This document shows, piece after piece, positions 1 through 64,000 of a DNA stretch of 64,000 nt. Position numbers and translations under genes: made by a program. This DNA comes from Lentilitoribacter sp. Alg239-R112. Its GTDB lineage: Bacteria; Pseudomonadota; Alphaproteobacteria; Rhizobiales; Rhizobiaceae. The notes beneath the pieces are model-generated. The model saw nothing but the letters and a program-made list of their open reading frames with translations, did not search any database and was not told the DNA's origin. How positions within the stretch are numbered: the first letter of the stretch is position 1; the number at the start of each line of letters is the position of its first letter. Location: positions 2,631,249 to 2,695,248 of the forward strand of contig NZ_LS999833.1 of NCBI RefSeq assembly GCF_900537175.1. Direction: 5' to 3'.

Positions 1-510
1 AACCTGTGAAGCGACCCGCTTGAGCGAATACCCCCTGTGCGCAAGCGGGTCGGGCAGGTATGCGCCATATAGCCCATAAAGGAGAAACATACCTGCTAGG
101 AGAACAATGGGCCAACCTATCGTGCGACGACAGGCATCAAAAAGCGCGATCACAAGCAATGAACCAAAAATGATTTCATATGATGTGATCGCACCGTAAC
201 GGTTGTTTATTGCCTCAAAATTAAATAATTGATGGCCGGCGGCGATTGCTGCACCCACCAATGCCAAAACGATCCATATCCGGTCAAGAATAACTACGGA
301 TCTTTTTGGTATTTTGTCAGACGCTTCGTAGGTCATTCTGAAAACGGTCGCAAACACAAGTATCAACACAATAAGAAGATGTGCGCTTCGTTGTATGCCA
401 TCCGGAAAAACGCCAAAGAAGGCTGTATAGAGTGTCAACCCAACCAAGCAAATCGCTGAAATTGCGATGATCTTAGACAACAAATTGCCCATGAGTGTTT
501 CATCATCCAT
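1..510 (-). CDS. TRAP transporter fused 4TM/12TM permease (N-terminal part)
   Basis: This is the first 170 codons of a membrane protein whose C-terminal end lies beyond base 1. Translating the minus strand from the ATG at 510 gives an open frame with at least four hydrophobic segments and the motifs LYTAFFGVFPDGIQRSAHL, RRTIGWP and AHRGYSLKR. These are typical of the N-terminal DctQ-like part of fused TRAP permeases, which import carboxylates with a TAXI- or DctP-type binding protein. The ATG overlaps the last 8 bases of the upstream ROK regulator gene (ATGGATGA), so the two are probably translationally coupled and the regulator may control this transporter. No start-proximal binding-protein gene is seen here; it may lie outside the window. 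The family call is firm, the substrate unknown. Confidence 0.82.
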   Translation of the reverse strand, partial: MDDETLMGNLLSKIIAISAICLVGLTLYTAFFGVFPDGIQRSAHLLIVLILVFATVFRMTYEASDKIPKRSVVILDRIWIVLALVGAAIAAGHQLFNFEAINNRYGAITSYEIIFGSLLVIALFDACRRTIGWPIVLLAGMFLLYGLYGAYLPDPLAHRGYSLKRVASQV

Positions 511-1762
511 GGGCGATCTCCTCAGATTGTTCGATGGTGCGTGCAAATCTGTCGTAATCAAATCGATCAGAATAACAAAATGAATGTAATGCTAACAATG
601 CCGCTGATTCCACGGACGAAATTGTACCTTTAGTCAATTGAAAAGATGTTTCCGGATCATGGTCAAACTGCTGAGCGAGCATTGCCATGACCCCATCGAT
701 ATAACGATCATTTGCACCCAGATATCCACTAAGAATAATCATCTTGGGACCAAGCAATTTGGCGACGCTATCGAGCGCCGGAGCAAGTTTTTCGCCAGCC
801 TCAGTTACCAGATCTGAAACCTTGTCATTTTCAAGTGCTGCAAGCAGTGAATCTGCATAGAATGATAGTTTTGACGTATCAAACGCCTGATGATCCAGCT
901 TACCCATCTTAGATAAAAGTCCAAAACCTGTGGCAGAAAGGTTGAGACAATCGTGCCGACCACATACGCAGGTCAAGGGACGTTCTTCCGCTCGAAAATG
1001 GCCCAAAAGCCCAGATATTCCAGAATCACCGCGAACAAGCCTGCGCTCTGAAACCATACCAGCGCCGACAAATGTTGCTACGTGGATCAGAGCAAAATCT
1101 GCAATTTTGCGTGCTACACCAAATCGCATTTCAGCAATGGCTAACGCGTTAGCAATATTTTCGATTTGGACGGGCAGATTAATAATTTGTTGAATTTCGC
1201 GACAAAAGCGACCACCATCATTTGCCCAACCAAAATATTCCGATGTTACAATCTCACCGGCATCTGGCAATGTTCTAGCGGACAGCGCCACCCCAACGCC
1301 GACAATTCGATCGACATCGATCTCAGAAGTTTCAATCAGTTCACGTAGTGCATTTGCATAAAACCGAGCGGCGTCTTCGACATTTTCGAATGATAGATTT
1401 TCTGATCTGCTACTTGCAAAAAGTTCACCATCGGCATCACAAATTGAAACCTCAGAATGATAAGCGGAGACCGTGATACCCACTGCAAACAATCCACTTT
1501 TTACAATCCGCAAACCAATTTTTGGTCGACCAACATTTTTTTTCTTAGTTTTGGTTTTATCGACGATATCGAACTCTTCGACAATTCTGACTGCCAGCAA
1601 TTCTCTAACAATTCGGGTTGCTGCCATCTCTGAAAAACCGCACATACGGGCGAGTTCCGCCCTCGACACACCAGGATTTGCCTGTATCTGTGACAAGATC
1701 ATGCCTCGGTGTGTTTTCCGCAGACTGGCAGGCGTAGAATTTGACTTTAAATTAATAACCAT
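503..1762 (-). CDS. ROK family transcriptional regulator
   Basis: A 419-residue NagC/XylR-type repressor. Residues about 15-60 form a winged helix-turn-helix (SRAELARMCGFSEMAATRI). The rest is a ROK sugar-kinase fold with the ATP/sugar-type motif VGVGVALSARTLPD and the zinc-binding signature CVCGRHDCLN. ROK regulators release DNA when a sugar or sugar phosphate binds. The gene lies downstream of the sugar ABC operon but is separated from it by 262 bases, and it overlaps the TRAP permease gene by 8 bases, so its first target is probably the TRAP operon. The AT-rich upstream gap contains a near-palindrome at 1860-1881 that could be its operator. Family is confident; ligand is not known. Confidence 0.9.
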   Translation of the reverse strand: MVINLKSNSTPASLRKTHRGMILSQIQANPGVSRAELARMCGFSEMAATRIVRELLAVRIVEEFDIVDKTKTKKKNVGRPKIGLRIVKSGLFAVGITVSAYHSEVSICDADGELFASSRSENLSFENVEDAARFYANALRELIETSEIDVDRIVGVGVALSARTLPDAGEIVTSEYFGWANDGGRFCREIQQIINLPVQIENIANALAIAEMRFGVARKIADFALIHVATFVGAGMVSERRLVRGDSGISGLLGHFRAEERPLTCVCGRHDCLNLSATGFGLLSKMGKLDHQAFDTSKLSFYADSLLAALENDKVSDLVTEAGEKLAPALDSVAKLLGPKMIILSGYLGANDRYIDGVMAMLAQQFDHDPETSFQLTKGTISSVESAALLALHSFCYSDRFDYDRFARTIEQSEEIAHG

Positions 1763-1859
1763 CTGTTAGTTATTAATTATTAAGGTGATTGAGTCAAGTG
1801 CATCTATCATCCAATTTGATAGACCATTCAATTAAAGGATTGTAGCGCACCGTAATTAG

Positions 1860-1881
1860 TTAATATTTATCAAATACTTAA
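1860..1881. promoter_or_regulatory. AT-rich near-palindrome, possible ROK operator
   Basis: The 22 bases read TTAATATTT-ATC-AAATACTTAA: the right arm's reverse complement is TTAAGTATTT, so the arms match except for one inserted base. NagC-type ROK proteins bind AT-rich imperfect palindromes of about this size. It sits about 100 bases upstream of the ROK gene start and about 145 bases past the end of the TPP-enzyme gene. The AT-rich background makes chance occurrence easy. Confidence 0.25.
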
Positions 1882-2024
1882 TGACAAGAAATCTGTTCCA
1901 ACTGGAGATCAGAAGCATGCGCAACTCACCAACATATCAAACCATCAAAATGATGGGCTGGCGATATACATCACATAATCTTGGCACTAGGAAGCGATGA
2001 GATTCGAACTCAAATCGATTAAAA

Positions 2025-4412
2025 CTAACTCGCAAGTGGAGACAGATAGCGAGCGCCACGGCCTGGAAGTAAAGCTCGTGCAGCATGCATAATTGCGTTC
2101 GCATCTAACCCATGTAGATGATAGATATCATCGACAGTACCCGCTTGCCCGAAATGTTCCACACCAAGTGATTTAGTGCGATGTCCAGTAACACCACCAA
2201 GCCAACTCAAAGCTGCCGGATGTCCATCGGTGATGGTCACTAGACCAGCATCTCTTGACACCCCCTCAAGAAGTATTTCCACATGTGACTGGGCAGTATC
2301 GTCGCCACGTTGCCTTGCCCGTTCGGCGGCCTGCCATCCAGCGTTCAGTCGATCAGCCGACGTGATAGCCAGTACAGCTACATCACGCATATCTTCGGCC
2401 AAAAGACCAGCAGCTTTAATCGTCTCTGGAGCGACTACACCAGTATATGCCAATATCACGGATGTTGACGCTGTTGGCTCACGTAGCCAATACCCACCAG
2501 CTACAATTTCTCTGGTCAGTTGATCAGTCATCTCTCGTTGAAGCTGCTCTTGTGGCAAAGTGGACAAACGCAAATAAATTGATCCACCTTTTTCATCCCG
2601 CAGCCAATTCTCTTCATCCTCAGACGCAGCCCCATCACGCTGCATATAGTCAAAACCCCAGCGCATGATAACGCTCAACTCATCGGCATAGGCTGGCTCG
2701 AAAGTTGCCAGACCATCCTGCGCCATTCCGATAAGAGGTGTTGAAATAGATTGATGGGCTCCACCTTCATGACTAAGCGTCACCCCCGAAGGTGTAGCCG
2801 CAAGCATAAACCGGGCATCTTGATAGCAGGCATAATTGAGCGCATCGAGACCACGGCAAATGAAAGGATCATACACGGTACCCACGGGCAAAAGTCGTTC
2901 TCCAAAAAGAGAATGGGAAAGACCCAAAGCACCGAGAAATGTAAAGAGATTGTTTTCAGCAATACCCAACTCAACATGGCGTCCGTCCATATGGCGCTTC
3001 CATTTCTGTGCAGATGGAATTGCATGATCTCGAAATACATCCGCCTGATCAGATTTAGCAAAGAGCCCTGTCTTGTTAATCCACGGCCCCAGGTTGGTCG
3101 AGACTGAAACATCCGGTGATGTGGTCACGATCCGTGCAGCCAGTTCCGGCGCGCCAGACGCAATTGAGGAAAGAATTTGCCCAAAGGCTTCCTGTGTCGA
3201 AGCTCGTTGTTTGAAGCGAGGCGTAACAGCGACAGTCGTAGATATGTTCGCAGCAGCATAGCGGCGAGAACCTTCAGAACTGAACGACACATTATTCAAA
3301 AATGCCTGTATTTCAGCACCTTGAATATCAAGTCCAGCAAAAGGTTCCCATTCCTCACCCTCAGCAATTCCCATACCATCGCGCAGACCTTCAATCTGGG
3401 TGGTTGTCATGATTCCCGCATGATTGTCCTTGTGGCCAGCTAACGGTAAGCCATGGCCTTTAACAGTATAGCAGATAAAACAAACCGGGCGATCATGATC
3501 AATCGCTTTCATTGTCTTGGCGATAAGTTCAGCATCGTGACCTGCAAGGTTGCTCATCAACCGCGCCAACTCATCGTCATTGTGATCAGCAACCAATGCC
3601 AGCGTTTCGTTATCACCAGAAAAGTCTGTTTCAAGATGCTCTCGCCAGGCCGCACCGCCCTTAAAGGTAAGTGCCGAGTAAAGACCATTTTCGCAACTGT
3701 CGATCCAAGTACGCAGTTTTTTACCACCGGGTCGTTTAAATGCTTCTTGCATCAAAGTGCCATATTTTAGCTCAACAACGTCCCAGCCACATGCGACGAA
3801 AATATCACGAAAGCGTGCATTCAAACCTTCGGTTACGACCCCATCTAATGACTGCCGATTATAGTCGATGACCCACCAACAATTGCGCAAATCGTGCTTT
3901 GCACCTTCTAGAAGTGCCTCATAAATATTACCCTCGTCAAGTTCAGCATCACCAACCAACGCGATCATCCGTCCCTTTGGCTGATCCAACCACCCATGCG
4001 CGGAAATATAATCCTGTGTCATGCTGGCAAAGGCCGTCATCGCTACGCCCATACCTACAGATCCAGTAGAGAAGTCGACGTCATCCTTATCCTTTGTCCG
4101 CGATGGATAGGGTTGCGCGCCCCCCAGTGCACGGAAATCCTGTAGCTGCTGACGCGTCTGATTACCAAGCAAGTACTGAATTGCATGGAAAACAGGGCTC
4201 GCGTGGGGTTTCACCGCAACGCGATCTTCTGGTCGCAACACATCGAAATATAGTGCATTCAAAATAGCATTCATGGAGGCAGACGATGCCTGATGACCAC
4301 CAACCTTTATCCGCCCTTTTGTTCGAACATTATTTGCGTTGTGAATCATCCATGACGACAACCAAAGTGTCTTCTTCTCCAGAGCACTACGGATATCAGG
4401 CGTAATATTCAT
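2025..4412 (-). CDS. Transketolase / homodimeric PDH E1-like TPP enzyme
   Basis: A 795-residue thiamine-diphosphate enzyme. The N-terminal third carries the cofactor site, with GDAELDEGN and, downstream, the Asn of WWVIDYN (GDG..N motif). KPHASPVFHAIQYLLG and PYPSRTKD resemble AceE, the homodimeric pyruvate dehydrogenase E1. The middle contains the pyrimidine-binding half with the expected glutamate in ELGIAENN, and a transketolase C-terminal domain follows. It is shorter than AceE (about 890) and longer than transketolase (about 660), and no E2 or E3 gene is nearby, so it probably acts alone rather than in a PDH complex. Its ATG begins one base after the TGA of the upstream ABC ATPase gene. 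It is the last gene of the sugar-transport operon and presumably acts on the imported substrate or its product. The exact reaction is unknown. Confidence 0.82.
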   Translation of the reverse strand: MNITPDIRSALEKKTLWLSSWMIHNANNVRTKGRIKVGGHQASSASMNAILNALYFDVLRPEDRVAVKPHASPVFHAIQYLLGNQTRQQLQDFRALGGAQPYPSRTKDKDDVDFSTGSVGMGVAMTAFASMTQDYISAHGWLDQPKGRMIALVGDAELDEGNIYEALLEGAKHDLRNCWWVIDYNRQSLDGVVTEGLNARFRDIFVACGWDVVELKYGTLMQEAFKRPGGKKLRTWIDSCENGLYSALTFKGGAAWREHLETDFSGDNETLALVADHNDDELARLMSNLAGHDAELIAKTMKAIDHDRPVCFICYTVKGHGLPLAGHKDNHAGIMTTTQIEGLRDGMGIAEGEEWEPFAGLDIQGAEIQAFLNNVSFSSEGSRRYAAANISTTVAVTPRFKQRASTQEAFGQILSSIASGAPELAARIVTTSPDVSVSTNLGPWINKTGLFAKSDQADVFRDHAIPSAQKWKRHMDGRHVELGIAENNLFTFLGALGLSHSLFGERLLPVGTVYDPFICRGLDALNYACYQDARFMLAATPSGVTLSHEGGAHQSISTPLIGMAQDGLATFEPAYADELSVIMRWGFDYMQRDGAASEDEENWLRDEKGGSIYLRLSTLPQEQLQREMTDQLTREIVAGGYWLREPTASTSVILAYTGVVAPETIKAAGLLAEDMRDVAVLAITSADRLNAGWQAAERARQRGDDTAQSHVEILLEGVSRDAGLVTITDGHPAALSWLGGVTGHRTKSLGVEHFGQAGTVDDIYHLHGLDANAIMHAARALLPGRGARYLSPLAS

Positions 4413-4413
4413 C

Positions 4414-5496
4414 TCATATCGCCAAATCTACTTTTGCGTGCTCCAAAGCAGTGCCATCGGATGCAAATAGATGAGCGTTTTCACGCTGAACACGCAATCC
4501 AACCTGTTCACCTGAACGTACCCGAATATTGCCATGCATTCGAACCATCAATGGACCAAGACCGTCAACCTTTAGATAGATATTGGTATCCGAACCTAAA
4601 TGCTCCACGACATCCACAATGCCAACCAAATCTCCGATATCTACAACATCGACATGCTCTGGACGAATGCCAAGTTCCACAGCACCTTGTGTATTTGGCA
4701 AATGCGGCAATGTCAGGTCGGTACCGTCTGCAAGTGTTATGCCGGTTCCAGTTGCCGTACTGCTGACCGGAACGATGTTCATCGTTGGCGAGCCGATAAA
4801 CTGCGCAACAAACTTGTTCGCCGGTCGTTCATATAGATCAAGCGGACTTCCGATTTGCTGGATGTCACCGCCATTTAAGACAACAATGCGGTCCGCCAAA
4901 GTCAGCGCTTCAACTTGGTCATGTGTCACATAGACCATTGTTGATTTCAGTTTTTGATGTAGTCGTGCAATTTCCAGACGCATCTCAACTCTCAACGCAG
5001 CATCTAGGTTTGAGAGCGGCTCATCAAACAAAAAGGCTCGCGGGTCACGAATAATGGCGCGGCCCATAGCAACACGCTGGCGTTGTCCGCCAGATAGTGC
5101 TTTCGGCAATCGCTTTGTCAACTCCGTCAGGCCTAATGTTGTCGCAGCTTTTTGAATACGAGAAGCGCGTTCCTCTATGGGGTCTTTACGAATCTCCATG
5201 GAAAAACCCATATTCCGTGCAACGTCCATATGCGGATAGAGCGCGTAAGATTGAAACACCATTGCAATATCACGATCACGCGGGCGCACATCGTTCATCC
5301 GTTCACCATCAATCAGGAAATCACCGCCTGTAATCGGTTCAAGCCCTGCAATCATGCGCAAAAGCGTAGATTTACCGCAACCTGACGGACCGACGAGGAC
5401 GATAAATTCGCCATCCTGGATCTCAAGGTTGATGTTGCGCAGAACTTCGACAGAGCCGTAACGTTTCGCAACGTCTTTGAGTTCAATATTTGCCAT
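4414..5496 (-). CDS. Sugar ABC transporter ATP-binding protein (UgpC/MalK type)
   Basis: A 360-residue ATPase of the CUT1 carbohydrate importers. It has Walker A GPSGCGKST, Q-loop MVFQSYALYPHM, signature LSGGQRQRV, Walker B FLFDEPLSNLD and the switch His in YVTHDQVEA. Residues from about 240 form the TOBE/OB regulatory domain usual for MalK/UgpC. Two copies would power the permease pair encoded just upstream. It follows the second permease by 10 bases and precedes the TPP enzyme by one base. Family is certain; the sugar carried cannot be read from the ATPase. Confidence 0.95.
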   Translation of the reverse strand: MANIELKDVAKRYGSVEVLRNINLEIQDGEFIVLVGPSGCGKSTLLRMIAGLEPITGGDFLIDGERMNDVRPRDRDIAMVFQSYALYPHMDVARNMGFSMEIRKDPIEERASRIQKAATTLGLTELTKRLPKALSGGQRQRVAMGRAIIRDPRAFLFDEPLSNLDAALRVEMRLEIARLHQKLKSTMVYVTHDQVEALTLADRIVVLNGGDIQQIGSPLDLYERPANKFVAQFIGSPTMNIVPVSSTATGTGITLADGTDLTLPHLPNTQGAVELGIRPEHVDVVDIGDLVGIVDVVEHLGSDTNIYLKVDGLGPLMVRMHGNIRVRSGEQVGLRVQRENAHLFASDGTALEHAKVDLAI

Positions 5497-5506
5497 ATCA
5501 GGCCTC

Positions 5507-6343
5507 CTATCCTTTTACTGCACCGGACGTTAAGCCCTGCACGAGGTAGCGTTGAATGAAAATGAAGAATAGACAACTTGGGATTAACGCCAGCACTCCA
5601 GCGGCCATCATCTGTCCCCAATCGACTGAGAACTTTGACACAAAAGTCAACAAGCCCACTGGAAAAGTCATCGCATCGTTTTTAGAAATCAGCATGAGAG
5701 CGAAAAGAAGCTCTGACCATGCTGCAGTAAAGACGAAACCCAATGTCGCGCCCAGACCTGGCAATGTCAGCGGAAAAATCACCTTACGTAAAGCTTGAAA
5801 ACGAGTACAGCCATCCATCATTGCTGCCTCCTCAAGATCCTTTGGAATCCCATCAAAGAAGGATTGCATTAAAAAGGTTGCGAAGGGAACGTTAAATGCT
5901 GTGTAGACAATAATTAGCGAGGTAAGTGAATTAAGCAAACCGAGAGATGCTACAATCTTGTAGATCGGCGCAATAATCATCAACAACGGGAACATCTGTG
6001 TGATAAGCATGACCGCAATGATGATCCGCTTGCCAGCAAAATCAAATCGGGAGAAAGCATAGCCTGCGCCTGCCGCAACCAAAGTTGTTACTGCCGCTGT
6101 GCCAAGTGACACATAGAGTGAGTTTCCAAAATAAGCCAGGAAATCTGTCTTAAATAAAACAGACTGAAAATTATCAAACGTCAGTGCAGAAGGCCAAATA
6201 TGGGTACCTTCCGTGAAGATCATTTGGTCGGGCGTGATCGCTATCTTGAGCAGCCAATAAAGTGGAAATAATGCAAAGGTCAAGTATGCTAAAAGAGCGA
6301 CGTACTTTCCTGTGGTCACCACGGGATTAGAAGCAGTTATCAT
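5507..6343 (-). CDS. Carbohydrate ABC transporter permease, MalG type
   Basis: A 278-residue inner-membrane permease of the CUT1 family with six hydrophobic segments. The cytoplasmic EAA loop that docks the ATPase reads EEAAMMDGCTRFQALRKVIFPLTLPG, split here as EEAAMMDGC and the following FPLTLPG. It forms the translocation pore with the MalF-type partner encoded 9 bases upstream. Length and topology are normal for MalG-like subunits. Confidence 0.94.
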   Translation of the reverse strand: MITASNPVVTTGKYVALLAYLTFALFPLYWLLKIAITPDQMIFTEGTHIWPSALTFDNFQSVLFKTDFLAYFGNSLYVSLGTAAVTTLVAAGAGYAFSRFDFAGKRIIIAVMLITQMFPLLMIIAPIYKIVASLGLLNSLTSLIIVYTAFNVPFATFLMQSFFDGIPKDLEEAAMMDGCTRFQALRKVIFPLTLPGLGATLGFVFTAAWSELLFALMLISKNDAMTFPVGLLTFVSKFSVDWGQMMAAGVLALIPSCLFFIFIQRYLVQGLTSGAVKG

Positions 6344-6352
6344 AATATCACC

Positions 6353-7303
6353 TCAGATCTTGACCAGCTTCTTACGAAGCCAAAGTAGAATGAAAGCATA
6401 AATCAGCAAGATACCCAGTAGTGCGACCGCGATCGCAGAGGCATATCCGAAATCAAGTTTACGGAAAGCAGTTGTAAAAATGTAAGAGCTGACGATTTGG
6501 GTGGAGTTTGCAGGCCCCCCGCCTGTCATCACGTAAATCAGATCCGCAAAATTTGCGATCCAGATGGTGCGCAACATAACAGTGATGGCAATCATTGGCG
6601 CAAGAAATGGCAACGTGATCTTGGTAAATGTCTGCCAAACCGACGCGCCGTCGATCTCGGCAGCTTCATAAAGCTCGCTGGGGATCGACTGAAGTGCCGC
6701 CAGTAAAGTGATCGCAAAAAACGGGATACCAAACCAGATATTGGCGACAATAGGTCCCCACATTGCTATGTCTGGATCACCCATGATGTTGTACGGCTCA
6801 GGCAGGATACCAAGGGCAGTCATCCAATGTGGCAACGGACCAATAACTGGGTTGAATAACCACGCCCAAGTTAATGCAGACAAAAACGTTGGTACAGCCC
6901 ATGGTAGGAAGACTAGAGCTTGAAATAGCTTTTTACCGTAGAACTTTGTGTTGAGCAGCATCGCTAACCCAAGACCCAACAGAAATTGGAAGGAAATTGA
7001 CCAGAATGTCCACCAGAAAGTATTTTCCAGTGCAATCCAGAATTTCCGGTCAGACCAGAGCGCTTGATAGTTCTCTAACCCCACCCAACCAGTATCAAAC
7101 GGGTTAAGCAGCTCGATGGCCTGAAAAGAATAGGATATCCCGATAATCAACGGGATCAACATAACAATCCCAATCAGGAGTATAGCTGGCGACAGATAGA
7201 TAAAGGGTTCTACCATATACTGCCAGTACAGCGAGCGACCTGCCCGGCGTACGCCGGGCGAGGTCTTATTATGTGAACGAGTGATCACTGTTTCGCTTTC
7301 CAT
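6353..7303 (-). CDS. Sugar ABC transporter permease, MalF type
   Basis: A 316-residue inner-membrane permease with the EAA-loop motif YEAAEIDGASVWQTF and a following ITLPFLAP. It pairs with the MalG-type subunit downstream. The ATG at 7303 overlaps the end of the binding-protein gene by 19 bases; an in-frame GTG at 7288 is an alternative start that would reduce the overlap. A short basic N-terminus precedes the first membrane helix. Substrate is unknown. Confidence 0.93.
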   Translation of the reverse strand: MESETVITRSHNKTSPGVRRAGRSLYWQYMVEPFIYLSPAILLIGIVMLIPLIIGISYSFQAIELLNPFDTGWVGLENYQALWSDRKFWIALENTFWWTFWSISFQFLLGLGLAMLLNTKFYGKKLFQALVFLPWAVPTFLSALTWAWLFNPVIGPLPHWMTALGILPEPYNIMGDPDIAMWGPIVANIWFGIPFFAITLLAALQSIPSELYEAAEIDGASVWQTFTKITLPFLAPMIAITVMLRTIWIANFADLIYVMTGGGPANSTQIVSSYIFTTAFRKLDFGYASAIAVALLGILLIYAFILLWLRKKLVKI

Positions 7304-8544
7304 TTAGCGTATTCATCAGTCAAAAGCTCAGCCCATTCGTCAGCAACGTCTTGCGCTGTGCGCTGACCAAGAAGTGCTTCCTGACTGCTTTCAAGCAAAA
7401 CGGTACTACCAAAGTAACCCCATTTTTCAAGATATGTAGGCATGACAGTTGGGACATACTGATCCCCATTCAACTCATCAAACCAGCCCTTAAACTGCTC
7501 GGTTTTGAAGTGCGGATCTTGATCGGCACCTTCATGAATTGGAATCACACCAACGCGTTTTGACCAAGTGGCATTTGCCTCCGGCTCAGACAGAGCTGCA
7601 ACAAGGTTCCAGGCATCATCTTCATGTTCGGTCGTTTTGAAGATAGACCAACCAGCAAAACCGATCGTCGGGAATGCTTTACCAGACGGACCAACCGGCA
7701 TCGGAATGACAGCAAAATCTTCTGCAGGCATACGCTCAGAAATAGCAATAAGAGCATCTGGGTCCTGATCTAGGAAAGCACATGTGCCAGAATAAAAACC
7801 AGCAACAATTTCATTGAATCCCCAGTTAACACTGTCTTTCGGTGCATTACCACTTTGGTACATATCGATCATGAACTGAATGCCTTCGACTGAACCAGGC
7901 TCATTAATCCGGCTTTTACCGTCTTCAGTAAAGAATTCATTTGTACCATTCATGGTAGCGGCAAACATGATCCAGCCATTGGTACCACCAGGACCACCAC
8001 GAAGACAGTAACCTGATTTACCATCCAGCTTGGACACCGCGGTAGAAGCAGTCATAAACTCTTCCATTGTTGCTGGAGGATTTTCAATTCCAGCTTCCGC
8101 CAACAATTTCTTATTGTAGAACATTGCACGTAGATAAAAGCCGTATGGAATCATATAAAGATCACCAGCTTGAGACCCCATAGCAACAGTTTTATCGGTT
8201 AGCGTAGAACCGTGCTTCCATCCAGATACGTGGTCAGCTAGGCTTGCCAATTGACCTGAACCAGCATAAAGCGCTTGCCATGTATCAGGCATTTCAACCA
8301 CATCAGGCACATCTCCGCCAGCAACCATTGTAGCTAACTTTTCAAATGCCTGCCCCCATGGAAGACTAACGATTTCGACGTTAACTCCAGGATTATCAGT
8401 TTCATATTTATCTACGATTCCCTGTAGTACTTTTGTTCGCTCAGGGCTTGTGATGACTTCCACTAACTTCAAGGTCGTGTCGGCATAGGCCGCACTTGCC
8501 ATCAGCATCGTGGCGGCACAGAGGCCGGTAAGTAGACGTTTCAT
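7285..8544 (-). CDS. Extracellular sugar-binding protein of ABC importer
   Basis: A 419-residue family-1 solute-binding protein that delivers the substrate to the MalF/MalG-type permeases in the periplasm. A signal peptide is visible (MKRLLTGLCAATMLMASAAYA, cleaved before DTTLK). Mature features such as VVEMPDTWQALYA, GWSIFKTTEHEDDAW and the aromatic-rich C-terminal half fit CUT1 binding proteins. The gene lies 36 bases downstream of the PLP lyase gene, in the same operon, with AGGAA-type ribosome-binding sequence ahead of ATG 8544. The co-transcribed lyase hints that the ligand is not a simple sugar, but that is inference. Confidence 0.93.
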   Translation of the reverse strand: MKRLLTGLCAATMLMASAAYADTTLKLVEVITSPERTKVLQGIVDKYETDNPGVNVEIVSLPWGQAFEKLATMVAGGDVPDVVEMPDTWQALYAGSGQLASLADHVSGWKHGSTLTDKTVAMGSQAGDLYMIPYGFYLRAMFYNKKLLAEAGIENPPATMEEFMTASTAVSKLDGKSGYCLRGGPGGTNGWIMFAATMNGTNEFFTEDGKSRINEPGSVEGIQFMIDMYQSGNAPKDSVNWGFNEIVAGFYSGTCAFLDQDPDALIAISERMPAEDFAVIPMPVGPSGKAFPTIGFAGWSIFKTTEHEDDAWNLVAALSEPEANATWSKRVGVIPIHEGADQDPHFKTEQFKGWFDELNGDQYVPTVMPTYLEKWGYFGSTVLLESSQEALLGQRTAQDVADEWAELLTDEYAKWKAKQ

Positions 8545-8580
8545 GTTAATTCCTTCCTATAGTTGATGTTCAGCGTCTTA

Positions 8581-9732
8581 TTATGTGGCGCTTTGGCTTA
8601 GGGCGTTTACAAAATCTGCCCAAAGATCTTCTGGGTCTTCCAAACCAAGGCTCAGTCGAACCAAGTTTGGTGAGACACCAAATTTCTGCATTGAATTCTG
8701 CTCTCCAGCTTGCGCCAAGCCAACACGAGCCGGCAGCATAAGGCTCTCAAAGCCTCCCCAGCTAACCCCCAATCGAAAATGACTTAGCGCATCAGAAAAC
8801 TTCGGAATATTAACGCTATCGTCAAACTCGACCGACATTAGCCCTGAACGCCCGGTCAGGCCTGGAACAGCATTGGCCCCCGGACTATTTATTTTTCGGA
8901 CTTGCGGGATTGCTGACAAGCGATCAACAAAAAGATTGGCCGTTGCCTGATGCTGCATCATTCGTATATTGAGCGTACGAAGGCCACGGGTTAACAAAAA
9001 GGCTTCAAATGGTGCAAGCTTTGCACCCAGAAGCGATAAAGTCAGGTCACGGATGCGTGCGATGTGGCTAAAGGAGGATACCACAACACCCGCAACCGTG
9101 TCCGAATGGCCTGAAATATACTTCGAGGCCGAGTGAATAACGATATCAATGCCCAGTGTTAACGGACGTTGAAACACAGGACTTGCCCAGGAATTATCGA
9201 CCATGGTTACGGTGCCATGCCGTTTGGCATATTCAGACACCTTTTGCAGATTGATCGGCTGGAAAATAACTGAATTCGGGCTTTCCAGATAGGCCAGATC
9301 AACACCGCTCAACAAGTCAGCATCATTTTCAAATGCTTCTGCGGAGTGATAGCTAATCTCTACACCGAATGGACGCAATATTCGTTCCATAAACCGAAAC
9401 GTGTCTGGATAAACATGCTCAACGCAAGCTATCTTAAAACCCGGCTTAACATAGGCCATCAATGTTGACGTAATCGCAGCAATGCCGGAGGCAAAACCAA
9501 CAGCCGCCTCTCCACTTTCAGCCTTAGTCATGAGGTCTTCAAAAGCCGTTACTGTCGGATTTTGTACCCGCGTGTAAAGAGGTTTATCTGAGATACCAGC
9601 CATACGGTCTTCAAAAGCCTGATAACTATCAAAAGAAAAGAGCGAGCTTTGGACAATTGGCGGTGTCATAGCACCATCTTCATCATCAAATACGGTCGCC
9701 ATTAGCGTCGCGAAATTCTGCTGGTCAGACAT
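8581..9732 (-). CDS. PLP-dependent Cys/Met metabolism lyase (cystathionine lyase/synthase family)
   Basis: A fold-type I PLP enzyme of the trans-sulfuration family (cystathionine gamma-synthase, beta-lyase, methionine gamma-lyase). The PLP lysine is in HSASKYISGHSD; the substrate-site region PLYTRVQNPTV and the phosphate-binding GFASGIAAI are present. The start chosen is ATG 9732 (MSDQQNF), because GGAGGGG lies 5 bases upstream; a longer frame from 9762 would read through the end of the regulator gene. The ATG overlaps the GntR gene's stop by 8 bases. Length is 383 residues, normal for the family. Members beta- or gamma-eliminate thiols from amino acids; which one this does cannot be told. 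Being in a sugar-importer operon is unusual. Confidence 0.88.
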   Translation of the reverse strand: MSDQQNFATLMATVFDDEDGAMTPPIVQSSLFSFDSYQAFEDRMAGISDKPLYTRVQNPTVTAFEDLMTKAESGEAAVGFASGIAAITSTLMAYVKPGFKIACVEHVYPDTFRFMERILRPFGVEISYHSAEAFENDADLLSGVDLAYLESPNSVIFQPINLQKVSEYAKRHGTVTMVDNSWASPVFQRPLTLGIDIVIHSASKYISGHSDTVAGVVVSSFSHIARIRDLTLSLLGAKLAPFEAFLLTRGLRTLNIRMMQHQATANLFVDRLSAIPQVRKINSPGANAVPGLTGRSGLMSVEFDDSVNIPKFSDALSHFRLGVSWGGFESLMLPARVGLAQAGEQNSMQKFGVSPNLVRLSLGLEDPEDLWADFVNALSQSAT

Positions 9733-10483
9733 TTTGCCCCTCCATAATTTCGCGAACATCATCTTCTACCATGTCCATGATCTTCGTCATGATTTCAGCT
9801 GCAGACTCTCCATCTCTCTCGGTGATGGCGCGCGCGAGGTCAGGGTGAAGTGGAATAGTTTCCAGACCAAGATGCGGCTGACCAAAAGGTGTTTCATAAA
9901 TGGCGTTAAACCCCTCTTGAATTTGCCTGATCAATTGTTCAAATAATGGATTTCCAGATGCTTCATGGATTGCCCTATGAAAACGATGATCGGCAGCTCG
10001 CCAATCTTCGCCAGCCTCATAAGCAGCCATTAATTCTGCAACTCTTGCAAGGATAACGCGCGATTGTTGCGTCGTAACGTTTCGAGCAGCAACCCGCACA
10101 GCTTCGATCTCAAGGGGGCGTCGAACAGCATGTGTTCTAAGAAGGCTCTCAGCCTCCAGTTTCAACGTAACAGGCAAATGAATATCTTTAGAAGACACCT
10201 CAGCAGCAAGCCGTGTTCCTGCCTTCTTGTTGCGTGTAACGATGCCCATATTTTGCCAAGCAATCAACGCTTCGCGAACCTTCGAGCGCCCGACATTGAG
10301 CTTCTTGGCAATATCAACTTCTGGAGGCAACCGATCGCCGATCCCAAGCTCCGCACGCTCAATCATGCGTGAAAGTGCCTCAAGCACATCCCGATTTTTA
10401 TCTGAGCTTTCAAGATGCACAAGGGCATTTGTGGCAGCAGAATCTAGAGTTGTTTTTTTGCGGGTTAGTTCAGACACTCTCAA
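9725..10483 (-). CDS. FadR-type (FCD) GntR transcriptional regulator
   Basis: A 252-residue regulator: winged helix at about 35-100 (IGDRLPPEVDIAKKLNVGRSKVREAL, seen as GDRLPPE and NVGRSKVREAL) and an all-helical FCD ligand domain with the metal-site histidines in DHRFHRAIHEASGNPLF. It is the first gene of the seven-gene operon down to 2025 and overlaps the PLP lyase gene by 8 bases, so it is very likely an autoregulated local repressor. A palindrome AATGT-ATG-ACATT at 10539-10551 upstream fits the FCD operator pattern. The inducer is unknown. Confidence 0.92.
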   Translation of the reverse strand: MRVSELTRKKTTLDSAATNALVHLESSDKNRDVLEALSRMIERAELGIGDRLPPEVDIAKKLNVGRSKVREALIAWQNMGIVTRNKKAGTRLAAEVSSKDIHLPVTLKLEAESLLRTHAVRRPLEIEAVRVAARNVTTQQSRVILARVAELMAAYEAGEDWRAADHRFHRAIHEASGNPLFEQLIRQIQEGFNAIYETPFGQPHLGLETIPLHPDLARAITERDGESAAEIMTKIMDMVEDDVREIMEGQNV

Positions 10484-10538
10484 TCCTCAAAATCTGTAGT
10501 ACTGAAACCTTACACATAATGTCACACAAAATCAACAT

Positions 10539-10551
10539 AATGTATGACATT
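10539..10551. promoter_or_regulatory. Probable GntR/FCD operator palindrome
   Basis: The 13 bases AATGT-ATG-ACATT form a perfect palindrome with a 3-base centre, matching the TnGTnnnACnA pattern bound by FCD-type GntR proteins. A second half-like copy (AATGTCACACA) lies about 20 bases nearer the gene at 10517-10527. The site is about 55 bases upstream of the regulator start, a good place for autorepression of the operon. Confidence 0.5.
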
Positions 10552-10625
10552 AAATTTACGCAATAATTTCATATGATTAAGAGAATTAGTGGTAAAATTC
10601 GAAATGAATTGAGAATCTACATAAA

Positions 10626-10667
10626 GGCAAAACTCCCCAAGGTGACATACGACACCATGGGGAGTTT
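10626..10667 (-). terminator. Intrinsic terminator after RTX-like gene
   Basis: Read on the minus strand, arms AACTCCCCA and TGGGGAGTT (10658-10666 and 10631-10639) enclose a loop that itself contains GGTG/CACC pairing, and TTTTGCC follows. It lies about 50 bases past the stop of the RTX-like gene and separates it from the GntR operon. Confidence 0.75.
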
Positions 10668-10719
10668 GTGACTTAAACTAAATGAATGTTACAGTAGCGA
10701 CTGCAAACTAGAAGTTGGA

Positions 10720-13179
10720 CTATCCAACAAAGCAATCTTCGAGAATAACTTCCTTGTTCATTTCTTCATTAAGATTTACCAATTCATCTTGATTTTGAGT
10801 AGATTCAGCAAACCAAACATCTTCACTAAGGATAGTCTCACCATTAACTTCAGCAGTAGACTGCATCAATTCACGGCCTTCATCATCAAGAACGATTTTC
10901 ATATCAGTTGAGATTGAAGATACACCAGCTTCTTTTGCTGTCTGCATTTCACCATCTTCAAGAACCGCATCACCATCATCTATCCAGAGGCCAAGGCCTT
11001 CAAGCTCAACGCCGGAAACCATACCGTCACCGTCTTTATCGAAAACTTTCAGCTTTTCATAACCGTTGGCATATTTACCACCTTCGTCTCCAAAAAGAGC
11101 AGAACCATCGATTGAACCATTTTCGCCAACCTTCGAAAGATCAACCAAAATGCCGTCGCCTGAACCATCAACCCATTCAATTGTATCAAGTTCACCATCA
11201 GCATCTATATCGAACTGAACTGTGTTAACAACTTCATCATCAACATCTTTTTGATGAGAAGACGTTTCACCCGTTACTCCAATTTCACCGTCGCCGTTAA
11301 GATCAAGGACAATTGGCGAGACGCTTGCTTTATGATCTTTAATTGTGACTTCCAGGCAATTATCTTTAACAAGACAATCTCCGACACTTTCAACTGATAA
11401 TGTGAAAGTTTCGTTTCCTTCCACATCGCCGTTCGAGCCTTTATTTGTCTTAGCACCAACTTCAACTTCTTTGTTGGCTTGTATAGAGAAGGCTTCAGAT
11501 GTCTTTTCACCAGCTTTAACAAGAACTTTTACCGTGTCACCACTGACAATCTCACCGTCAGAATCGTAGACCAGAAAGTCATGAACAAGATTATCTACAC
11601 CAACAATATTGTCACGAGCGTTGCCATCACCGTCAGTATTTCCAGTTCTATAAATTTTGTCGTTGAGCCATACCTTTTCAACATTTTTCTGTTGAGTTTG
11701 GTTGGTCGTGTAATAAATTACATCTTCACCTTTAATGGTTCCAGGATTGAAAGGCTGACCATTTTTTACGTTTGGACCATAATAGACATTAAAATCTTTG
11801 TAACCTGTGCCGTCAGTTTGCTGTGCCGTATCGGAACCAATTTTCACTGTCACCCATGTATCTTCAGTAACAACTTCATCCAGTTTAACGGTGTATTCTT
11901 TAGGTGCATTGGTAAGACCTTCCCAGATCATGCTGCTACCTTCAATCTCAGCGCAAACCTCCTCTGGTTCTGGCGAACAAACGTCTTCTATGGAATACCA
12001 TTTACATTCACCTTTAAACCAAAAACCGCCAATGTCGGATATAGTATCCATGCCGCCATCTGGCTTGGTCACAGAAAAAGTTCCATCACCGTTATCAGTA
12101 AATATGTACTCGGAACGTGCACCATCATAATCGATCTGATTATAACCGGCATCACCACCATTGATCACATCATTGCCTTCAGACCCGTTGATGACATCAA
12201 CACCTTCGCCCGCATTAATTGTATCATCACCATCCGTACCAGATAGATAATCGTCTCCGTCAGTTCCCTCAATCGGGCCGCCAGTGTTTCCACCGTCAGT
12301 GTCAGATAGGACTTCTGAAAGTGGTTTCCACTCTTGAGAACCTTTAAACCAAAAACCATCAATATTTTTCAGTGTATCTATGCCACCATCGGGCTTAACC
12401 ACTGTGACCGAACCATCGTCATTTTTTGTAAATGTATAGTCAGAGGCTGCACCATCATAATCAACCTGATCATATTCAGCTCCGCCACCATCGATGTTAT
12501 CGTTGCCTTTAGAGCCATTGATGACATCTACACCGCCGCCTGATGAGATATCATCATTAGCATCTGTTCCATCGATATAATCATCTTCTGGGCCGCCGAT
12601 AATAATATTATTTCCAACTGCAACAACTGGAATGTCATCCGCAAATACAAGTTCAATCGCATCAAGATCACGAAACTCAACAGTTTCCACATCACGCAGT
12701 GTGTCAGATGTACCGTCCGGCTTAACAACAGTAATGTCGCCTTCTACATTACGTGTAAGCGTATAATCGCTTGATCGGCCTAAATATTGTACACTATCGT
12801 CGCCAGCACCAGCTTCATATATGTCATTGCCCGTGTCTGCAATGAACCTATCATTTCCGTCAGTTCCGGTAAATGTTTCATCATCATTGTTTGTGGCCAG
12901 AACATCGCTTAAAGGCATCCAAACACCTGCGTCTACAAACCAAAAACCACCAATATTCGAGATGATATCAGTTCCGCCATTTGGCTTCTTTACTGTGACA
13001 GTACCATCATTATTTTGGGTGAATGTATAATCGCTTGGGGAACCTGCATAATCTATTTGATTATAACCAGCATCACCGCCATCAATGCGGTCATTACCCG
13101 CTGAGCCAATGAACACATCTTGAGCAGAAGTTCCATCCAGTGTGTCGTCAGAAGATGTGCCGTTTATTAAGTTTGTCAT
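10720..13179 (-). CDS. RTX-like secreted calcium-binding repeat protein
   Basis: An 819-residue, very acidic protein without a Sec signal peptide. Residues 1-400 hold short hemolysin-type nonapeptide stretches (GSAGNDRIDGG, GSKGNDNIDGG, GSEGNDVINGG) each leading into a module of about 65 residues ending in (I/D)GGFWF...SDVL; four copies occur at about 30-94, 119-172, 228-292 and 338-400, the second the most divergent. Residues 410-615 look beta-rich, possibly Calx-beta-like. Residues 620-745 carry EF-hand/dockerin-like DxDxDG loops (DLNGDGEIG, DIDADGELD, DKDGDGMVS). A GAGG ribosome site precedes ATG 13179. Divergence from a type I secretion pair strongly suggests it is their substrate. Function after export (adhesin, matrix, enzyme carrier) is not known; no catalytic domain is seen. 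Confidence 0.85.
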   Translation of the reverse strand: MTNLINGTSSDDTLDGTSAQDVFIGSAGNDRIDGGDAGYNQIDYAGSPSDYTFTQNNDGTVTVKKPNGGTDIISNIGGFWFVDAGVWMPLSDVLATNNDDETFTGTDGNDRFIADTGNDIYEAGAGDDSVQYLGRSSDYTLTRNVEGDITVVKPDGTSDTLRDVETVEFRDLDAIELVFADDIPVVAVGNNIIIGGPEDDYIDGTDANDDISSGGGVDVINGSKGNDNIDGGGAEYDQVDYDGAASDYTFTKNDDGSVTVVKPDGGIDTLKNIDGFWFKGSQEWKPLSEVLSDTDGGNTGGPIEGTDGDDYLSGTDGDDTINAGEGVDVINGSEGNDVINGGDAGYNQIDYDGARSEYIFTDNGDGTFSVTKPDGGMDTISDIGGFWFKGECKWYSIEDVCSPEPEEVCAEIEGSSMIWEGLTNAPKEYTVKLDEVVTEDTWVTVKIGSDTAQQTDGTGYKDFNVYYGPNVKNGQPFNPGTIKGEDVIYYTTNQTQQKNVEKVWLNDKIYRTGNTDGDGNARDNIVGVDNLVHDFLVYDSDGEIVSGDTVKVLVKAGEKTSEAFSIQANKEVEVGAKTNKGSNGDVEGNETFTLSVESVGDCLVKDNCLEVTIKDHKASVSPIVLDLNGDGEIGVTGETSSHQKDVDDEVVNTVQFDIDADGELDTIEWVDGSGDGILVDLSKVGENGSIDGSALFGDEGGKYANGYEKLKVFDKDGDGMVSGVELEGLGLWIDDGDAVLEDGEMQTAKEAGVSSISTDMKIVLDDEGRELMQSTAEVNGETILSEDVWFAESTQNQDELVNLNEEMNKEVILEDCFVG
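11980..13092 (-). repeat. Four tandem-spaced ~65-residue modules in RTX-like protein
   Basis: In-frame repeats at 12898-13092, 12664-12825, 12304-12498 and 11980-12168. Each starts with a glycine-rich Ca-binding turn, then Q(I/V)DY.G..S(D/E)Y.F, a DG(T/S)..V.KP(D/N)GG segment and GGFWF or an equivalent. Copies 1, 3 and 4 are close; copy 2 is degenerate and lacks the FWF end. They are protein-level repeats, not a CRISPR or mobile element. Confidence 0.8.
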
Positions 13180-13584
13180 AGGAGCCTCAAATTGAATTTT
13201 GAATTTAAGGGTTTATTTCACAAAAAAACGAGCCTGTGTGTTTAAGCTGTTGTTAACTTTAACACATAAAAGTTGAATTAAATCCGAACGATAGCTCAAA
13301 CATCACAAGCACAACTAACTTTAGAAACAATCCACTTTACCAAAAACATTACACACATCGTTTGAATGGCTAACCTTTGAATTATCACCGGGATCAGTAA
13401 CCCACTCATAACTTTAATCTATTTTCAGACAATCACAGCTCACAGAGCTTCCGCGCGGGAACATTTGAAGTGACCGAAGAGCAGTAATCAACATTGTTTG
13501 CAATATTTAGCTCATGACATCTCGGTTACTCTTTTTTATACCTTTTGCGCTATAAACACCTGCATATGTTGTAGGAGTAGTGTT
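13180..13584. promoter_or_regulatory. Divergent promoter region of type I secretion locus
   Basis: A 405-base gap between the divergent RTX-like gene and the secretion ABC gene. It must hold both promoters. The clearest structure is an inverted repeat TGTGTTTAAG / CTTTAACACA at 13237-13266, nine of ten pairs matching across a 10-base centre, about 60 bases upstream of the RTX-like start; it could be an operator. No RNA gene or conserved ORF is apparent. A longer in-frame reading of the ABC gene from TTG 13498 exists but lacks a ribosome site. Confidence 0.4.
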
Positions 13585-15294
13585 GTGGCGTTGTCTCAGG
13601 TCTGTCGACCACTGTTAGTTTTTTCAATATTTTCGAATCTTTTGATGTTGGCAGCCCCCCTACATATGTTGCAGATATACGATCGGGTTCTATCTTCAGG
13701 CAGTGCTGAGACACTCATCTATATCAGCCTCATTGCCGCAGTAGCGCTTACATTATTCGGTATATGCGAAATGATCCGTGCGCGCATAGCACAGCGCCTG
13801 TCAACCCAATTCACAGTGAAGCATGCGGATGCACTATTTGCCGGAATGACGGGTGGTGCGGTGCCGGTTGAAAAATCAAACGAGATCATGAGAAGCTTCA
13901 ACACAGTGCGAACTTTTCTTGCAAGTCGCTCCTTAATCAGCCTTTATGACGTCCCCTTTTCGCCCTTCTTTTTGCTGCTCCTGTATCTTTTGAATTTTCA
14001 GGTCGGCCTATTAACAACCATCGGCGCAGGTGTATTGATAGCAGTCGCTTGGCTAAACAAGAAACTGACCAAAGACAGCCAAAAAAAAGCATCACAAACT
14101 GGCACCGAGGCAATAGCGTTTGCCAGTGCAATTGCCAGTCGCTCTGAAGATATCCGCGCAATGGGGCTTCTGCCAGCACTTGTTGACCGTTGGGGTAATA
14201 TGATGGGCGCCGCCATAAACGCTGAAGATGCATCAGTGAAACAAAGCTCCTTCTTTATGGCTTTGAGTAAATCGACACGCCAGATCCTACAAATCACGAT
14301 AATGGCTTGGGGCGCATGGCTTGTTCTAAACGGCGACATGTCTGGCGGAATGATTTTCGCGGCATCAATGATTTCGGGCAAAGTGCTTCAACCCATTGAA
14401 CAAATGATTGGCAGCTGGGATGGTATTAATCGTGCACAAAGTGCGTATACTGACCTTGAAAAAGTTCTGTACGGTCAAGAAAACAAAATCGAGAAAATTA
14501 CTCAACCTGATCCTTCCGGTCACTTAACTATCAGTAACGTCTCTCTTACATTAGACGGTCAAGATAAAAGCCTTGATATTCTCAAAGACATAAATTTCAA
14601 AGTATCTCCAGGAGAATTACTGGCCATTATTGGTCCGTCTGGATCAGGGAAATCAACTCTGGCCCGCATTATTGCAGGTGCTGCATCACCATCAACAGGC
14701 GAGGTCATGTTAGATGGATGCGTTCAAAAGAACTGGCCAACGGAACAATGGGGGCGTTGGGTCGGTTATGTTGGACAGGAAATTTTGCTGTTTCCGGGAA
14801 CTGTCGCTGAAAACATTTCTCGCATGTCGAGCGATGAAAATGAAGCACAAATCATAAAAGCTGCACAGCTCGCCGGCGCGCACAATCTCATCAACTCATT
14901 CCCCGACGGATACATGACCAAAATCGGCGGTGACGGAGTTCGATTATCAGGTGGACAAAAGCAACGGATTGCGCTCGCGCGAGCTCTTTACAGTTCTCCC
15001 AAGCTTCTGATTTTGGATGAGCCAAATGCTCACCTGGATCAAGAAGGCGAAAATATATTAATGAAATCATTAAATCGGCTTAAAAAGTCAGGTGTAGCGA
15101 TCATCATCGTTACGCAACGCAGAAGCATTCTTAAAACTGCAAACAGAATAATGATGATCAAAGAGGGTCGACAAGTTCCACTTAATGCCAATTCTGAACG
15201 GCCAAAACCAAAAACTACCGCAAATGCCGGCGAACCTGCTCCATATTCAAGTATCGCAAGACCTTACCCCTATAGAAGTCCGAAGAGTGCCTGA
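13585..15294 (+). CDS. Type I secretion ABC transporter/permease (PrtD/HlyB family)
   Basis: A fused membrane-ATPase exporter of about 569 residues. The N-terminal half has five to six membrane helices with PLHMLQIYDRVLSSGS and DVPFSPFFLLLLYLL, hallmarks of PrtD-type exporters that lack a peptidase or C39-like domain. The ATPase half has Walker [10 protein letters not shown], signature LSGGQKQR and Walker B LLILDEPNAHLD. I chose GTG 13585 because TAGGAG lies 7 bases upstream and the protein then begins at the usual family position (LSQVCRPLLV); the upstream extension from TTG 13498 is cysteine-rich and unlike the family. It is followed without a gap by the membrane-fusion partner. No TolC-type outer-membrane gene is in the window. 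Confidence 0.9.
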   Translation: MALSQVCRPLLVFSIFSNLLMLAAPLHMLQIYDRVLSSGSAETLIYISLIAAVALTLFGICEMIRARIAQRLSTQFTVKHADALFAGMTGGAVPVEKSNEIMRSFNTVRTFLASRSLISLYDVPFSPFFLLLLYLLNFQVGLLTTIGAGVLIAVAWLNKKLTKDSQKKASQTGTEAIAFASAIASRSEDIRAMGLLPALVDRWGNMMGAAINAEDASVKQSSFFMALSKSTRQILQITIMAWGAWLVLNGDMSGGMIFAASMISGKVLQPIEQMIGSWDGINRAQSAYTDLEKVLYGQENKIEKITQPDPSGHLTISNVSLTLDGQDKSLDILKDINFKVSPGELLAIIGPSGSGKSTLARIIAGAASPSTGEVMLDGCVQKNWPTEQWGRWVGYVGQEILLFPGTVAENISRMSSDENEAQIIKAAQLAGAHNLINSFPDGYMTKIGGDGVRLSGGQKQRIALARALYSSPKLLILDEPNAHLDQEGENILMKSLNRLKKSGVAIIIVTQRRSILKTANRIMMIKEGRQVPLNANSERPKPKTTANAGEPAPYSSIARPYPYRSPKSA

Positions 15295-15295
15295 T

Positions 15296-16729
15296 ATGAA
15301 AATCGTAAAGCAGCTCAGAGATCGGTTCACCGACTATCGAAGGAATGATAAATCATCATCCGAAAAGGCATTGCTTCAACCTCATGTAGGACATGAGTCC
15401 AAGAAACTAAACTGGAAAGATAATGTTTCAGCGGAAACAGCATCAATTTCCAGAAGAGGCTACATCGCTGTTGGAGTTACACTTTTTATATTTGTTTTGT
15501 GGGGAAGCTTCTCATCAATATCCGGTGCAGTGATCGCAAATGGGAAAATCATAATTGCCGGACAAAATAAATTGCTCCAACATCCAACCGGTGGTGTTGT
15601 AAGGCAAATCAGTGCCAAGGATGGCGCCTTTTTAAACAAAGGCGATCTAGTCGCCATAATCGATCCATCCGAAGCCATCTCCCAGCTTGCTCAGCTCCGC
15701 GCACGTAAAGACGTGTTAATTGCAACACAGAACAGAATTCGTTCTTCCCAAGTGGGCAGAATAGAAACGGCTAACCTTCGAGGTGAAACTTTCTATGGAA
15801 ATCTGCGAGGCGGCATTTATACAGAAGATAAAACCTACAACGAAGGGATATATCTCGCACAAATTGCAGAACTTAATGCAAGTTCTAACCTGCTCAGCCG
15901 GGAATTGTCAGCCCTCAAAAATCAACTATCTGCCCTGGAAAGCGAATATATAAGTGTTGGAAATCAAGCGGAACGAAATGAGCAACAGCTCGCACTTTTA
16001 AGTAAACAACTCAAAAACCTCAACACATTGAGAAACAGCGGATCCATCGCAGAAAACCAGGTTTGGCAGATTGAATCGCAGCGATTGACGACATTAGCAC
16101 GTCTTGATGAGCTAAAAGGCAGCTCCATTTCGCTTGTTAGTAGAATGGATGAAGTTGAGGATAGGATTGCTGTTCTAAAAGCAACCCGCAAACAAGACAA
16201 TTCTAGAGAACTCACAGATGTGTTATCAGAACTTGGCAGTATTAAAGAGCGGATCGAAGCGGCTGAGCGGGCGGTCGAATACTCTGAAATAAGAGCACCA
16301 GTTTCCGGTACGCTAACGAACCTAACGGCCAATACAATCGGCGGCGTCATAAATTCATCCGATATAATCGCCGAGATTGTGCCTTCTGGATCACCAGTAC
16401 AAGTCGAAGCAAGAATAATGCCCACGGACGTTGCATCGGTCTATATTGATCAAAATGCACGCGTGGTAATAACAGCATTTAATGCACGTCTTGTAGATCC
16501 TATCGATGGTAGGGTTAACTACATCTCAGCTGACTCTCAAATTGATCCCAGTACTGGTGAAACATATTTTACCGCACGCATTTCATTGCAACCTGATCAA
16601 GAGACTATCAGCCGTGTTCAAGCAGGTATGTACTCGCAAGTTTTCATAGAAACTGAAGCACGCAGCTTCTTCTCTTATGCACTACAACCTATCACAGACA
16701 GTTTTAGAAAAGCATTCCGAGAGAAGTAA
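15296..16729 (+). CDS. HlyD-family type I secretion membrane-fusion protein
   Basis: A 477-residue periplasmic adaptor. One membrane helix lies near residues 55-75 (GYIAVGVTLFIFVLWG), then a biotinyl-lipoyl-like half (NKLLQHPTGGVVRQI), a long coiled coil from about 140 to 320, the second lipoyl half (YSEIRAPVSGTLTNL) and a C-terminal barrel (GMYSQVFIETEARS). I prefer ATG 15296, one base after the stop of the ABC gene, to the longer frame from 15185, which would overlap that gene by 110 bases. It bridges the ABC exporter and an outer-membrane channel, which must be encoded elsewhere. Confidence 0.9.
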   Translation: MKIVKQLRDRFTDYRRNDKSSSEKALLQPHVGHESKKLNWKDNVSAETASISRRGYIAVGVTLFIFVLWGSFSSISGAVIANGKIIIAGQNKLLQHPTGGVVRQISAKDGAFLNKGDLVAIIDPSEAISQLAQLRARKDVLIATQNRIRSSQVGRIETANLRGETFYGNLRGGIYTEDKTYNEGIYLAQIAELNASSNLLSRELSALKNQLSALESEYISVGNQAERNEQQLALLSKQLKNLNTLRNSGSIAENQVWQIESQRLTTLARLDELKGSSISLVSRMDEVEDRIAVLKATRKQDNSRELTDVLSELGSIKERIEAAERAVEYSEIRAPVSGTLTNLTANTIGGVINSSDIIAEIVPSGSPVQVEARIMPTDVASVYIDQNARVVITAFNARLVDPIDGRVNYISADSQIDPSTGETYFTARISLQPDQETISRVQAGMYSQVFIETEARSFFSYALQPITDSFRKAFREK

Positions 16730-16807
16730 CCTGTTACGCGAACCAACGGTTACCCCGACATATTGAACGAATTCAAGTGCCTGAACTTCATCTCATAAAT
16801 TCGGTCT

Positions 16808-18313
16808 CTAATGCAGTGTAGATATTTTTCCACACTCAAAGTAGCATTGAAATTTAGAGCCTGATTTCCAACAACCAGCCCAACCACGCCAAGCAGATGC
16901 ATCTCGCATATCCGCTTTACATAATCGCGTCATGCAAGCCCACTCACCAGATTTACATCCGCGAGGCGCTCCATTGGTTATGACTTTCAAACTAGTTTGT
17001 AGATAACGATTACTTGTTGGAGTTGGGCGGTTTCCACCAGAAGATTTAGCAAGCTCTATCACAAATTCCAAACCAAGTTTTGCAAACCTGGTTTGGTGTG
17101 CACCAGTACTATCCATTACCGAAACCCTATCACGGGGAGAGTGTATCGCTCTATTATATTCTGAAAAAGCGCTTTCAAAAGGAAAGGCTGCAGGGAATTG
17201 ATGCCTATTCCAAGATGCATGATCAGAACACGCATACCCACATTGGGTATCTGCATATGTAATCCTATGTGCTCCATTCGCATTATACGTACGGATCAGG
17301 CGACGTAGAAAATTGGTCGCATTGGGGTTAACATTATCAGTCACAAAATACATATCTCGATTTGAACCACGAAATCCCGTCATATCAAACTGCAACACAC
17401 CAACGACATTGCGGTTTTCTCGACGATAACGCGCCGCAATATCACCTGAACCACGAAGGCCAACTTCTTCAGCGGCATAAGCCATGAATTGGATTGTCCG
17501 TTTAGGTCGAAAATTCATTTGTGTTAAAACTCTCAAAACTTCACTGACAACAGCAATACCGGAACCATTATCGTCAGCCCCGGGTGCATCATTGTGGTCA
17601 TTAGCATTCATCGAATCCAGGTGACCACCAATCACGACAATTTCGTTTGGTTTTTCACTCCCGCGTATTGTTGCAACAACACTGTCCTGTAACCAGGAGT
17701 GACCAATTCGCTCTACGCTGAAATCACCCCGCCCTGCACCATATCCATTCCACAATGCTTGCACACGTATTGCAGCCTCCTGCCCACCAGAGGTTTGGTA
17801 ATGACGTGTTCCTAGGTTCTCCATTTGTCGGATTGTTGATATAATCGTTGAAGGTTGCACCAAGCCAAGCGCACGATTAACTGGGATTGCCTGATCCAGA
17901 GGCTCATTGAATATGCCAACAGCATGGGTGAAATCGGACTGATAAACTGGATTATTTAGCTCAGAAAGCGCAGCTTCACGGCTTTCATGAACAGTATAGC
18001 CACCGCAACGGTTGAACTTTTCATGCATTGTCTCGTGCAAGAATGGCGTTAGGTTTGGCTCTATACGCGCTATGGTACGACCATTTTCCTCAGTATTAAT
18101 AGCAAAAAGAGGCGCGTCATTTACATCTATAAATTTGCTCGCTAAATCGTTAGTCAACGCCTGTGCCGCATCCGTACCCATAACGATCCATTCTTCGGCA
18201 TTCGAATTTATACCCTGATCCTCGCCATTTTGCGCTATGGCCTGCCCCATGCCATTCAAAACAATTCCACAAAAAACTGCGGCTATATATAATCTACTTC
18301 GCATAACAACCAC
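16808..18313 (-). CDS. Secreted M28-family zinc aminopeptidase with C-terminal six-Cys domain
   Basis: A 501-residue exported peptidase. Signal peptide ends near GMGQAIAQ. The M28 catalytic core shows all metal ligands in order: IGGHLDS, GADDNGSG, AAEEVGLRGSG, LQFDMTG and the final His in RAIHSPRD. The closest known type is Vibrio-style leucine aminopeptidase. After a Ser/Pro/Thr linker (SSGGNRPTPTS) residues 435-501 form a 67-residue domain with six cysteines and the core WRGWAGCWK, shared with the two upstream neighbours. Enzyme class is confident. The C-terminal domain could bind a substrate or surface, or serve in sorting; no function is known to me. Confidence 0.88.
   Translation of the reverse strand: MVVMRSRLYIAAVFCGIVLNGMGQAIAQNGEDQGINSNAEEWIVMGTDAAQALTNDLASKFIDVNDAPLFAINTEENGRTIARIEPNLTPFLHETMHEKFNRCGGYTVHESREAALSELNNPVYQSDFTHAVGIFNEPLDQAIPVNRALGLVQPSTIISTIRQMENLGTRHYQTSGGQEAAIRVQALWNGYGAGRGDFSVERIGHSWLQDSVVATIRGSEKPNEIVVIGGHLDSMNANDHNDAPGADDNGSGIAVVSEVLRVLTQMNFRPKRTIQFMAYAAEEVGLRGSGDIAARYRRENRNVVGVLQFDMTGFRGSNRDMYFVTDNVNPNATNFLRRLIRTYNANGAHRITYADTQCGYACSDHASWNRHQFPAAFPFESAFSEYNRAIHSPRDRVSVMDSTGAHQTRFAKLGLEFVIELAKSSGGNRPTPTSNRYLQTSLKVITNGAPRGCKSGEWACMTRLCKADMRDASAWRGWAGCWKSGSKFQCYFECGKISTLH
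16811..17011 (-). repeat. Six-Cys C-terminal domain, copy 1 (M28 peptidase)
   Basis: Codons 435-501 of the M28 peptidase. The 67-residue domain aligns without gaps to the copies in the M4 peptidase (42 of 67 identical by hand count) and the small secreted protein (45 of 67). All six cysteines are conserved. Confidence 0.9.
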
Positions 18314-18332
18314 CTTTGATCTTAGAAACTAA

Positions 18333-18363
18333 AATAGAAAAGGCCCGGCAATTTTGCCGAGCC
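18333..18363 (-). terminator. Intrinsic terminator after M4 peptidase gene
   Basis: On the minus strand GGCTCGGCAA and TTGCCGGGCC pair (one mismatch) around AA, followed by TTTTCTATTTT. It lies just past the M4 peptidase stop and 20 bases before the M28 start, so the M28 gene probably has its own promoter or relies on read-through. Confidence 0.8.
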
Positions 18364-18376
18364 CCACCCTGGGAGG

Positions 18377-20209
18377 TTAAAAGAGTTTACGGACCTGACC
18401 GCATTCAAAATTACAGGTGTAACTTGAACCTTCTTTCCAACAGCCAGCCCATCCACGCCAAGCAGATTGGTCGCGAAGATCTGCCTTACAAATGCGCGTC
18501 ATACAACTCCAGTCACTTGAACCGCACCCGCGCGATGCTGAACTGGAGATAACTCTCAGCGTTGTATAAATATATCGGTTACCTGTTGCTGGTGGTGTCA
18601 GATTAATACCCACTTGTTTGAATGCATGGATAACATCAGCTTCTGCGTAGCGTAATCGTTTTGCGGCCTTCAAAACCTTGGCTGCGCCATTGCGGAATGT
18701 CTCGTTTGGGACCCAATAATTCTGGTTGGCAACCACAAATATATCAAATGCCTTTTTTACATTCCAGCCAGGGCGCTTCGATAATATACAGAAGGCTTTG
18801 TTATAGATGCCACTTGAATAATGAACATCCATACCGGGTCGATAGTCACGAATATGCCCGATTGAACGTCCATCAAGGGGCGGATTACACATATATCGCA
18901 ATGCTTTTCCTGATGCTTTAAAGATATCAGCTCCAGTTTCCAGATCAGGCATAGTGCGCCCAGAGAATAACTGACCGCGGTTCTGCGCAAACCAATATTC
19001 TACAGCTTCACCAGCCATGTCAGAAAAGGCTTCATTCATACCACCTGACTCATTACGATAAACCAAACCAGAGTTCTGCTCGGTAAAACCATGTGCAACC
19101 TCATGGGCAGTCACATCCATTGATACCAATGGATGAAAACGTGTTGCTCCATCACCAAAGGTCATTTGACGCCCGTTCCAAAATGCATTCTCATAATTGT
19201 TGGAATAATGAACTCGCATATGTAGCTGATTGGTCAAAGGGCTGGTGCCATACCAATCCTGAAACATATCAAAGACGACTTTACCGAACCCTTGCGCATC
19301 GTTCAAAGGAGAGCGAGCACCATTTATCGGGCGACGCGTATTGTTAAAACAATTATAGGAATAAGCACGGCCTGACCCAGACGTTCTATTATTTAGATCT
19401 TCTGTTTTGATGGTCGGTATTTCCATTTTGCAGTTATTGCCAGAACGAGTTACTTCAAACTTAGGTGCTGTCCCCGTTCCCCATGTGTATGTTCCCGTTT
19501 TGCTATTTCCAGCAGGACCAGTGCCCAACTCAGCGAACTGAATATTGTCGAAGCTATCCAATGTTTCGCCAGTTTCTGCATCGATTATTGTCACAGGGCG
19601 CGCTGGTTTTAACCCGCCACCATCATCAATCACCGTGGTGAAAAACGACGTAACATACGACAGGCGTAATTGTTGATCTGATGTGACAAAGTATACAAGG
19701 GATGATTCCTCGTTCTCAAACGGTGCAAGCTCAGAGCTTTCTTCATTACTCAATGCTGCTCGGGGCGTAAGACGTGTTAATGCTTCTTTGGCCCGCTCTA
19801 ACGCCTGGTCAGCAGAAAGTGTAGCAGTCGGAGCACCCGACTCTTCTGGCCCTATATCAAAAACTGCAGTGCCTTCTAAACCAATGGATCGTCCCGTTTC
19901 ATCTTGTTCAACAATCACAAGCTGGTTCCAGATAGGAATACCATTGAGTGTTTGAGTGAACCTCGAAGTTCGCCCGGCATTATTTGGAAGCGTATTGCTT
20001 TTCTCCAATGTAAGACTGGATGATTGATCTAATCCAATCGCATTCGCAGTCGCTTCGCCGAGAGCTTCAGGTGAACCGGACGATTCTGCAAGTCCCGTCA
20101 GATTTGGTGCAAATTCGCTAATGTTGCGAACTTCTGCACTTAATACACTGGAAGTGAGCAGAGCTGTTATGGTCGTGGCCAGCAATGTGACCTTTGTAAC
20201 GGATATCAT
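18377..20209 (-). CDS. Secreted M4 (thermolysin-like) metalloprotease with C-terminal six-Cys domain
   Basis: A 610-residue preproprotease. A signal peptide (ends near SSVLSAE) is followed by an FTP/PepSY propeptide to about residue 230 that normally acts as chaperone and inhibitor. The catalytic domain has the zinc motif HEVAH near residue 370, the third ligand glutamate in GGMNEAFSD about 24 residues on, and the proton-donor region DVHYSSGIYNKAF. It therefore has all thermolysin active-site elements. Residues 544-610 are the 67-residue six-cysteine domain shared with the adjacent genes. Such proteases degrade extracellular protein after autocatalytic maturation. Whether the C-terminal domain stays attached is unknown. 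Confidence 0.92.
   Translation of the reverse strand: MISVTKVTLLATTITALLTSSVLSAEVRNISEFAPNLTGLAESSGSPEALGEATANAIGLDQSSSLTLEKSNTLPNNAGRTSRFTQTLNGIPIWNQLVIVEQDETGRSIGLEGTAVFDIGPEESGAPTATLSADQALERAKEALTRLTPRAALSNEESSELAPFENEESSLVYFVTSDQQLRLSYVTSFFTTVIDDGGGLKPARPVTIIDAETGETLDSFDNIQFAELGTGPAGNSKTGTYTWGTGTAPKFEVTRSGNNCKMEIPTIKTEDLNNRTSGSGRAYSYNCFNNTRRPINGARSPLNDAQGFGKVVFDMFQDWYGTSPLTNQLHMRVHYSNNYENAFWNGRQMTFGDGATRFHPLVSMDVTAHEVAHGFTEQNSGLVYRNESGGMNEAFSDMAGEAVEYWFAQNRGQLFSGRTMPDLETGADIFKASGKALRYMCNPPLDGRSIGHIRDYRPGMDVHYSSGIYNKAFCILSKRPGWNVKKAFDIFVVANQNYWVPNETFRNGAAKVLKAAKRLRYAEADVIHAFKQVGINLTPPATGNRYIYTTLRVISSSASRGCGSSDWSCMTRICKADLRDQSAWRGWAGCWKEGSSYTCNFECGQVRKLF
18380..18580 (-). repeat. Six-Cys C-terminal domain, copy 2 (M4 protease)
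   Basis: Codons 544-610 of the M4 protease. By hand alignment 48 of 67 residues match the stand-alone copy at 20237-20437. Conserved core: CMTR(I/L)CKAD, SAWRGWAGCWK and FECG. Confidence 0.9.
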
Positions 20210-20233
20210 TATCTCTTCCTTTCCATCTTAAAA

Positions 20234-20680
20234 TTAGAACGCGTTGCGAGTTTGGCCACATTCAAAATAGCAGATAAATTTGCTACCCTTCTTCCAGCAA
20301 CCAGCCCAGCCGCGCCAAGCGCTTTGCGTCCGTAGGTCAGCTTTGCAAAGGCGTGTCATGCAGTTCCAATTACCACTGCTACAGCCACGCGTATTACCAT
20401 TGCTGATAACGCGAAGAGTTGTATAGATGTAGCGCTTGGCAGCTGCCGTTGCAGCCTCATTATCAGCGGCAGACATGTGTCCGTCAGCACCAGGTTGCTG
20501 ACCTTCAGGTTCAGCAAACGACACTTCATTGCCAGCGGCTTCAGCGTCAGCGAATAAGGAGGAAATTGCCTCCGGCATATCCTCTGGCGCAGCAGCATCT
20601 TGCGCAACCGCAATGTTGGACAATCCAAATGAAAAGGCAACTGCGCCTACAATAAATGCGGACTTTAGGTATTCAAACAT
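20234..20680 (-). CDS. Small secreted protein carrying only the six-Cys domain
   Basis: A 148-residue protein I cannot assign to a known family. Residues 1-26 form a signal peptide (cleavage near AVAQ-DA). Residues 27-81 are an acidic, Ala/Glu/Pro-rich, probably disordered linker. Residues 82-148 are the 67-residue six-cysteine domain otherwise found at the C-termini of the two downstream peptidases. It lies 24 bases upstream of the M4 gene on the same strand and is probably co-transcribed with it. It might be a binding partner, competitor or anchor for the proteases, or a toxin-like effector; none of these is shown by the sequence. Confidence 0.82.
   Translation of the reverse strand: MFEYLKSAFIVGAVAFSFGLSNIAVAQDAAAPEDMPEAISSLFADAEAAGNEVSFAEPEGQQPGADGHMSAADNEAATAAAKRYIYTTLRVISNGNTRGCSSGNWNCMTRLCKADLRTQSAWRGWAGCWKKGSKFICYFECGQTRNAF
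20237..20437 (-). repeat. Six-Cys C-terminal domain, copy 3 (stand-alone protein)
   Basis: Codons 82-148 of the small secreted protein; the same length as the peptidase copies with no gaps. Six cysteines at domain positions 19, 26, 31, 47, 56 and 60 are shared by all three. Confidence 0.9.
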
Positions 20681-20753
20681 GATGTTTCTCCTGTGCGATT
20701 TTCACGAAATTAAAGGTGAATCCTCCACCCGTAATCATGAAACCAAATCAGGG

Positions 20754-20796
20754 CTCTTTTTGCGTCACCCATTAGGGGGACGGATGCCAAAAAGAG
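20754..20796 (-). terminator. Hairpin after di-haem cytochrome gene, possible terminator
   Basis: CTCTTTTTG (20754-20762) pairs with CAAAAAGAG (20788-20796), with further imperfect GTC/GAC pairing inside. It lies about 55 bases past the cytochrome gene and 75 bases before the small secreted protein gene. The U tract is inside the arm rather than after it, so strength is uncertain. Confidence 0.5.
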
Positions 20797-20850
20797 TTAC
20801 AAAACAACTTCTCTATATCTAAATTGCAAAACCTATGATCTGCATTTTCC

Positions 20851-22815
20851 TCAAAGAGTTTTTAAATATTCCACCAGTTCCAAACGTTCCTCATGAGACA
20901 GTTCCGATGATCCGTATTCATGGCCTGAATTGTAATTTCCCGGAATTGGATTTCCAAATTCATCAACAATATCAAAGCGAAATGGCAACAAACTAGTGCC
21001 ATCGGAAAATGTTGTAATCGGAGAATCGTCAGTTTTAAAACCTACTCGCTCCGCATCGAACTCACGAGAGCCAACATGAAAACTTAAAGGACGGTCCGTG
21101 GATTTCGGCTCACGCATTGTTTCACCATCTTTCAGAACTGTGCGCAAATGTGAAGGTAGAAGCAAGTCGTAGAGAGTTGGAACGGACCCATTATGGAGAT
21201 AAGGAGCCGTTGCCCATATGCCATTTAAGGGGCGCGCTTTATACGCTACGATCGTCGCATCATCACTAGCATTTTCTGATGTTAAGCAAGCCTTCGCGAG
21301 AACCTGTTTATCGGATGACGAGCTACCGGGAAGATATTGCTTTCCTGTATCTGCTTCATCTGGGGGAGCACCCCTGAACCCACCGATCACATCTCCAATC
21401 ACACTATCAAGCACTTCATCAAGTTTACCAATAACGACACCCGCTGCCGCGTTTTTTAGCATGAAAGTTGTGCTATCAATCTCCTTAATCGGATCACCTT
21501 TTATGATGAAAGGTTTTCTGTTTTCATAACGTCCAGCCTTAGCCATATGCAACAACGTGTTGCAGGCAAGCATGACATCAGTGCCCGCTTCTTCTACGCC
21601 AGACATTGTTACCTTTATAGGAGAAGTGATATCCCCCTGTTCCAAATCTTCATGACATTGCGCACATTTTTGAGACAGGAAATGTTCACGCCCCCTTTCC
21701 GCCTTTTCCCGATCAATTGCTCCAAACACATTTTCCGGCCATAAAGGGGAGCCAAGTTTTTCAAGTGTCTGTTCCAGATCAATCATCTCTTTCACGCGAA
21801 CGCTGGAGTCATAACCCAAAAAATCAGGCTTCCATTTTCTATTGATTTCTACATGAGCAAAAACGCCGATCACCTCTGAAATATTGCGAATTAGCCCGCC
21901 AACATCGGTTGTCTTTCCAAAGATTGGTAACTTCACAATTTCACCGGCAATACCGTTCCATTGAATTTTGTCTTGCTGGGATGTATTCCAGATATGAGGA
22001 TAACTTGCGGGCGCATTAGATTTTACTAGTTGATCAATCTGCCCACCTTTTCCAATATAAGTGACTTTGTTAAGGATATGCCCTTGCGCATCAAGACGAC
22101 CGTAACCGTAGCGGACGTCTGAGTTATTCATCTCCAATAACTGCCCACGATATGTGGCAAGTTCCATGACTTGTACTTGCAGTGTTTTTCGTTCACCCAT
22201 GCTATGGCTTGAACCTAGAACCTGATTGGCAAATCGATTGAGCTTATCTTCATCTGTCGAGGTCGCGACCAAGGATTTATGGAGATCCTCGAGCATCATT
22301 TGAAAATCGGCGAGTGTTGGTGCACCTTCCACGCGTACTGTTTTACCGCCAAACCTAATATCCGTCGTATGGCAGGCCGAGCAATTTAAGCCAAGCCATT
22401 CTTGACGCATAATGCGCCCTGCACAAATATTTGGAAATGTTTGACACATCATGTCCGCACTTCTCTTTGGATCATAATCAACAACAAATCCAACAGGTAA
22501 CCCATGAGGGTTTACCGATGAACGAGCGTCTGAAAGATATCCATACCGTTCAATATTCCTAGGCGAAAGGAATGGTTCACCGCTATTGGCCTCCTCAAGT
22601 GCCTTCATCCACGCTAAAGGTATAAGACGCGAACCTTGACTTGTCCGATACCAAAATGCCCGATCTGCCTCACTCCAATTTTGATCAAGACATTCTATAA
22701 CATCTGAACAGGGAGATGCCGCACTTGCAGTATTTATGAAAGCCGCATTCATAGACGGAATGCTCATTGCCGCAAGAAGCGTTAATGTAAAAATTGAGAT
22801 CGGTCTCATGATCAT
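20851..22815 (-). CDS. RoxA-like di-haem c-type cytochrome / peroxidase
   Basis: A 654-residue exported cytochrome. A signal peptide runs to about residue 33. Two haem-binding CxxCH motifs are present, CSACH near residue 144 and CAQCH near 386, and a C-terminal TAPYLHNGSVPTLYDLLLP, typical of the di-haem cytochrome c peroxidase superfamily and in particular of the longer RoxA/RoxB rubber-oxygenase-like branch. These proteins work in the periplasm or outside the cell, either reducing peroxide or cleaving unsaturated polymers with oxygen. RoxA-like activity is a guess from length and motifs. It is three bases from the trypsin-like protease gene upstream and clearly in the same operon. Confidence 0.82.
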   Translation of the reverse strand: MIMRPISIFTLTLLAAMSIPSMNAAFINTASAASPCSDVIECLDQNWSEADRAFWYRTSQGSRLIPLAWMKALEEANSGEPFLSPRNIERYGYLSDARSSVNPHGLPVGFVVDYDPKRSADMMCQTFPNICAGRIMRQEWLGLNCSACHTTDIRFGGKTVRVEGAPTLADFQMMLEDLHKSLVATSTDEDKLNRFANQVLGSSHSMGERKTLQVQVMELATYRGQLLEMNNSDVRYGYGRLDAQGHILNKVTYIGKGGQIDQLVKSNAPASYPHIWNTSQQDKIQWNGIAGEIVKLPIFGKTTDVGGLIRNISEVIGVFAHVEINRKWKPDFLGYDSSVRVKEMIDLEQTLEKLGSPLWPENVFGAIDREKAERGREHFLSQKCAQCHEDLEQGDITSPIKVTMSGVEEAGTDVMLACNTLLHMAKAGRYENRKPFIIKGDPIKEIDSTTFMLKNAAAGVVIGKLDEVLDSVIGDVIGGFRGAPPDEADTGKQYLPGSSSSDKQVLAKACLTSENASDDATIVAYKARPLNGIWATAPYLHNGSVPTLYDLLLPSHLRTVLKDGETMREPKSTDRPLSFHVGSREFDAERVGFKTDDSPITTFSDGTSLLPFRFDIVDEFGNPIPGNYNSGHEYGSSELSHEERLELVEYLKTL

Positions 22816-22818
22816 CTG

Positions 22819-24090
22819 TCAGTTTCCTTCGGTTGGGGCAGCGGTACTTGCGCCTTCTGTTTCATTATTCATAGAATTCGAGTTTTCCGGAAATGGAGTC
22901 GTTTCAGGATCAGATGCTTCTGGCTCGTTACTTGTGGTTGGCAAAAAACTGGTAATAATCGGGACAATTTTTTCCGCTCTCACGGCGCGGTTCACTTGCG
23001 AATAAGTGCCAAAACTTGTTCGCCCCCAATGATGAAGGCCAACCACATCACCAGTTTTATCGATAACCGGAGAACCCGATGAACCACCTAATGTGTCACA
23101 ACGGTGCGAAAAATCTGTCTGTTCTGCTCGCCCGGGAGAAATAGCTTCTGCAACTTCACATCCAAGCGCAGATATCTGTTTTGCTTCACCGGCAGGGTGT
23201 TGGAGAATGAAAACGGCTTGACCCGATTTTGGGGCCGTTGGTGAAAATGCCAATGTACCCCATCGTAAACCAGGCTTGCCCTCAATTCGCAATAGCGCCA
23301 TATCATGGTCGTTATCCACACTTTCGACCTTGGTGCAAGAATACTGCTCCATACCCGGAATGCGCCCAGCCTGATCATAAGCGTAGCCGAATATAACTTT
23401 AGTCGTATCACAACGTTCCTGATCTGCAACGCAATGTTGATTTGTCATGAGCAAATCATTATCGATCAAAAACCCTGTACAAGTTTCGCGTACTGTACCT
23501 TGTTGGCGTTTTACTAAAAAAGAGAGTTTAGCAACGCTACCGCGAGCGCGTTCTGCAACATCAAGAAAGTCTCCATTATATTTATACAGATGTTCGCGAT
23601 CATCCGTTCCTACAACCGACTCTAGCGTTCGCCCTTCTCGGTCAAATGAAATCTGTTCAATTGTAAAACTAAGAGAACCTTTGCGATTACCATAAACGTA
23701 AAGCCCAATAGACTGACCGACACTTAAATCAGTCCAAACCGATGTACTAACTCCGATTGATTCTGCCGTTAATGTTTGCAGCACTGCGCCGGAATGATTG
23801 ATGATTTCAATCTGAAAAAAGTCACCTGCATCATAGGTAATATCTGAAATTTTCAACTGCACCATTTTAGCACCAGGACGAAGCTCGCTATAGGCCCATA
23901 CCGCAGCACCACGCGAATTGTTAGCACTGCTTTCCTCCGGCGGCGGCGGATATTTAACCCCCAACGCCTCAACAACGCCTTCGATATGAGGAACGGAAAG
24001 TAACGGCACCGGTGCTTCATCCTGCGCAGCTACGGGAGCGGATACAAGACAGATAAAACCAAAACTCAATACCGTAATTAAGCGAGACAT
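22819..24090 (-). CDS. Secreted trypsin-like (S1) serine protease
   Basis: About 423 residues from the chosen start. ATG 24090 (MSRLITVLSFGFIC) is preferred to 24135 because it begins a signal peptide, has TAGGAG upstream and avoids overlapping the subtilase gene. A beta-rich N-terminal domain of about 180 residues precedes the protease. The triad is visible: His in MTNQHCV near 219, Asp in DHDMALLRI near 263, Ser in GGSSGSPV near 337. This is the V8/glutamyl-endopeptidase-like bacterial branch. The C-terminal tail is Thr/Glu/Asn-rich and disordered. It sits between the subtilase and the cytochrome gene in one operon. Confidence 0.88.
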   Translation of the reverse strand: MSRLITVLSFGFICLVSAPVAAQDEAPVPLLSVPHIEGVVEALGVKYPPPPEESSANNSRGAAVWAYSELRPGAKMVQLKISDITYDAGDFFQIEIINHSGAVLQTLTAESIGVSTSVWTDLSVGQSIGLYVYGNRKGSLSFTIEQISFDREGRTLESVVGTDDREHLYKYNGDFLDVAERARGSVAKLSFLVKRQQGTVRETCTGFLIDNDLLMTNQHCVADQERCDTTKVIFGYAYDQAGRIPGMEQYSCTKVESVDNDHDMALLRIEGKPGLRWGTLAFSPTAPKSGQAVFILQHPAGEAKQISALGCEVAEAISPGRAEQTDFSHRCDTLGGSSGSPVIDKTGDVVGLHHWGRTSFGTYSQVNRAVRAEKIVPIITSFLPTTSNEPEASDPETTPFPENSNSMNNETEGASTAAPTEGN

Positions 24091-24103
24091 AACGGAGTTA
24101 CTC

Positions 24104-26458
24104 CTATTCCAACGCTTTAATAAAATCGCGAACATCCCGGAGAGGAAAATTATGAAAACTGCCAGCAGCGCGAGTAGAGCAATTCTTCACGAATTCAGCT
24201 TTGAAATTCATTTTTCGATCAAGGTCATCATCTTTCAATCGATAATTCTGCTGCCTGAGTTTAGACTGAGGCATATCCATAATGAGACGCGTGTCAGCAT
24301 TACTATTGTAGAAAATTCGAAGAATTTCTGTGACTTCTATACGGTGTTCACTCGTGCCCGTTTCCTTTGCCTTGGAACGAATTTCATCATCTCCAGATAG
24401 ATTATCAAATCGTCCACGCATTTCGCAGCCGTCGGCAAGCCGAACGAAATCATGTGCAAAGTCTAAAGCTAGGCGTGCATTGATCAACGTCGCTGAGGAT
24501 GCATGAAGCAGATCACTATCCAGAATGGCCGTCGTGACAAGTCTCCGTTTAATTTGCTTAAAATCACGTATGCCCATGCGCATTAAATAACTTACAACAG
24601 ACGTTACAACTGGTGCAGCTTGCGAAGTTCCCGAAAGCGCACCCATCTGATCACCGGCAACAGGTGCAACCAGGTCCGCCCCAATTGCACCAATTTCGTG
24701 AAATGCCGCACCAATATTGGTTCCAGGCAGGATCGAAAGTGTGCCATCTTCCTGATGGTCAAGCGCCACAACAGATATAACATTGTCGCTTTGAATACAT
24801 GCAGGCACAATCGAGCAAGATACATCTTCATCACCCGTTCCCGCCGGGGCAACAAATAATACATTTCGTTTATATTGTTTGATCGCATCAACCAATGGCG
24901 TGCTTCCAGACCGAGGCCAAGACAGACTGATATTGACTAAATCGGGGCCATGGATGGCCATGCTTTTGATTGTATCAGTTAAGGCTCGCGTTTTCTCAGG
25001 ACCGTTTGGTACAGCAATATGATAAATTGTAACCGGAGGTTCTTCAATTTGCGGATTAGGCGTGATCGGTAAATTGGGATCCATTGCAAGCGCCAAATCT
25101 GCTAATAAGCCTAACGTGTGAGTTCCATGATTTCCCTGTGCCAAAACAACCGGATTGTAGTTACCGCAATCAGACATCTCAATTGTCGGCTCGGCATGTA
25201 TAGCATCTTCTACAACGTCAGTTTCCTCAGTGTCGGACACTGGTTGCACTAACGGAGTGTTCGCTCCGTTGGTATCTGACGAAGCAACTTCATGCGGAAT
25301 ATCAGTTGTTTCTGAATGTACACTTGATGATGTCTCTGTCGAAGGTTCCATTGGGGGAAACACTACTGTTTCAAAAGTACCTTCATCAGTCCAACGCTTT
25401 AGTTTAAGTTGCCCGCTTTGTACAAATTGGCGGAATATACAATGATCGAGCTGTGCCTCCTCATCCACATGAACAATCCGAATAGGACGAATAGGTAAAC
25501 CATCCTGCCAAGAACGAAACGGCTTGCCGTTGTCCTCAATTAAACCCATTAATCTGCGGCTAAGCATACTTTTTTCCAGCGATTCCGTCTTAGCCGAGCG
25601 CTGGATTAAAACCCGCTGTGAGAATTGATCTGAATCACCAACAAGGCTTTCAAGTTTGATAGATTCAATTGCCAAATCCACATCAAGTGTCGGAATTGCA
25701 ACAAGCCAGCTGTCACTATCCTTTGTTCCGATTTTCCGCAAAAATGAAGGGTTAGCAATGGCCTCGTAGCGATTTAGGTCAGCATTACCATCATCAATAA
25801 ATCGATAGATAACCGGTTCCTCAGCTTCCCATGCCCCCTTTTCAATTCGGCTACGACAATGTTCCTTATTATTTGGAAATTTCCGACAAAATAGCTGCAA
25901 AAAATCGGATGTCTGTTCAAATACCGCCTCGGTTTTTGAAAGAGATAACTCATACTTTGAACGAACTCCAAAATCATAATCGAGCTTTAATTCAACATCA
26001 GGCACGATCATTTTTCGACCGGGCCAGGCGCCAGCCCAGTTTCCTGTCGATACCACAGTACCGGAAATAGTTGCTAAATCCTGCACAGAGTCCTTCTGGC
26101 TTGCAGAACGTATTTTTCGATCGCATATATCAGCATTCAAATCACAAAGCAGACTGTCTAAGATTTCAGGAGCATAATTGGTTAGCCATTTGGGCCAGGC
26201 ACCTGCGCGAATGAGAACATCGGAAACACGATCACCGGATTGTATAGTTTCAAGCCGCGTGGGTAGCGCATTTTTCTCATGAAGCAGAACATATAAACGA
26301 GCAAGCTCTCTTTGGACTTCATCACGACTAATGACTTCTTGTCGCCAGTCAAAAGTCTCTTGTGACAAAGAAGCTTGTTCCGCGCTCGCCTGATTTTGGA
26401 AACTCACAAAGCACACAACCACCAACAACGATAATAACAACCGATGAATGCAATTCAT
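24104..26458 (-). CDS. Secreted subtilisin-like (S8) serine protease
   Basis: A 784-residue exported subtilase. A signal peptide ends near NQASAEQ. About 300 residues with no domain I recognise precede the catalytic part. Triad candidates in S8 order are Asp in IVHVDEE near 331, His in GNHGTHTLG near 444 and Ser in ALSGTSQAAPV near 612. The Asp motif is less canonical than usual (no DTG), and an acidic insert of about 60 residues rich in Ser/Thr/Glu lies between Asp and His. About 120 residues follow the Ser. It is 13 bases from the S1 protease start and likely co-expressed with it and the cytochrome. Confidence 0.85.
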   Translation of the reverse strand: MNCIHRLLLSLLVVVCFVSFQNQASAEQASLSQETFDWRQEVISRDEVQRELARLYVLLHEKNALPTRLETIQSGDRVSDVLIRAGAWPKWLTNYAPEILDSLLCDLNADICDRKIRSASQKDSVQDLATISGTVVSTGNWAGAWPGRKMIVPDVELKLDYDFGVRSKYELSLSKTEAVFEQTSDFLQLFCRKFPNNKEHCRSRIEKGAWEAEEPVIYRFIDDGNADLNRYEAIANPSFLRKIGTKDSDSWLVAIPTLDVDLAIESIKLESLVGDSDQFSQRVLIQRSAKTESLEKSMLSRRLMGLIEDNGKPFRSWQDGLPIRPIRIVHVDEEAQLDHCIFRQFVQSGQLKLKRWTDEGTFETVVFPPMEPSTETSSSVHSETTDIPHEVASSDTNGANTPLVQPVSDTEETDVVEDAIHAEPTIEMSDCGNYNPVVLAQGNHGTHTLGLLADLALAMDPNLPITPNPQIEEPPVTIYHIAVPNGPEKTRALTDTIKSMAIHGPDLVNISLSWPRSGSTPLVDAIKQYKRNVLFVAPAGTGDEDVSCSIVPACIQSDNVISVVALDHQEDGTLSILPGTNIGAAFHEIGAIGADLVAPVAGDQMGALSGTSQAAPVVTSVVSYLMRMGIRDFKQIKRRLVTTAILDSDLLHASSATLINARLALDFAHDFVRLADGCEMRGRFDNLSGDDEIRSKAKETGTSEHRIEVTEILRIFYNSNADTRLIMDMPQSKLRQQNYRLKDDDLDRKMNFKAEFVKNCSTRAAGSFHNFPLRDVRDFIKALE

Positions 26459-26485
26459 GCTTTTATCCTCCCATAGGTTTAAAAA

Positions 26486-27691
26486 TTAGCTACCCTTTAA
26501 AACTCCGTCATCACCCGATTGGGGGATGGATTGTTCATCGTTTTCTTTTATGATGATTTGATTAGAATATTGTAGAGCCAACCGCATAAGCTGCGTTCGG
26601 TTTGAGGACATTGTTTTTTGCAAGACGCATTTAACCTGCGTATTGACAGTTTCCCGTGAACGTTCTCTTTGCTCGCTAATCTCGCTATTGGTTAGACCCA
26701 GCGTCAGCAATTCTAAAACTTCAGCTTCTGTCGGTGTCAACGAAAAAAACTGCGCCATGCCTTCGGTATCAATATCAATATCTAAACTCGTGTCGAGCGA
26801 GAATATTGCATAACCATTCAATGTTTCGCCATTCATGAAATTTGGTTCTTTAAGCGGGCAAACTTCAATGCAGAGGGCATTTTCATGATGAGCGAGTGGT
26901 TGAAGCAAAGCCTCTTTTCTAGGTCGAGCACCAAAAAGACCATGTGCGTTGATATCGGAGAACAGACGCGAGAGGCGCTCATTTTCTTTGTCTAGTCTTG
27001 CAACAAGTCGGTTCTCGGCGGTGAGTTGAAACGCGCCATAACAATCCATCTGTCTTTGAAATTCAGTATTGGAAAATAGCAACTCACCTCTGCGATCAAG
27101 AAGTGCAACACCAACACGTAACTGGTCGTAACCCTTAGATAGTAAATCACTTTTCTGATTTAAACGACTAGTATGTCGCCCGATATTCAACGCTTTAGCA
27201 ATATGCGGCAAAACACGATTAAGAATCCTAAGACGCTCACCACTAGGGAAGCTTGATTTTTCAGAGAACTGTAATGCAAATCGATCTGCGGAAATTCTGT
27301 CTTTGTTTAGGAGGCCACCCATACGATAAAAAATCCCGAAATCACGCATCGCAGCAGCATTTGCACGTTTCATAAGTTCATCTCGAGTTGGAGCAAGCAC
27401 GTCATCGCGCACCAGTTCCACATGGTCCAACTCTCGCGAATGGCGCGCAAAAAGTGCTTGATCTTCCAATTCAAGCAAGCGGTATTCAACAAGGTATTGG
27501 CGAACTAAATCAGCTTGATAGTTGGAACTAAAATATGTTGCATTCAATACTTCCTGACCATAACGATTTTCAACATCAAAAACGAATGCGCCCCGAGCGT
27601 CGATAAGTTCGGCGAGTCGATGCAAAATACCTGGCCATTGCTCAGGATCCAAAGTAGCATCGTATATATCGAGTATCAGTTCCGATTCCAC
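26486..27691 (-). CDS. LuxR-type transcriptional regulator
   Basis: About 401 residues with a C-terminal LuxR/FixJ helix-turn-helix (LTPTEAEVLELLTLGLTN, SRETVNTQVKCVLQK). The N-terminal 330 residues have no receiver signature and may be a PAS-like sensor, as in other stand-alone alphaproteobacterial LuxR proteins. I chose GTG 27691 (VESELILDIYD) because GGAGG lies 7 bases upstream; the frame extends to 27760 but that extension is Cys/Ser-rich and lacks a ribosome site. It lies 27 bases upstream of the subtilase gene, so it probably heads and controls the secreted-hydrolase operon. The signal is unknown. Confidence 0.85.
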   Translation of the reverse strand: MESELILDIYDATLDPEQWPGILHRLAELIDARGAFVFDVENRYGQEVLNATYFSSNYQADLVRQYLVEYRLLELEDQALFARHSRELDHVELVRDDVLAPTRDELMKRANAAAMRDFGIFYRMGGLLNKDRISADRFALQFSEKSSFPSGERLRILNRVLPHIAKALNIGRHTSRLNQKSDLLSKGYDQLRVGVALLDRRGELLFSNTEFQRQMDCYGAFQLTAENRLVARLDKENERLSRLFSDINAHGLFGARPRKEALLQPLAHHENALCIEVCPLKEPNFMNGETLNGYAIFSLDTSLDIDIDTEGMAQFFSLTPTEAEVLELLTLGLTNSEISEQRERSRETVNTQVKCVLQKTMSSNRTQLMRLALQYSNQIIIKENDEQSIPQSGDDGVLKGS

Positions 27692-27906
27692 AACTGGCCC
27701 TCCATCCGACGAACTAGAGCACTCACATCTAAGGCTGCACTCAGCGCTGCAATATTGCAATTCGTGTACCTTTGAGAGTTCCCACTATAGTTCATAAACC
27801 ACAAAAAATGAAATCGAACTTGTTTTTTCTTCAATTACTCCAGCCGTTTAACACAATTTCTATCCGTGACTACTGGCCAGACTAAGTTATAATAGTGCAA
27901 ATGTAG

Positions 27907-30900
27907 TTAGTAGTCTTTCTCAAAGAAGATGCCCAATGATGACTTACCATCGGAGCCAACCGAACCACGTGCCGTCAAACTATCAGTGATATCGAGATTT
28001 ATTGTTGCCTCGGTTTCTTTACCCGCTTGCACACCCAGATACACATTATCAGAGATATATTTTCCTGCTTTGACGGCCGCATTACCTTGATCATCTTGCA
28101 CAATATCAACATCATCAAGACCAGTGCTTTTACGCAAACCATCAACAAGCGACGGACTATTTCCTCCGGTTAATTCACTTGCAACAGATGCAAGTTTTAC
28201 GATCTGAGCCGGAGATAGATCAGTCAAATTTCTGCCAAATATGATTTTGGCTAAAACTTCATCTTCAGGTAGTTCAGGGCTGGAAGAAAATGTTACTTTC
28301 AGGTCTGATGCGGTTCCACGTAATTGAATAGAAGCTAATGTGTCTCCTGCTTGCGTGGTCGCAACAAAGTTGAGTAACGGGTCCAAGTCACCCGCAAGCG
28401 TTATAGTTCCGCTCTGCAGGTCAAGACGTTGCCCTAACAGAGAAAGGCGTCCGCGACGTAGTGTAAAGCTTCCCAACGGTACGATATTATCGAGTGAACC
28501 GGAAAGGCCAAGACTGCCTCCAAGCTCTGCATCCAAACCACGACCTCTGACAAAGATTTGATTTGGAGCATTAATATTAAGTTGGAGTCTTATGCTTGCG
28601 CCCTGATTGCCAGTGTCTTTTTGCGGTGTTACAGCCTTAACTCGATCAAGTGTTTTTTGAACTTTTTTATCGGCATTAATATGCTCTATATCAACCAAGT
28701 TAATCTCTGAGGCAAAACTCTCTGGCACGACTATTTCTGTACGCCCGAGATTTAAATTCCCAGATAGTAAAGGTGTAGCTAGAAGGTCACCATTTATAAC
28801 AAGGTCGCCGTTCACACTTGTGTCAAACGTTTCACCATCACTGTACTTAGCCGAACGCATTTGAATGTTCAGGTTTGCAGGTAGTTGACCAGTTAACCCA
28901 ACACGACCACTGGCAGAAACAGAACCACCACTTGCAAAATTGCCGCTAAAAGTAACATCTGCTGATTTGGACTTATCAAGTTTCAAGCCAACCCGAACGC
29001 CATTTATGCGTAGATTTGACAGTGGGTCGACAATTGTTCCACCCTCCAGCGAGACCTGACCAGACGCATCAGGATTGTTCAACGAGCCTGACACCTTTGC
29101 TGAGAGCTGCGCTATTCCGCCTAATTGCGTGCCCCGATCGATTAGAAAAATATCGGCTATCTCGAGTGGCGCCGTACCATCAAGATTGATATCTAACCCA
29201 CTATCAGAAAGAGGGATTTTACCATTTGCATTTATCGCAAGCGCTTGTTTGTTCTGAATTCTAAAACTTGTCAGTGACACAACATTATTCGCAAAACCTC
29301 CATCACCCGAAAAGCTTAATGGAGAAAGCCCGAAACTCGTCATCTGACGAGTAGTTACACCCTGGCCATTAGCGTTGAATGCGATTTTGAGATTATCAGA
29401 TGATCCTGAAATCTTCGCACTTGCGCCCACGATACCATCTGCACCCAAACTTGCCTGCAATGCATTAGCTATATTCAGAGGCAGTGATTGCGCAATGATG
29501 TCAATATTAACCTGCTCATTTGCAATCCCTTTCACTTCAATAAATCCACCGCCAACGTTCAACTTAGTTGGCTCAATCTGAATAGATTTGCTTTGTAGTG
29601 TGATGCGGCTCTGAGAGGCCAGTGCGGCATTGGCTATATTTGATTTTAGTTCAAGTTCATCAATCAGAACCTCAGTTAAATCACCAACTTGAGTAACACT
29701 ACCAGACGTATTCACATGTGCCGAATTTCGCGCAAGTTCAGAGACCAATTCAAATTTGGTAAGCGAGCCTTCATTATCAATTCTAGCTGATAAGTTCTTT
29801 GCCTCAATACCCCCGACAACAATTCCCAGTGCACTAACAACTGCATCTACTTTGGGCTGGTTTAATAAATCTTGAGCCTTAAAATTAATATTGGCACTCG
29901 CAATTTCCAGAGCATCAACACGAAATGCGGCCGCACCAAATTCACCGCTTGCCGACTGTATATTATTGTTTGCTGCATTGAGTGTGAATTTACCATCAAT
30001 AGATCCAGATGCTTCAATCAACCCAAATGCTGCGATGGCTGAGATATCCTGACTTTTAATAGTAAGGTCAGACTGCATTAATCCCGTTGCTTTATTCCTT
30101 GCAAATCTGCCTTTGATATGGCTCTGCCCTACTTGAGCAATAAAGTCATCAAGACGAACTGCTATTTCATCCAACTCTAAATGACCACTTATGCTGACTG
30201 CATGTTTTGCCAAAGTCCCCCTCGATGAAAGCTGACCTTTAAGATCAGAACCATTTGTTTGGCCTTCAAATATTAAAGCCAGATCGCTCACGTCTTGCTT
30301 TGCAAGTCGACCATCTGGCAAACCAAGTACGACATTCAAATTGAATGGAGATTGCTCCCCAAGTAAATCGATATCTAATGCAGCCTGTCCTGACGAATCT
30401 TTATCAAGCACATTTATATCAATGATCTTCGCTTGGGCAGATAAATCAGCAACCTCACTCGATAGGTTGCCGTTGATCGTGACGTTCATCTGTCTATTTT
30501 TTAGTGATAATCCATCAACCACTAAACCATCTTTCCCACGTGCAACTTTGCCCGTTAGCTCTGTCGCACCTTGAAGCAACTGATCTAGTTGATCGGACCC
30601 ACTTTTCAGGTCTTCTCCACGCCCATCAATAGTCAGATTAAACCCGCGGCTAAAAGGCAGTACATCCCCATTAACTGCTAGTTTAACTGAACCATTCAAA
30701 TTAGTTTCGGTGACAGATGAAAAACTGTTTAGATCATCCGCCTCGACAGTAACATTCCCATTAAACGTATTATCAAAGAAGGCGCCGCTTGCGAGTAGCT
30801 TATATGTCTCGCCAAGAATATTGAAACGAGATATTTTGACAGGTGAGTTAGATTGCCAGTCACCATCAAATTGTAGCTTTATACTTCTGCCAATTGCCTC

Positions 30901-32199
30901 AGCCAACCCTTGATCAGGAGATGCAATTTCACTGGCCAATCCATCTACATCAAAACTAATTTCGCGCGTTTTGGTCTCATTTTCTGTCAAAATAGTGCCG
31001 AACGCATCTATCATCACATTCTTGATCGAAACATCCTTACTGGCATAGTCAATAAGATTGAGTTTACCATTCCAGATATTCTGCGATGTAGCATCATAAT
31101 TGATATCGAGACTGGCAGATTGAATAGTGCTTTTATTCGTATCATCCGGCAGTTGGAGCCGTTCACCGGAAGAACTGCCCAACTTGCCTTGCAATTTCAG
31201 CGCATTTAAAAAACCATCTGATGTCATGTTAGCACTTGCGAGTAACTTAACTGCACCAGAATTCAGATTTGAGTTTAGCAATCGAAATCCACCATCATTC
31301 AAAAATGCAAACTTCGCCTTCAACTCACTTTGCTCACCAAAAAAAGCACGTTGATTTTCGGGTAGTACTTTCGACAATGGACCATTTAAATTGGCACTAA
31401 CATGCAAACCGTCCTGAACATTTGCAAAATTGGCATTTCCATCCAAGATACGCTCATTCGCAACGTCAAATGCCAGAACAACTTCGAGTTCAGACAGAGG
31501 AGCGTTCCCTGCGATCTTCAATTTAAGAGGTGGCTTCTGAGGAATATTCATTAACGAGGCGATGATACCATTCTCTGGTTCACTCAGATCAACATCTAAA
31601 AATAACGTTTTGGCTTTACCCTCGTATCGCGCAATTGCCTTCAATTCACCGCCAATTTCATCCAGTCGATTAATTTCCAAATCGAGATCAAATGATCCCT
31701 CATCCAAGATCATTTTTCCGGCAATACTGACCTTAGATGCAAGGTCAATGACATCTGGGCCAAACTCAACCAACGGCAAATCCAGATCTTCCAGCAAAAC
31801 AGCAACTGGTAATTCCGGTATAGCAAATGAACCGCTTTCGGGTGCGGGCAAGCCTTCTTCGGGAAGAGGCTTACGAAGAATGTTAATTTTCTCGGCTTTT
31901 AATGTATCGACAACCAAACGTCCACGAAGCAAGGCCGATCGTGTCCAAACTAGTTTTGGTTTTGATATCTCAAGCCAAATACCGTCAGCATCCGATATTG
32001 TAATACTATCCAACGATACGTCCGATGATAAAGCCCCATCCAAACCGTTAAGTTTGATCTGATAGCTCGGTGATGATATTTGCTCTTCGACATATTTGAT
32101 GAGTGCAGAACGTTCATTATCCTGACTATATACAACAAGCACTCCAACCACTAACGTCGCCAACATTCCGATAAATGAGATAATCGCTTTTTTAATCAA
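27907..32199 (-). CDS. tamB: Translocation and assembly module protein TamB
   Basis: A 1430-residue protein with an N-terminal membrane anchor (IISFIGMLATLVVGVLVVY), a very long beta-helical body of repeated strand-rich segments, and a C-terminal DUF490/TamB domain with GRLSLLGQRLDLQSGTI, ILVKIIFGR-like VLAKIIFGRNL and a final beta-strand-rich end terminating in Phe-x-Lys-Asp-Tyr. TamB spans the periplasm from inner membrane to TamA and moves lipids and helps outer-membrane protein assembly. It starts with TTG at 32199, overlapping the tamA stop in TTGA, so translation is coupled. Identity is firm. Confidence 0.93.
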   Translation of the reverse strand: MIKKAIISFIGMLATLVVGVLVVYSQDNERSALIKYVEEQISSPSYQIKLNGLDGALSSDVSLDSITISDADGIWLEISKPKLVWTRSALLRGRLVVDTLKAEKINILRKPLPEEGLPAPESGSFAIPELPVAVLLEDLDLPLVEFGPDVIDLASKVSIAGKMILDEGSFDLDLEINRLDEIGGELKAIARYEGKAKTLFLDVDLSEPENGIIASLMNIPQKPPLKLKIAGNAPLSELEVVLAFDVANERILDGNANFANVQDGLHVSANLNGPLSKVLPENQRAFFGEQSELKAKFAFLNDGGFRLLNSNLNSGAVKLLASANMTSDGFLNALKLQGKLGSSSGERLQLPDDTNKSTIQSASLDINYDATSQNIWNGKLNLIDYASKDVSIKNVMIDAFGTILTENETKTREISFDVDGLASEIASPDQGLAEAIGRSIKLQFDGDWQSNSPVKISRFNILGETYKLLASGAFFDNTFNGNVTVEADDLNSFSSVTETNLNGSVKLAVNGDVLPFSRGFNLTIDGRGEDLKSGSDQLDQLLQGATELTGKVARGKDGLVVDGLSLKNRQMNVTINGNLSSEVADLSAQAKIIDINVLDKDSSGQAALDIDLLGEQSPFNLNVVLGLPDGRLAKQDVSDLALIFEGQTNGSDLKGQLSSRGTLAKHAVSISGHLELDEIAVRLDDFIAQVGQSHIKGRFARNKATGLMQSDLTIKSQDISAIAAFGLIEASGSIDGKFTLNAANNNIQSASGEFGAAAFRVDALEIASANINFKAQDLLNQPKVDAVVSALGIVVGGIEAKNLSARIDNEGSLTKFELVSELARNSAHVNTSGSVTQVGDLTEVLIDELELKSNIANAALASQSRITLQSKSIQIEPTKLNVGGGFIEVKGIANEQVNIDIIAQSLPLNIANALQASLGADGIVGASAKISGSSDNLKIAFNANGQGVTTRQMTSFGLSPLSFSGDGGFANNVVSLTSFRIQNKQALAINANGKIPLSDSGLDINLDGTAPLEIADIFLIDRGTQLGGIAQLSAKVSGSLNNPDASGQVSLEGGTIVDPLSNLRINGVRVGLKLDKSKSADVTFSGNFASGGSVSASGRVGLTGQLPANLNIQMRSAKYSDGETFDTSVNGDLVINGDLLATPLLSGNLNLGRTEIVVPESFASEINLVDIEHINADKKVQKTLDRVKAVTPQKDTGNQGASIRLQLNINAPNQIFVRGRGLDAELGGSLGLSGSLDNIVPLGSFTLRRGRLSLLGQRLDLQSGTITLAGDLDPLLNFVATTQAGDTLASIQLRGTASDLKVTFSSSPELPEDEVLAKIIFGRNLTDLSPAQIVKLASVASELTGGNSPSLVDGLRKSTGLDDVDIVQDDQGNAAVKAGKYISDNVYLGVQAGKETEATINLDITDSLTARGSVGSDGKSSLGIFFEKDY

Positions 32200-34115
32200 A
32201 ATGCCTGTCCTATACCGGCAAAAATACCAAATTTTGGATCACCACTTTTGGGATTAATTGGCACAGCAAGATCCACTCTAATAGGCCCTAACCCCGTGTA
32301 ATATCGCACACCAAGTCCGGCGCTTACTCGAAAATCTTGAGAAAAATCAATAATCGGATCTTTGCCAACAACGGCGGCATCCGTAAAGGCAACGACACCA
32401 AAACTATCGTTAAGCTTCTGTCGCAATTCCACGCTTGTTTCCAAAACTGAACGACCACCAGAAACATTGCCTGAATTGTCAGTTATACCAATATTGTTAA
32501 AGCCAAACCCGCGTGCTGATCCGCCTCCGCCGGCAAGATATAAGAAGTTTGTTGGCACTTCACTACGCGTAGGCCCAACAAGCGTCCCGATTTTGGCGCG
32601 AGCAGCCAATACCGTTTTTGCTTCTTTATCAACGGCATAATAGGCTCTTACTTCCGCATTTACCCGTGCACCTGCATTTTTAAATTTTGTTTCATAAAAC
32701 GGTTTGGCATCAAGTTTTGCGAAAATACCGTCCGTTGGTTCTATCTTGCTGTCTCGACCATCAAAGGTCACATTCCCGGTTAATCCCAGCGTTGAGAAAT
32801 TTCGTGTTCCGAAAGCATCTTTAAAGCGTGAATATTCGTAAAATCCACCGCCTTCGACGCTAATTTCATCAGTATATATATGAGATAGAACTGAAGAGCC
32901 GCCACCTGTTTCGCCTTCAAATGCAGTATTGAACTCTCGGGCAGCAAAGAGATTAGAAATCCATGTTGTGTTTGGTGTGAAGACGCCAGGCTTTGTAAAT
33001 GTGGCACCGAGTTTAAAGTCCAGTTGATTTACATTAAAGCTCGAACCTAGTCCCCCAATTTCACCCTCAACCCGAAGTCGCTCTGCTTTGCCCAACAGGT
33101 TTCTATGTAGCCAGAAAGCACTCAAGCCCACACCATCTGTAGATGAGAGCGTTGCTCCCAAACCTACTCGACGCGGTTTCTTTTCCTTAACTGACGCATT
33201 TATTGGTATCGAACCATCGGAGTTCATATTCTCACCAGTTTCAACTTTTCGAACTGAAAACACATCAAGCTTATCAAGGCGTTTCTTCGCACGTTCGATA
33301 TCATCAGGATCATATTCTTGGCCCGACCGCAAACCAATCATATATTCGATGAAATCCCGATCAACATTTTCCGCACCATCAACGGTAACGCCGCCATAAG
33401 TTGCTTTCAAACCTGGGTCGATACTCAGACTAACATTGAGTATATTCTCATCATGGTGGGCTTTCACACTTTGGGTGCCAATTTTGGCGTTCGGATATCC
33501 TTGCTGCCGCCAGCGCTCTATCTCAAACCGGGCAGCAGAGCCAACATGACCCGCTTTTGCAATATCCCCCGTGGCAACAAACAATGAAGTTGGTCGCTCA
33601 ACGATGTCACCTTTATCAGTGGTATCAGGTGCCTGATTGAAAATTTCGAACTTGCCAAACCGATAGATATTGCCGGAATCCACCTTGATTTGGACTGTAG
33701 AATTATTAGGAATCTCGTCACCGGGCTTCAGGTCAGAAGCTTGCCGTCCATTGACACGAATAGAAATCTCGCCACCGTAAAAACCTTCATTATAAAGGCC
33801 AGCCAATATTCGTCGATAATCGCCTTTCGCACGTGTAATCAATCCCGCAGCACCGGCAACTGCCTTATCCTCTCCTCGGACAAGCTCAGAGGTTGATTTT
33901 AAGGAGTTTTCCAAATCCTGGGAGGCAACACCATGGACAGTAAACTGAACGGTATAACTTTTTGGATCAATAACATCCGCGTTGTCACCCTCGGCATTTT
34001 TACAAGAACCACTTAAACAAAAGCCAAATAATTCCAGCGCACCGGCCTGGGGCAACGCTACAACATTGAGCATTATTATCCATGAGGCCAACATGGCCTT
34101 TCTGCTCTTCGTCAA
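32196..34115 (-). CDS. tamA: Outer-membrane assembly factor TamA (BamA/Omp85 family)
   Basis: An Omp85 protein of about 639 residues: three POTRA-type modules to about residue 300 (for example VTVDGAENVDRDFIEYMIG), then a 16-strand barrel starting at RRVGLGATLSSTDGVG and ending in Phe (GIFAGIGQAF), the usual barrel signature. I prefer TTG 34115, which has AAAGAGAA upstream and begins LTKSRKAMLASWIIM, a normal signal peptide; the longer GTG start at 34166 has no ribosome site. The mature N-terminus has a close cysteine pair (FCLSGSC). It is coupled to tamB. Confidence 0.9.
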   Translation of the reverse strand: MTKSRKAMLASWIIMLNVVALPQAGALELFGFCLSGSCKNAEGDNADVIDPKSYTVQFTVHGVASQDLENSLKSTSELVRGEDKAVAGAAGLITRAKGDYRRILAGLYNEGFYGGEISIRVNGRQASDLKPGDEIPNNSTVQIKVDSGNIYRFGKFEIFNQAPDTTDKGDIVERPTSLFVATGDIAKAGHVGSAARFEIERWRQQGYPNAKIGTQSVKAHHDENILNVSLSIDPGLKATYGGVTVDGAENVDRDFIEYMIGLRSGQEYDPDDIERAKKRLDKLDVFSVRKVETGENMNSDGSIPINASVKEKKPRRVGLGATLSSTDGVGLSAFWLHRNLLGKAERLRVEGEIGGLGSSFNVNQLDFKLGATFTKPGVFTPNTTWISNLFAAREFNTAFEGETGGGSSVLSHIYTDEISVEGGGFYEYSRFKDAFGTRNFSTLGLTGNVTFDGRDSKIEPTDGIFAKLDAKPFYETKFKNAGARVNAEVRAYYAVDKEAKTVLAARAKIGTLVGPTRSEVPTNFLYLAGGGGSARGFGFNNIGITDNSGNVSGGRSVLETSVELRQKLNDSFGVVAFTDAAVVGKDPIIDFSQDFRVSAGLGVRYYTGLGPIRVDLAVPINPKSGDPKFGIFAGIGQAF

Positions 34116-34205
34116 GTTGTTCTCTTTCCAAAAACGCTGGCATACAATTACGCATAATAAAAACACTAAAATTGTAGCCTAATCATGGTTTATATTTGAT
34201 GAATT

Positions 34206-34231
34206 ACACATCTGACGTCAACTTAATGTGT
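34206..34231. promoter_or_regulatory. Nested palindrome upstream of tamA
   Basis: ACACAT and ATGTGT arms flank a perfect TGACGTCA palindrome. It lies about 90 bases upstream of the chosen tamA start and just past the MFS gene. A regulator cannot be named; the site may simply be chance. Confidence 0.2.
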
Positions 34232-34296
34232 TTCAATACGAAAATTATTTCTAAGAAAGTGAGTATTTGTCTCGAATATATGAAACATGACACCAG

Positions 34297-35493
34297 CTAC
34301 ATTCTACTCTTTTCATACCTATAAAGCTTAAGCATAGACCAAGTACCTACAAACGGACCTAAGGCCAGGATAGAAAATGTCCAGCGCCAACTGCCAAATA
34401 TGTTGGCTAAATGCGGCATCAACCAAACCACGAAAATGGTGATAGCAAAGCCTACACCCATCTGAAACGCCAATGCTGTTCCAATAAATGATGTGTCAGC
34501 ATTTTCACTTACCGATGCCGAAAATTGAGCGCTGTCAGCAACAACAGTGAAACCCCAAATTATTGCCACAACAAAAAACAGCCATGCTGGGCCATCAAAA
34601 AATACGCCGATCAAAATCGCACAACTGCCAGAGATAATCATACATCCGGCAGTCGTCAGGCTTCTTCCAATTTTATCTGCAACAACACCAGCGATAACAC
34701 AACTCGGAGCACCCAACGCGACCACACAAAACGTTAATACTGACGCATTCCAATCGGAAACCATGCTTTGTTTTGCAGCGATAGCGTAAGATAAAAACCA
34801 CGCCCACATTGCATATAACTCCCACATATGGCCGAAATACCCAATGTTCGCGAGCATAACAGGCCTATCTCTTAACATTCGGCCTAGTTGACGAGGATTA
34901 ACCTTAGCTGGCGCAGGTTTATGCGGACCCTCTTGCAACAAAGCGATGAAGATTACTGATCCTACTATGCAGCCAAGTGTACTAACCACAATGACCGATT
35001 GCCAATCGAACCCAAATTCGACAGCGCGAATGAAATGCGGCAGAGCAGAACCTAGGGTAAGCGCCCCAACCATTGTTCCCATTGCAAGCCCTCTGCCCCT
35101 GATAAACCAACTTGCTATAAATTTCATGGCAGGTGGATAGACACCCGACAACGCAATACCCGTTAAAAACCTCGACACGATAATCCACGTCGTACCTGGC
35201 TCCAACAAAATGATTGCGTTCGCAAGGCCCGCGCACAGCGCAGAGCATGCCATCAACCTTTGCGGGCGAACAACATCGGCCAATGATAAAATACTGGCAC
35301 TAAGAGCCCCAACTACAAAACCTGCCTGTACGCCATTTGTAAGCCATGCCAGCTCACTTGCATTTAAATTGAACGCGTCCTGAAGATCGGGAATAATAGC
35401 CGTTGCTGAAAACCAGGTTGTCAATGTGAGAATAACGCCCAAAGCGGTAATTCCCATCACGATCCATTTGTTCTTCTCTTGATGTGTTGCCAT
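34297..35493 (-). CDS. Major facilitator superfamily transporter
   Basis: A 398-residue transporter with about twelve membrane helices. The start is ATG 35493 (MATHQEKNKW), which has AGAGGAG eight bases upstream; the open frame extends to 35571 but that part is not membrane-like. A long cytoplasmic loop near residue 190 (EGPHKPAPAKVN) separates the two six-helix halves, and GVVADKIGRSLTTAG is an MFS loop motif in the second half. The substrate cannot be determined. It stands alone between tamA and the reductase gene. Confidence 0.85.
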   Translation of the reverse strand: MATHQEKNKWIVMGITALGVILTLTTWFSATAIIPDLQDAFNLNASELAWLTNGVQAGFVVGALSASILSLADVVRPQRLMACSALCAGLANAIILLEPGTTWIIVSRFLTGIALSGVYPPAMKFIASWFIRGRGLAMGTMVGALTLGSALPHFIRAVEFGFDWQSVIVVSTLGCIVGSVIFIALLQEGPHKPAPAKVNPRQLGRMLRDRPVMLANIGYFGHMWELYAMWAWFLSYAIAAKQSMVSDWNASVLTFCVVALGAPSCVIAGVVADKIGRSLTTAGCMIISGSCAILIGVFFDGPAWLFFVVAIIWGFTVVADSAQFSASVSENADTSFIGTALAFQMGVGFAITIFVVWLMPHLANIFGSWRWTFSILALGPFVGTWSMLKLYRYEKSRM

Positions 35494-35614
35494 CAAAAAG
35501 GCTCCTCTGAGCCAAAAGGCCTCACGGTTAATTCCGCAGACCATAAAGGTATCGATCGATGCGTCAATCAAACAAAGATGAAAATAGATAACACTTTTGA
35601 GAGCAATAACTGGT

Positions 35615-36820
35615 CTACATCAAAGACTTCAGATCTGTTTCTGGATTTGCGATCAGCACCGGATCGGGTGATTTTCCATTTTCTATCAAGCGTCTTCCAA
35701 TCATAAATTCGCGAGGCGCATTCATGGCATCCACAGCCAAAAGCGTCTCACCCGCATAATACCAATGCGATATGGATTGAGGTTGCGCATTACTGCGTAC
35801 AACAACACGGTCAAAACCCGTATTTAGTCCAGCAATTTGTAATTTAATATCAAACTGGTCAGACCAGAACCATGGCTTGGCAACATATTCTGTCTGCGCA
35901 CCCATAATATTCCCAGCAATCGCTTCTGCTTGGCCAATTGCATTGGGGACACTCTCAAGTCGTATGCGTTTATCATTAAATGGAAATGAAGCACAATCTC
36001 CCGCTGCCCAAATATGGGGATGAGATGTGCGGCCAAACGCATCCGTCTCAATGCCATTTTCAATTTTAATACCGACATCTTCAGCCAAAGTAATATTAGG
36101 GCGAATGCCAATACCCACAAGGACAAAATCTACATCGAGTGTCTCGCCATTCGAAAGTTCAGCACCATGTACACTGCCCTCTCCAATTAATCTGTTCAAA
36201 CCAACACCCTCATGGATCGTCACACCATGACTTTGATGAAGCTGACGAAAATAATCGGATGTTTCAGGTGCCGCTACGCGCTGTAGGATGCGATCAGCCA
36301 TCTCTACAACAGTGACATCAAGGCCTTTCTTCGCAGATACCGCTGCGGCTTCCAATCCGATGTAACCACCTCCGACTATCAAAACCTTATGTCCTTCGAC
36401 AAACTCGGGCGCCATAGCATCAATGTCAGCAAGTGTCCGGATGGAATAAACTCTTTGTAGTGAACCACCCATCGACGTTGGCAGTGCAATTGGTGACGAC
36501 CCAGTCGTCAAAATCAACTCATCATAATTTAATGTCTCATCGCCAACACAAACAACTTGCTTAGCTGGGTCCATCGACTTTACCGTTGCTCCTAAAATAA
36601 GGCGAATATTATTGTCTTCATAACTAGCCTTCGGCTTTAATAACAATCGATCTGTTTCCAGCTCACCGAGCAGATAGGCTTTTGATAATGGCGGCCTTTG
36701 GTAGGGCGCATATGCCTCTTCACCAATAAGTGTAATGGAACCCTCATAACCAAGTGCGCGAAGTTTGAATGCCGCAGAGCTACCAGCTTGCCCAGCTCCA
36801 ATGATAATAATATTGCTCAT
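35615..36820 (-). CDS. FAD-dependent ferredoxin/rubredoxin reductase-type oxidoreductase
   Basis: A 401-residue flavoprotein. FAD-binding GAGQAGSSAA at the N-terminus, the conserved YQRPPLSKAYL, an NAD(P)H-binding VGGGYIGLEAAA near 155 and the second FAD motif AAGDCASFPF near 275 fit the family of putidaredoxin or rhodocoxin reductases that feed electrons to P450 or dioxygenase systems. No ferredoxin, rubredoxin or oxygenase gene is adjacent, so the partner is unknown. A C-terminal reductase domain ends at the stop. Single-gene unit. Confidence 0.9.
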   Translation of the reverse strand: MSNIIIIGAGQAGSSAAFKLRALGYEGSITLIGEEAYAPYQRPPLSKAYLLGELETDRLLLKPKASYEDNNIRLILGATVKSMDPAKQVVCVGDETLNYDELILTTGSSPIALPTSMGGSLQRVYSIRTLADIDAMAPEFVEGHKVLIVGGGYIGLEAAAVSAKKGLDVTVVEMADRILQRVAAPETSDYFRQLHQSHGVTIHEGVGLNRLIGEGSVHGAELSNGETLDVDFVLVGIGIRPNITLAEDVGIKIENGIETDAFGRTSHPHIWAAGDCASFPFNDKRIRLESVPNAIGQAEAIAGNIMGAQTEYVAKPWFWSDQFDIKLQIAGLNTGFDRVVVRSNAQPQSISHWYYAGETLLAVDAMNAPREFMIGRRLIENGKSPDPVLIANPETDLKSLM

Positions 36821-36974
36821 CCGTAGTAATAGCCTCTAGATTTCGACATATTCGTCATCGTTCGTAATACACATAACTATTTGCAAGAAAATATATGTTC
36901 GGCAACAAAAACCGCAGAACTTTTATAAGCTCCACGGTCTTTATCACAGAAACAAGTTTAGTGTTGAGGTGTAA

Positions 36975-37751
36975 TCATAGTCCCCATTTTGCGGCAGTCG
37001 CCTCAAAGAAGCCTTGTGTTTTTTTCAACTCAATCCAACTGTTGATGTAGTTAATCCAAACCTGGTCATCTTGCGGCAAAAGCATAGCAATAGGTGTAGG
37101 TGCACGTGCTGTCGATACACCGATTTGACGTAAATTCGGGAACTTCGTCAACAATGTAGAACCTTCAATATTCGACGTGATGAAGACATCTGACCGGCCA
37201 GACAAAACTTCTTGGAAACCGCGCGCAGGCGCTTCAACAACCGTGATCTCTGAATCAGGGAACCATTCACGAACGCTTTTTTCAAATGTCGTACCAAGCG
37301 TTGTTGCTACCTTCACATCGCCTTTATTGATTGAATCCCAGCCACTAAAACGAGCCGCTTTATCATCAGTCGTAAAAGGCAGGATTTCAACAGAAATGTA
37401 GCTATGTGAATAACCCGCAGCTTTCAAGCGCGATGGGCTAATTGAGGCAGAACCTGTTGCATGATAGTTGCCGGCAACAACACCATTGACCAGTGTTTTC
37501 CAATCTGTTGGCACAAATTCAAGCTCAACGCCCAAATCTGCCGCAAGTTGCGTCATAACATCAATATCATAACCTTTATAGGAATTAGTTGCTGGATCAC
37601 GAACCGACATCGGATTCCAGTCGCCAGTCGTCCCGATTTTCAAGACACCATTGCTCAGGATATCATTCAGTGCTGATTGAGCATTAGCAGGTCCGGCCAT
37701 TGCAAAAGTGATGCAGGCCAGCGCTAGACCCAATCGTTTCATTAATCGCAT
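36975..37751 (-). CDS. Amino-acid ABC transporter substrate-binding protein
   Basis: A 258-residue periplasmic family-3 binding protein with signal peptide ending near GPANAQS. The mature start NGVLKIGTTGDWNPMS and GYDIDVMTQLAADLGVELEFVPT are characteristic. The sequence also resembles PheC-type cyclohexadienyl dehydratases, which share this fold, but the divergent neighbour genes encode a matching ATPase and permease, so a transport role is more likely. It is transcribed away from them across a 133-base promoter region. Confidence 0.87.
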   Translation of the reverse strand: MRLMKRLGLALACITFAMAGPANAQSALNDILSNGVLKIGTTGDWNPMSVRDPATNSYKGYDIDVMTQLAADLGVELEFVPTDWKTLVNGVVAGNYHATGSASISPSRLKAAGYSHSYISVEILPFTTDDKAARFSGWDSINKGDVKVATTLGTTFEKSVREWFPDSEITVVEAPARGFQEVLSGRSDVFITSNIEGSTLLTKFPNLRQIGVSTARAPTPIAMLLPQDDQVWINYINSWIELKKTQGFFEATAAKWGL

Positions 37752-37884
37752 AATATCGATTCCTCTTTAAATAACTTTTTGTTTATTTGCATTGTCGCAT
37801 TATCTCACTACGAGTTCTATTTTGTATAGCTTTACATGAAAATCAAGTAACAATAACGCTAGCCGACATTTCGAGGAGAGCACC

Positions 37885-38628
37885 ATGTCAGAAAATGAAC
37901 TAGCAATTGAGATTTCGGCGTTGAACAAGTGGTACGGTGATTTTCAAGCACTAAAAGATGTGAATCTAACTGTTGCAAATGGCGAACGCATAGTCGTTTG
38001 TGGCCCTTCTGGCTCTGGAAAATCTACATTAATCAGATGTGTAAACTCTTTAGAAGAACGCGATTCTGGAAAAATTGTAGTCGATGGAATTGAGATGAAG
38101 TGTCAAACTTCAGTAAATGAGATACGTTCTGAAGTCGGTATGGTTTTTCAACAGTTTAATCTCTTTCCTCATCTAACAATATTAGAGAACCTAACACTCG
38201 GTCCGATCAAAGCACGTGGAATGTCCAAAACTGATGCTGAAGAACGAGCCATGAAATATCTCGAACGAGTGCGCATTCCTGATCAAGCACACAAAAGGCC
38301 AGCGGCTCTGTCTGGTGGACAACAACAACGTGTCGCAATCGCAAGATCTTTATGTATGGAACCAAAGATCATGCTTTTTGATGAACCAACATCTTCACTT
38401 GATCCTGAAATGATTTCAGAAGTGTTAGACGTGATTGTAGATCTTGCTGAAGAGGGAATGACAATGATCTGTGTTACACACGAGATGGGCTTCGCGCGCC
38501 GTGCCGCTGACAGAATGATTTTTATGGATTATGGCGAGATCATAGAAACGGGAACACCGGAACAATTTTTTGAAGCACCTAAAACAGAGCGCTGCAAGCA
38601 GTTCTTGAGCCAGATTTTGCAACACTAG
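37885..38628 (+). CDS. Polar amino-acid ABC transporter ATP-binding protein
   Basis: A 247-residue ATPase of the GlnQ/ArtP/HisP family: Walker [11 protein letters not shown]-loop [13 protein letters not shown], signature LSGGQQQRV, Walker [14 protein letters not shown] and switch [17 protein letters not shown] lies 7 bases upstream of ATG 37885. It is followed 10 bases later by the permease gene and is divergent from the binding-protein gene. Confidence 0.95.
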
Positions 38629-38638
38629 GTACAACCCA

Positions 38639-39409
38639 ATGAAAATAAAAGTCATTCTCTCATTCATTGCCATCTTGTCCCTAACAGGCTGTGCTTCAAA
38701 TTCTGGAAATTGGGGGTGGTATGTCATCGATCCCACGACACCCAACGGCTATACCAACATCAAATTCTTGTTAAACGGCTTTGGCTCGACAATCTTGTTA
38801 TCAGTGATTGCCGCCATACTATCGATGGTTATCGGTATGGTCGTGGCATTGCCGGGTATGTCTGGCAATCGATGGGTGCGTTTGCCATCGCGAACCTACA
38901 TCGAATTTGTACGCGCAATTCCGCTATTGCCGATGCTTTTCTGGGTTTTTTACGGACTTCCGGTCGTGCTAAAGTCAATAGGAATTAACATAAGCATAGA
39001 TGCCTTCTGGGGCGCCATTATCACATTGGCCATATCTGACAGTGCCTTTACCGCCGAGATCTATCGCTCGGGCATCCAGTCGATAAGCAAGGGGCAGACG
39101 GAAGCTGCAAAAACGGTTGGACTAAACTACGCGCAAACCATGCGTTATGTTGTACTACCACAAGCTATCAGACGCATCCTGCCGCCATTGGCAAATCAAT
39201 TCATCTACATTGTTAAAATGTCCGCATTTGCATCTGTCATCGGAATGCAAGAGCTCACCCGCCGTGCCAACGAACTTGTGGTGACTGAATATCGCCCACT
39301 GGAAATTTATACGCTTTTGATTTTAGAATATCTGGTTCTGGTACTTATCATAAGTTTTTTTGTTCGATGGCTAGAACGCAAAATGGGCTCCGATGAAAGC
39401 AAACAATAA
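38639..39409 (+). CDS. Amino-acid ABC transporter permease with N-terminal lipobox-like sequence
   Basis: A 256-residue His/Glu/Gln-type permease. The EAA loop TEAAKTVGLNYAQTMRYVVLPQA and RAIPLLPMLFWVFYG are diagnostic. Oddly, the first 18 residues look like a lipoprotein signal (LSLTGC followed by ASNSG), ahead of the usual membrane helices. Whether this is processed or simply a first helix is not clear. It forms the pore with the ATPase encoded just upstream. A strong hairpin terminator follows the stop. Confidence 0.92.
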   Translation: MKIKVILSFIAILSLTGCASNSGNWGWYVIDPTTPNGYTNIKFLLNGFGSTILLSVIAAILSMVIGMVVALPGMSGNRWVRLPSRTYIEFVRAIPLLPMLFWVFYGLPVVLKSIGINISIDAFWGAIITLAISDSAFTAEIYRSGIQSISKGQTEAAKTVGLNYAQTMRYVVLPQAIRRILPPLANQFIYIVKMSAFASVIGMQELTRRANELVVTEYRPLEIYTLLILEYLVLVLIISFFVRWLERKMGSDESKQ

Positions 39410-39413
39410 CAAA

Positions 39414-39439
39414 AACGGCAGCTAAAAATAGCTGCCGTT
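39414..39439. terminator. Bidirectional terminator between convergent genes
   Basis: AACGGCAGCTA and TAGCTGCCGTT form a perfect 11-base stem around AAAA. The gene for the amino-acid permease ends 5 bases before it and mmsA ends 27 bases after it on the other strand. A-rich sequence on the left gives a U tract for the minus-strand direction. Confidence 0.85.
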
Positions 39440-39465
39440 CTACATTTATATTTATTGAAATAACT

Positions 39466-40968
39466 CTAGCCAAGAGTTGGCATTGTAAATTCAGGATCAG
39501 ACCTTTGACCAGACGGCCAACGTGTTGTCGTGGTTTTAATTCGAGTATAAAACCGAACACCTTCCATTCCGTGCATATGATGATCGCCAAAGATGGAAGC
39601 TTTCCATCCACCGAAACTATGAAACGCCATCGGCACTGGGATCGGAACATTGATCCCAACCATTCCAACTTCAATGTCTTGACTAAAGTTCCGCGCTACA
39701 TCCCCATCACGGGTAAATACCGCAGTACCATTGGCATATTCATGACCATGGATAAGATCAACTGCTTCCTGATAAGATTTTTTACGCACTACTGACAAAA
39801 CAGGGCCGAATATTTCTTCCTTATAGCAGGTCATATCTTCGGTCACATTATCAAGCAAAGTTCCTCCGATGAAATACCCATCTTCATATCCCTGCATATC
39901 CTGCTTAAAGGTACGGCCATCGACAACAACTTTTGCGCCTTGTGCTTCACCACTATCGATATAGCCACGAACTTTATTAAGGTGCTGTTCTGTGACCAAC
40001 GGCCCCATTTCAGACGTTCTATCGGCAGCTGGGCCAACTTTAAGTGCTTTAATCTGAGGTTCCAGCTTTTCTATCAGCGCATCAGCCACCGCATCCGTTA
40101 CAGGAACCGCAACAGAAATAGCCATACAACGTTCGCCAGCAGAGCCGTATCCTGCACCCATCAGCGCACTTGCCGCCATGTCTAAATCAGCATCAGGCAT
40201 AATGATCATATGATTTTTGGCACCACCAAGCGCCTGAACGCGCTTACCATTACTTGTACCAGTTTGATAAATATATTGCGCAATCGGCGTTGAACCAACA
40301 AAACTAACAGCTTTGACATCTGCATTGGTCAAAAGCGCATCAACAGCCTCTTTATCGCCTTGCACAACATTAAACACGCCATCTGGCAGACCAGCTTCTT
40401 TCAGCCATTCAGCCATTAATAGTGAAACAGACGGATCACGTTCAGATGGTTTGAGAACAAACGTGTTACCCGTCACCAATGCGATAGGCCACATCCACAT
40501 AGGAACCATTGCCGGAAAGTTAAATGGTGTAATCCCTGCACAAACACCCAGTGATTGGCGGATCATATGACTATCAACACCAGTACCGACATTCTCAGAA
40601 AATTCGCCCTTTAAGAAACTTGGTGCGCTTGTCGCAAATTCGACAACTTCCAAACCGCGTGTCACTTCACCCAAAGCATCATCATGGGTTTTGCCATGTT
40701 CAGATGAGATTGCCTCTGCCATTTGATCCGCGCGTTCCCACAAAATGGACTTAAAACGATCCATTATTCGAGCGCGACGTAATGCTGGTGTTTTCGACCA
40801 CTCAGGCCAAGCAGCTTTAGCAGCAGCAACAACTGCATCGACTTCGGCAGATGAAGCAAGCGCGACAGTCTTTTCCGACGTTCCGGTAGCAGGGTTAAAT
40901 ACGGGCTGCGAACGTCCGGATGTACCAGCGACGAAAGCGCCATTCATAAAATGAGCAATCTCAGTCAT
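39466..40968 (-). CDS. mmsA: CoA-acylating methylmalonate-semialdehyde dehydrogenase
   Basis: A 500-residue aldehyde dehydrogenase of the MmsA/IolA type, which converts methylmalonate or malonate semialdehyde, NAD and CoA to propionyl- or acetyl-CoA with CO2 in valine and inositol breakdown. Catalytic cysteine in GSAGERCMAIS, NAD-binding FVGSTPIAQYI and substrate motif PFNFPAMVPMWM are present; all are typical of MMSDH. Start is ATG 40968 with AAGGAGAATAAT directly upstream; the longer frame from 41004 lacks support. No other valine or inositol genes are adjacent. Divergent from a LysR gene that may regulate it. Confidence 0.94.
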   Translation of the reverse strand: MTEIAHFMNGAFVAGTSGRSQPVFNPATGTSEKTVALASSAEVDAVVAAAKAAWPEWSKTPALRRARIMDRFKSILWERADQMAEAISSEHGKTHDDALGEVTRGLEVVEFATSAPSFLKGEFSENVGTGVDSHMIRQSLGVCAGITPFNFPAMVPMWMWPIALVTGNTFVLKPSERDPSVSLLMAEWLKEAGLPDGVFNVVQGDKEAVDALLTNADVKAVSFVGSTPIAQYIYQTGTSNGKRVQALGGAKNHMIIMPDADLDMAASALMGAGYGSAGERCMAISVAVPVTDAVADALIEKLEPQIKALKVGPAADRTSEMGPLVTEQHLNKVRGYIDSGEAQGAKVVVDGRTFKQDMQGYEDGYFIGGTLLDNVTEDMTCYKEEIFGPVLSVVRKKSYQEAVDLIHGHEYANGTAVFTRDGDVARNFSQDIEVGMVGINVPIPVPMAFHSFGGWKASIFGDHHMHGMEGVRFYTRIKTTTTRWPSGQRSDPEFTMPTLG

Positions 40969-41015
40969 ATTATTCTCCTTTGGTTGCCGCCAACTTATCG
41001 ACATTTAATATCCGC

Positions 41016-41025
41016 GTATATATAC
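41016..41025. promoter_or_regulatory. Palindrome in mmsA-lysR divergent promoter
   Basis: GTATATATAC is a perfect 10-base palindrome midway in the 96-base gap between divergent mmsA and the LysR gene. It could be part of a LysR operator, though a single short AT palindrome is weak evidence. Confidence 0.25.
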
Positions 41026-41064
41026 AATAAGCATGACTTGATATTCATAAATGTAGGTAACATC

Positions 41065-41964
41065 ATGAACTGGGACGATGCAAAATACTTCTTAGCAGTC
41101 GCACGCGCAGGCCAAATGTTAAGTGCCGCAAGTCGGTTGGGTGTAAGCCAAGCTACGTTAAGTCGCCGTATAACATCGCTCGAACAGGCTTTGGACTGCA
41201 GATTATTTGATCGCAGCACAGGCGGCTGTATTTTGACCAATAACGGCAATATGCTTTTAGAGGTAGCTGAGCGAATAGAAGCAGAGTTCATCAACGTTCC
41301 CACATTGGTAAGGGGTTCCCAAAGTGATGTTTCAGGCACAGTTCGAATTGGTGCACCCGATGGTTTCGGCGTGGCTTTTCTATCCCGACACCTGCATCAT
41401 TTAACGACGGAAAACCCTGACCTTGATGTCCAACTTGTTCCCATTCCCCGGAGCTTTTCCTTATCACAACGGGAAGCTGATATTGCCGTTATGGTAGGGC
41501 GGCCAGAAAAGGGACGCCTGCTTTCACGAAAATTAGTAGATTACTCGCTTGGGCTTTATGCATCCAAAGCCTATCTGGAGCAGTCGGGAATACCCGCCAC
41601 CTTAGCTGATTTATCAGAACACAAACTTATCGGATATGTAGAGGATCTCATCTTTGCACCTGCACTAAACTATACCTCCGACTTCTTACGCGGTTGGCAT
41701 TCCAAAATTGAGATATCCAGCGCTCTGGGCCAGTTCGAGGCTGTTAAATCAGGTGCCGGAATTGGCGTCCTACATGATTTCATGGCATTATCCGACGAAA
41801 GCATAGTGCGCCTATTCCCGCAAAACTCAGTCCACCGCAGCTACTACACCGTTTGGCATGAAAGTATGAAAAACACACGCCGAATTGCCACCGTTGCTCA
41901 ATTTCTTGATAAAATTGCACTCACCAATAAATCACTCTTTTGTCCAGAGTTTGCAAACTCATAA
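41065..41964 (+). CDS. LysR-family transcriptional regulator
   Basis: A 299-residue regulator. Residues 1-60 are the LysR winged helix (MNWDDAKYFLAVARAG, LGVSQATLSRRITSLE). The rest is a periplasmic-binding-type effector domain. I chose ATG 41065 because LysR proteins begin at this point and AGGTAA lies upstream; the frame from 40951 would overlap the mmsA start region. Its likely target is the divergent mmsA; the effector is unknown. The next gene downstream, on the other strand, is only 5 bases from its stop. Confidence 0.92.
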   Translation: MNWDDAKYFLAVARAGQMLSAASRLGVSQATLSRRITSLEQALDCRLFDRSTGGCILTNNGNMLLEVAERIEAEFINVPTLVRGSQSDVSGTVRIGAPDGFGVAFLSRHLHHLTTENPDLDVQLVPIPRSFSLSQREADIAVMVGRPEKGRLLSRKLVDYSLGLYASKAYLEQSGIPATLADLSEHKLIGYVEDLIFAPALNYTSDFLRGWHSKIEISSALGQFEAVKSGAGIGVLHDFMALSDESIVRLFPQNSVHRSYYTVWHESMKNTRRIATVAQFLDKIALTNKSLFCPEFANS

Positions 41965-41969
41965 AACAT

Positions 41970-43700
41970 CTAGCTGCGAATAAATTCAACTGATGGTGTT
42001 TGCTGTAAAAGGGAAATACTATAGTCCGCCGTGGGGCCAGCAAAAAACGCCTCAACATCGCCAGTCTCAACCAAAGTGCCATTCTTCAAGACAGCAATTC
42101 GGTCAGACATTTGCCTGATCACCGCCAAATTGTGACTTATAAACAAGATCGAAAGCCCGAAACTATCTTGAATATCTTTCAAGAGGTTGAGCATCTGCGC
42201 TTGTATTGAAACATCGAGCGCTGACGTGGGTTCATCGCAAATTAAAAACTCTGGTCGAGCAACAAGCGCACGCGCCACTGCGATACGCTGGCGTTGCCCG
42301 CCAGAAAATTGGTGCGGAAATTTCAACATGGCTCGTTGGGGCATTTCAACAAGCTCCAATACCGAGGCAATGATCTTACGTCTTTCCTCATTATCAGATG
42401 CAAGCTTAAAAAAACGAATAGGCTCACCTATGATATTCTCAACACTTCGACGATTATTAAGTGATGAGTAAGGATCTTGAAAAATCATCTGGATTTTTCG
42501 ACGTGCATCATGATCTCGCGGACGATGGCGACCATAGCCCAATGCCTCTCCTTCAAACTCTATTGTGCCCGCGGAAGGTTTAACAAGACCAACAATTGAT
42601 TTTGCAAGAGTAGATTTTCCAGACCCACTCTCACCGATAACACCAACTGTTTCACCACGCCGAACTTCCAAGGACACATCCTTTAGCGCTTTAAAGCCAA
42701 TTTTCTTTTGCCATACAAATGGAGCCTGCGAATGAAAAGTTACATCTACGTTTTGAACCGATAAAACAATATCCGTATTTGCCTCAGATCTTGAGCCACT
42801 AAGGAGCCAATCAGAGGCGAATTCCGATGAGGCGCCTTCAACGCGCCAAAGGAGTTCTGGTGTTGAAAGCTCAGGTTTGTCTGCCAGAATATTTGTAAAC
42901 CGATCGAGTTTCTTGCCAAGCTGCGGGACTGCGGCCATCAACGCTTTAGTGTATTCTTCTGAAGGTGATTGCAACACTTGTCGCGTGGGGCCACTTTCCA
43001 CTAATTTGCCATTACGAAGAACAGTTACATTATCGGTTATCTTCGCAATTACACCGATATCATGCGTGATAAGAATGAAACCGACTTTTCGCTTATCGGC
43101 AAGTTCTCTTATCAAATCCAATATTTGGTTTTGAATTGCAACATCAAGAGCCGTTGTTGGCTCATCGGCAACAATTAAGTCGGGATTGGTACAAAGCGCC
43201 AAAGCAATAACAACACGCTGCCTCATTCCTCCAGAAAACTGGTGCGGATAGTCGCCCATCCGCGCTTCGGCATCGTGAATACCTGTCTCTTCCAGCAAGT
43301 GAATTGCCTCTTGGCGTGCTTCTTTAACCCCAAGCTTTGAATGTTGCCGAATAGTTTCAAGCAACTGATCTTCAATGGTAAGAAGCGGGTTCAAAGACGT
43401 TTGAGGGTCCTGAAAAATCATTGAAATTTTTGCGCCACGTATTTTATGATACGCGCTTTGCGATATTGCGCGCAAATCCATCCCTTGAAAATCAACAGTA
43501 CCTTCTGCGATATAACCCGGGTTTGGAATAAGCCCAATGATCGCCGCACCAATGGTTGATTTACCCGCGCCAGACTCACCAACAAGACCATGAATTTCGC
43601 CAGGCTCCAACGATAGGTTTATATTTTTAATCGCCTGAAAAATCCCAAAACGAGTTGGATATTCAACCGTTAAATTCTGTAGATTCAATAATGCACCCAT
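41970..43700 (-). CDS. Dipeptide-type ABC transporter, fused double ATP-binding protein
   Basis: A 576-residue fusion of two OppD/OppF-like ATPases. Domain 1 (about 1-260): Walker [10 protein letters not shown], signature FSGGMRQRV, Walker [13 protein letters not shown]. Domain 2 (about 300-576): [30 protein letters not shown]. Each has the oligopeptide-family FQDP Q-loop. Start is ATG 43700, overlapping the stop of the second permease gene in TGATG. Imports peptides, nickel or glycosides; which is not known. The matching binding protein is divergent at 45730. Confidence 0.93.
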
Positions 43701-44617
43701 CAACGAAGCCTCGGATTTAAAACAGTTCGCGCAAAATCACCAAGGATATTGATTGAAATAATAAGAACAATGAGCATCATGGAAGGAAAAACGACAATCC
43801 ACCACTCGCCGGAAAATATATATTCAGTACCTATGCGAATAAGAGTTCCAAGAGACGGTTGATTTGGCGGAACACCAACACCCAGAAAACTTAATGTTGC
43901 CTCCAGTAATATCGCGACAGCTAAATCGACTGTTCCGATAACCAAGAGCGGACCCATAATATTGGGCAATATCGCAACTGCCATAATTCGAATCGGGTGC
44001 AGCCCCATAATCTCAGCCGCTTGAACATACTCTTTATTGCGCTCGACAAAGGTTGACGCACGAGCAGTTCGTGCAAAATTAACCCATAGCGAAAGTCCAA
44101 TTGCTATGGTCAAGACCACGAGCAAAAGGTCTTCATGTTGTTCACGTGGCAAAATCCCCCGAGCAATCCCATCAACCAAAAGCGCAGTTAGAATCGCTGG
44201 TAAACTTAACTGGACATCAGCTATTCTCATGATTACTGAATCAAATTTCCCGCCTACATATCCAGCAACTATTCCTAGGCTTGTACCAACCACTGCTGCA
44301 AAAATAACGGAAAACAAACCAACCATTAGGGATAGACGCGTGCCATATAATATGGATGAGAATAGATCTCGCCCCTGATCATCCGTTCCAATAAAATAAC
44401 GAGGATCTCCACCATCCGAAAAACTCGGCGGCAAAAAGCTATCCAGAATATCAAACGTTGCCAAATCATAAGGATCTGTTGGAGAAAGGAGTGGAGCAAA
44501 AATTGCAGATAGGATCGAAAGTGCAGCTATAATAAACGCAATCTGACTGATGCGAGAATTTAAAAACAAGTAGATCAGCTCATTTTCCAACTTGATACGC
44601 TGCCAGTATTTAATCAT
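43700..44617 (-). CDS. Peptide-type ABC permease, DppC/OppC family
   Basis: A 305-residue permease with the DppC N-terminal motif GTDDQGRDLFSSILYG and EAA-loop equivalent YVQAAEIMGLHPIRI. Six membrane helices. It overlaps the ATPase start and its own ATG shares one base with the stop of the DppB-type gene (TAATG), so the three genes are translationally linked. Confidence 0.93.
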   Translation of the reverse strand: MIKYWQRIKLENELIYLFLNSRISQIAFIIAALSILSAIFAPLLSPTDPYDLATFDILDSFLPPSFSDGGDPRYFIGTDDQGRDLFSSILYGTRLSLMVGLFSVIFAAVVGTSLGIVAGYVGGKFDSVIMRIADVQLSLPAILTALLVDGIARGILPREQHEDLLLVVLTIAIGLSLWVNFARTARASTFVERNKEYVQAAEIMGLHPIRIMAVAILPNIMGPLLVIGTVDLAVAILLEATLSFLGVGVPPNQPSLGTLIRIGTEYIFSGEWWIVVFPSMMLIVLIISINILGDFARTVLNPRLR

Positions 44618-45594
44618 TACGCAGCCTCCGCTTTAAGGCGAACACGGGGGTCTATGACGAAATAGAGCACATCTACGATCAGATTGATGATGACGAAAAT
44701 CAACGCAATCACCACAAGGTAAACAGACATAACTGGAATATCGACATACTTGATACTATCAAGAAACAACAAACCCATACCCGGCCACTGAAACACGCTT
44801 TCCGTCACAATAGAAAACGCTATAACACCACCGAATTGTAGGCCAATAATTGTGACAACAGGTATCATCGAATTGCCCAGTGCGTGCCTATAATGCACAG
44901 TGCGATAATCAATACCACGCGCGATCGCAAACTTTATAAAGTCAGTATTCATCACGTCTTGCATTTCAGACCGCACTAAACGCATGGTGAGCGTGAGTTG
45001 ATAAATCCCGAGAGTGAGAGCCGGCAAAATAAGTGCCCGCAAACCATCAATTGTGAGAAAATTTGTTCGCCACCAGCCAATTTGCACCGTTTCGCCACGC
45101 CCAAAAGTCGGCAACCATCCAAGCTGTACACCAAAAATAAAGATCAGAAATATTCCAATAACAAATGTTGGAATTGATATCCCGATAAGGGTCGAGACTA
45201 GAATAGAATTTGCCAAGACACCATCACTCTTAAGCGCTGTGTAAACACCGGCTGGCACTCCAACAATCAGAGATATCAGAAGCGACACGAGGCCAAGTTC
45301 AATTGTAGCAGGTATTCTTGCAAGCAACATCTCACCAATCGGCTGGCGCGTGCGATAGGAGAATCCAAATTCACCTTCAACGAGATTGCCCAAAAATCGC
45401 AGATATTGTGATATAATGGGATCATTTAGTCCAAGCTGTTGACGTAAGCGCTCTTGATCTTCAATCGAAGTTTCCTGTCCAACCATCACAGCAACAGGGT
45501 CGCCCACAAACCGAAACAAGGCAAATGCCAATAAGCTTACAGCAAGCATGACAAATATTGATTGTATTAAACGTCGAACAACAAAACCTGTCAT
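44617..45594 (-). CDS. Peptide-type ABC permease, DppB/OppB family
   Basis: A 325-residue permease. GDPVAVMVGQETSIEDQERLRQQLGL, seen as GDPVAVMVG and LRQQLGLNDP, is the classical OppB N-terminal loop. Start is ATG 45594 (MTGFVVRRLIQS), which has GGGAG about 7 bases upstream; the frame opens at 45636 but the earlier part is not family-like. First gene of the permease-ATPase operon, divergent from the binding-protein gene. Confidence 0.93.
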   Translation of the reverse strand: MTGFVVRRLIQSIFVMLAVSLLAFALFRFVGDPVAVMVGQETSIEDQERLRQQLGLNDPIISQYLRFLGNLVEGEFGFSYRTRQPIGEMLLARIPATIELGLVSLLISLIVGVPAGVYTALKSDGVLANSILVSTLIGISIPTFVIGIFLIFIFGVQLGWLPTFGRGETVQIGWWRTNFLTIDGLRALILPALTLGIYQLTLTMRLVRSEMQDVMNTDFIKFAIARGIDYRTVHYRHALGNSMIPVVTIIGLQFGGVIAFSIVTESVFQWPGMGLLFLDSIKYVDIPVMSVYLVVIALIFVIINLIVDVLYFVIDPRVRLKAEAA

Positions 45595-45729
45595 AAAGCA
45601 CTCCCAATCGAGTGATCTTGCCAAGTTAAATTGCATTTGGCTAGCGAAATTTTAAACTAGTCACGAGAGATTACATATGCTTAGCTCCCGCTACGCCTCA
45701 CCCGATCAAAAACCATTAGTGGGAGAACT

Positions 45730-47304
45730 ATGATGAAAATACTAGGCATTTCCGGAGTTGCACTCATTACGCTGTCGCTCTCAGTCAGCTCATTGTCAGC
45801 TGAAACATTTAGATGGGCGGGTAAAACTGACCCGCAAACTATGGATCCGCACGCTGTTAGCTCTGCACCCGTGTTGGGATTCCTTAATAATATTTATGAA
45901 GGCCTTGTTCGCAGAAACAAGCAAATGAAGATCGAAGCATCTCTTGCGGAAAGCTGGGAACCGTTGGGTTTGGATGGCTGGCGCTTTAACCTGCGAAAGG
46001 GTGTTAAATTTCAGGATGGATCAGACTTCAATGCAGAGGATGTAATGTTTTCTTACGAGCGCGCTGCTTCCGAAGAATCGGACGTACGCTCCTGGTTTGC
46101 AGTTGTATCTGAAGTCATCGTGCAAGATGATTACACAATTGACTTTATGACCAAAGCACCAAACCCACTCTTTCCAAATAGTATCGCGAATTTCCTGATC
46201 ATGGATAAGACATGGACGGAGAGCAATGACGCGGCACGACCTTCAAAAGAAGCTGAAAACTTTGCGACACGTAACGCAAACGGAACCGGCGCATTTGCAT
46301 TAACATCTCGCGATCCCGGGGTACGCACAACCTTGGCACCATATGCAGGTTGGTGGGGTGAAATGGAAAGCAATGTAACTGAAGCCATCTATACTCCGAT
46401 TGGCGAGGCTTCAACAGGAATTGCCGCACTTTTGTCCGGCGAAATAGATATGATCGAGCCAATTCCTCTACAAGATGTACCACGCATGAAGCAACGTTCT
46501 GGCTTTACTGTGCATGAAGGGGTGGAAGCACGTGTTTTGATGTTTGGTTTCGGTCATGAATCAAATGTGCTTAAATATTCAAATGAAACAAGTGACAAAA
46601 ATCCGTTTCAGGATGCACGTGTCCGTAAGGCCATCTATCAAGCTATTGATGTGAACGCTTTAACAAGCAAAGTTATGCGCGGAACAGCTGCACCAGCATC
46701 CCAACTCGTATCTAAAGATATGCAAGGGTATTCAACAAGTTTGGCGGATCGCTTTCCACTTGATGTCGAGGCATCTAAGAAATTACTCGCCGAAGCGGGG
46801 TATCCAAATGGGTTTTCCTTTGGTCTCATGTGCCCGAATGATCGGTATATAAATGACGAAGCTATTTGTCGTACAACAGCGTCTATGCTCGCAAAAATTG
46901 GTGTTGAAGCTAAATTAACAACGATGCCGGTCCGTAGTTATTGGTCCGAACTGCGTGCAGATAATTTCGACATGTATCTTCTTGGATGGGCACCAGGTAC
47001 ATTTGATGCAGAGCAACCATTGCGCTTTCTTGCATCGACGCCAAACAAGGAGAAAAAACTTGGTTCATGGAACTTCGGCGGTTACTCAAATGCACGAGTT
47101 GATGAATTGCTGCCGATGATACAAACGGAAATTGATGATGAAAAACGTCAGGCAATGATTGATGAAGCTCATAAGCTCATTCAAGATGAAGTTGCTTATA
47201 TTCCGATGTATGTTCAACCGCTCATCTGGGCGACAAAAGACAATATTTCTTTGACACAACGAACAGATAATTTCTTTATTCTGCGCTGGGTAACAGTCAA
47301 CTAA
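45730..47304 (+). CDS. Peptide-type ABC transporter substrate-binding protein (family 5)
   Basis: A 524-residue periplasmic binding protein with signal peptide ending near SSLSAE. TDPQTMDPH, NNIYEGLVRRNKQ and LAESWEPL are the usual SBP-family-5 N-terminal motifs, and a LRKGVKFQDGSDFNAEDV segment follows. It serves the permease and ATPases on the opposite strand. It has a cysteine pair (MCPNDRYINDEAIC) within the ligand domain. Upstream GGGAG precedes two consecutive ATG codons at 45730 and 45733. A strong hairpin terminator follows. Confidence 0.93.
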   Translation: MMKILGISGVALITLSLSVSSLSAETFRWAGKTDPQTMDPHAVSSAPVLGFLNNIYEGLVRRNKQMKIEASLAESWEPLGLDGWRFNLRKGVKFQDGSDFNAEDVMFSYERAASEESDVRSWFAVVSEVIVQDDYTIDFMTKAPNPLFPNSIANFLIMDKTWTESNDAARPSKEAENFATRNANGTGAFALTSRDPGVRTTLAPYAGWWGEMESNVTEAIYTPIGEASTGIAALLSGEIDMIEPIPLQDVPRMKQRSGFTVHEGVEARVLMFGFGHESNVLKYSNETSDKNPFQDARVRKAIYQAIDVNALTSKVMRGTAAPASQLVSKDMQGYSTSLADRFPLDVEASKKLLAEAGYPNGFSFGLMCPNDRYINDEAICRTTASMLAKIGVEAKLTTMPVRSYWSELRADNFDMYLLGWAPGTFDAEQPLRFLASTPNKEKKLGSWNFGGYSNARVDELLPMIQTEIDDEKRQAMIDEAHKLIQDEVAYIPMYVQPLIWATKDNISLTQRTDNFFILRWVTVN

Positions 47305-47324
47305 ACCAGAATATACTATCGAAT

Positions 47325-47350
47325 AAAAACCCGCTATATGCGGGTTTTTT
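47325..47350. terminator. Bidirectional intrinsic terminator
   Basis: AAAACCCGC, loop TATAT, GCGGGTTTTTT. It follows the peptide-binding-protein gene by about 20 bases and ends just before the stop of minus-strand phnM, and has a U tract in both directions. Confidence 0.9.
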
Positions 47351-47351
47351 A

Positions 47352-48545
47352 TTAAGCGACGCGAACTCCACCAACCCAAAGACCTCTCGTCAGCGGCAAG
47401 CTCTCAATAAGGCCGAACCTGAGCAAATCAGCACGCTTTCCAACTTCTAAAACCCCACGATCATCTAAACTTGCTGCTTTTGCAGGAGCGGCAGTTGCTT
47501 TGGCTAGACCATTAGCCATATTGCCGCTTTCAAGTCCAAGACGCACGCAAGCAGCGAGAAGAGACGATGGCGCATAATCAGAGCTAAAAATATCAAGCAA
47601 ATCATGCTCCACTAACTCATGCGCGGCAACATTGCCGGAGTGAGAACCGCCCCGCAGCAGATTTGGTGCACCCATCATAACACCGATACGACTTGCATTA
47701 CATTCGCGAGCAGCTTCCAAAGTCGTTGGGAACTCCGCTACACCAACGCCTATTTTAACTGATTCTACAACATCACTTTGTGTTGTATCATCATGGCTGG
47801 CGAGAATAGCACCCAGATTACGACCCATCTCTGCTGCTGCCTTATTGTGCTTCTCGCCATTCTCCTGCTGTAGCTTTCTCAATCTACCAAAATGGGCTTC
47901 AATTTCATCATCCGTCATAGAGTGTTTGCCGCGGAGATATTCAGCCAGTTTTTCCGTATCACGAAATTGTCTTTGCCCGGGCGTGTGATCCATAAGACTT
48001 ACAATTCCGACTTGGTCATTTTGATCGAATTCTTCTATTTCTTCGAGAAGCGTTTCAGAACAAATTTCCGCCCGTAGATGCAGAAGGTGGTTTATGCGAA
48101 GCATGTTCTGATTGCGCATGAAACTTATATTCGTTGCAACTTCACGCGCATATTTTTTATACCCACCGCGTTTTCCTTCAGATGGAAGTGAACCGACGCG
48201 CAGCGCATCGAAGACTGTCGTAATTCCTACGCTCGCCAGTTCCGCATCATGTGATGAAATAGCAGCATATGGCGGCCAATGCGCACCGGGGCGTGGCTGT
48301 AAGTGCCGCTCCAGATTATCCGTGTGAAGCTCCACAAGTCCGGGAGACAAATAATCCCCTTCGCAATCGATACTATTGCCAGCGCTTATTACACCGGACG
48401 TATCAATATCCGCAATCAATCCATTTTCTACACGGAGAGAGCCTTTTACAATCTCATGACCAAGAACAAGATTTGCATTCGTGAAAACAACATCATCTGA
48501 TGCAAGTAAGTTGTTTTGACTATCTATAACCTGATGATTGTTCAT
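47352..48545 (-). CDS. phnM: Alpha-D-ribose 1-methylphosphonate 5-triphosphate diphosphatase
   Basis: A 397-residue amidohydrolase-superfamily enzyme. PhnM removes pyrophosphate from the ribose-triphosphate phosphonate made by PhnGHIL, giving the C-P lyase substrate. Metal-site signatures are GLVELHTDNLERH near 75, the later LMDHTPGQRQF, and SSDYAPSSLLAA near the C-terminus, all characteristic of PhnM. It is separated from phnN by a gene on the opposite strand, so it needs its own promoter. The intervening spacer has a perfect palindrome at 48570-48583. Confidence 0.95.
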   Translation of the reverse strand: MNNHQVIDSQNNLLASDDVVFTNANLVLGHEIVKGSLRVENGLIADIDTSGVISAGNSIDCEGDYLSPGLVELHTDNLERHLQPRPGAHWPPYAAISSHDAELASVGITTVFDALRVGSLPSEGKRGGYKKYAREVATNISFMRNQNMLRINHLLHLRAEICSETLLEEIEEFDQNDQVGIVSLMDHTPGQRQFRDTEKLAEYLRGKHSMTDDEIEAHFGRLRKLQQENGEKHNKAAAEMGRNLGAILASHDDTTQSDVVESVKIGVGVAEFPTTLEAARECNASRIGVMMGAPNLLRGGSHSGNVAAHELVEHDLLDIFSSDYAPSSLLAACVRLGLESGNMANGLAKATAAPAKAASLDDRGVLEVGKRADLLRFGLIESLPLTRGLWVGGVRVA

Positions 48546-48569
48546 ACAAAATCCTATATCGTAATAATG

Positions 48570-48583
48570 CTGTAATATTACAG
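48570..48583. promoter_or_regulatory. Perfect 14-base palindrome between phnM and the 2H gene
   Basis: CTGTAAT-ATTACAG is a perfect inverted repeat in the 74-base gap between divergent phnM and the 2H phosphoesterase-like gene. Placement suits a shared operator. It differs from a PhoB box, which is a direct repeat, and from the CTAGACAA sites before phnG. Confidence 0.4.
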
Positions 48584-48619
48584 TGTTTGATGGGGTTAAA
48601 CTAAATATGGAACAGTTTT

Positions 48620-49315
48620 ATGACGACTTATAATCGCCTTGCCATTTTTTATGCACCAGCAAGCAAAAGCCCCTTGGCGCAATTTGGCTCTAAATGGTTG
48701 GGTTGGGATGTTGAAAAAGCGAGCAATGCCAAGCATCCTGATATCCAGTCTCTTCCAGCGCCCATACCCGACATCGTAGCGACGCCGCAAAAATATGGAT
48801 TTCATGGTACCTTGAAGGCTCCTTTTAAGCTGAACCCAACCAAATCTTGCGATGAATTGCGCACAGCTCTGCAAACATTCTGCAAAAATACACCCAAATT
48901 TACCATTGGAAAAATGAAAGTGGCACAGTTGGGAAACTTCGTGGCGATTATTCAAAAAAATCAGTCCATGGAATTGCGCAATTTGGCGGCAACAATTGTC
49001 GAACATTTTGAAGAATTTAGAGCTCCATTGGGCGAAAGCGATATCGTCAAACGTCGAAGGGCTAACCTCACCCAAAGACAGGATGAATTGATGCTTAGAT
49101 GGGGCTACCCTTACGTTTTTGAAGAATTCAAATTTCATCTCACCCTCACTGGAAGACTTGATGAAAATGACGCAGAAACCACGAAGAACATCTTATCTGA
49201 ACATCTATCGGACATATTAAGCAAGCCACTCAAAGCGGATGACATTTGTCTGTATGGAGAACGTAATGATGGAAAATTTGAAATCATTGAACGGTTTCCT
49301 CTTTGCAGCGAATGA
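48620..49315 (+). CDS. 2H phosphoesterase-like phosphonate-operon protein (DUF1045)
   Basis: A 231-residue protein of the family often found in alphaproteobacterial phn clusters (DUF1045). Two H-x-T motifs, YGFHGTLKAPF near residue 62 and FKFHLTLTGRL near 172, mark the 2H phosphoesterase fold whose members open cyclic or hydrolyse 2'-linked phosphodiesters. PhnP, which normally opens the ribosyl cyclic phosphate after C-P cleavage, is missing from the window, so this protein may do that job; that is inference. It is on the plus strand between phnM and phnN, and its last 32 bases overlap the 3' end of phnN tail to tail. Confidence 0.85.
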   Translation: MTTYNRLAIFYAPASKSPLAQFGSKWLGWDVEKASNAKHPDIQSLPAPIPDIVATPQKYGFHGTLKAPFKLNPTKSCDELRTALQTFCKNTPKFTIGKMKVAQLGNFVAIIQKNQSMELRNLAATIVEHFEEFRAPLGESDIVKRRRANLTQRQDELMLRWGYPYVFEEFKFHLTLTGRLDENDAETTKNILSEHLSDILSKPLKADDICLYGERNDGKFEIIERFPLCSE

Positions 49316-49847
49316 CTTTTTTAAGCTGGTCCACCGCAACTTGTAGCTCACCATCATTTGAAATCGTTACGACATTACTGCCCACCGGAGCTTTATAATT
49401 TGCTCTACTCAAACGATTTTGTACATCATCCGCAGATTCTCGCCCGCGCTCAGTAAGTCGCTTTTCAAGCGTTTCCTGACTTGCCAAAATCATGACAACT
49501 TTCAAATCAGGATATTTTTCTTCTGCGGCTGGCAATGCAGCCCTTGAACCATTGAACAAAACAGTTCGCCCTATACGTAAATAATCATCAATTACCGCCG
49601 GTACACCATAGTTCAATCCATGAGCTGTCCACTCCAATGCAAACTCTCCATCGGATTGTCGTTGCATAAATTCTTCTTGGCTTACCCCGATAAAGTCCTC
49701 TCCTCCAGCATCACCCGGTCGTGTGATAATACGTTTGGCCAATACAATATCAGGACATTGAACCTTAAGTGTTTGCATTATTGTGTCTTTACCAACTCCA
49801 GACGGGCCGACAATCGCAACGAGTTGTCCTTTGATATCACTCATCAT
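49284..49847 (-). CDS. phnN: Ribose 1,5-bisphosphate phosphokinase
   Basis: A 187-residue guanylate-kinase-like enzyme that phosphorylates ribose 1,5-bisphosphate to PRPP, closing the C-P lyase route. P-loop GPSGVGKDT at the N-terminus and the GMK-like [14 protein letters not shown] and [13 protein letters not shown] segments are diagnostic for PhnN. The ATG at 49847 overlaps the stop of phnL (ATGATG), with another ATG at 49844. Ends overlap the opposite 2H gene. Confidence 0.95.
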
Positions 49848-50527
49848 GCGGCAACTTTTGGTGTGAATACTGAAACATCAATTTGCTGATCACAAACCCG
49901 GTCTCGAGCCGCTTCATCATGAAAAATACCAATAATCGCGGCACCGCGTGCTTTTGCCTCTTCAATAAGAGATAATACGGTTTCACGGTTCTTAGCATCC
50001 AAACTAGCTGTTGGCTCATCCAGCAACATCGCCGGATATGTATGCGCAAAACCGCGTGCGATATTAACGCGCTGCTGCTCACCACCGGAGAATGTGAGTG
50101 GCGACAATTGCCATAGATTTTGTGGTATCCGAAGCCTTGCAAGCAGCTCTTTAGCACGCGCTTCTGCTACATCCACGTCAACACCAATCTTAAGTAATGG
50201 CTCCGCCACAACATTGAGCGTTGAAACACGAGGTACAACGCGCAAAAACTGGCTGACATAGCCAAGTGTTGTCTTGCGAAGCTCTATAATATCTCTGGGC
50301 TCAGCCTGCACAACATCAAGATCGCCGATGAGAATTTGCCCATCTTGAGTTAGGTAATTTCCGTAGATCATCCGCATAAGTGTTGATTTACCAGAACCGG
50401 AACTGCCAGTAAGCGCCACGCATTCACCCGCTTTTACAACAAGATTTGCATCACGCATTACCTTGATAGACGTAGCGCCCTGATTATGGAGCGTGAAGGT
50501 TTTTGATACGTTCTTAATCTCAATCAT
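49844..50527 (-). CDS. phnL: C-P lyase system protein, ABC-type ATPase PhnL
   Basis: About 227 residues, ATPase with Walker [10 protein letters not shown], signature [15 protein letters not shown] and Walker [12 protein letters not shown]. PhnL associates with the PhnGHIJK complex and, with PhnI, G and H, takes part in forming the ribosyl phosphonate. I chose ATG 50527 ([11 protein letters not shown]), one base after the phnK stop region, with AGGTG just upstream; an extended frame from 50572 would overlap phnK. Confidence 0.95.
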
Positions 50528-50528
50528 A

Positions 50529-51299
50529 TTACACCTGTAGAACCGATGATACGAGCAATTGTGTGTAGGCATGTTGCGGATCGTCTAAAACCTGATCTGT
50601 CAAACCGCTTTCAACGACGTGGCCAGATTTCATCACCATCAACCGATCAGCAAGAAGACGTACGACGGCCAAATCATGCGTTACAATGATAGCAGATAAT
50701 CCAAGCTCTCGGACAAGACTTCGGATTAAATCAAGCAAGCGAGCCTGAACAGATACATCCAACCCACCCGTCGGCTCGTCCATAAATACCAGACGCGGGC
50801 CTGTGATTAAGTTCCGCGCAATTTGCAAACGCTGCTGCATACCCCCTGAAAAAGCACTTGGTCGATCGTCGATCCGATCCTCTGAAATTTCAACCTTCTC
50901 CAGCCAGTTAATTGACTGTGATCGAATCTGCCCATAGTGCCGATCACCAACCGCCATTAGGCGTTCACCCATATTGCCGCCAGCAGAAATTCCCATGCGC
51001 AATCCATCACGGGCATTTTGATGCACAAATGCCCAATCCGTGCGCGACAACATTCTGCGCTCAGGTTCAGACATAAGGAGTGTATCTTTAAGCCCCTCAA
51101 TGCGAGTGTTGAACAAAACCTCTCCTGCATCAGGTTCGAGATGGCCGGCCATGCAATTCAGCAATGTTGATTTTCCAGACCCGCTCTCACCCACAATTCC
51201 CATCACTTCACCGGGATAAAGATCAAAGGACACATCCTTGCAGCCAATTCGATTACCATAATTCTTGGCAATATTTTTCACTTGGAACAAAGGTGTCAT
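50529..51299 (-). CDS. phnK: C-P lyase system protein, ABC-type ATPase PhnK
   Basis: A 256-residue ATPase with Walker [10 protein letters not shown], signature [13 protein letters not shown] and Walker [13 protein letters not shown]. It resembles OppF-type ATPases but lacks any cognate permease; PhnK docks on PhnJ in the C-P lyase core complex. ATG 51299 overlaps the phnJ stop by four bases. Confidence 0.95.
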
Positions 51300-52174
51300 A
51301 GCACGCTACCTTCCATATCTGACTGAGGAACACCTTCACTTCCAATGAAACCTTGCTGCCGGCGCGTTTCACAATAATCCGTGTCAGAGCAAACAAACAT
51401 TCTACCACCATCATCATCAATGATCACTTCATCAAGATAAGTGTTATCAGCATCACAAAGCGCACATTTGCCTTCCGCTTTCATTGCTTCAAATGGATAA
51501 TCTTCAAAATCGAGACTAACAATTTTTGTATAGGGCGGGATGGCATAAATACGCTGCTCACGCCCCGCACCAAAGAGTTGAATTGCTGACATTTCCAGTT
51601 TCGGATTGTCAAATTTTGGAATGGGTGACGGGTCCATAACATAACGCCCTTCTACCTTAACCGGATAAGAATAAGATGTCGCTATTTGCCCATGTTGAGA
51701 TATATCCTCATAAAGCTTTACATACATAAGACCATATTCTTCGAGCGCATGCATTTTCCGCGTTTCAGTTTCTCGTGGTTCAAGAAAACGAAGCGGTTCG
51801 GGGATTGGAACCTGATAAACCAAAACCTGATCCTCACTCAATTCTTCTTCCGGAATCCGGTGCCTTGTTTGAATAAGTGTCGCATCAGATGTTCGACCAG
51901 TTGTTTGAACACCTGCGGTCTTTTCAAAAAACTTGCGAATGGATACAGCGTTGGTCGTATCATCTGCACCCTGATCAATCACTTTTAAAACATCATCAGG
52001 CATCAAACATGCCGCAGACACCTGCACACCGCCTGTCCCCCAACCATAAGGCATTGGCATTTCACGGCTGGCAAAGGGTACTTGATATCCGGGTATTGCC
52101 AATCCTTTTAAAATCGCTCGGCGGATCATCCGTTTTGTTTGCTCGTCAAGATAAGCAAAATTATACTCGTTCAT
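51296..52174 (-). CDS. phnJ: C-P lyase catalytic subunit (radical SAM) PhnJ
   Basis: A 292-residue radical-SAM enzyme that breaks the carbon-phosphorus bond of ribose 1-phosphonate 5-phosphate to hydrocarbon and ribosyl cyclic phosphate. The iron-sulfur ligands are in the unusual PhnJ arrangement CX2CX21CX5C, here CALC near 236-239, then Cys near 261 and 267 (VCSDTDYC). Length and the N-terminal FAYLDEQTKRMIRRAILKG are standard. All key cysteines are intact, so the enzyme should be functional. It overlaps phnI and phnK by four bases each. Confidence 0.96.
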   Translation of the reverse strand: MNEYNFAYLDEQTKRMIRRAILKGLAIPGYQVPFASREMPMPYGWGTGGVQVSAACLMPDDVLKVIDQGADDTTNAVSIRKFFEKTAGVQTTGRTSDATLIQTRHRIPEEELSEDQVLVYQVPIPEPLRFLEPRETETRKMHALEEYGLMYVKLYEDISQHGQIATSYSYPVKVEGRYVMDPSPIPKFDNPKLEMSAIQLFGAGREQRIYAIPPYTKIVSLDFEDYPFEAMKAEGKCALCDADNTYLDEVIIDDDGGRMFVCSDTDYCETRRQQGFIGSEGVPQSDMEGSVL

Positions 52175-53343
52175 TCTGCTGCCTCCAAATTCGCCTCTTG
52201 TTGGGTTTCATTTTCTTGATTTTTCATAGCCTCACTACGAATTTTTCGAATGAGCTCGAGTTCAGATTGGAAATCCACATAATGGGGTAGTTTGATATGC
52301 TCCAAGAAACCTGTCGCTTGAATATTATCGCAATGATAAAGGACAAACTCCTCATCCTGCGCAGGCGCACCGACAAAATCTTCACCCAATTCTTTCCATC
52401 GAAGTGCGCGATCAACCAGCGCCATCGAGATGGATTTTCGCTCCGATTGTCCAAAAACCAACCCGTATCCACGTGTGAATTGTGGCGGCTCTTTTTTTGA
52501 ACCTTTAAACTGGTTGACGGTCTCACACTCTGTCACCAGCACTTCGCCAATATCGATAGTAAATCCGAGTTCGGGGATCTCCATCTCCACCGGGCAATAA
52601 CCAATACGCAATTCACCGACAAACGCATGATTTCGCGCATATCCGCGTTGCGTGGAATAAGCTAAGCCTAAGACAAAACCTTCATCCCCTCGAGTAAGAG
52701 CCTGCAATCGTAAAGGGCGTGACGTTGGAAGTTCAAGCGGTTCACGAGTTAAATCTCCCGGTGTTGCGTTACTTTCTACTTCCGTTTGAATGAGGCCATC
52801 TTTGTTGAGAAACTCCGTAATATGCGGAATTTCATTTTCGTGATTCCTGTTTGCTTCATTCCCGTTTGCCGCATCATCGTTCTCATAACAAACACTAAGT
52901 GCATCAGCCTCTTCTTTCGAAATTATGTCATCACCTTCAGCCGCTAACTTAAAATCGAGAAGCCGGTGCGTGTAATCAAATGTCGGGCCCAAAATCTGTC
53001 CGCCAGGGGCGTCCTTGAATGTTGCGGATATGCGCCGTATGCAGCTCATTTGGCCCGTCTCTATTGGTTTGGAATAACCAAATCTTGGCAATGTCGTACG
53101 ATATGCTCTCATCAGAAAAATAGCTTCGATCAAATCACCACGAGATTGCTTGATCGCGAGTGCGGCTAATTCCTGATCATAAAGGGATCCCTCCGCCATA
53201 ACGCGCGCTACGGACAAAGCTAGCTGCTCAATGATCTGCGCAAGTGACAAAGCAGGAACTGATCGATCTCCACGACGCTCGTCTGCCAACCATTCATGGG
53301 CGGCATCAATGGCACGTTCACCACCTTTTACTGCAACATACAT
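52171..53343 (-). CDS. phnI: C-P lyase core complex subunit PhnI
   Basis: About 390 residues; start ATG 53343 (MYVAVKGGERAI), whose A is shared with the phnH stop (TAATG) and which has GGAGGTGG upstream. The frame from 53409 would extend into phnH. PhnI is the nucleosidase-like subunit that attaches the phosphonate to ribose of ATP. The segment around residues 180-205 (Asn/Glu-rich, SVCYENDDAANGNEANRN) looks like a flexible insert. Otherwise the family pattern is clear (GYCPVEMEIPELGF, QATGFLEHIKLPHYVDF). Confidence 0.95.
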   Translation of the reverse strand: MYVAVKGGERAIDAAHEWLADERRGDRSVPALSLAQIIEQLALSVARVMAEGSLYDQELAALAIKQSRGDLIEAIFLMRAYRTTLPRFGYSKPIETGQMSCIRRISATFKDAPGGQILGPTFDYTHRLLDFKLAAEGDDIISKEEADALSVCYENDDAANGNEANRNHENEIPHITEFLNKDGLIQTEVESNATPGDLTREPLELPTSRPLRLQALTRGDEGFVLGLAYSTQRGYARNHAFVGELRIGYCPVEMEIPELGFTIDIGEVLVTECETVNQFKGSKKEPPQFTRGYGLVFGQSERKSISMALVDRALRWKELGEDFVGAPAQDEEFVLYHCDNIQATGFLEHIKLPHYVDFQSELELIRKIRSEAMKNQENETQQEANLEAAE

Positions 53344-53924
53344 TATGCCACCTCCTCTATGCCGATGACTTTTGCCGTACGGGGTAAAGCTGCAATTTTC
53401 GCACCACATGTAAAATAGAAGTCCAAACCAAGCGGGAAAAGTAGTGCATTTTTCTGGAAAGCGTCCGTATCCGGTAAGGAAAGATGCTTTACGGTCTCGA
53501 TACCTGGGCCAGATAATTCCTGACCATGGGGGGTAAGTTCATCCATCTCGACAATCAATGTTGCTGACCTATCTGGATATTGCGAAGTCCCAATCGAATA
53601 TTGATCTATGGGTAACAAAGAGCTCCAGTTCCCGATCGCAAACATACAAGTTGCAGCATCGGCAAATTGGGCATTGCAGTGAAATGTAATCCATTCTCGC
53701 ACTGCAGCACTATCATATTCACCCGCTAGAAAAATTGATGTTTGCCCATCACACAATGTCAAAAGCAACGTGCCCATGGCTGGCGACAACGGCTGAGGAG
53801 GCGCTGCGACTGCGAGATCTTCAATCAGGCCAGGCCTCGCCATCACGTTCATAATTTTGCGGAATGCCTGTGCTGATTCTACAGGCGCATCAACAAAGCC
53901 ACCTTCAAGTGAATTTGTACTCAT
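53343..53924 (-). CDS. phnH: C-P lyase core complex subunit PhnH
   Basis: A 193-residue subunit. MNVMARPGLIEDL near residue 27 and ALLFPLGLDFYFTCGA near the C-terminus are family signatures (family members have FRxIMxAMArPG). PhnH is needed for C-P lyase complex assembly. ATG 53924 overlaps the phnG stop by four bases. Confidence 0.94.
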   Translation of the reverse strand: MSTNSLEGGFVDAPVESAQAFRKIMNVMARPGLIEDLAVAAPPQPLSPAMGTLLLTLCDGQTSIFLAGEYDSAAVREWITFHCNAQFADAATCMFAIGNWSSLLPIDQYSIGTSQYPDRSATLIVEMDELTPHGQELSGPGIETVKHLSLPDTDAFQKNALLFPLGLDFYFTCGAKIAALPRTAKVIGIEEVA

Positions 53925-54379
53925 TGATCTTCCCCCCGAACAAGGGTGAAAAAATCAACTTTGGTTTTTGAGGCTCGCTGATTACGTTTTGCACCAATAC
54001 CGGAAAGCTCATCTAGAATTGGCTTCAAAACGATATCAGCAAAAACGGTGGCTTTATCACTTTGCATATATGCATCAATAAGTGCGGCCTGCTCTGCCTT
54101 CACTTTATCTCGCCCTTGCACGTAAGCATGACCAACGACACCATTTTCAAGCTTCAATGAACATCTGGTGACTGTCATTTCACCAAGATTAAATGCATCA
54201 CCTTTTCCACCTGCACGACCTTGCACCATCACGCCGCCGATCTCAGGTTTGCGGAGCCATTTAAAATCCGGCGTAAGACCAAGTTCTTCAATCACATTCG
54301 AAAATGCAGCTGCCAATGTTGAAGACGGGGCTTTGGCTAGCAAGCTCATCCAATTTTTTCTATCTGCTAAATATTTCAT
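53921..54379 (-). CDS. phnG: C-P lyase core complex subunit PhnG
   Basis: A 152-residue subunit with RKPEIGGVMVQGRAGGKGDAFNLGEMTVTRCSLKL-type core, read here as VMVQGRAGGKGDAFNLGE and VGHAYVQGRDKVKAEQAAL. First gene of phnGHIJKLN. The ribosome site GGAG is unusually far (11 bases) from ATG 54379, and a CTAGACAA operator-like site lies between them. Confidence 0.95.
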   Translation of the reverse strand: MKYLADRKNWMSLLAKAPSSTLAAAFSNVIEELGLTPDFKWLRKPEIGGVMVQGRAGGKGDAFNLGEMTVTRCSLKLENGVVGHAYVQGRDKVKAEQAALIDAYMQSDKATVFADIVLKPILDELSGIGAKRNQRASKTKVDFFTLVRGEDQ

Positions 54380-54424
54380 CTAGACAAATTCTCCAATTGT
54401 CCATATTACTATACAACTAGACAA
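54380..54424. promoter_or_regulatory. Candidate PhnF operator repeats
   Basis: Three copies of CTAkACAA lie in the 99-base phnG-phnF gap: 54380-54387 CTAGACAA, 54409-54416 CTATACAA and 54417-54424 CTAGACAA, the last two in direct tandem. On the minus strand they read TTGTCTAG and so on, close to the GTmTAkAC core of HutC-type GntR operators. The first copy lies between the phnG ribosome site and start codon, suiting direct repression of phnG. Confidence 0.55.
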
Positions 54425-54478
54425 ATATTGCATGAAATATATGAAATATCCATGCCAATTTTATGAAAGTTATGTGAC

Positions 54479-55243
54479 ATGTCGAGAAGCGGCACAAATA
54501 ACCGAAAATCTAAACCCGTTTGGAAAACCATTGCTGAAATTATTCAAACAGAAATTACAGATGGAATTCACAAACCAGGTGAAAAGCTGCCAACGGAAGC
54601 TGCCTTTGTCGAAAGATTTAATGTTAATCGACATACAATTCGCCACGCACTTTCCAGTTTGAACGAAGATGGGATAGTTTTCTCAAAACAAGGATCTGGT
54701 GTTTTCGTATCCACTGCTCCAGCCAAATATGAAATCGGAAAACGTGTGAGGTTCCATCAATCAATTGATGGTGAGGGACATAAAGCAAAAAAAGAAACGC
54801 TTCATGTTGAAACACGACCTGCTACAAAAGAAGAAGCTCAAGCATTAAAAATCAGTACGACCGACCTGGTACATATCCACGAGGGAATTGCATTTATTGA
54901 TGATCAACCTGCAGCGCACTTTATATCTGCATATCCGGCAAAAAAACTCCCAAATCTGTTAAACAAATTGGTTGAAACCGGATCAGTAACAAGCGCAATG
55001 TCGGTGTGCGGTATTAACGACTATTTTCGAATTGAGACGAGACTTACCGCTGTCCTTTGCAACGCAACAACAGCCATTCATCTAAACTTGAAATCTGGTG
55101 CTCCGCTGCTCCGATCTCTGGCATTAAACTGCGATACGAATGGACAAATCATTGAATACGGACGCACATGGTTTTCGGGAAATAATATCGAACTCATCTT
55201 CAAAAATGAAGCAAACTCAGAATTTCATAAAACAGTCTCATAA
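54479..55243 (+). CDS. phnF: GntR/HutC-family regulator of phosphonate genes
   Basis: A 254-residue regulator: winged helix at about 15-80 (GEKLPTEAAFVERFNVNRHTIRHAL, seen as KLPTEAAFVERFNV and FSKQGSGVFVS) and a UTRA ligand domain (about 95-240). It is divergent from phnG and is the standard position of PhnF in alphaproteobacterial clusters, so it very likely represses phnGHIJKL. Two UTRA features, HIHEGIAFIDDQPAA and EYGRTWFSGN, are clear. Confidence 0.94.
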   Translation: MSRSGTNNRKSKPVWKTIAEIIQTEITDGIHKPGEKLPTEAAFVERFNVNRHTIRHALSSLNEDGIVFSKQGSGVFVSTAPAKYEIGKRVRFHQSIDGEGHKAKKETLHVETRPATKEEAQALKISTTDLVHIHEGIAFIDDQPAAHFISAYPAKKLPNLLNKLVETGSVTSAMSVCGINDYFRIETRLTAVLCNATTAIHLNLKSGAPLLRSLALNCDTNGQIIEYGRTWFSGNNIELIFKNEANSEFHKTVS

Positions 55244-55310
55244 ACTTTGACTTAGTGTCACATGTGGGTTCTATCACTCTATAGAAATTTTAAAACCTGG
55301 GTGATTTTCA

Positions 55311-56537
55311 ATGATCAAACTGAAAACAACGACAGCAACACTCGCTTGCGCAATTATTACGTCAACAGCATTTGCCGCAGATATTGAATTAGGGCCAAGA
55401 CCCTTTTATCTGATTGATCAGATGAAACAGAGCGAACTTAAAGAGAAGCTGCTTTCATGTTCCAAGATGGATTTCAAGAAATCTGACTTTTCGATCGGGC
55501 ATCGCGGCGCTGCAATGCAATTTCCCGAACATACCAAAGAATCCTATAAAGCTGCGGCACGCATGGGCGCAGGCATTATTGAATGTGACGTCACCTTTAC
55601 CAAGGATAAGGAGCTTGTGTGCCGGCATGCGCAAAACGATCTTCATACAACGACCAATATTCTTGCATCAGATCTCGCGCCACAATGTACATCTGGTTTC
55701 ATGCCAGCAAATGGCGATAAAAAAGCATCAGCAGAATGCAGAACGTCTGATATCACATTAGCTGAGTTTAAAACACTCAAAGGCAAGATGGATGCGGCAG
55801 ATCGCTTAGCTAAGGATGTTGAAGCTTATCTGGGTGGAACGGCAGATTGGCGTACTGATCTTTATGCCGCAGAAACCGGCACCCTAATGACGCATGCTCA
55901 ATCGATTGAGTTGTTCAAATCATTAGATGTTAAGTTTACACCAGAACTCAAATCGCCAGCTGTAGAAATGCCGTTTAATGGTTTTACGCAGGCTGATTAC
56001 GCCCAGAAAATGATTGATGAATATAAAACAGCTGGCATCCCCGCTTCTGACGTATGGGCACAATCATTTAACCTTGATGATGTTTTATACTGGATCAAAA
56101 ACGAACCGGAATTTGGCAAACAAGCTGTCTACCTAGATGCGAGTTACAAACGTAAAGATTTCAACGCAAATAATGCTGCTACCTTCAAGCCTCCGATGCA
56201 AAAACTCAAAGATTTGGGCGTCAACTATATCGCGCCTCCCATGTGGATGCTTATGACCACAAAGGATGGTAAAATTATTCCGTCTGAATATGCAAATAAA
56301 GCCAAGGAAGCTGGCCTAAAAATCATCACCTGGACACTTGAACGTTCAGGACCTCTGCAAACAGGTGGCGGCTGGTATTACCAATCCATCAAAGAGGTAA
56401 CAAATACCGACGGCATGTTATTTGAGGTGCTTGATGTTCTAGCTCAGGATGTTGGCATCGAAGGTATATTTTCTGATTGGCCTGCAACAGTCACCTACTA
56501 TGCGAATTGCATGGAGCTGGATAACAAAATTAATTAA
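55311..56537 (+). CDS. Periplasmic glycerophosphodiester phosphodiesterase family protein
   Basis: A 408-residue exported GDPD. Signal peptide ends near [19 protein letters not shown] and the metal motif [17 protein letters not shown] are the family's catalytic sites, and the C-terminal [11 protein letters not shown] is the usual closing strand. A long insert between about 120 and 210 with four or more cysteines distinguishes the extracellular long GDPDs. It is 67 bases downstream of phnF on the same strand; a hairpin terminator follows. It may release glycerol or alcohols from phosphonate esters before uptake, which is inference from position. Confidence 0.9.
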
Positions 56538-56583
56538 TCGGAATAACGCATCATCTCAAACACAACGCATGATGATAAATTAA

Positions 56584-56609
56584 GGCGGGGCATTTGCCCC
56601 GTCTTTTTT
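56584..56609 (+). terminator. Intrinsic terminator after GDPD gene
   Basis: GGCGGGGC, ATTT, GCCCCGTC then TTTTTT. It lies about 45 bases past the GDPD stop; its T tract abuts the stop of the convergent hexapeptide gene. Confidence 0.9.
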
Positions 56610-57222
56610 AGCTTTCGTATTTTTCTAGGAATGCTTCTATATGAAGTGATCTGAAATCCGGCAAAGCGTCTTTAAGTTTGTCATGATCCCAATCCCACCA
56701 AGACAAAGCCATCAAGCGTTCAGCAATATCATCTTCAAAACGTTTGCGAAGTGGCACCGCAGGAACACCGGCAACAATCATAAACGGCGCTACGTCTTTC
56801 GTCACCACGCTACCAGCCGCAACAACTGAACCATGACCAATATTTAACCCTGGCTTGATAATCGCTTGCGCACCTATCCATGTATCGTGGTCAATATTTG
56901 TGCGGCGTGATGCACGTTTTTCGAAAAAATCTGTCCACGGTTCAACATCATCCCAATAATCATTTGTCCGATAAAGCATATGGTGCATGCTTGCCAATTC
57001 CATCGGATGATCCGTAGGTCCAATTCGTGAAAATGAAGCTATGTTAGAAAACTTACCAATTGTGGTGTTAGCAATATCAGCATAGCGATCTGTATAGGAA
57101 TAGTCGCCCAACTCACTATTGAGAATACGAGTTCCCAGACCAAGTTCCGTAAAGCGACCGAACTTGGTGTTTTTTACATCACATTCCGGATGAAGAAATA
57201 CATCCTCAGATAATCTCGGCAT
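56608..57222 (-). CDS. Phosphonate-cluster hexapeptide-repeat transferase
   Basis: A 204-residue left-handed beta-helix acyltransferase-type protein. Hexapeptide turns are visible from residue 15 (YSYTDRYADIANTTIGKFSNIAS) to about 150 (IGHGSVVAAGSVVTKDVAPF) with the CAT-like DTWIGAQAIIKPG. This matches the transferase family recurrently found in phn operons. The acceptor is unknown. It is two bases downstream of the dehydrogenase gene and ends the minus-strand uptake operon. Confidence 0.87.
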   Translation of the reverse strand: MPRLSEDVFLHPECDVKNTKFGRFTELGLGTRILNSELGDYSYTDRYADIANTTIGKFSNIASFSRIGPTDHPMELASMHHMLYRTNDYWDDVEPWTDFFEKRASRRTNIDHDTWIGAQAIIKPGLNIGHGSVVAAGSVVTKDVAPFMIVAGVPAVPLRKRFEDDIAERLMALSWWDWDHDKLKDALPDFRSLHIEAFLEKYES

Positions 57223-57224
57223 TT

Positions 57225-57902
57225 CTAATATTCTCTTTCATCGCCATTCCAATGGATAAACTTTCCGGATTGAGACATGGTCAGATTTTTTGCAATATTC
57301 CAGATACCAACGCTTACATCATGCGGGTCGATATCAGCTTCAGCACCACCCATATCCGTCCGTACCCAGCCGGGATCAACAACACAAACGCTAATACCCT
57401 CGTCCGCCAAATCAGTTGCCAACCCCTGCATAATTTTATTCAGTGCAACTTTTGAAGCACGATAAGCTATCCGATCAGATTTACCATAACCCATCCAAGA
57501 CATTTGACTGGAGATCGAGATTATTCTTCCACCTTCCACCTTGCGCAAAGCAGGTAAGAAGGTCGTTGAAATATTAAGAGGGGCTACAGAATTTATATTG
57601 AAAACTCGGAGAAACTCGTCCGTGCTGGCAGAAACTGTGTCCGTATCTTCTAGACCAATTATGCCAGCATTGTTGATAATAATATCCAACTCACTAATCT
57701 GCATAGAAGCCGTTAAAACGGCATCTTGATCCGTTACGTCAAAGATCAAAGGTACAAACTGGCTACCAAATTCCGTAGCAAGATAATCCGCATCACTCGC
57801 AGAGCGAACGCTGCCATAGACTTTAAACCCATCATCTAAAGCAACACGTGCGAGCTCAAAACCAATTCCGCGCGCAACTCCTGTAATGAGTACAGAAGGC
57901 AT
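57225..57902 (-). CDS. Short-chain dehydrogenase/reductase in phn operon
   Basis: A 225-residue SDR. Cofactor motif GVARGIGFELAR at the N-terminus, NNAGIIG near 80, and catalytic Ser/Tyr/Lys in ISSQMSW and YRASKVALNK are present, so it should be active. It resembles C-factor/SniffER-like SDRs. It sits between phnE and the transferase gene, with 3-base gaps on either side, an unusual partner for a phosphonate operon. Substrate might be a phosphonate-derived aldehyde or alcohol, but nothing in the sequence proves it. Confidence 0.9.
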   Translation of the reverse strand: MPSVLITGVARGIGFELARVALDDGFKVYGSVRSASDADYLATEFGSQFVPLIFDVTDQDAVLTASMQISELDIIINNAGIIGLEDTDTVSASTDEFLRVFNINSVAPLNISTTFLPALRKVEGGRIISISSQMSWMGYGKSDRIAYRASKVALNKIMQGLATDLADEGISVCVVDPGWVRTDMGGAEADIDPHDVSVGIWNIAKNLTMSQSGKFIHWNGDEREY

Positions 57903-57905
57903 ATT

Positions 57906-59246
57906 TTACCCCTTTCCACCAATCAGTTTCCTGCGGAGCCAGCCAGAAATCGTATCCATCATCATCACCATAAGAATTATGAGAATAATGTAATAGCTAA
58001 CCTCTTCCCAGTCCTTACCAGTGATAATGGCTTGGGTCAGTTGCAGACCAATACCACCACCAACGATCGCGCCAATAACAGTTGCACTACGCGTGTTGGA
58101 TTCTAAATAATAAAGAATTTGACTTAGAAAAACCGGAATCAATTGAGGGATCACACCAAATCGATAACGCTGCAATGGTTTTGCACCAGTTGATCGAATG
58201 CCTTCAATTTGTTTCTCATCCACGTTCTCCAAACTCTCGGAGAACATCTTCCCAAATGTACCTGTATCAGTTAACAAAATCGCGAGCGCACCCGTTAACG
58301 GCCCGGGACCGAATGCACGAGACAATATGATGGTCCAAATAAGTCCGTCCACACCGCGTAGAAAATCAAAAATCCTCCGTAGGGAAAAACGCGTCAGCCA
58401 AATCGGTGAAAAGTTTTTTGCAGCCATAAAGGCCAAAGGTAGCGCAATCAATGCACCGCCAACAGTGCCCAAAAATGCCATGAGGATCGTTTCAAACAAC
58501 GCCCATGCAACATCGGAATGGCGCCACATTGGATTATACCAAAAATCATTCCAGATGGCGCTCGCATTGCTTCTAACAGGATCAATTTGATCTGATGAAA
58601 ATGCTGATCCGACAATCTCGGTGAAACTCATATCGTAGAATGGACTATCGAGTGTAAAGAAAAACATCTCCCAACCAAAAAAGTAACGAAAGACTTGCGT
58701 TTTTGTTTTTGTAACACTTACACGGCCAGCATCAGTTGTTATTGTTACACGCGTTTTAGATGCATTGATAAAATCAGGAATATCTTCACTTGGTAACTTA
58801 AGATCGACCCCTGATCTCTTTGGCTGAACCTCAACCAAACCATAGTTCGGAATATCATAGTAAACAGTCTTCCCAACAAACTCGATCGCATGCCCCGGCG
58901 CTAATGAAACCGTCGCATTGTCGCCATTGATTGTTACCCAATCAGGTGTAACCCCTTTTTTGTAGCGTCCCTTTTTCTCGCCCTCTATGGCAATAGAAAA
59001 ATCCCCTGCTCCGCGATTGGATTTCAAAACATGGGTTTTATAAGAATAAGTATCAGCTAGAAGTGTTGCTGCCTTGTCCAATTTAGCGCGTTCTGATATC
59101 CCTGCAAAATCAAATGAAATTGCTATGTAGATGAAATATGCAACGATCAATAATGGAGCGCCAAAAGCAATAATCTTCTTTCGCGCGAAATTATCTTCGA
59201 CGAGGTTTCTCACATCGAGTTTATTATCGATAGTAATCGTGCTCAT
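57906..59246 (-). CDS. phnE: Phosphonate ABC transporter permease (second PhnE)
   Basis: A 446-residue PhnE. Residues 1-50 hold one membrane helix, about 55-200 a soluble, strand-rich insert (with GVTPDWVTINGDNATVSL) that is common in the longer member of paired PhnE permeases, and the pore domain follows from about 245 to 440, ending with the EAA-like SLENVDEKQIEGIRSTGA and VIPQLIPVFLSQ. It overlaps the first phnE by four bases. The two permeases probably form a heterodimer. Confidence 0.93.
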   Translation of the reverse strand: MSTITIDNKLDVRNLVEDNFARKKIIAFGAPLLIVAYFIYIAISFDFAGISERAKLDKAATLLADTYSYKTHVLKSNRGAGDFSIAIEGEKKGRYKKGVTPDWVTINGDNATVSLAPGHAIEFVGKTVYYDIPNYGLVEVQPKRSGVDLKLPSEDIPDFINASKTRVTITTDAGRVSVTKTKTQVFRYFFGWEMFFFTLDSPFYDMSFTEIVGSAFSSDQIDPVRSNASAIWNDFWYNPMWRHSDVAWALFETILMAFLGTVGGALIALPLAFMAAKNFSPIWLTRFSLRRIFDFLRGVDGLIWTIILSRAFGPGPLTGALAILLTDTGTFGKMFSESLENVDEKQIEGIRSTGAKPLQRYRFGVIPQLIPVFLSQILYYLESNTRSATVIGAIVGGGIGLQLTQAIITGKDWEEVSYYIILIILMVMMMDTISGWLRRKLIGGKG

Positions 59247-60109
59247 CGGCTTTCTCCAACGAGTTTATTTCTTGCATAACTGGATACTTGATCAACAAAT
59301 ACGATTGTCAGGAACAATAAAATGAAAATAACAGCAGCTTCATCATACCTGCCTTTGCCCCAGCTCATCGCATTTTTCAATTCATAACCAATTCCGCCCG
59401 ACCCAACAAAACCTAGAATGGCAGAGGCACGAATATTTATTTCAAAACGTAGAAGAGCATAACTCAAGTAATTCGGAATCACCTGTGGGATGATACCGAG
59501 CCACATGCGCTGGAACCATGTCGCCCCAACAGATTGGAGACCTTCCACCGACTTAATATCTGCATTTTCATTAACCTCGGAAAATAACTTTCCCAAAGCA
59601 CCGACTGTGTGAAGTGCAATCGCAATCATGGCAGGAACCGGTCCACCTCCCATAATAAAGATCAAAACGAGCGCGATAACAATTTCTGGCATCGCACGCA
59701 AAATATCCATTGAGCGACGAAACACAGGAATTAGTCTTGGCCATTTTGCGAGCCCACGAGTTGCGAGCAGTGAGATAAATACGGCAAAAATCGCACCGAT
59801 AAGCGTTGCTGCACCTGCAATGTTTATCGTTTCAAGCAAGCTGGGCAGAAAATGTAAAAAATGATCCGGAAACTGCACAATTTTTTCACTTGCATCGGCT
59901 AGCATCTCATTTGGAAAATCAAAAATATTGGGCAAACCATCCCAAAAACCGCCTGCGTTTCGATCATTGGCTGTCATGAAGCCGCCGACAAGAAGTGCAA
60001 CGAACACTGCCAATAAAATTGCATTATAAATTTGCTTACGCTGAACTTGTGCTAAATATTTTTCACGCAATTCAGTCGTTGCGGAGTTTGGTATTGTTTG
60101 AGATGACAT
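59243..60109 (-). CDS. phnE: Phosphonate ABC transporter permease (first PhnE)
   Basis: A 288-residue inner-membrane permease with the PhnE EAA loop NADIKSVEGLQSVGATWFQRM and IIPQVIPNYLSYALLRFEINIRAS core. About six helices. It is downstream of phnD after an 82-base gap that contains a terminator-like hairpin. Confidence 0.95.
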   Translation of the reverse strand: MSSQTIPNSATTELREKYLAQVQRKQIYNAILLAVFVALLVGGFMTANDRNAGGFWDGLPNIFDFPNEMLADASEKIVQFPDHFLHFLPSLLETINIAGAATLIGAIFAVFISLLATRGLAKWPRLIPVFRRSMDILRAMPEIVIALVLIFIMGGGPVPAMIAIALHTVGALGKLFSEVNENADIKSVEGLQSVGATWFQRMWLGIIPQVIPNYLSYALLRFEINIRASAILGFVGSGGIGYELKNAMSWGKGRYDEAAVIFILLFLTIVFVDQVSSYARNKLVGESR

Positions 60110-60135
60110 AAGCTATCTTTAACGAGAGATGTAGG

Positions 60136-60171
60136 TATTAAAACAAAGGACCACCCTGTTAAGAGTGGCCC
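60136..60171 (-). terminator. Hairpin between phnD and phnE, partial terminator
   Basis: On the minus strand GGGCCACTCT/AGGGTGGTCC pairs with two mismatches around a short loop and is followed by TTTGTTTT. It may let phnD mRNA accumulate above phnE mRNA, as is common for binding-protein genes. Confidence 0.6.
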
Positions 60172-60191
60172 TCAAAAGCGCTGAAAATCGA

Positions 60192-61103
60192 TTAGTTTGA
60201 TTTCAATTTGCGAGCTTCGATAATGACTTCATAAGCATCATGCGTGATTGGCATGAAGCCTTTTGTTTCACCGGCTGCAACGCCATAAGCACAATCAGGG
60301 TCCATAGATTGCAGCGAAGCGACTAGGCCAGTCATCTTTACTTTAACATCTGCTGGAAGTGCTTTACGAAGAACGATTGGACCTTCTGGAATTGTTTTTG
60401 ATTGCCAGATTTTGACCATGTCATTCATGTCAACCAAACCGGCATCAACGGCCTTGCGAAGCGCACCTGAATTGTAACCGTCTTCCCATTCGCCAAGGCC
60501 ATCAGCCCAGGTTACACCGCCGGCGATTTCACCGTTTGCAACAGCGACAATTGTTTGCTCATGACCGCCAGTGAATTTTACTTCACCGAAATAGTCACCA
60601 GATTCCATTGTGGCATTGATATTTTGCGGAATTTCGATTGACGGGATCAAATAACCTGATGTTGAATTTGGATCGCCAAAACCAAATGTTTTACCTTTAA
60701 GGTCTTCAAGTGACTTCACGCCTGAATCTTTACGTGCAAAACCAACTGAATAATAACCGTAACCGCCGTCAACATTAACTTTAACAAGCACTGGCTCAAC
60801 AGCTTCCGGATCAGAAAGGTAGGTCTTTGCATAACCAGATGCACCAAGCCAAGCCATGTCAATTGTACCGCCAAGAAGGCCCTGGATCACACCAGCATAA
60901 TCAGCGGGCGCGAACAATTTTGTTTCAACACCAAGAAGCTCAGTCGTTTTATCAGCAAGACACTGGTACGAATTCATACGGTCTTGCGCATTTTCACCAC
61001 CGAGGATGCCGATGCGGAATTCGGAAATTTTTTCCATGCTGTCAGCAAATGCTGCACCTGTCATGAGTGTCGTTGCCATTAGGGCAATAGCTAATTTTTT
61101 CAT
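60192..61103 (-). CDS. phnD: Phosphonate ABC transporter substrate-binding protein
   Basis: A 303-residue periplasmic binding protein; signal peptide MKKLAIALMATTLMTGAAFA cleaved before DSMEK. FRIGILGGENAQDRM, FAPADYAGVIQGLLGG and DPNSTSGYLIPS are the PhnD ligand motifs. It captures phosphonates, perhaps with broad range, for the PhnC/PhnE importer. Flanked by hairpins on both sides. Confidence 0.95.
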   Translation of the reverse strand: MKKLAIALMATTLMTGAAFADSMEKISEFRIGILGGENAQDRMNSYQCLADKTTELLGVETKLFAPADYAGVIQGLLGGTIDMAWLGASGYAKTYLSDPEAVEPVLVKVNVDGGYGYYSVGFARKDSGVKSLEDLKGKTFGFGDPNSTSGYLIPSIEIPQNINATMESGDYFGEVKFTGGHEQTIVAVANGEIAGGVTWADGLGEWEDGYNSGALRKAVDAGLVDMNDMVKIWQSKTIPEGPIVLRKALPADVKVKMTGLVASLQSMDPDCAYGVAAGETKGFMPITHDAYEVIIEARKLKSN

Positions 61104-61125
61104 TATCTAATTTCTCCATTAAAGA

Positions 61126-61152
61126 CATAAAAAACCCCGTACATTTCGGGGC
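61126..61152 (-). terminator. Terminator-like hairpin between phnC and phnD
   Basis: On the minus strand GCCCCG, loop AAATGTA, CGGGG then TTTTTT. Its position inside the phnCDE operon suggests either attenuation after phnC or a separate phnD promoter. Confidence 0.7.
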
Positions 61153-61161
61153 TGGGTCATA

Positions 61162-61977
61162 TCATGCAAGCGTTTCTAGCTTGTGATTAGTCTGGGCAAG
61201 TGTCTCAACGCTTGTTGAAGTTGCCGATTCTGAAAAGCTCTCATCAGCGCCATAAATTTCACGCGCTGCACCAGCGGTGAGTTCTGCGCCCGTGCCATCA
61301 AAGACGATTTTGCCATCACGCATACCAATAACGCGATCGCAATATTTGCGTGCAGTATCAAGTGTGTGAAGATTACATATGACGAGACGTCCATCTTCAT
61401 CATGGATACGCCTTAGGCTATCCATAACGATCTGTGCATTCATCGGGTCAAGCGATGCGATAGGCTCATCGGCCAAAACAATTTGCGGATCTTGCATCAA
61501 TGCTCTTGCTATTGCGACACGTTGCTGCTGACCGCCTGAAAGCGCTTCCGCCCGCTTAATTGCATGCTCTTCAATTCCAAGTCGTTCAAGAAGATCGATC
61601 GCTGTGTGTATATCGCTCTTTGGATAAAGATTAAACATCGTTGCTAGTGTATTGCGTCTGTTTAACGTTCCATGAAGAACATTGGATACAACATCCAAAC
61701 GCGGCACCAAATTGAACTGCTGAAAAATCATAGCGCAATCGGATTGCCATTTACGTTTCCCTGCGCCCTCCAACTTTGTGATATCCTTTCCATTAAAAAG
61801 GATCGAACCTTCTGTTGGGTCCGCCAGGCGATTTAGCATTCGAAGAACAGTTGATTTGCCTGCGCCCGAGCGTCCAACAATTCCAATGAACTGATCGCGC
61901 TCGACAGTAAATTTTACTTTATCTACCGCTGTGGCGGGTCCGAATTTTTTTGTCACATCACGAAATTCAAGCAGCAT
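61162..61977 (-). CDS. phnC: Phosphonate ABC transporter ATP-binding protein
   Basis: About 271 residues. Walker [11 protein letters not shown]-loop [14 protein letters not shown], signature LSGGQQQRV, Walker [14 protein letters not shown] and the PhnC-specific [13 protein letters not shown] 61977 is preferred to TTG 61983; AGGGA lies about 7 bases upstream. First gene of the uptake operon phnC-D-E-E-SDR-transferase. The C-terminal 30 residues (Thr/Ser/Glu-rich) extend beyond the usual domain. Confidence 0.94.
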
Positions 61978-62163
61978 GTACAAAGTCCCTGGTTCATCTC
62001 AAGCGAACATTAAGGCCTTCCCGTCTCAATTTGATGACGGATTTAATACAAATACATGACTAACTAAATAGCTGGTAAGCTCACTCAACAGAGTAGGCAA
62101 GAGTTGCCAAATCTCACCCTTGGCTAATGAGATACAAACTTAAAATACATATATTTCTGCAGT

Positions 62164-62766
62164 TTAATGGAATTTTATGCTGCGATAAAATGCAAGGATA
62201 GAATTTTTACGTAACTCCGCATCCGCACCTGTTGGACGCCCTTCAGCGCCAATTAGCATTTTTTCAGTACGTATTCTCTCAAAAACAACATAACCATACC
62301 CATCTTTTAGAAAATTAAGCGTGCCATAAAATGTATTCGGTTTAACAAGAAGCCCTGCCGGCTGCCCCTCCAAAACTGTAAAATATACGCGTCTACCGTC
62401 TAGCTCTATCCATTCACTACTAATCGTGCTCACTTCTATGCCAGCATATCCTTTTCTCCAAAAATCATATCCGCTTTTAATTATGTTGTCTTTGGTTAAT
62501 TCGGAGGTTTCTTCATCAACATTCGCGACGCGATTGTAACTCACTCCACGAACTTCCAGAGGTTTGGGCAAAGAATTTACAGCTACATACTCTCCCAACG
62601 CATGTGTACCATCAAAAATTTTAGCTCCGTCAGGAACAGGTATCGTAAATTTTTGGGTAGATGATTGATATATCCCACTTTCAAGACTACCCTGCTCAAT
62701 GGAATTAACAGCACAACCAGAGGCTAATAGAGTAACGGCTATTAATGATAAGTAAAACTTCAACAT
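62164..62766 (-). CDS. Predicted lipoprotein of unknown function
   Basis: A 200-residue protein I do not recognise. The N-terminus is a lipoprotein signal with LASGC as lipobox (Cys near residue 18), so it is likely membrane-anchored. The body is a mixed alpha/beta sequence with YVVFERIRTEKM near the end; no catalytic motif is visible. AGGAGAAC lies upstream of ATG 62766. It is separated from the phn operon by 186 bases and from the rRNA operon by over 300, so it seems a single-gene unit. Confidence 0.75.
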   Translation of the reverse strand: MLKFYLSLIAVTLLASGCAVNSIEQGSLESGIYQSSTQKFTIPVPDGAKIFDGTHALGEYVAVNSLPKPLEVRGVSYNRVANVDEETSELTKDNIIKSGYDFWRKGYAGIEVSTISSEWIELDGRRVYFTVLEGQPAGLLVKPNTFYGTLNFLKDGYGYVVFERIRTEKMLIGAEGRPTGADAELRKNSILAFYRSIKFH

Positions 62767-62939
62767 CTTTAAGTTCTCCTGATGTAAGATTATTTAGCAA
62801 TAGTCTTAGCGGGTAATCAATACTGGAATGAATTTTGAATGTATCGGTAGGATTTATCTAACTGTTTTCAATAATTTGGATGCGCGATTATTTATTCAGC
62901 TATCAGCTGCCCTATGTTTCATAACTACCAGACACAAAG

Positions 62940-62971
62940 AAGCCCTCACGTTCTACGGTGAGGGCTTTTTT
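62940..62971. terminator. Strong hairpin with T tracts
   Basis: AGCCCTCAC, loop GTTCTAC-like, GTGAGGGCT then TTTTT on the plus strand; T-rich on the minus side too. It follows the tRNA-like fragment at 62980-62996 when read on the minus strand. Confidence 0.8.
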
Positions 62972-62979
62972 ATGTTTGA

Positions 62980-62996
62980 TTGCGGGAGTAGGATTT
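62980..62996 (-). repeat. 17-base copy of tRNA-fMet 3' end
   Basis: TTGCGGGAGTAGGATTT is identical to 63286-63302 inside the 3' end (acceptor and T arm) of the intact tRNA. On the minus strand it continues as CAATCA where the tRNA has CAACCA. It may be a decayed second tRNA or an attachment-site scar. Confidence 0.6.
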
Positions 62997-63083
62997 ACAT
63001 TTTCTGTCCCAATGCGTCATGCTGTGCCCTCCTATTGGGCCCCTGATTAGGTGTCAAAATACTGGATCCCAGCATCTCAATGA

Positions 63084-63107
63084 CAAAAACCTCGCCATTG
63101 GGCGAGG
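63084..63107 (-). terminator. rRNA operon terminator
   Basis: On the minus strand CCTCGCC, loop CAAT, GGCGAGG then TTTTTG. It lies about 180 bases past tRNA-fMet and is the first strong hairpin after it, so it probably ends the rRNA transcript. Confidence 0.85.
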
Positions 63108-63282
63108 CTAATTGGGCAAGTTATGAGTGCTGTTGATTTATTTCTACATCTGGTTATGTAGTATCTCTATTTTATAGGAGTTTTTAAGAAGGCTCTCGAT
63201 CATTGGCTCTGCCAATGATCTGCCGCGCTAAGTTCGGTTTACTTAGCTAAGATGATGACTTTTTATCGTTGATAAAAAGCGT

Positions 63283-63359
<77 letters not shown>

Positions 63360-63439
63360 ACAATGGCCTCGAAGAGGCTTTGACGCTGCCTCGCCAGTTA
63401 ACTTTGCGTAGCAAAGATAACGAGAGAGATGCAATCTAG

Positions 63440-63490
63440 TTGGTTTAAGTCTTTCAGTTTGCCTTACGGGCGTAACGTGGGACGTTAAAC
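63440..63490 (-). repeat. rRNA-spacer repeat, copy 1 (5S-tRNA spacer)
   Basis: 51 bases beginning TTGGTTTAAGTC and ending GACGTTAAAC; the ends pair (GTTTAA-GTC with GAC-GTTAAAC, one bulge). A second copy of identical length lies at 63770-63820 between 5S and 23S. The flanks are identical and the centre varies, as expected for processing stems. Confidence 0.6.
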
Positions 63491-63600
63491 AAGCATTTTC
63501 GACCTCACCCAAAGCGAAGTTATTGGTAGGATCCAATGATATTCTGGGTTTGGTAATAGTTTGTATTGTTGATTGTGAGAAGATTAAACATTCCTTTTGC

Positions 63601-63720
63601 AGACCTGGCAGCGACCTACTCTCCCGCGCCTTAAGACGAAGTACCATCGGCGCTGAGGCGTTTCACGGCCGTGTTCGGAATGGGAACGGGTGCAGCCACC
63701 TCGCCATGACCACCAGGTCG
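63601..63720 (-). rRNA. rrf: 5S ribosomal RNA
   Basis: About 119-120 bases. The minus strand starts GACCTGGTGGTCATGGCGAGG and ends CCAGGTCT, forming helix I, with the conserved CCCATTCCGAACACGGCCGTGAAACGC-type loop visible as CCATTCCGAACACGG and GCGGGAGAGTAGGTCG. Confidence 0.95.
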
Positions 63721-63769
63721 GCAAAAGGAATGATTATATAAGAAGCTGGCGGGATAAATCCCTTTTTTG

Positions 63770-63820
63770 TTGGTTTAAGTCGAGCGCTTCGCCCTATGGG
63801 CTCAACGTGCGACGTTAAAC
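63770..63820 (-). repeat. rRNA-spacer repeat, copy 2 (23S-5S spacer)
   Basis: Second copy of the 51-base element; shares TTGGTTTAAGTC, GCC, AACGTG and GACGTTAAAC with copy 1 while the inner 9-base blocks differ. Confidence 0.6.
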
Positions 63821-63877
63821 TAGTAATCCTGATATTTCAGGAGTTTCGGCGTAAACGCTAATGTTATTGCTTTATCA

Positions 63878-63921
63878 GTTTAAAACACACGTGAAGCGCA
63901 AGCTTCTCGCACGTTTTAAAC
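63878..63921 (-). other. Processing-type hairpin in 23S-5S spacer
   Basis: GTTTAAAAC and GTTTTAAAC are perfect inverted arms, with further near-pairing of CACGTGAAG and CTTCTCGCACG inside. About 50 bases past the 23S end, it likely forms an RNase III-type stem in the precursor. Confidence 0.45.
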
Positions 63922-63971
63922 CACTAAAGAGACATTTTGCTTTGCAAAATGAACATAAGCAATGAGAACAA

Positions 63972-64000
63972 TCAAGCCAATCGAGCTATTAGTAATGGTA
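63972..64000 (-). rRNA. rrl: 23S ribosomal RNA, 3' end (partial)
   Basis: The minus strand reads TACCATTACTAATAGCTCG then ATTGGCTTGAT, the conserved 3' terminus of alphaproteobacterial 23S rRNA. The rest lies beyond base 64000. The exact mature end is approximate. Confidence 0.82.

Follow-up and report, generated by a model that had tools for sequence, protein, structure and literature searches.

The window, i.e., the whole stretch of 64,000 nucleotides that was analyzed, carries a cluster of genes on the minus strand in the order LuxR-type regulator, subtilase-like protein, trypsin-like protease, di-heme cytochrome, small secreted protein, M4 peptidase, and M28 peptidase. The last three of these proteins end in the same domain of 67 residues. 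The features of the locus are as follows:

16808-18313, minus strand: precursor of an M28 aminopeptidase-like protein, LapA-like, 501 aa (Pfam and NCBIfam)
16811-17011, minus strand: domain copy 1, residues 435-501 of the M28 peptidase (ORF and alignment)
18377-20209, minus strand: precursor of an M4 (thermolysin/ProA-like) peptidase, 610 aa (Pfam and NCBIfam), with HEVAH at residue 369
18380-18580, minus strand: domain copy 2, residues 544-610 of the M4 peptidase (ORF and alignment)
20234-20680, minus strand: small secreted pro-protein, 148 aa, consisting of a likely signal peptide, an acidic propiece, and the domain
20237-20437, minus strand: domain copy 3 (net charge +10), residues 82-148 of the small secreted protein
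20438-20602, minus strand: acidic propiece (net charge -12) that follows the likely signal peptide of the small protein
20851-22815, minus strand: di-heme cytochrome c peroxidase-like protein (NF040606, 566 bits)
22819-24135, minus strand: trypsin-like serine protease, whose His, Asp, and Ser motifs align with those of Mesorhizobium and the genome G1018
24104-26458, minus strand: subtilase-like protein with a long N-terminal extension
26486-27760, minus strand: LuxR-type (GerE) regulator, the first gene of the conserved cluster

The end of the signal peptide in the small protein was set by an A-Q pattern, not by a predictor. The assignment of the two large proteins to peptidase families M28 and M4, made in the preceding sequence-only reading, held in profile searches against Pfam (M28: PF04389, E 3e-40; M4: PF01447, E 6e-33, and PF02868, E 2.6e-33), and peptidase motifs were found in the M4, M28, and trypsin-like proteins of the window. 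The best NCBIfam matches of the peptidase parts were the models of Legionella-type ProA (M4) and LapA (M28), NF045902 and NF045908, with scores of 329.8 and 191.9 bits, which are under the curated cut-offs of 900 and 600. The profile match stopped at residue 423 on the M28 protein and at residue 537 on the M4 protein, in both cases short of the domain. Thus, the domain is a clean add-on behind a complete enzyme. Its position after the end of both profile matches distinguishes the window proteins from the Legionella-type ProA/LapA, as does the lack of a type II secretin GspD over the cut-off in the genome of the window.

The alignment of the M28, M4, and small-protein C-termini comprised 67 columns with zero gaps. 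The pairwise identities of 42, 45, and 48 of 67 residues, which had been counted by hand, were reproduced, whereas 20,000 shuffles of each pair gave 4.4-4.5 identities on average and 13-14 at most. These three were the only convincing copies in the genome of the window, where two further matches had E values of 0.36 and 2.0.

Sequence and distribution of the domain family

None of the C-terminal copies of the three window proteins had a Pfam or NCBIfam match at E <= 1, in scans where the HMMER filters drop most weak matches. When 23 diverse copies were each compared with Pfam and PHROGs, and when PDB sequences were searched with the domain, only chance-level matches were obtained. The literature search on the domain or on C-terminal modules of M4/M28 peptidases yielded no description, although one may be in print elsewhere. 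The 67-residue domain is, as the failure to recognize a known module had suggested, a real and rare family absent from all libraries searched.

Among 5.8 billion proteins, the small-protein query found 43, one of which was the window's own and one an M4 fragment, while the longer carriers of the domain numbered 13 (eight M4 peptidases including the window's own, four M28 peptidases, and one S8 subtilase); these searches covered lengths of 0.55 to 1.75 times each query, so that carriers far above this range may have escaped them. A profile built from 42 small proteins, applied to the 8000 candidates with the most shared words, matched at least 52 proteins, including two more M28 fragments.

The cysteine pattern C-x6-C-x4-C-x14/15-C-x7/8-C-x3-C was present in 62 of 64 copies, and the last cysteine was located exactly 7 residues from the C-terminus in 63 of 64. 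The six cysteines, described earlier as invariant in the three window copies, were kept in 63/64 copies. The exception, the metagenomic small protein P0060, is devoid of the WRGWAGC segment including one cysteine, possibly owing to an assembly error. Invariant positions in the 23 diverse copies were Y3, L8, R17, G18, C19, W24, C26, M27, C31, and D34, followed by A40, W41, R42, G43, W44, G46, C47, C56, F58, and C60; distant members found later vary at some of them (for example, W44 is replaced in P0064 and P0065). The mean net charge of the domain was +3.5 in the small proteins, +4.7 in the M4 peptidases, and +4.9 in the M28 peptidases.

Two AlphaFold models (domain pLDDT 73-84 and 59-83) predicted, with modest confidence, a beta-alpha-beta-beta fold. 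A weak Foldseek match (E 0.27, probability 0.90) was to chain 5gyy_G in the structure of a plant receptor complex; we take this chain to be a defensin-like ligand. The six cysteines and the predicted beta-alpha-beta-beta order resemble those of the bacterial cis-defensins (CS-alpha-beta; PMC11561630). The cysteine pattern by which such defensins are detected in that paper, CX(2,18)CX(3)CX(2,12)CX(4,17)CXC, fitted 0 of 63 copies and 0 of the 3 window copies.

In genome samples, with the center genome counted each time, the domain was detected in 1 of 297 genomes of the order, 2 of 295 genomes of the Roseovarius family, 2 of 198 genomes of the Mesorhizobium family, 1 of 18 genomes within the genus of G1018, and 2 of 151 genomes related to that of the window, where G1232 shares coordinates with G1018; a few copies may be missed, as only part of the first-look candidates were scored (mostly 16 to 40 per genome). 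The class-level search gave 6/385 genomes at E <= 0.01 and 1/385 once weak matches were removed; the five dropped matches (E 0.001 to 0.009) fell, as judged by eye, in reading frames or proteins that lack the motif. No domain match was obtained in three congeners of the window's genome, which were 82, 99, and 87% complete. With regard to a mobile or viral origin, searches of plasmids (72,556 records), phages (50,697 records), and IMG/VR gave no match. Immediately before the Roseovarius cluster there are ORFs that presumably resemble transposases (L007 2991-5224), which would suit the sporadic spread of the cluster.

Gene cluster and evolution of the copies

A contig scan revealed four loci in three named genomes, those of Mesorhizobium microcysteis MaA-C15, an uncultured Roseovarius, and a Boseongicola MAG. 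Each of the five genomes examined had one small protein together with one or two domain-bearing peptidases. All seven cluster genes were present in G1018, and M. microcysteis had the same order as the window, minus the M28 gene. In Roseovarius, the cluster contained genes for a trypsin-like protein, for a subtilase whose N-terminal extension is long, for the small protein, and for a domain-bearing S8 subtilase. The trypsin-like protein of Roseovarius had no BLAST match to that of the window (E <= 1e-3), and the subtilases shared 27% identity over 176 residues only; therefore, both Roseovarius proteins are considered to be of the same kind as those of the window but not necessarily orthologous. 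In the Boseongicola MAG, the small protein was followed by an S8 gene interrupted by the contig end, and we take the second domain copy of this MAG, a contig-end fragment, as the missing end of that gene. Thus, S8 represents a third, unrelated carrier class in Roseovarius and Boseongicola. The subtilase of the window (E <= 1e-15) was found in exactly those 2 of 198 Mesorhizobium-family genomes that bear the domain, and the di-heme gene NF040606 occurred in three of the five domain-bearing genomes, inside the cluster in all three. The sequence-only reading had missed the gene cluster and the S8 class, as well as the charge-balanced propiece described below.

At the expected oxyanion residue, the subtilase of the window has AGT where Mesorhizobium and G1018 have AGN (Thr for Asn) and may therefore be weakly active. 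A gap of 170 bases (20681-20850) precedes the small gene and is about 135 bases long in Mesorhizobium and about 180 in G1018. It divides the unit of the small, M4, and M28 genes from the upstream genes, and this unit may have its own promoter there. No clear common site was apparent by eye upstream of the small gene or upstream of the LuxR gene.

The domain had been thought to spread among unrelated peptidases by fusion or gene conversion. On the tree of the 57 copies then known, which was built on 67 columns and in which the bootstrap had not settled, the host-protein labels required 7 changes, compared with a mean of 14.5 for shuffled labels (0 of 200 as low). The nearest neighbors of the window's M4 copy were other M4 copies, whereas its M28 copy was nearest to the M28 copy P0047 and then to the M4 copy of the window itself. 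A weakly supported group (84/88) united six M4 and five M28 copies, with three other M4 copies unresolved outside it; a single clade of all M4 copies was neither found nor rejected (p-AU 0.136), and a single M28 clade was likewise not rejected. The Roseovarius S8 copy, the sole S8 copy in the tree, grouped with small proteins from Roseovarius and Boseongicola (98/89), which points to two or more fusions. Because the copies mostly group by host protein, recent gene conversion is unlikely. Thus, fusion stands as the mode of spread, while the second part of the earlier proposal is less supported.

Charge balance of the small protein

The small protein begins with a likely signal peptide, which ends before A-Q, and continues through an acidic segment about 50 residues long into the domain. 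The net charges of the propiece and the domain were negatively correlated in all 49 small proteins when a fixed 45-residue segment was used (r = -0.78), as well as in the 40 of 49 with a recognizable signal end (r = -0.81, rho = -0.87) and after thinning to 28 sequences (r = -0.82). Phylogenetic contrasts for those 40 proteins gave r = -0.62 (p = 3e-5); among the 39 contrasts, 24 had opposite signs and 7 the same sign, and the rest were zero. As controls, the charges of the two domain halves correlated positively (r = +0.70), the signal-peptide charge did not track the domain charge in the contrasts (r = 0.09), and the segment preceding the domain in 17 domain-bearing peptidases had no charge link with it (r = +0.13). 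A general evening of charge along proteins does not account for the correlation, because the domain halves covary and the peptidases show no such link. The domain was positive in 40 of 49 small proteins and had a net charge of 0 or below in the other 9, including that of Roseovarius (-2); the Roseovarius S8 copy had a net charge of 0.

The propiece also carries an MPxE[IV]-type motif in 39 of 49 sequences (permissive pattern), which suggests that it may do more than supply charge. In the comparison of the window, G1018, and Mesorhizobium, the identity of the domain was 72-82% for the M4 copy and 71-79% for the small copy, against 76-79% for the M4 core, whereas the small protein outside the domain was 35-44% identical. 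The domain is thus about as conserved as the M4 core, and a constant partner or ligand is probable.

The arrangement of a likely signal peptide, an acidic propiece, and a mostly cationic C-terminal part is shared with the precursors of antimicrobial peptides (defensin-type prepropeptides), and so is the negative correlation between propiece and mature-part charges: in the small proteins, as in those precursors, the charge of the propiece balances that of the mature part. This correlation corresponds to the Net Charge Balance Hypothesis argued for animal antimicrobial peptides in the accessible part of PMC7073735. According to the same part of that paper, the correlation was -0.40 in one frog species and -0.31 in another, whereas a third species had none, and the precedent is therefore itself weak in part. 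The small protein differs from such precursors in that it is bacterial, its domain is highly conserved, and this domain is also fused to peptidases.

Candidate role of the domain

We propose, at a probability of slightly less than one half, that the domain is a disulfide-stabilized binding module that is used free, as a masked pro-protein, and fused, as a targeting tail of peptidases. The domain would be a Trp/Arg-rich and usually cationic module forming the extreme C-terminus, with the predicted beta-alpha-beta-beta order. In the free form, the acidic propiece would neutralize the domain in cis until it is removed; in the fused form, the tail would bring M4, M28, and S8 peptidases to the surface or polymer bound by the free domain. 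Processing might be carried out by the subtilase and the trypsin-like protease of the cluster, or by the M4 enzyme itself, and the peptidase motifs in the M4, M28, and trypsin-like proteins make processing within the cluster possible. In this scheme, we infer the disulfide bonds, export, cleavage, binding to an anionic target, and the processing enzymes. The conservation of the domain at the level of the M4 core, the charge balance, and the position behind complete peptidase profiles support such a module. The nine small-protein domains that are not cationic argue against this proposal and against a plain antimicrobial reading, and the conservation of the domain, unlike that of rapidly evolving weapons, counts against the proposed role. 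It is also weakened by the modest confidence of the fold, by the propiece motif, by the partly weak frog precedent, and by the low similarity of the putative processing proteins in Roseovarius to those of the window.

Secreted peptidases with an additional module at the C-terminus are already known, the PPC domain (PF04151) being likewise found on peptidases of different families. The PPC fold is all-beta, whereas the domain described here has six cysteines and a predicted alpha/beta fold and is also made as a free pro-protein. PF04151 had no match in the three window proteins (E <= 1), and the Roseovarius S8 protein had a sub-threshold PPC match at residues 570-660, ahead of the domain. The putative targeting role is modelled by analogy on an M4 peptidase whose PPC domains, according to PMC3327674, bind protein substrates. 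The domain sequence is new, as is its double use, including the charge-balanced free pro-protein.

The earlier suggestion of a binding, anchoring, or secretion/sorting function was upheld in part: binding is plausible, whereas a dedicated secretion signal is not supported. In the genome of the window, the search for GspD gave a secretin only below the cut-off (110.5 bits vs 351.35), with a PF13629 N-terminal region. Among the five domain-bearing genomes, weaker secretin matches were present in all, and GspD exceeded the cut-off in G677 alone; thus, as judged from this secretin alone, the domain does not act as a signal for type II export in most carriers examined. More generally, a C-terminal sorting, anchoring, or secretion tag read by a dedicated machine, perhaps the subtilase/trypsin pair, that releases or anchors the carriers would agree with the extreme C-terminal location at a fixed distance of 7 residues past the last cysteine, with the attachment to unrelated enzymes, and with the finding that, of 198 genomes, the same 2 had both the domain and the subtilase of the window. 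Known sorting tags are short or end in a membrane segment and are found on many proteins per genome, whereas here there are 2-3 carriers per genome. Since, in addition, no Pfam or NCBIfam tag model matched the three proteins (E <= 1, with filters that drop weak matches) and GspD passed in only one of five genomes, we consider a sorting tag unlikely.

Docking of the small protein to its sister peptidases is doubtful to a similar degree. The small protein would contact them domain-to-domain as an inhibitor, chaperone, or scaffold, and the conserved propiece helix would be the active part. The ratio of one small protein to one or two adjacent peptidases in the five genomes fits such a partnership, as do the motif in 39 of 49 propieces, where a helix is predicted at residues 37-48, and the high conservation of the domain, which suits a protein partner. 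However, the charge balance links the propiece and the domain of one and the same small protein, and the N-terminal part of that protein is just 35-44% identical. Enzymes of the MauG type oxidize or cross-link tryptophans, and the di-heme enzyme of the cluster could by analogy act on the conserved tryptophans of the domain. Its gene is located in the cluster in three of five genomes, and W24, W41, and W44 are invariant in the 23 diverse copies; nevertheless, Roseovarius and Boseongicola keep the tryptophans without an NF040606 gene (E <= 1e-10), and the replacement of W44 in P0064 and P0065 also makes this modification highly improbable.

An extension of the preferred reading, that of a binding module masked when free and targeting when fused, would unite the locus into a one-operon effector: a charge-masked, disulfide-rich peptide resembling an animal antimicrobial propeptide, together with a homing tail of three peptidase families, both co-activated by a protease cascade of the cluster. 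This extension is speculative, and we think it rather less probable than its failure; if it were true, the peptide and the proteases would converge on one cell surface. The binding-module reading offers a concrete hypothesis of how a sticky cationic module is prevented from doing harm while the bacterium exports it, for a family that lies outside all libraries searched and has a consistent gene cluster. Charge balance in a bacterial family of peptidase tails would allow the interchangeability of targeting domains and antimicrobial-type peptides to be tested.

Next to the cluster, positions 10720-16729 of the window encode an ABC transporter for type I secretion (TIGR01842, PrtD type) together with an HlyD-type adaptor. 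This pair is adjoined by a protein of 819 aa with repeated Gly/Asp-rich segments, recognized by eye, which is perhaps its substrate. A related ABC/HlyD pair is located about 10 kb off the cluster in G1018.
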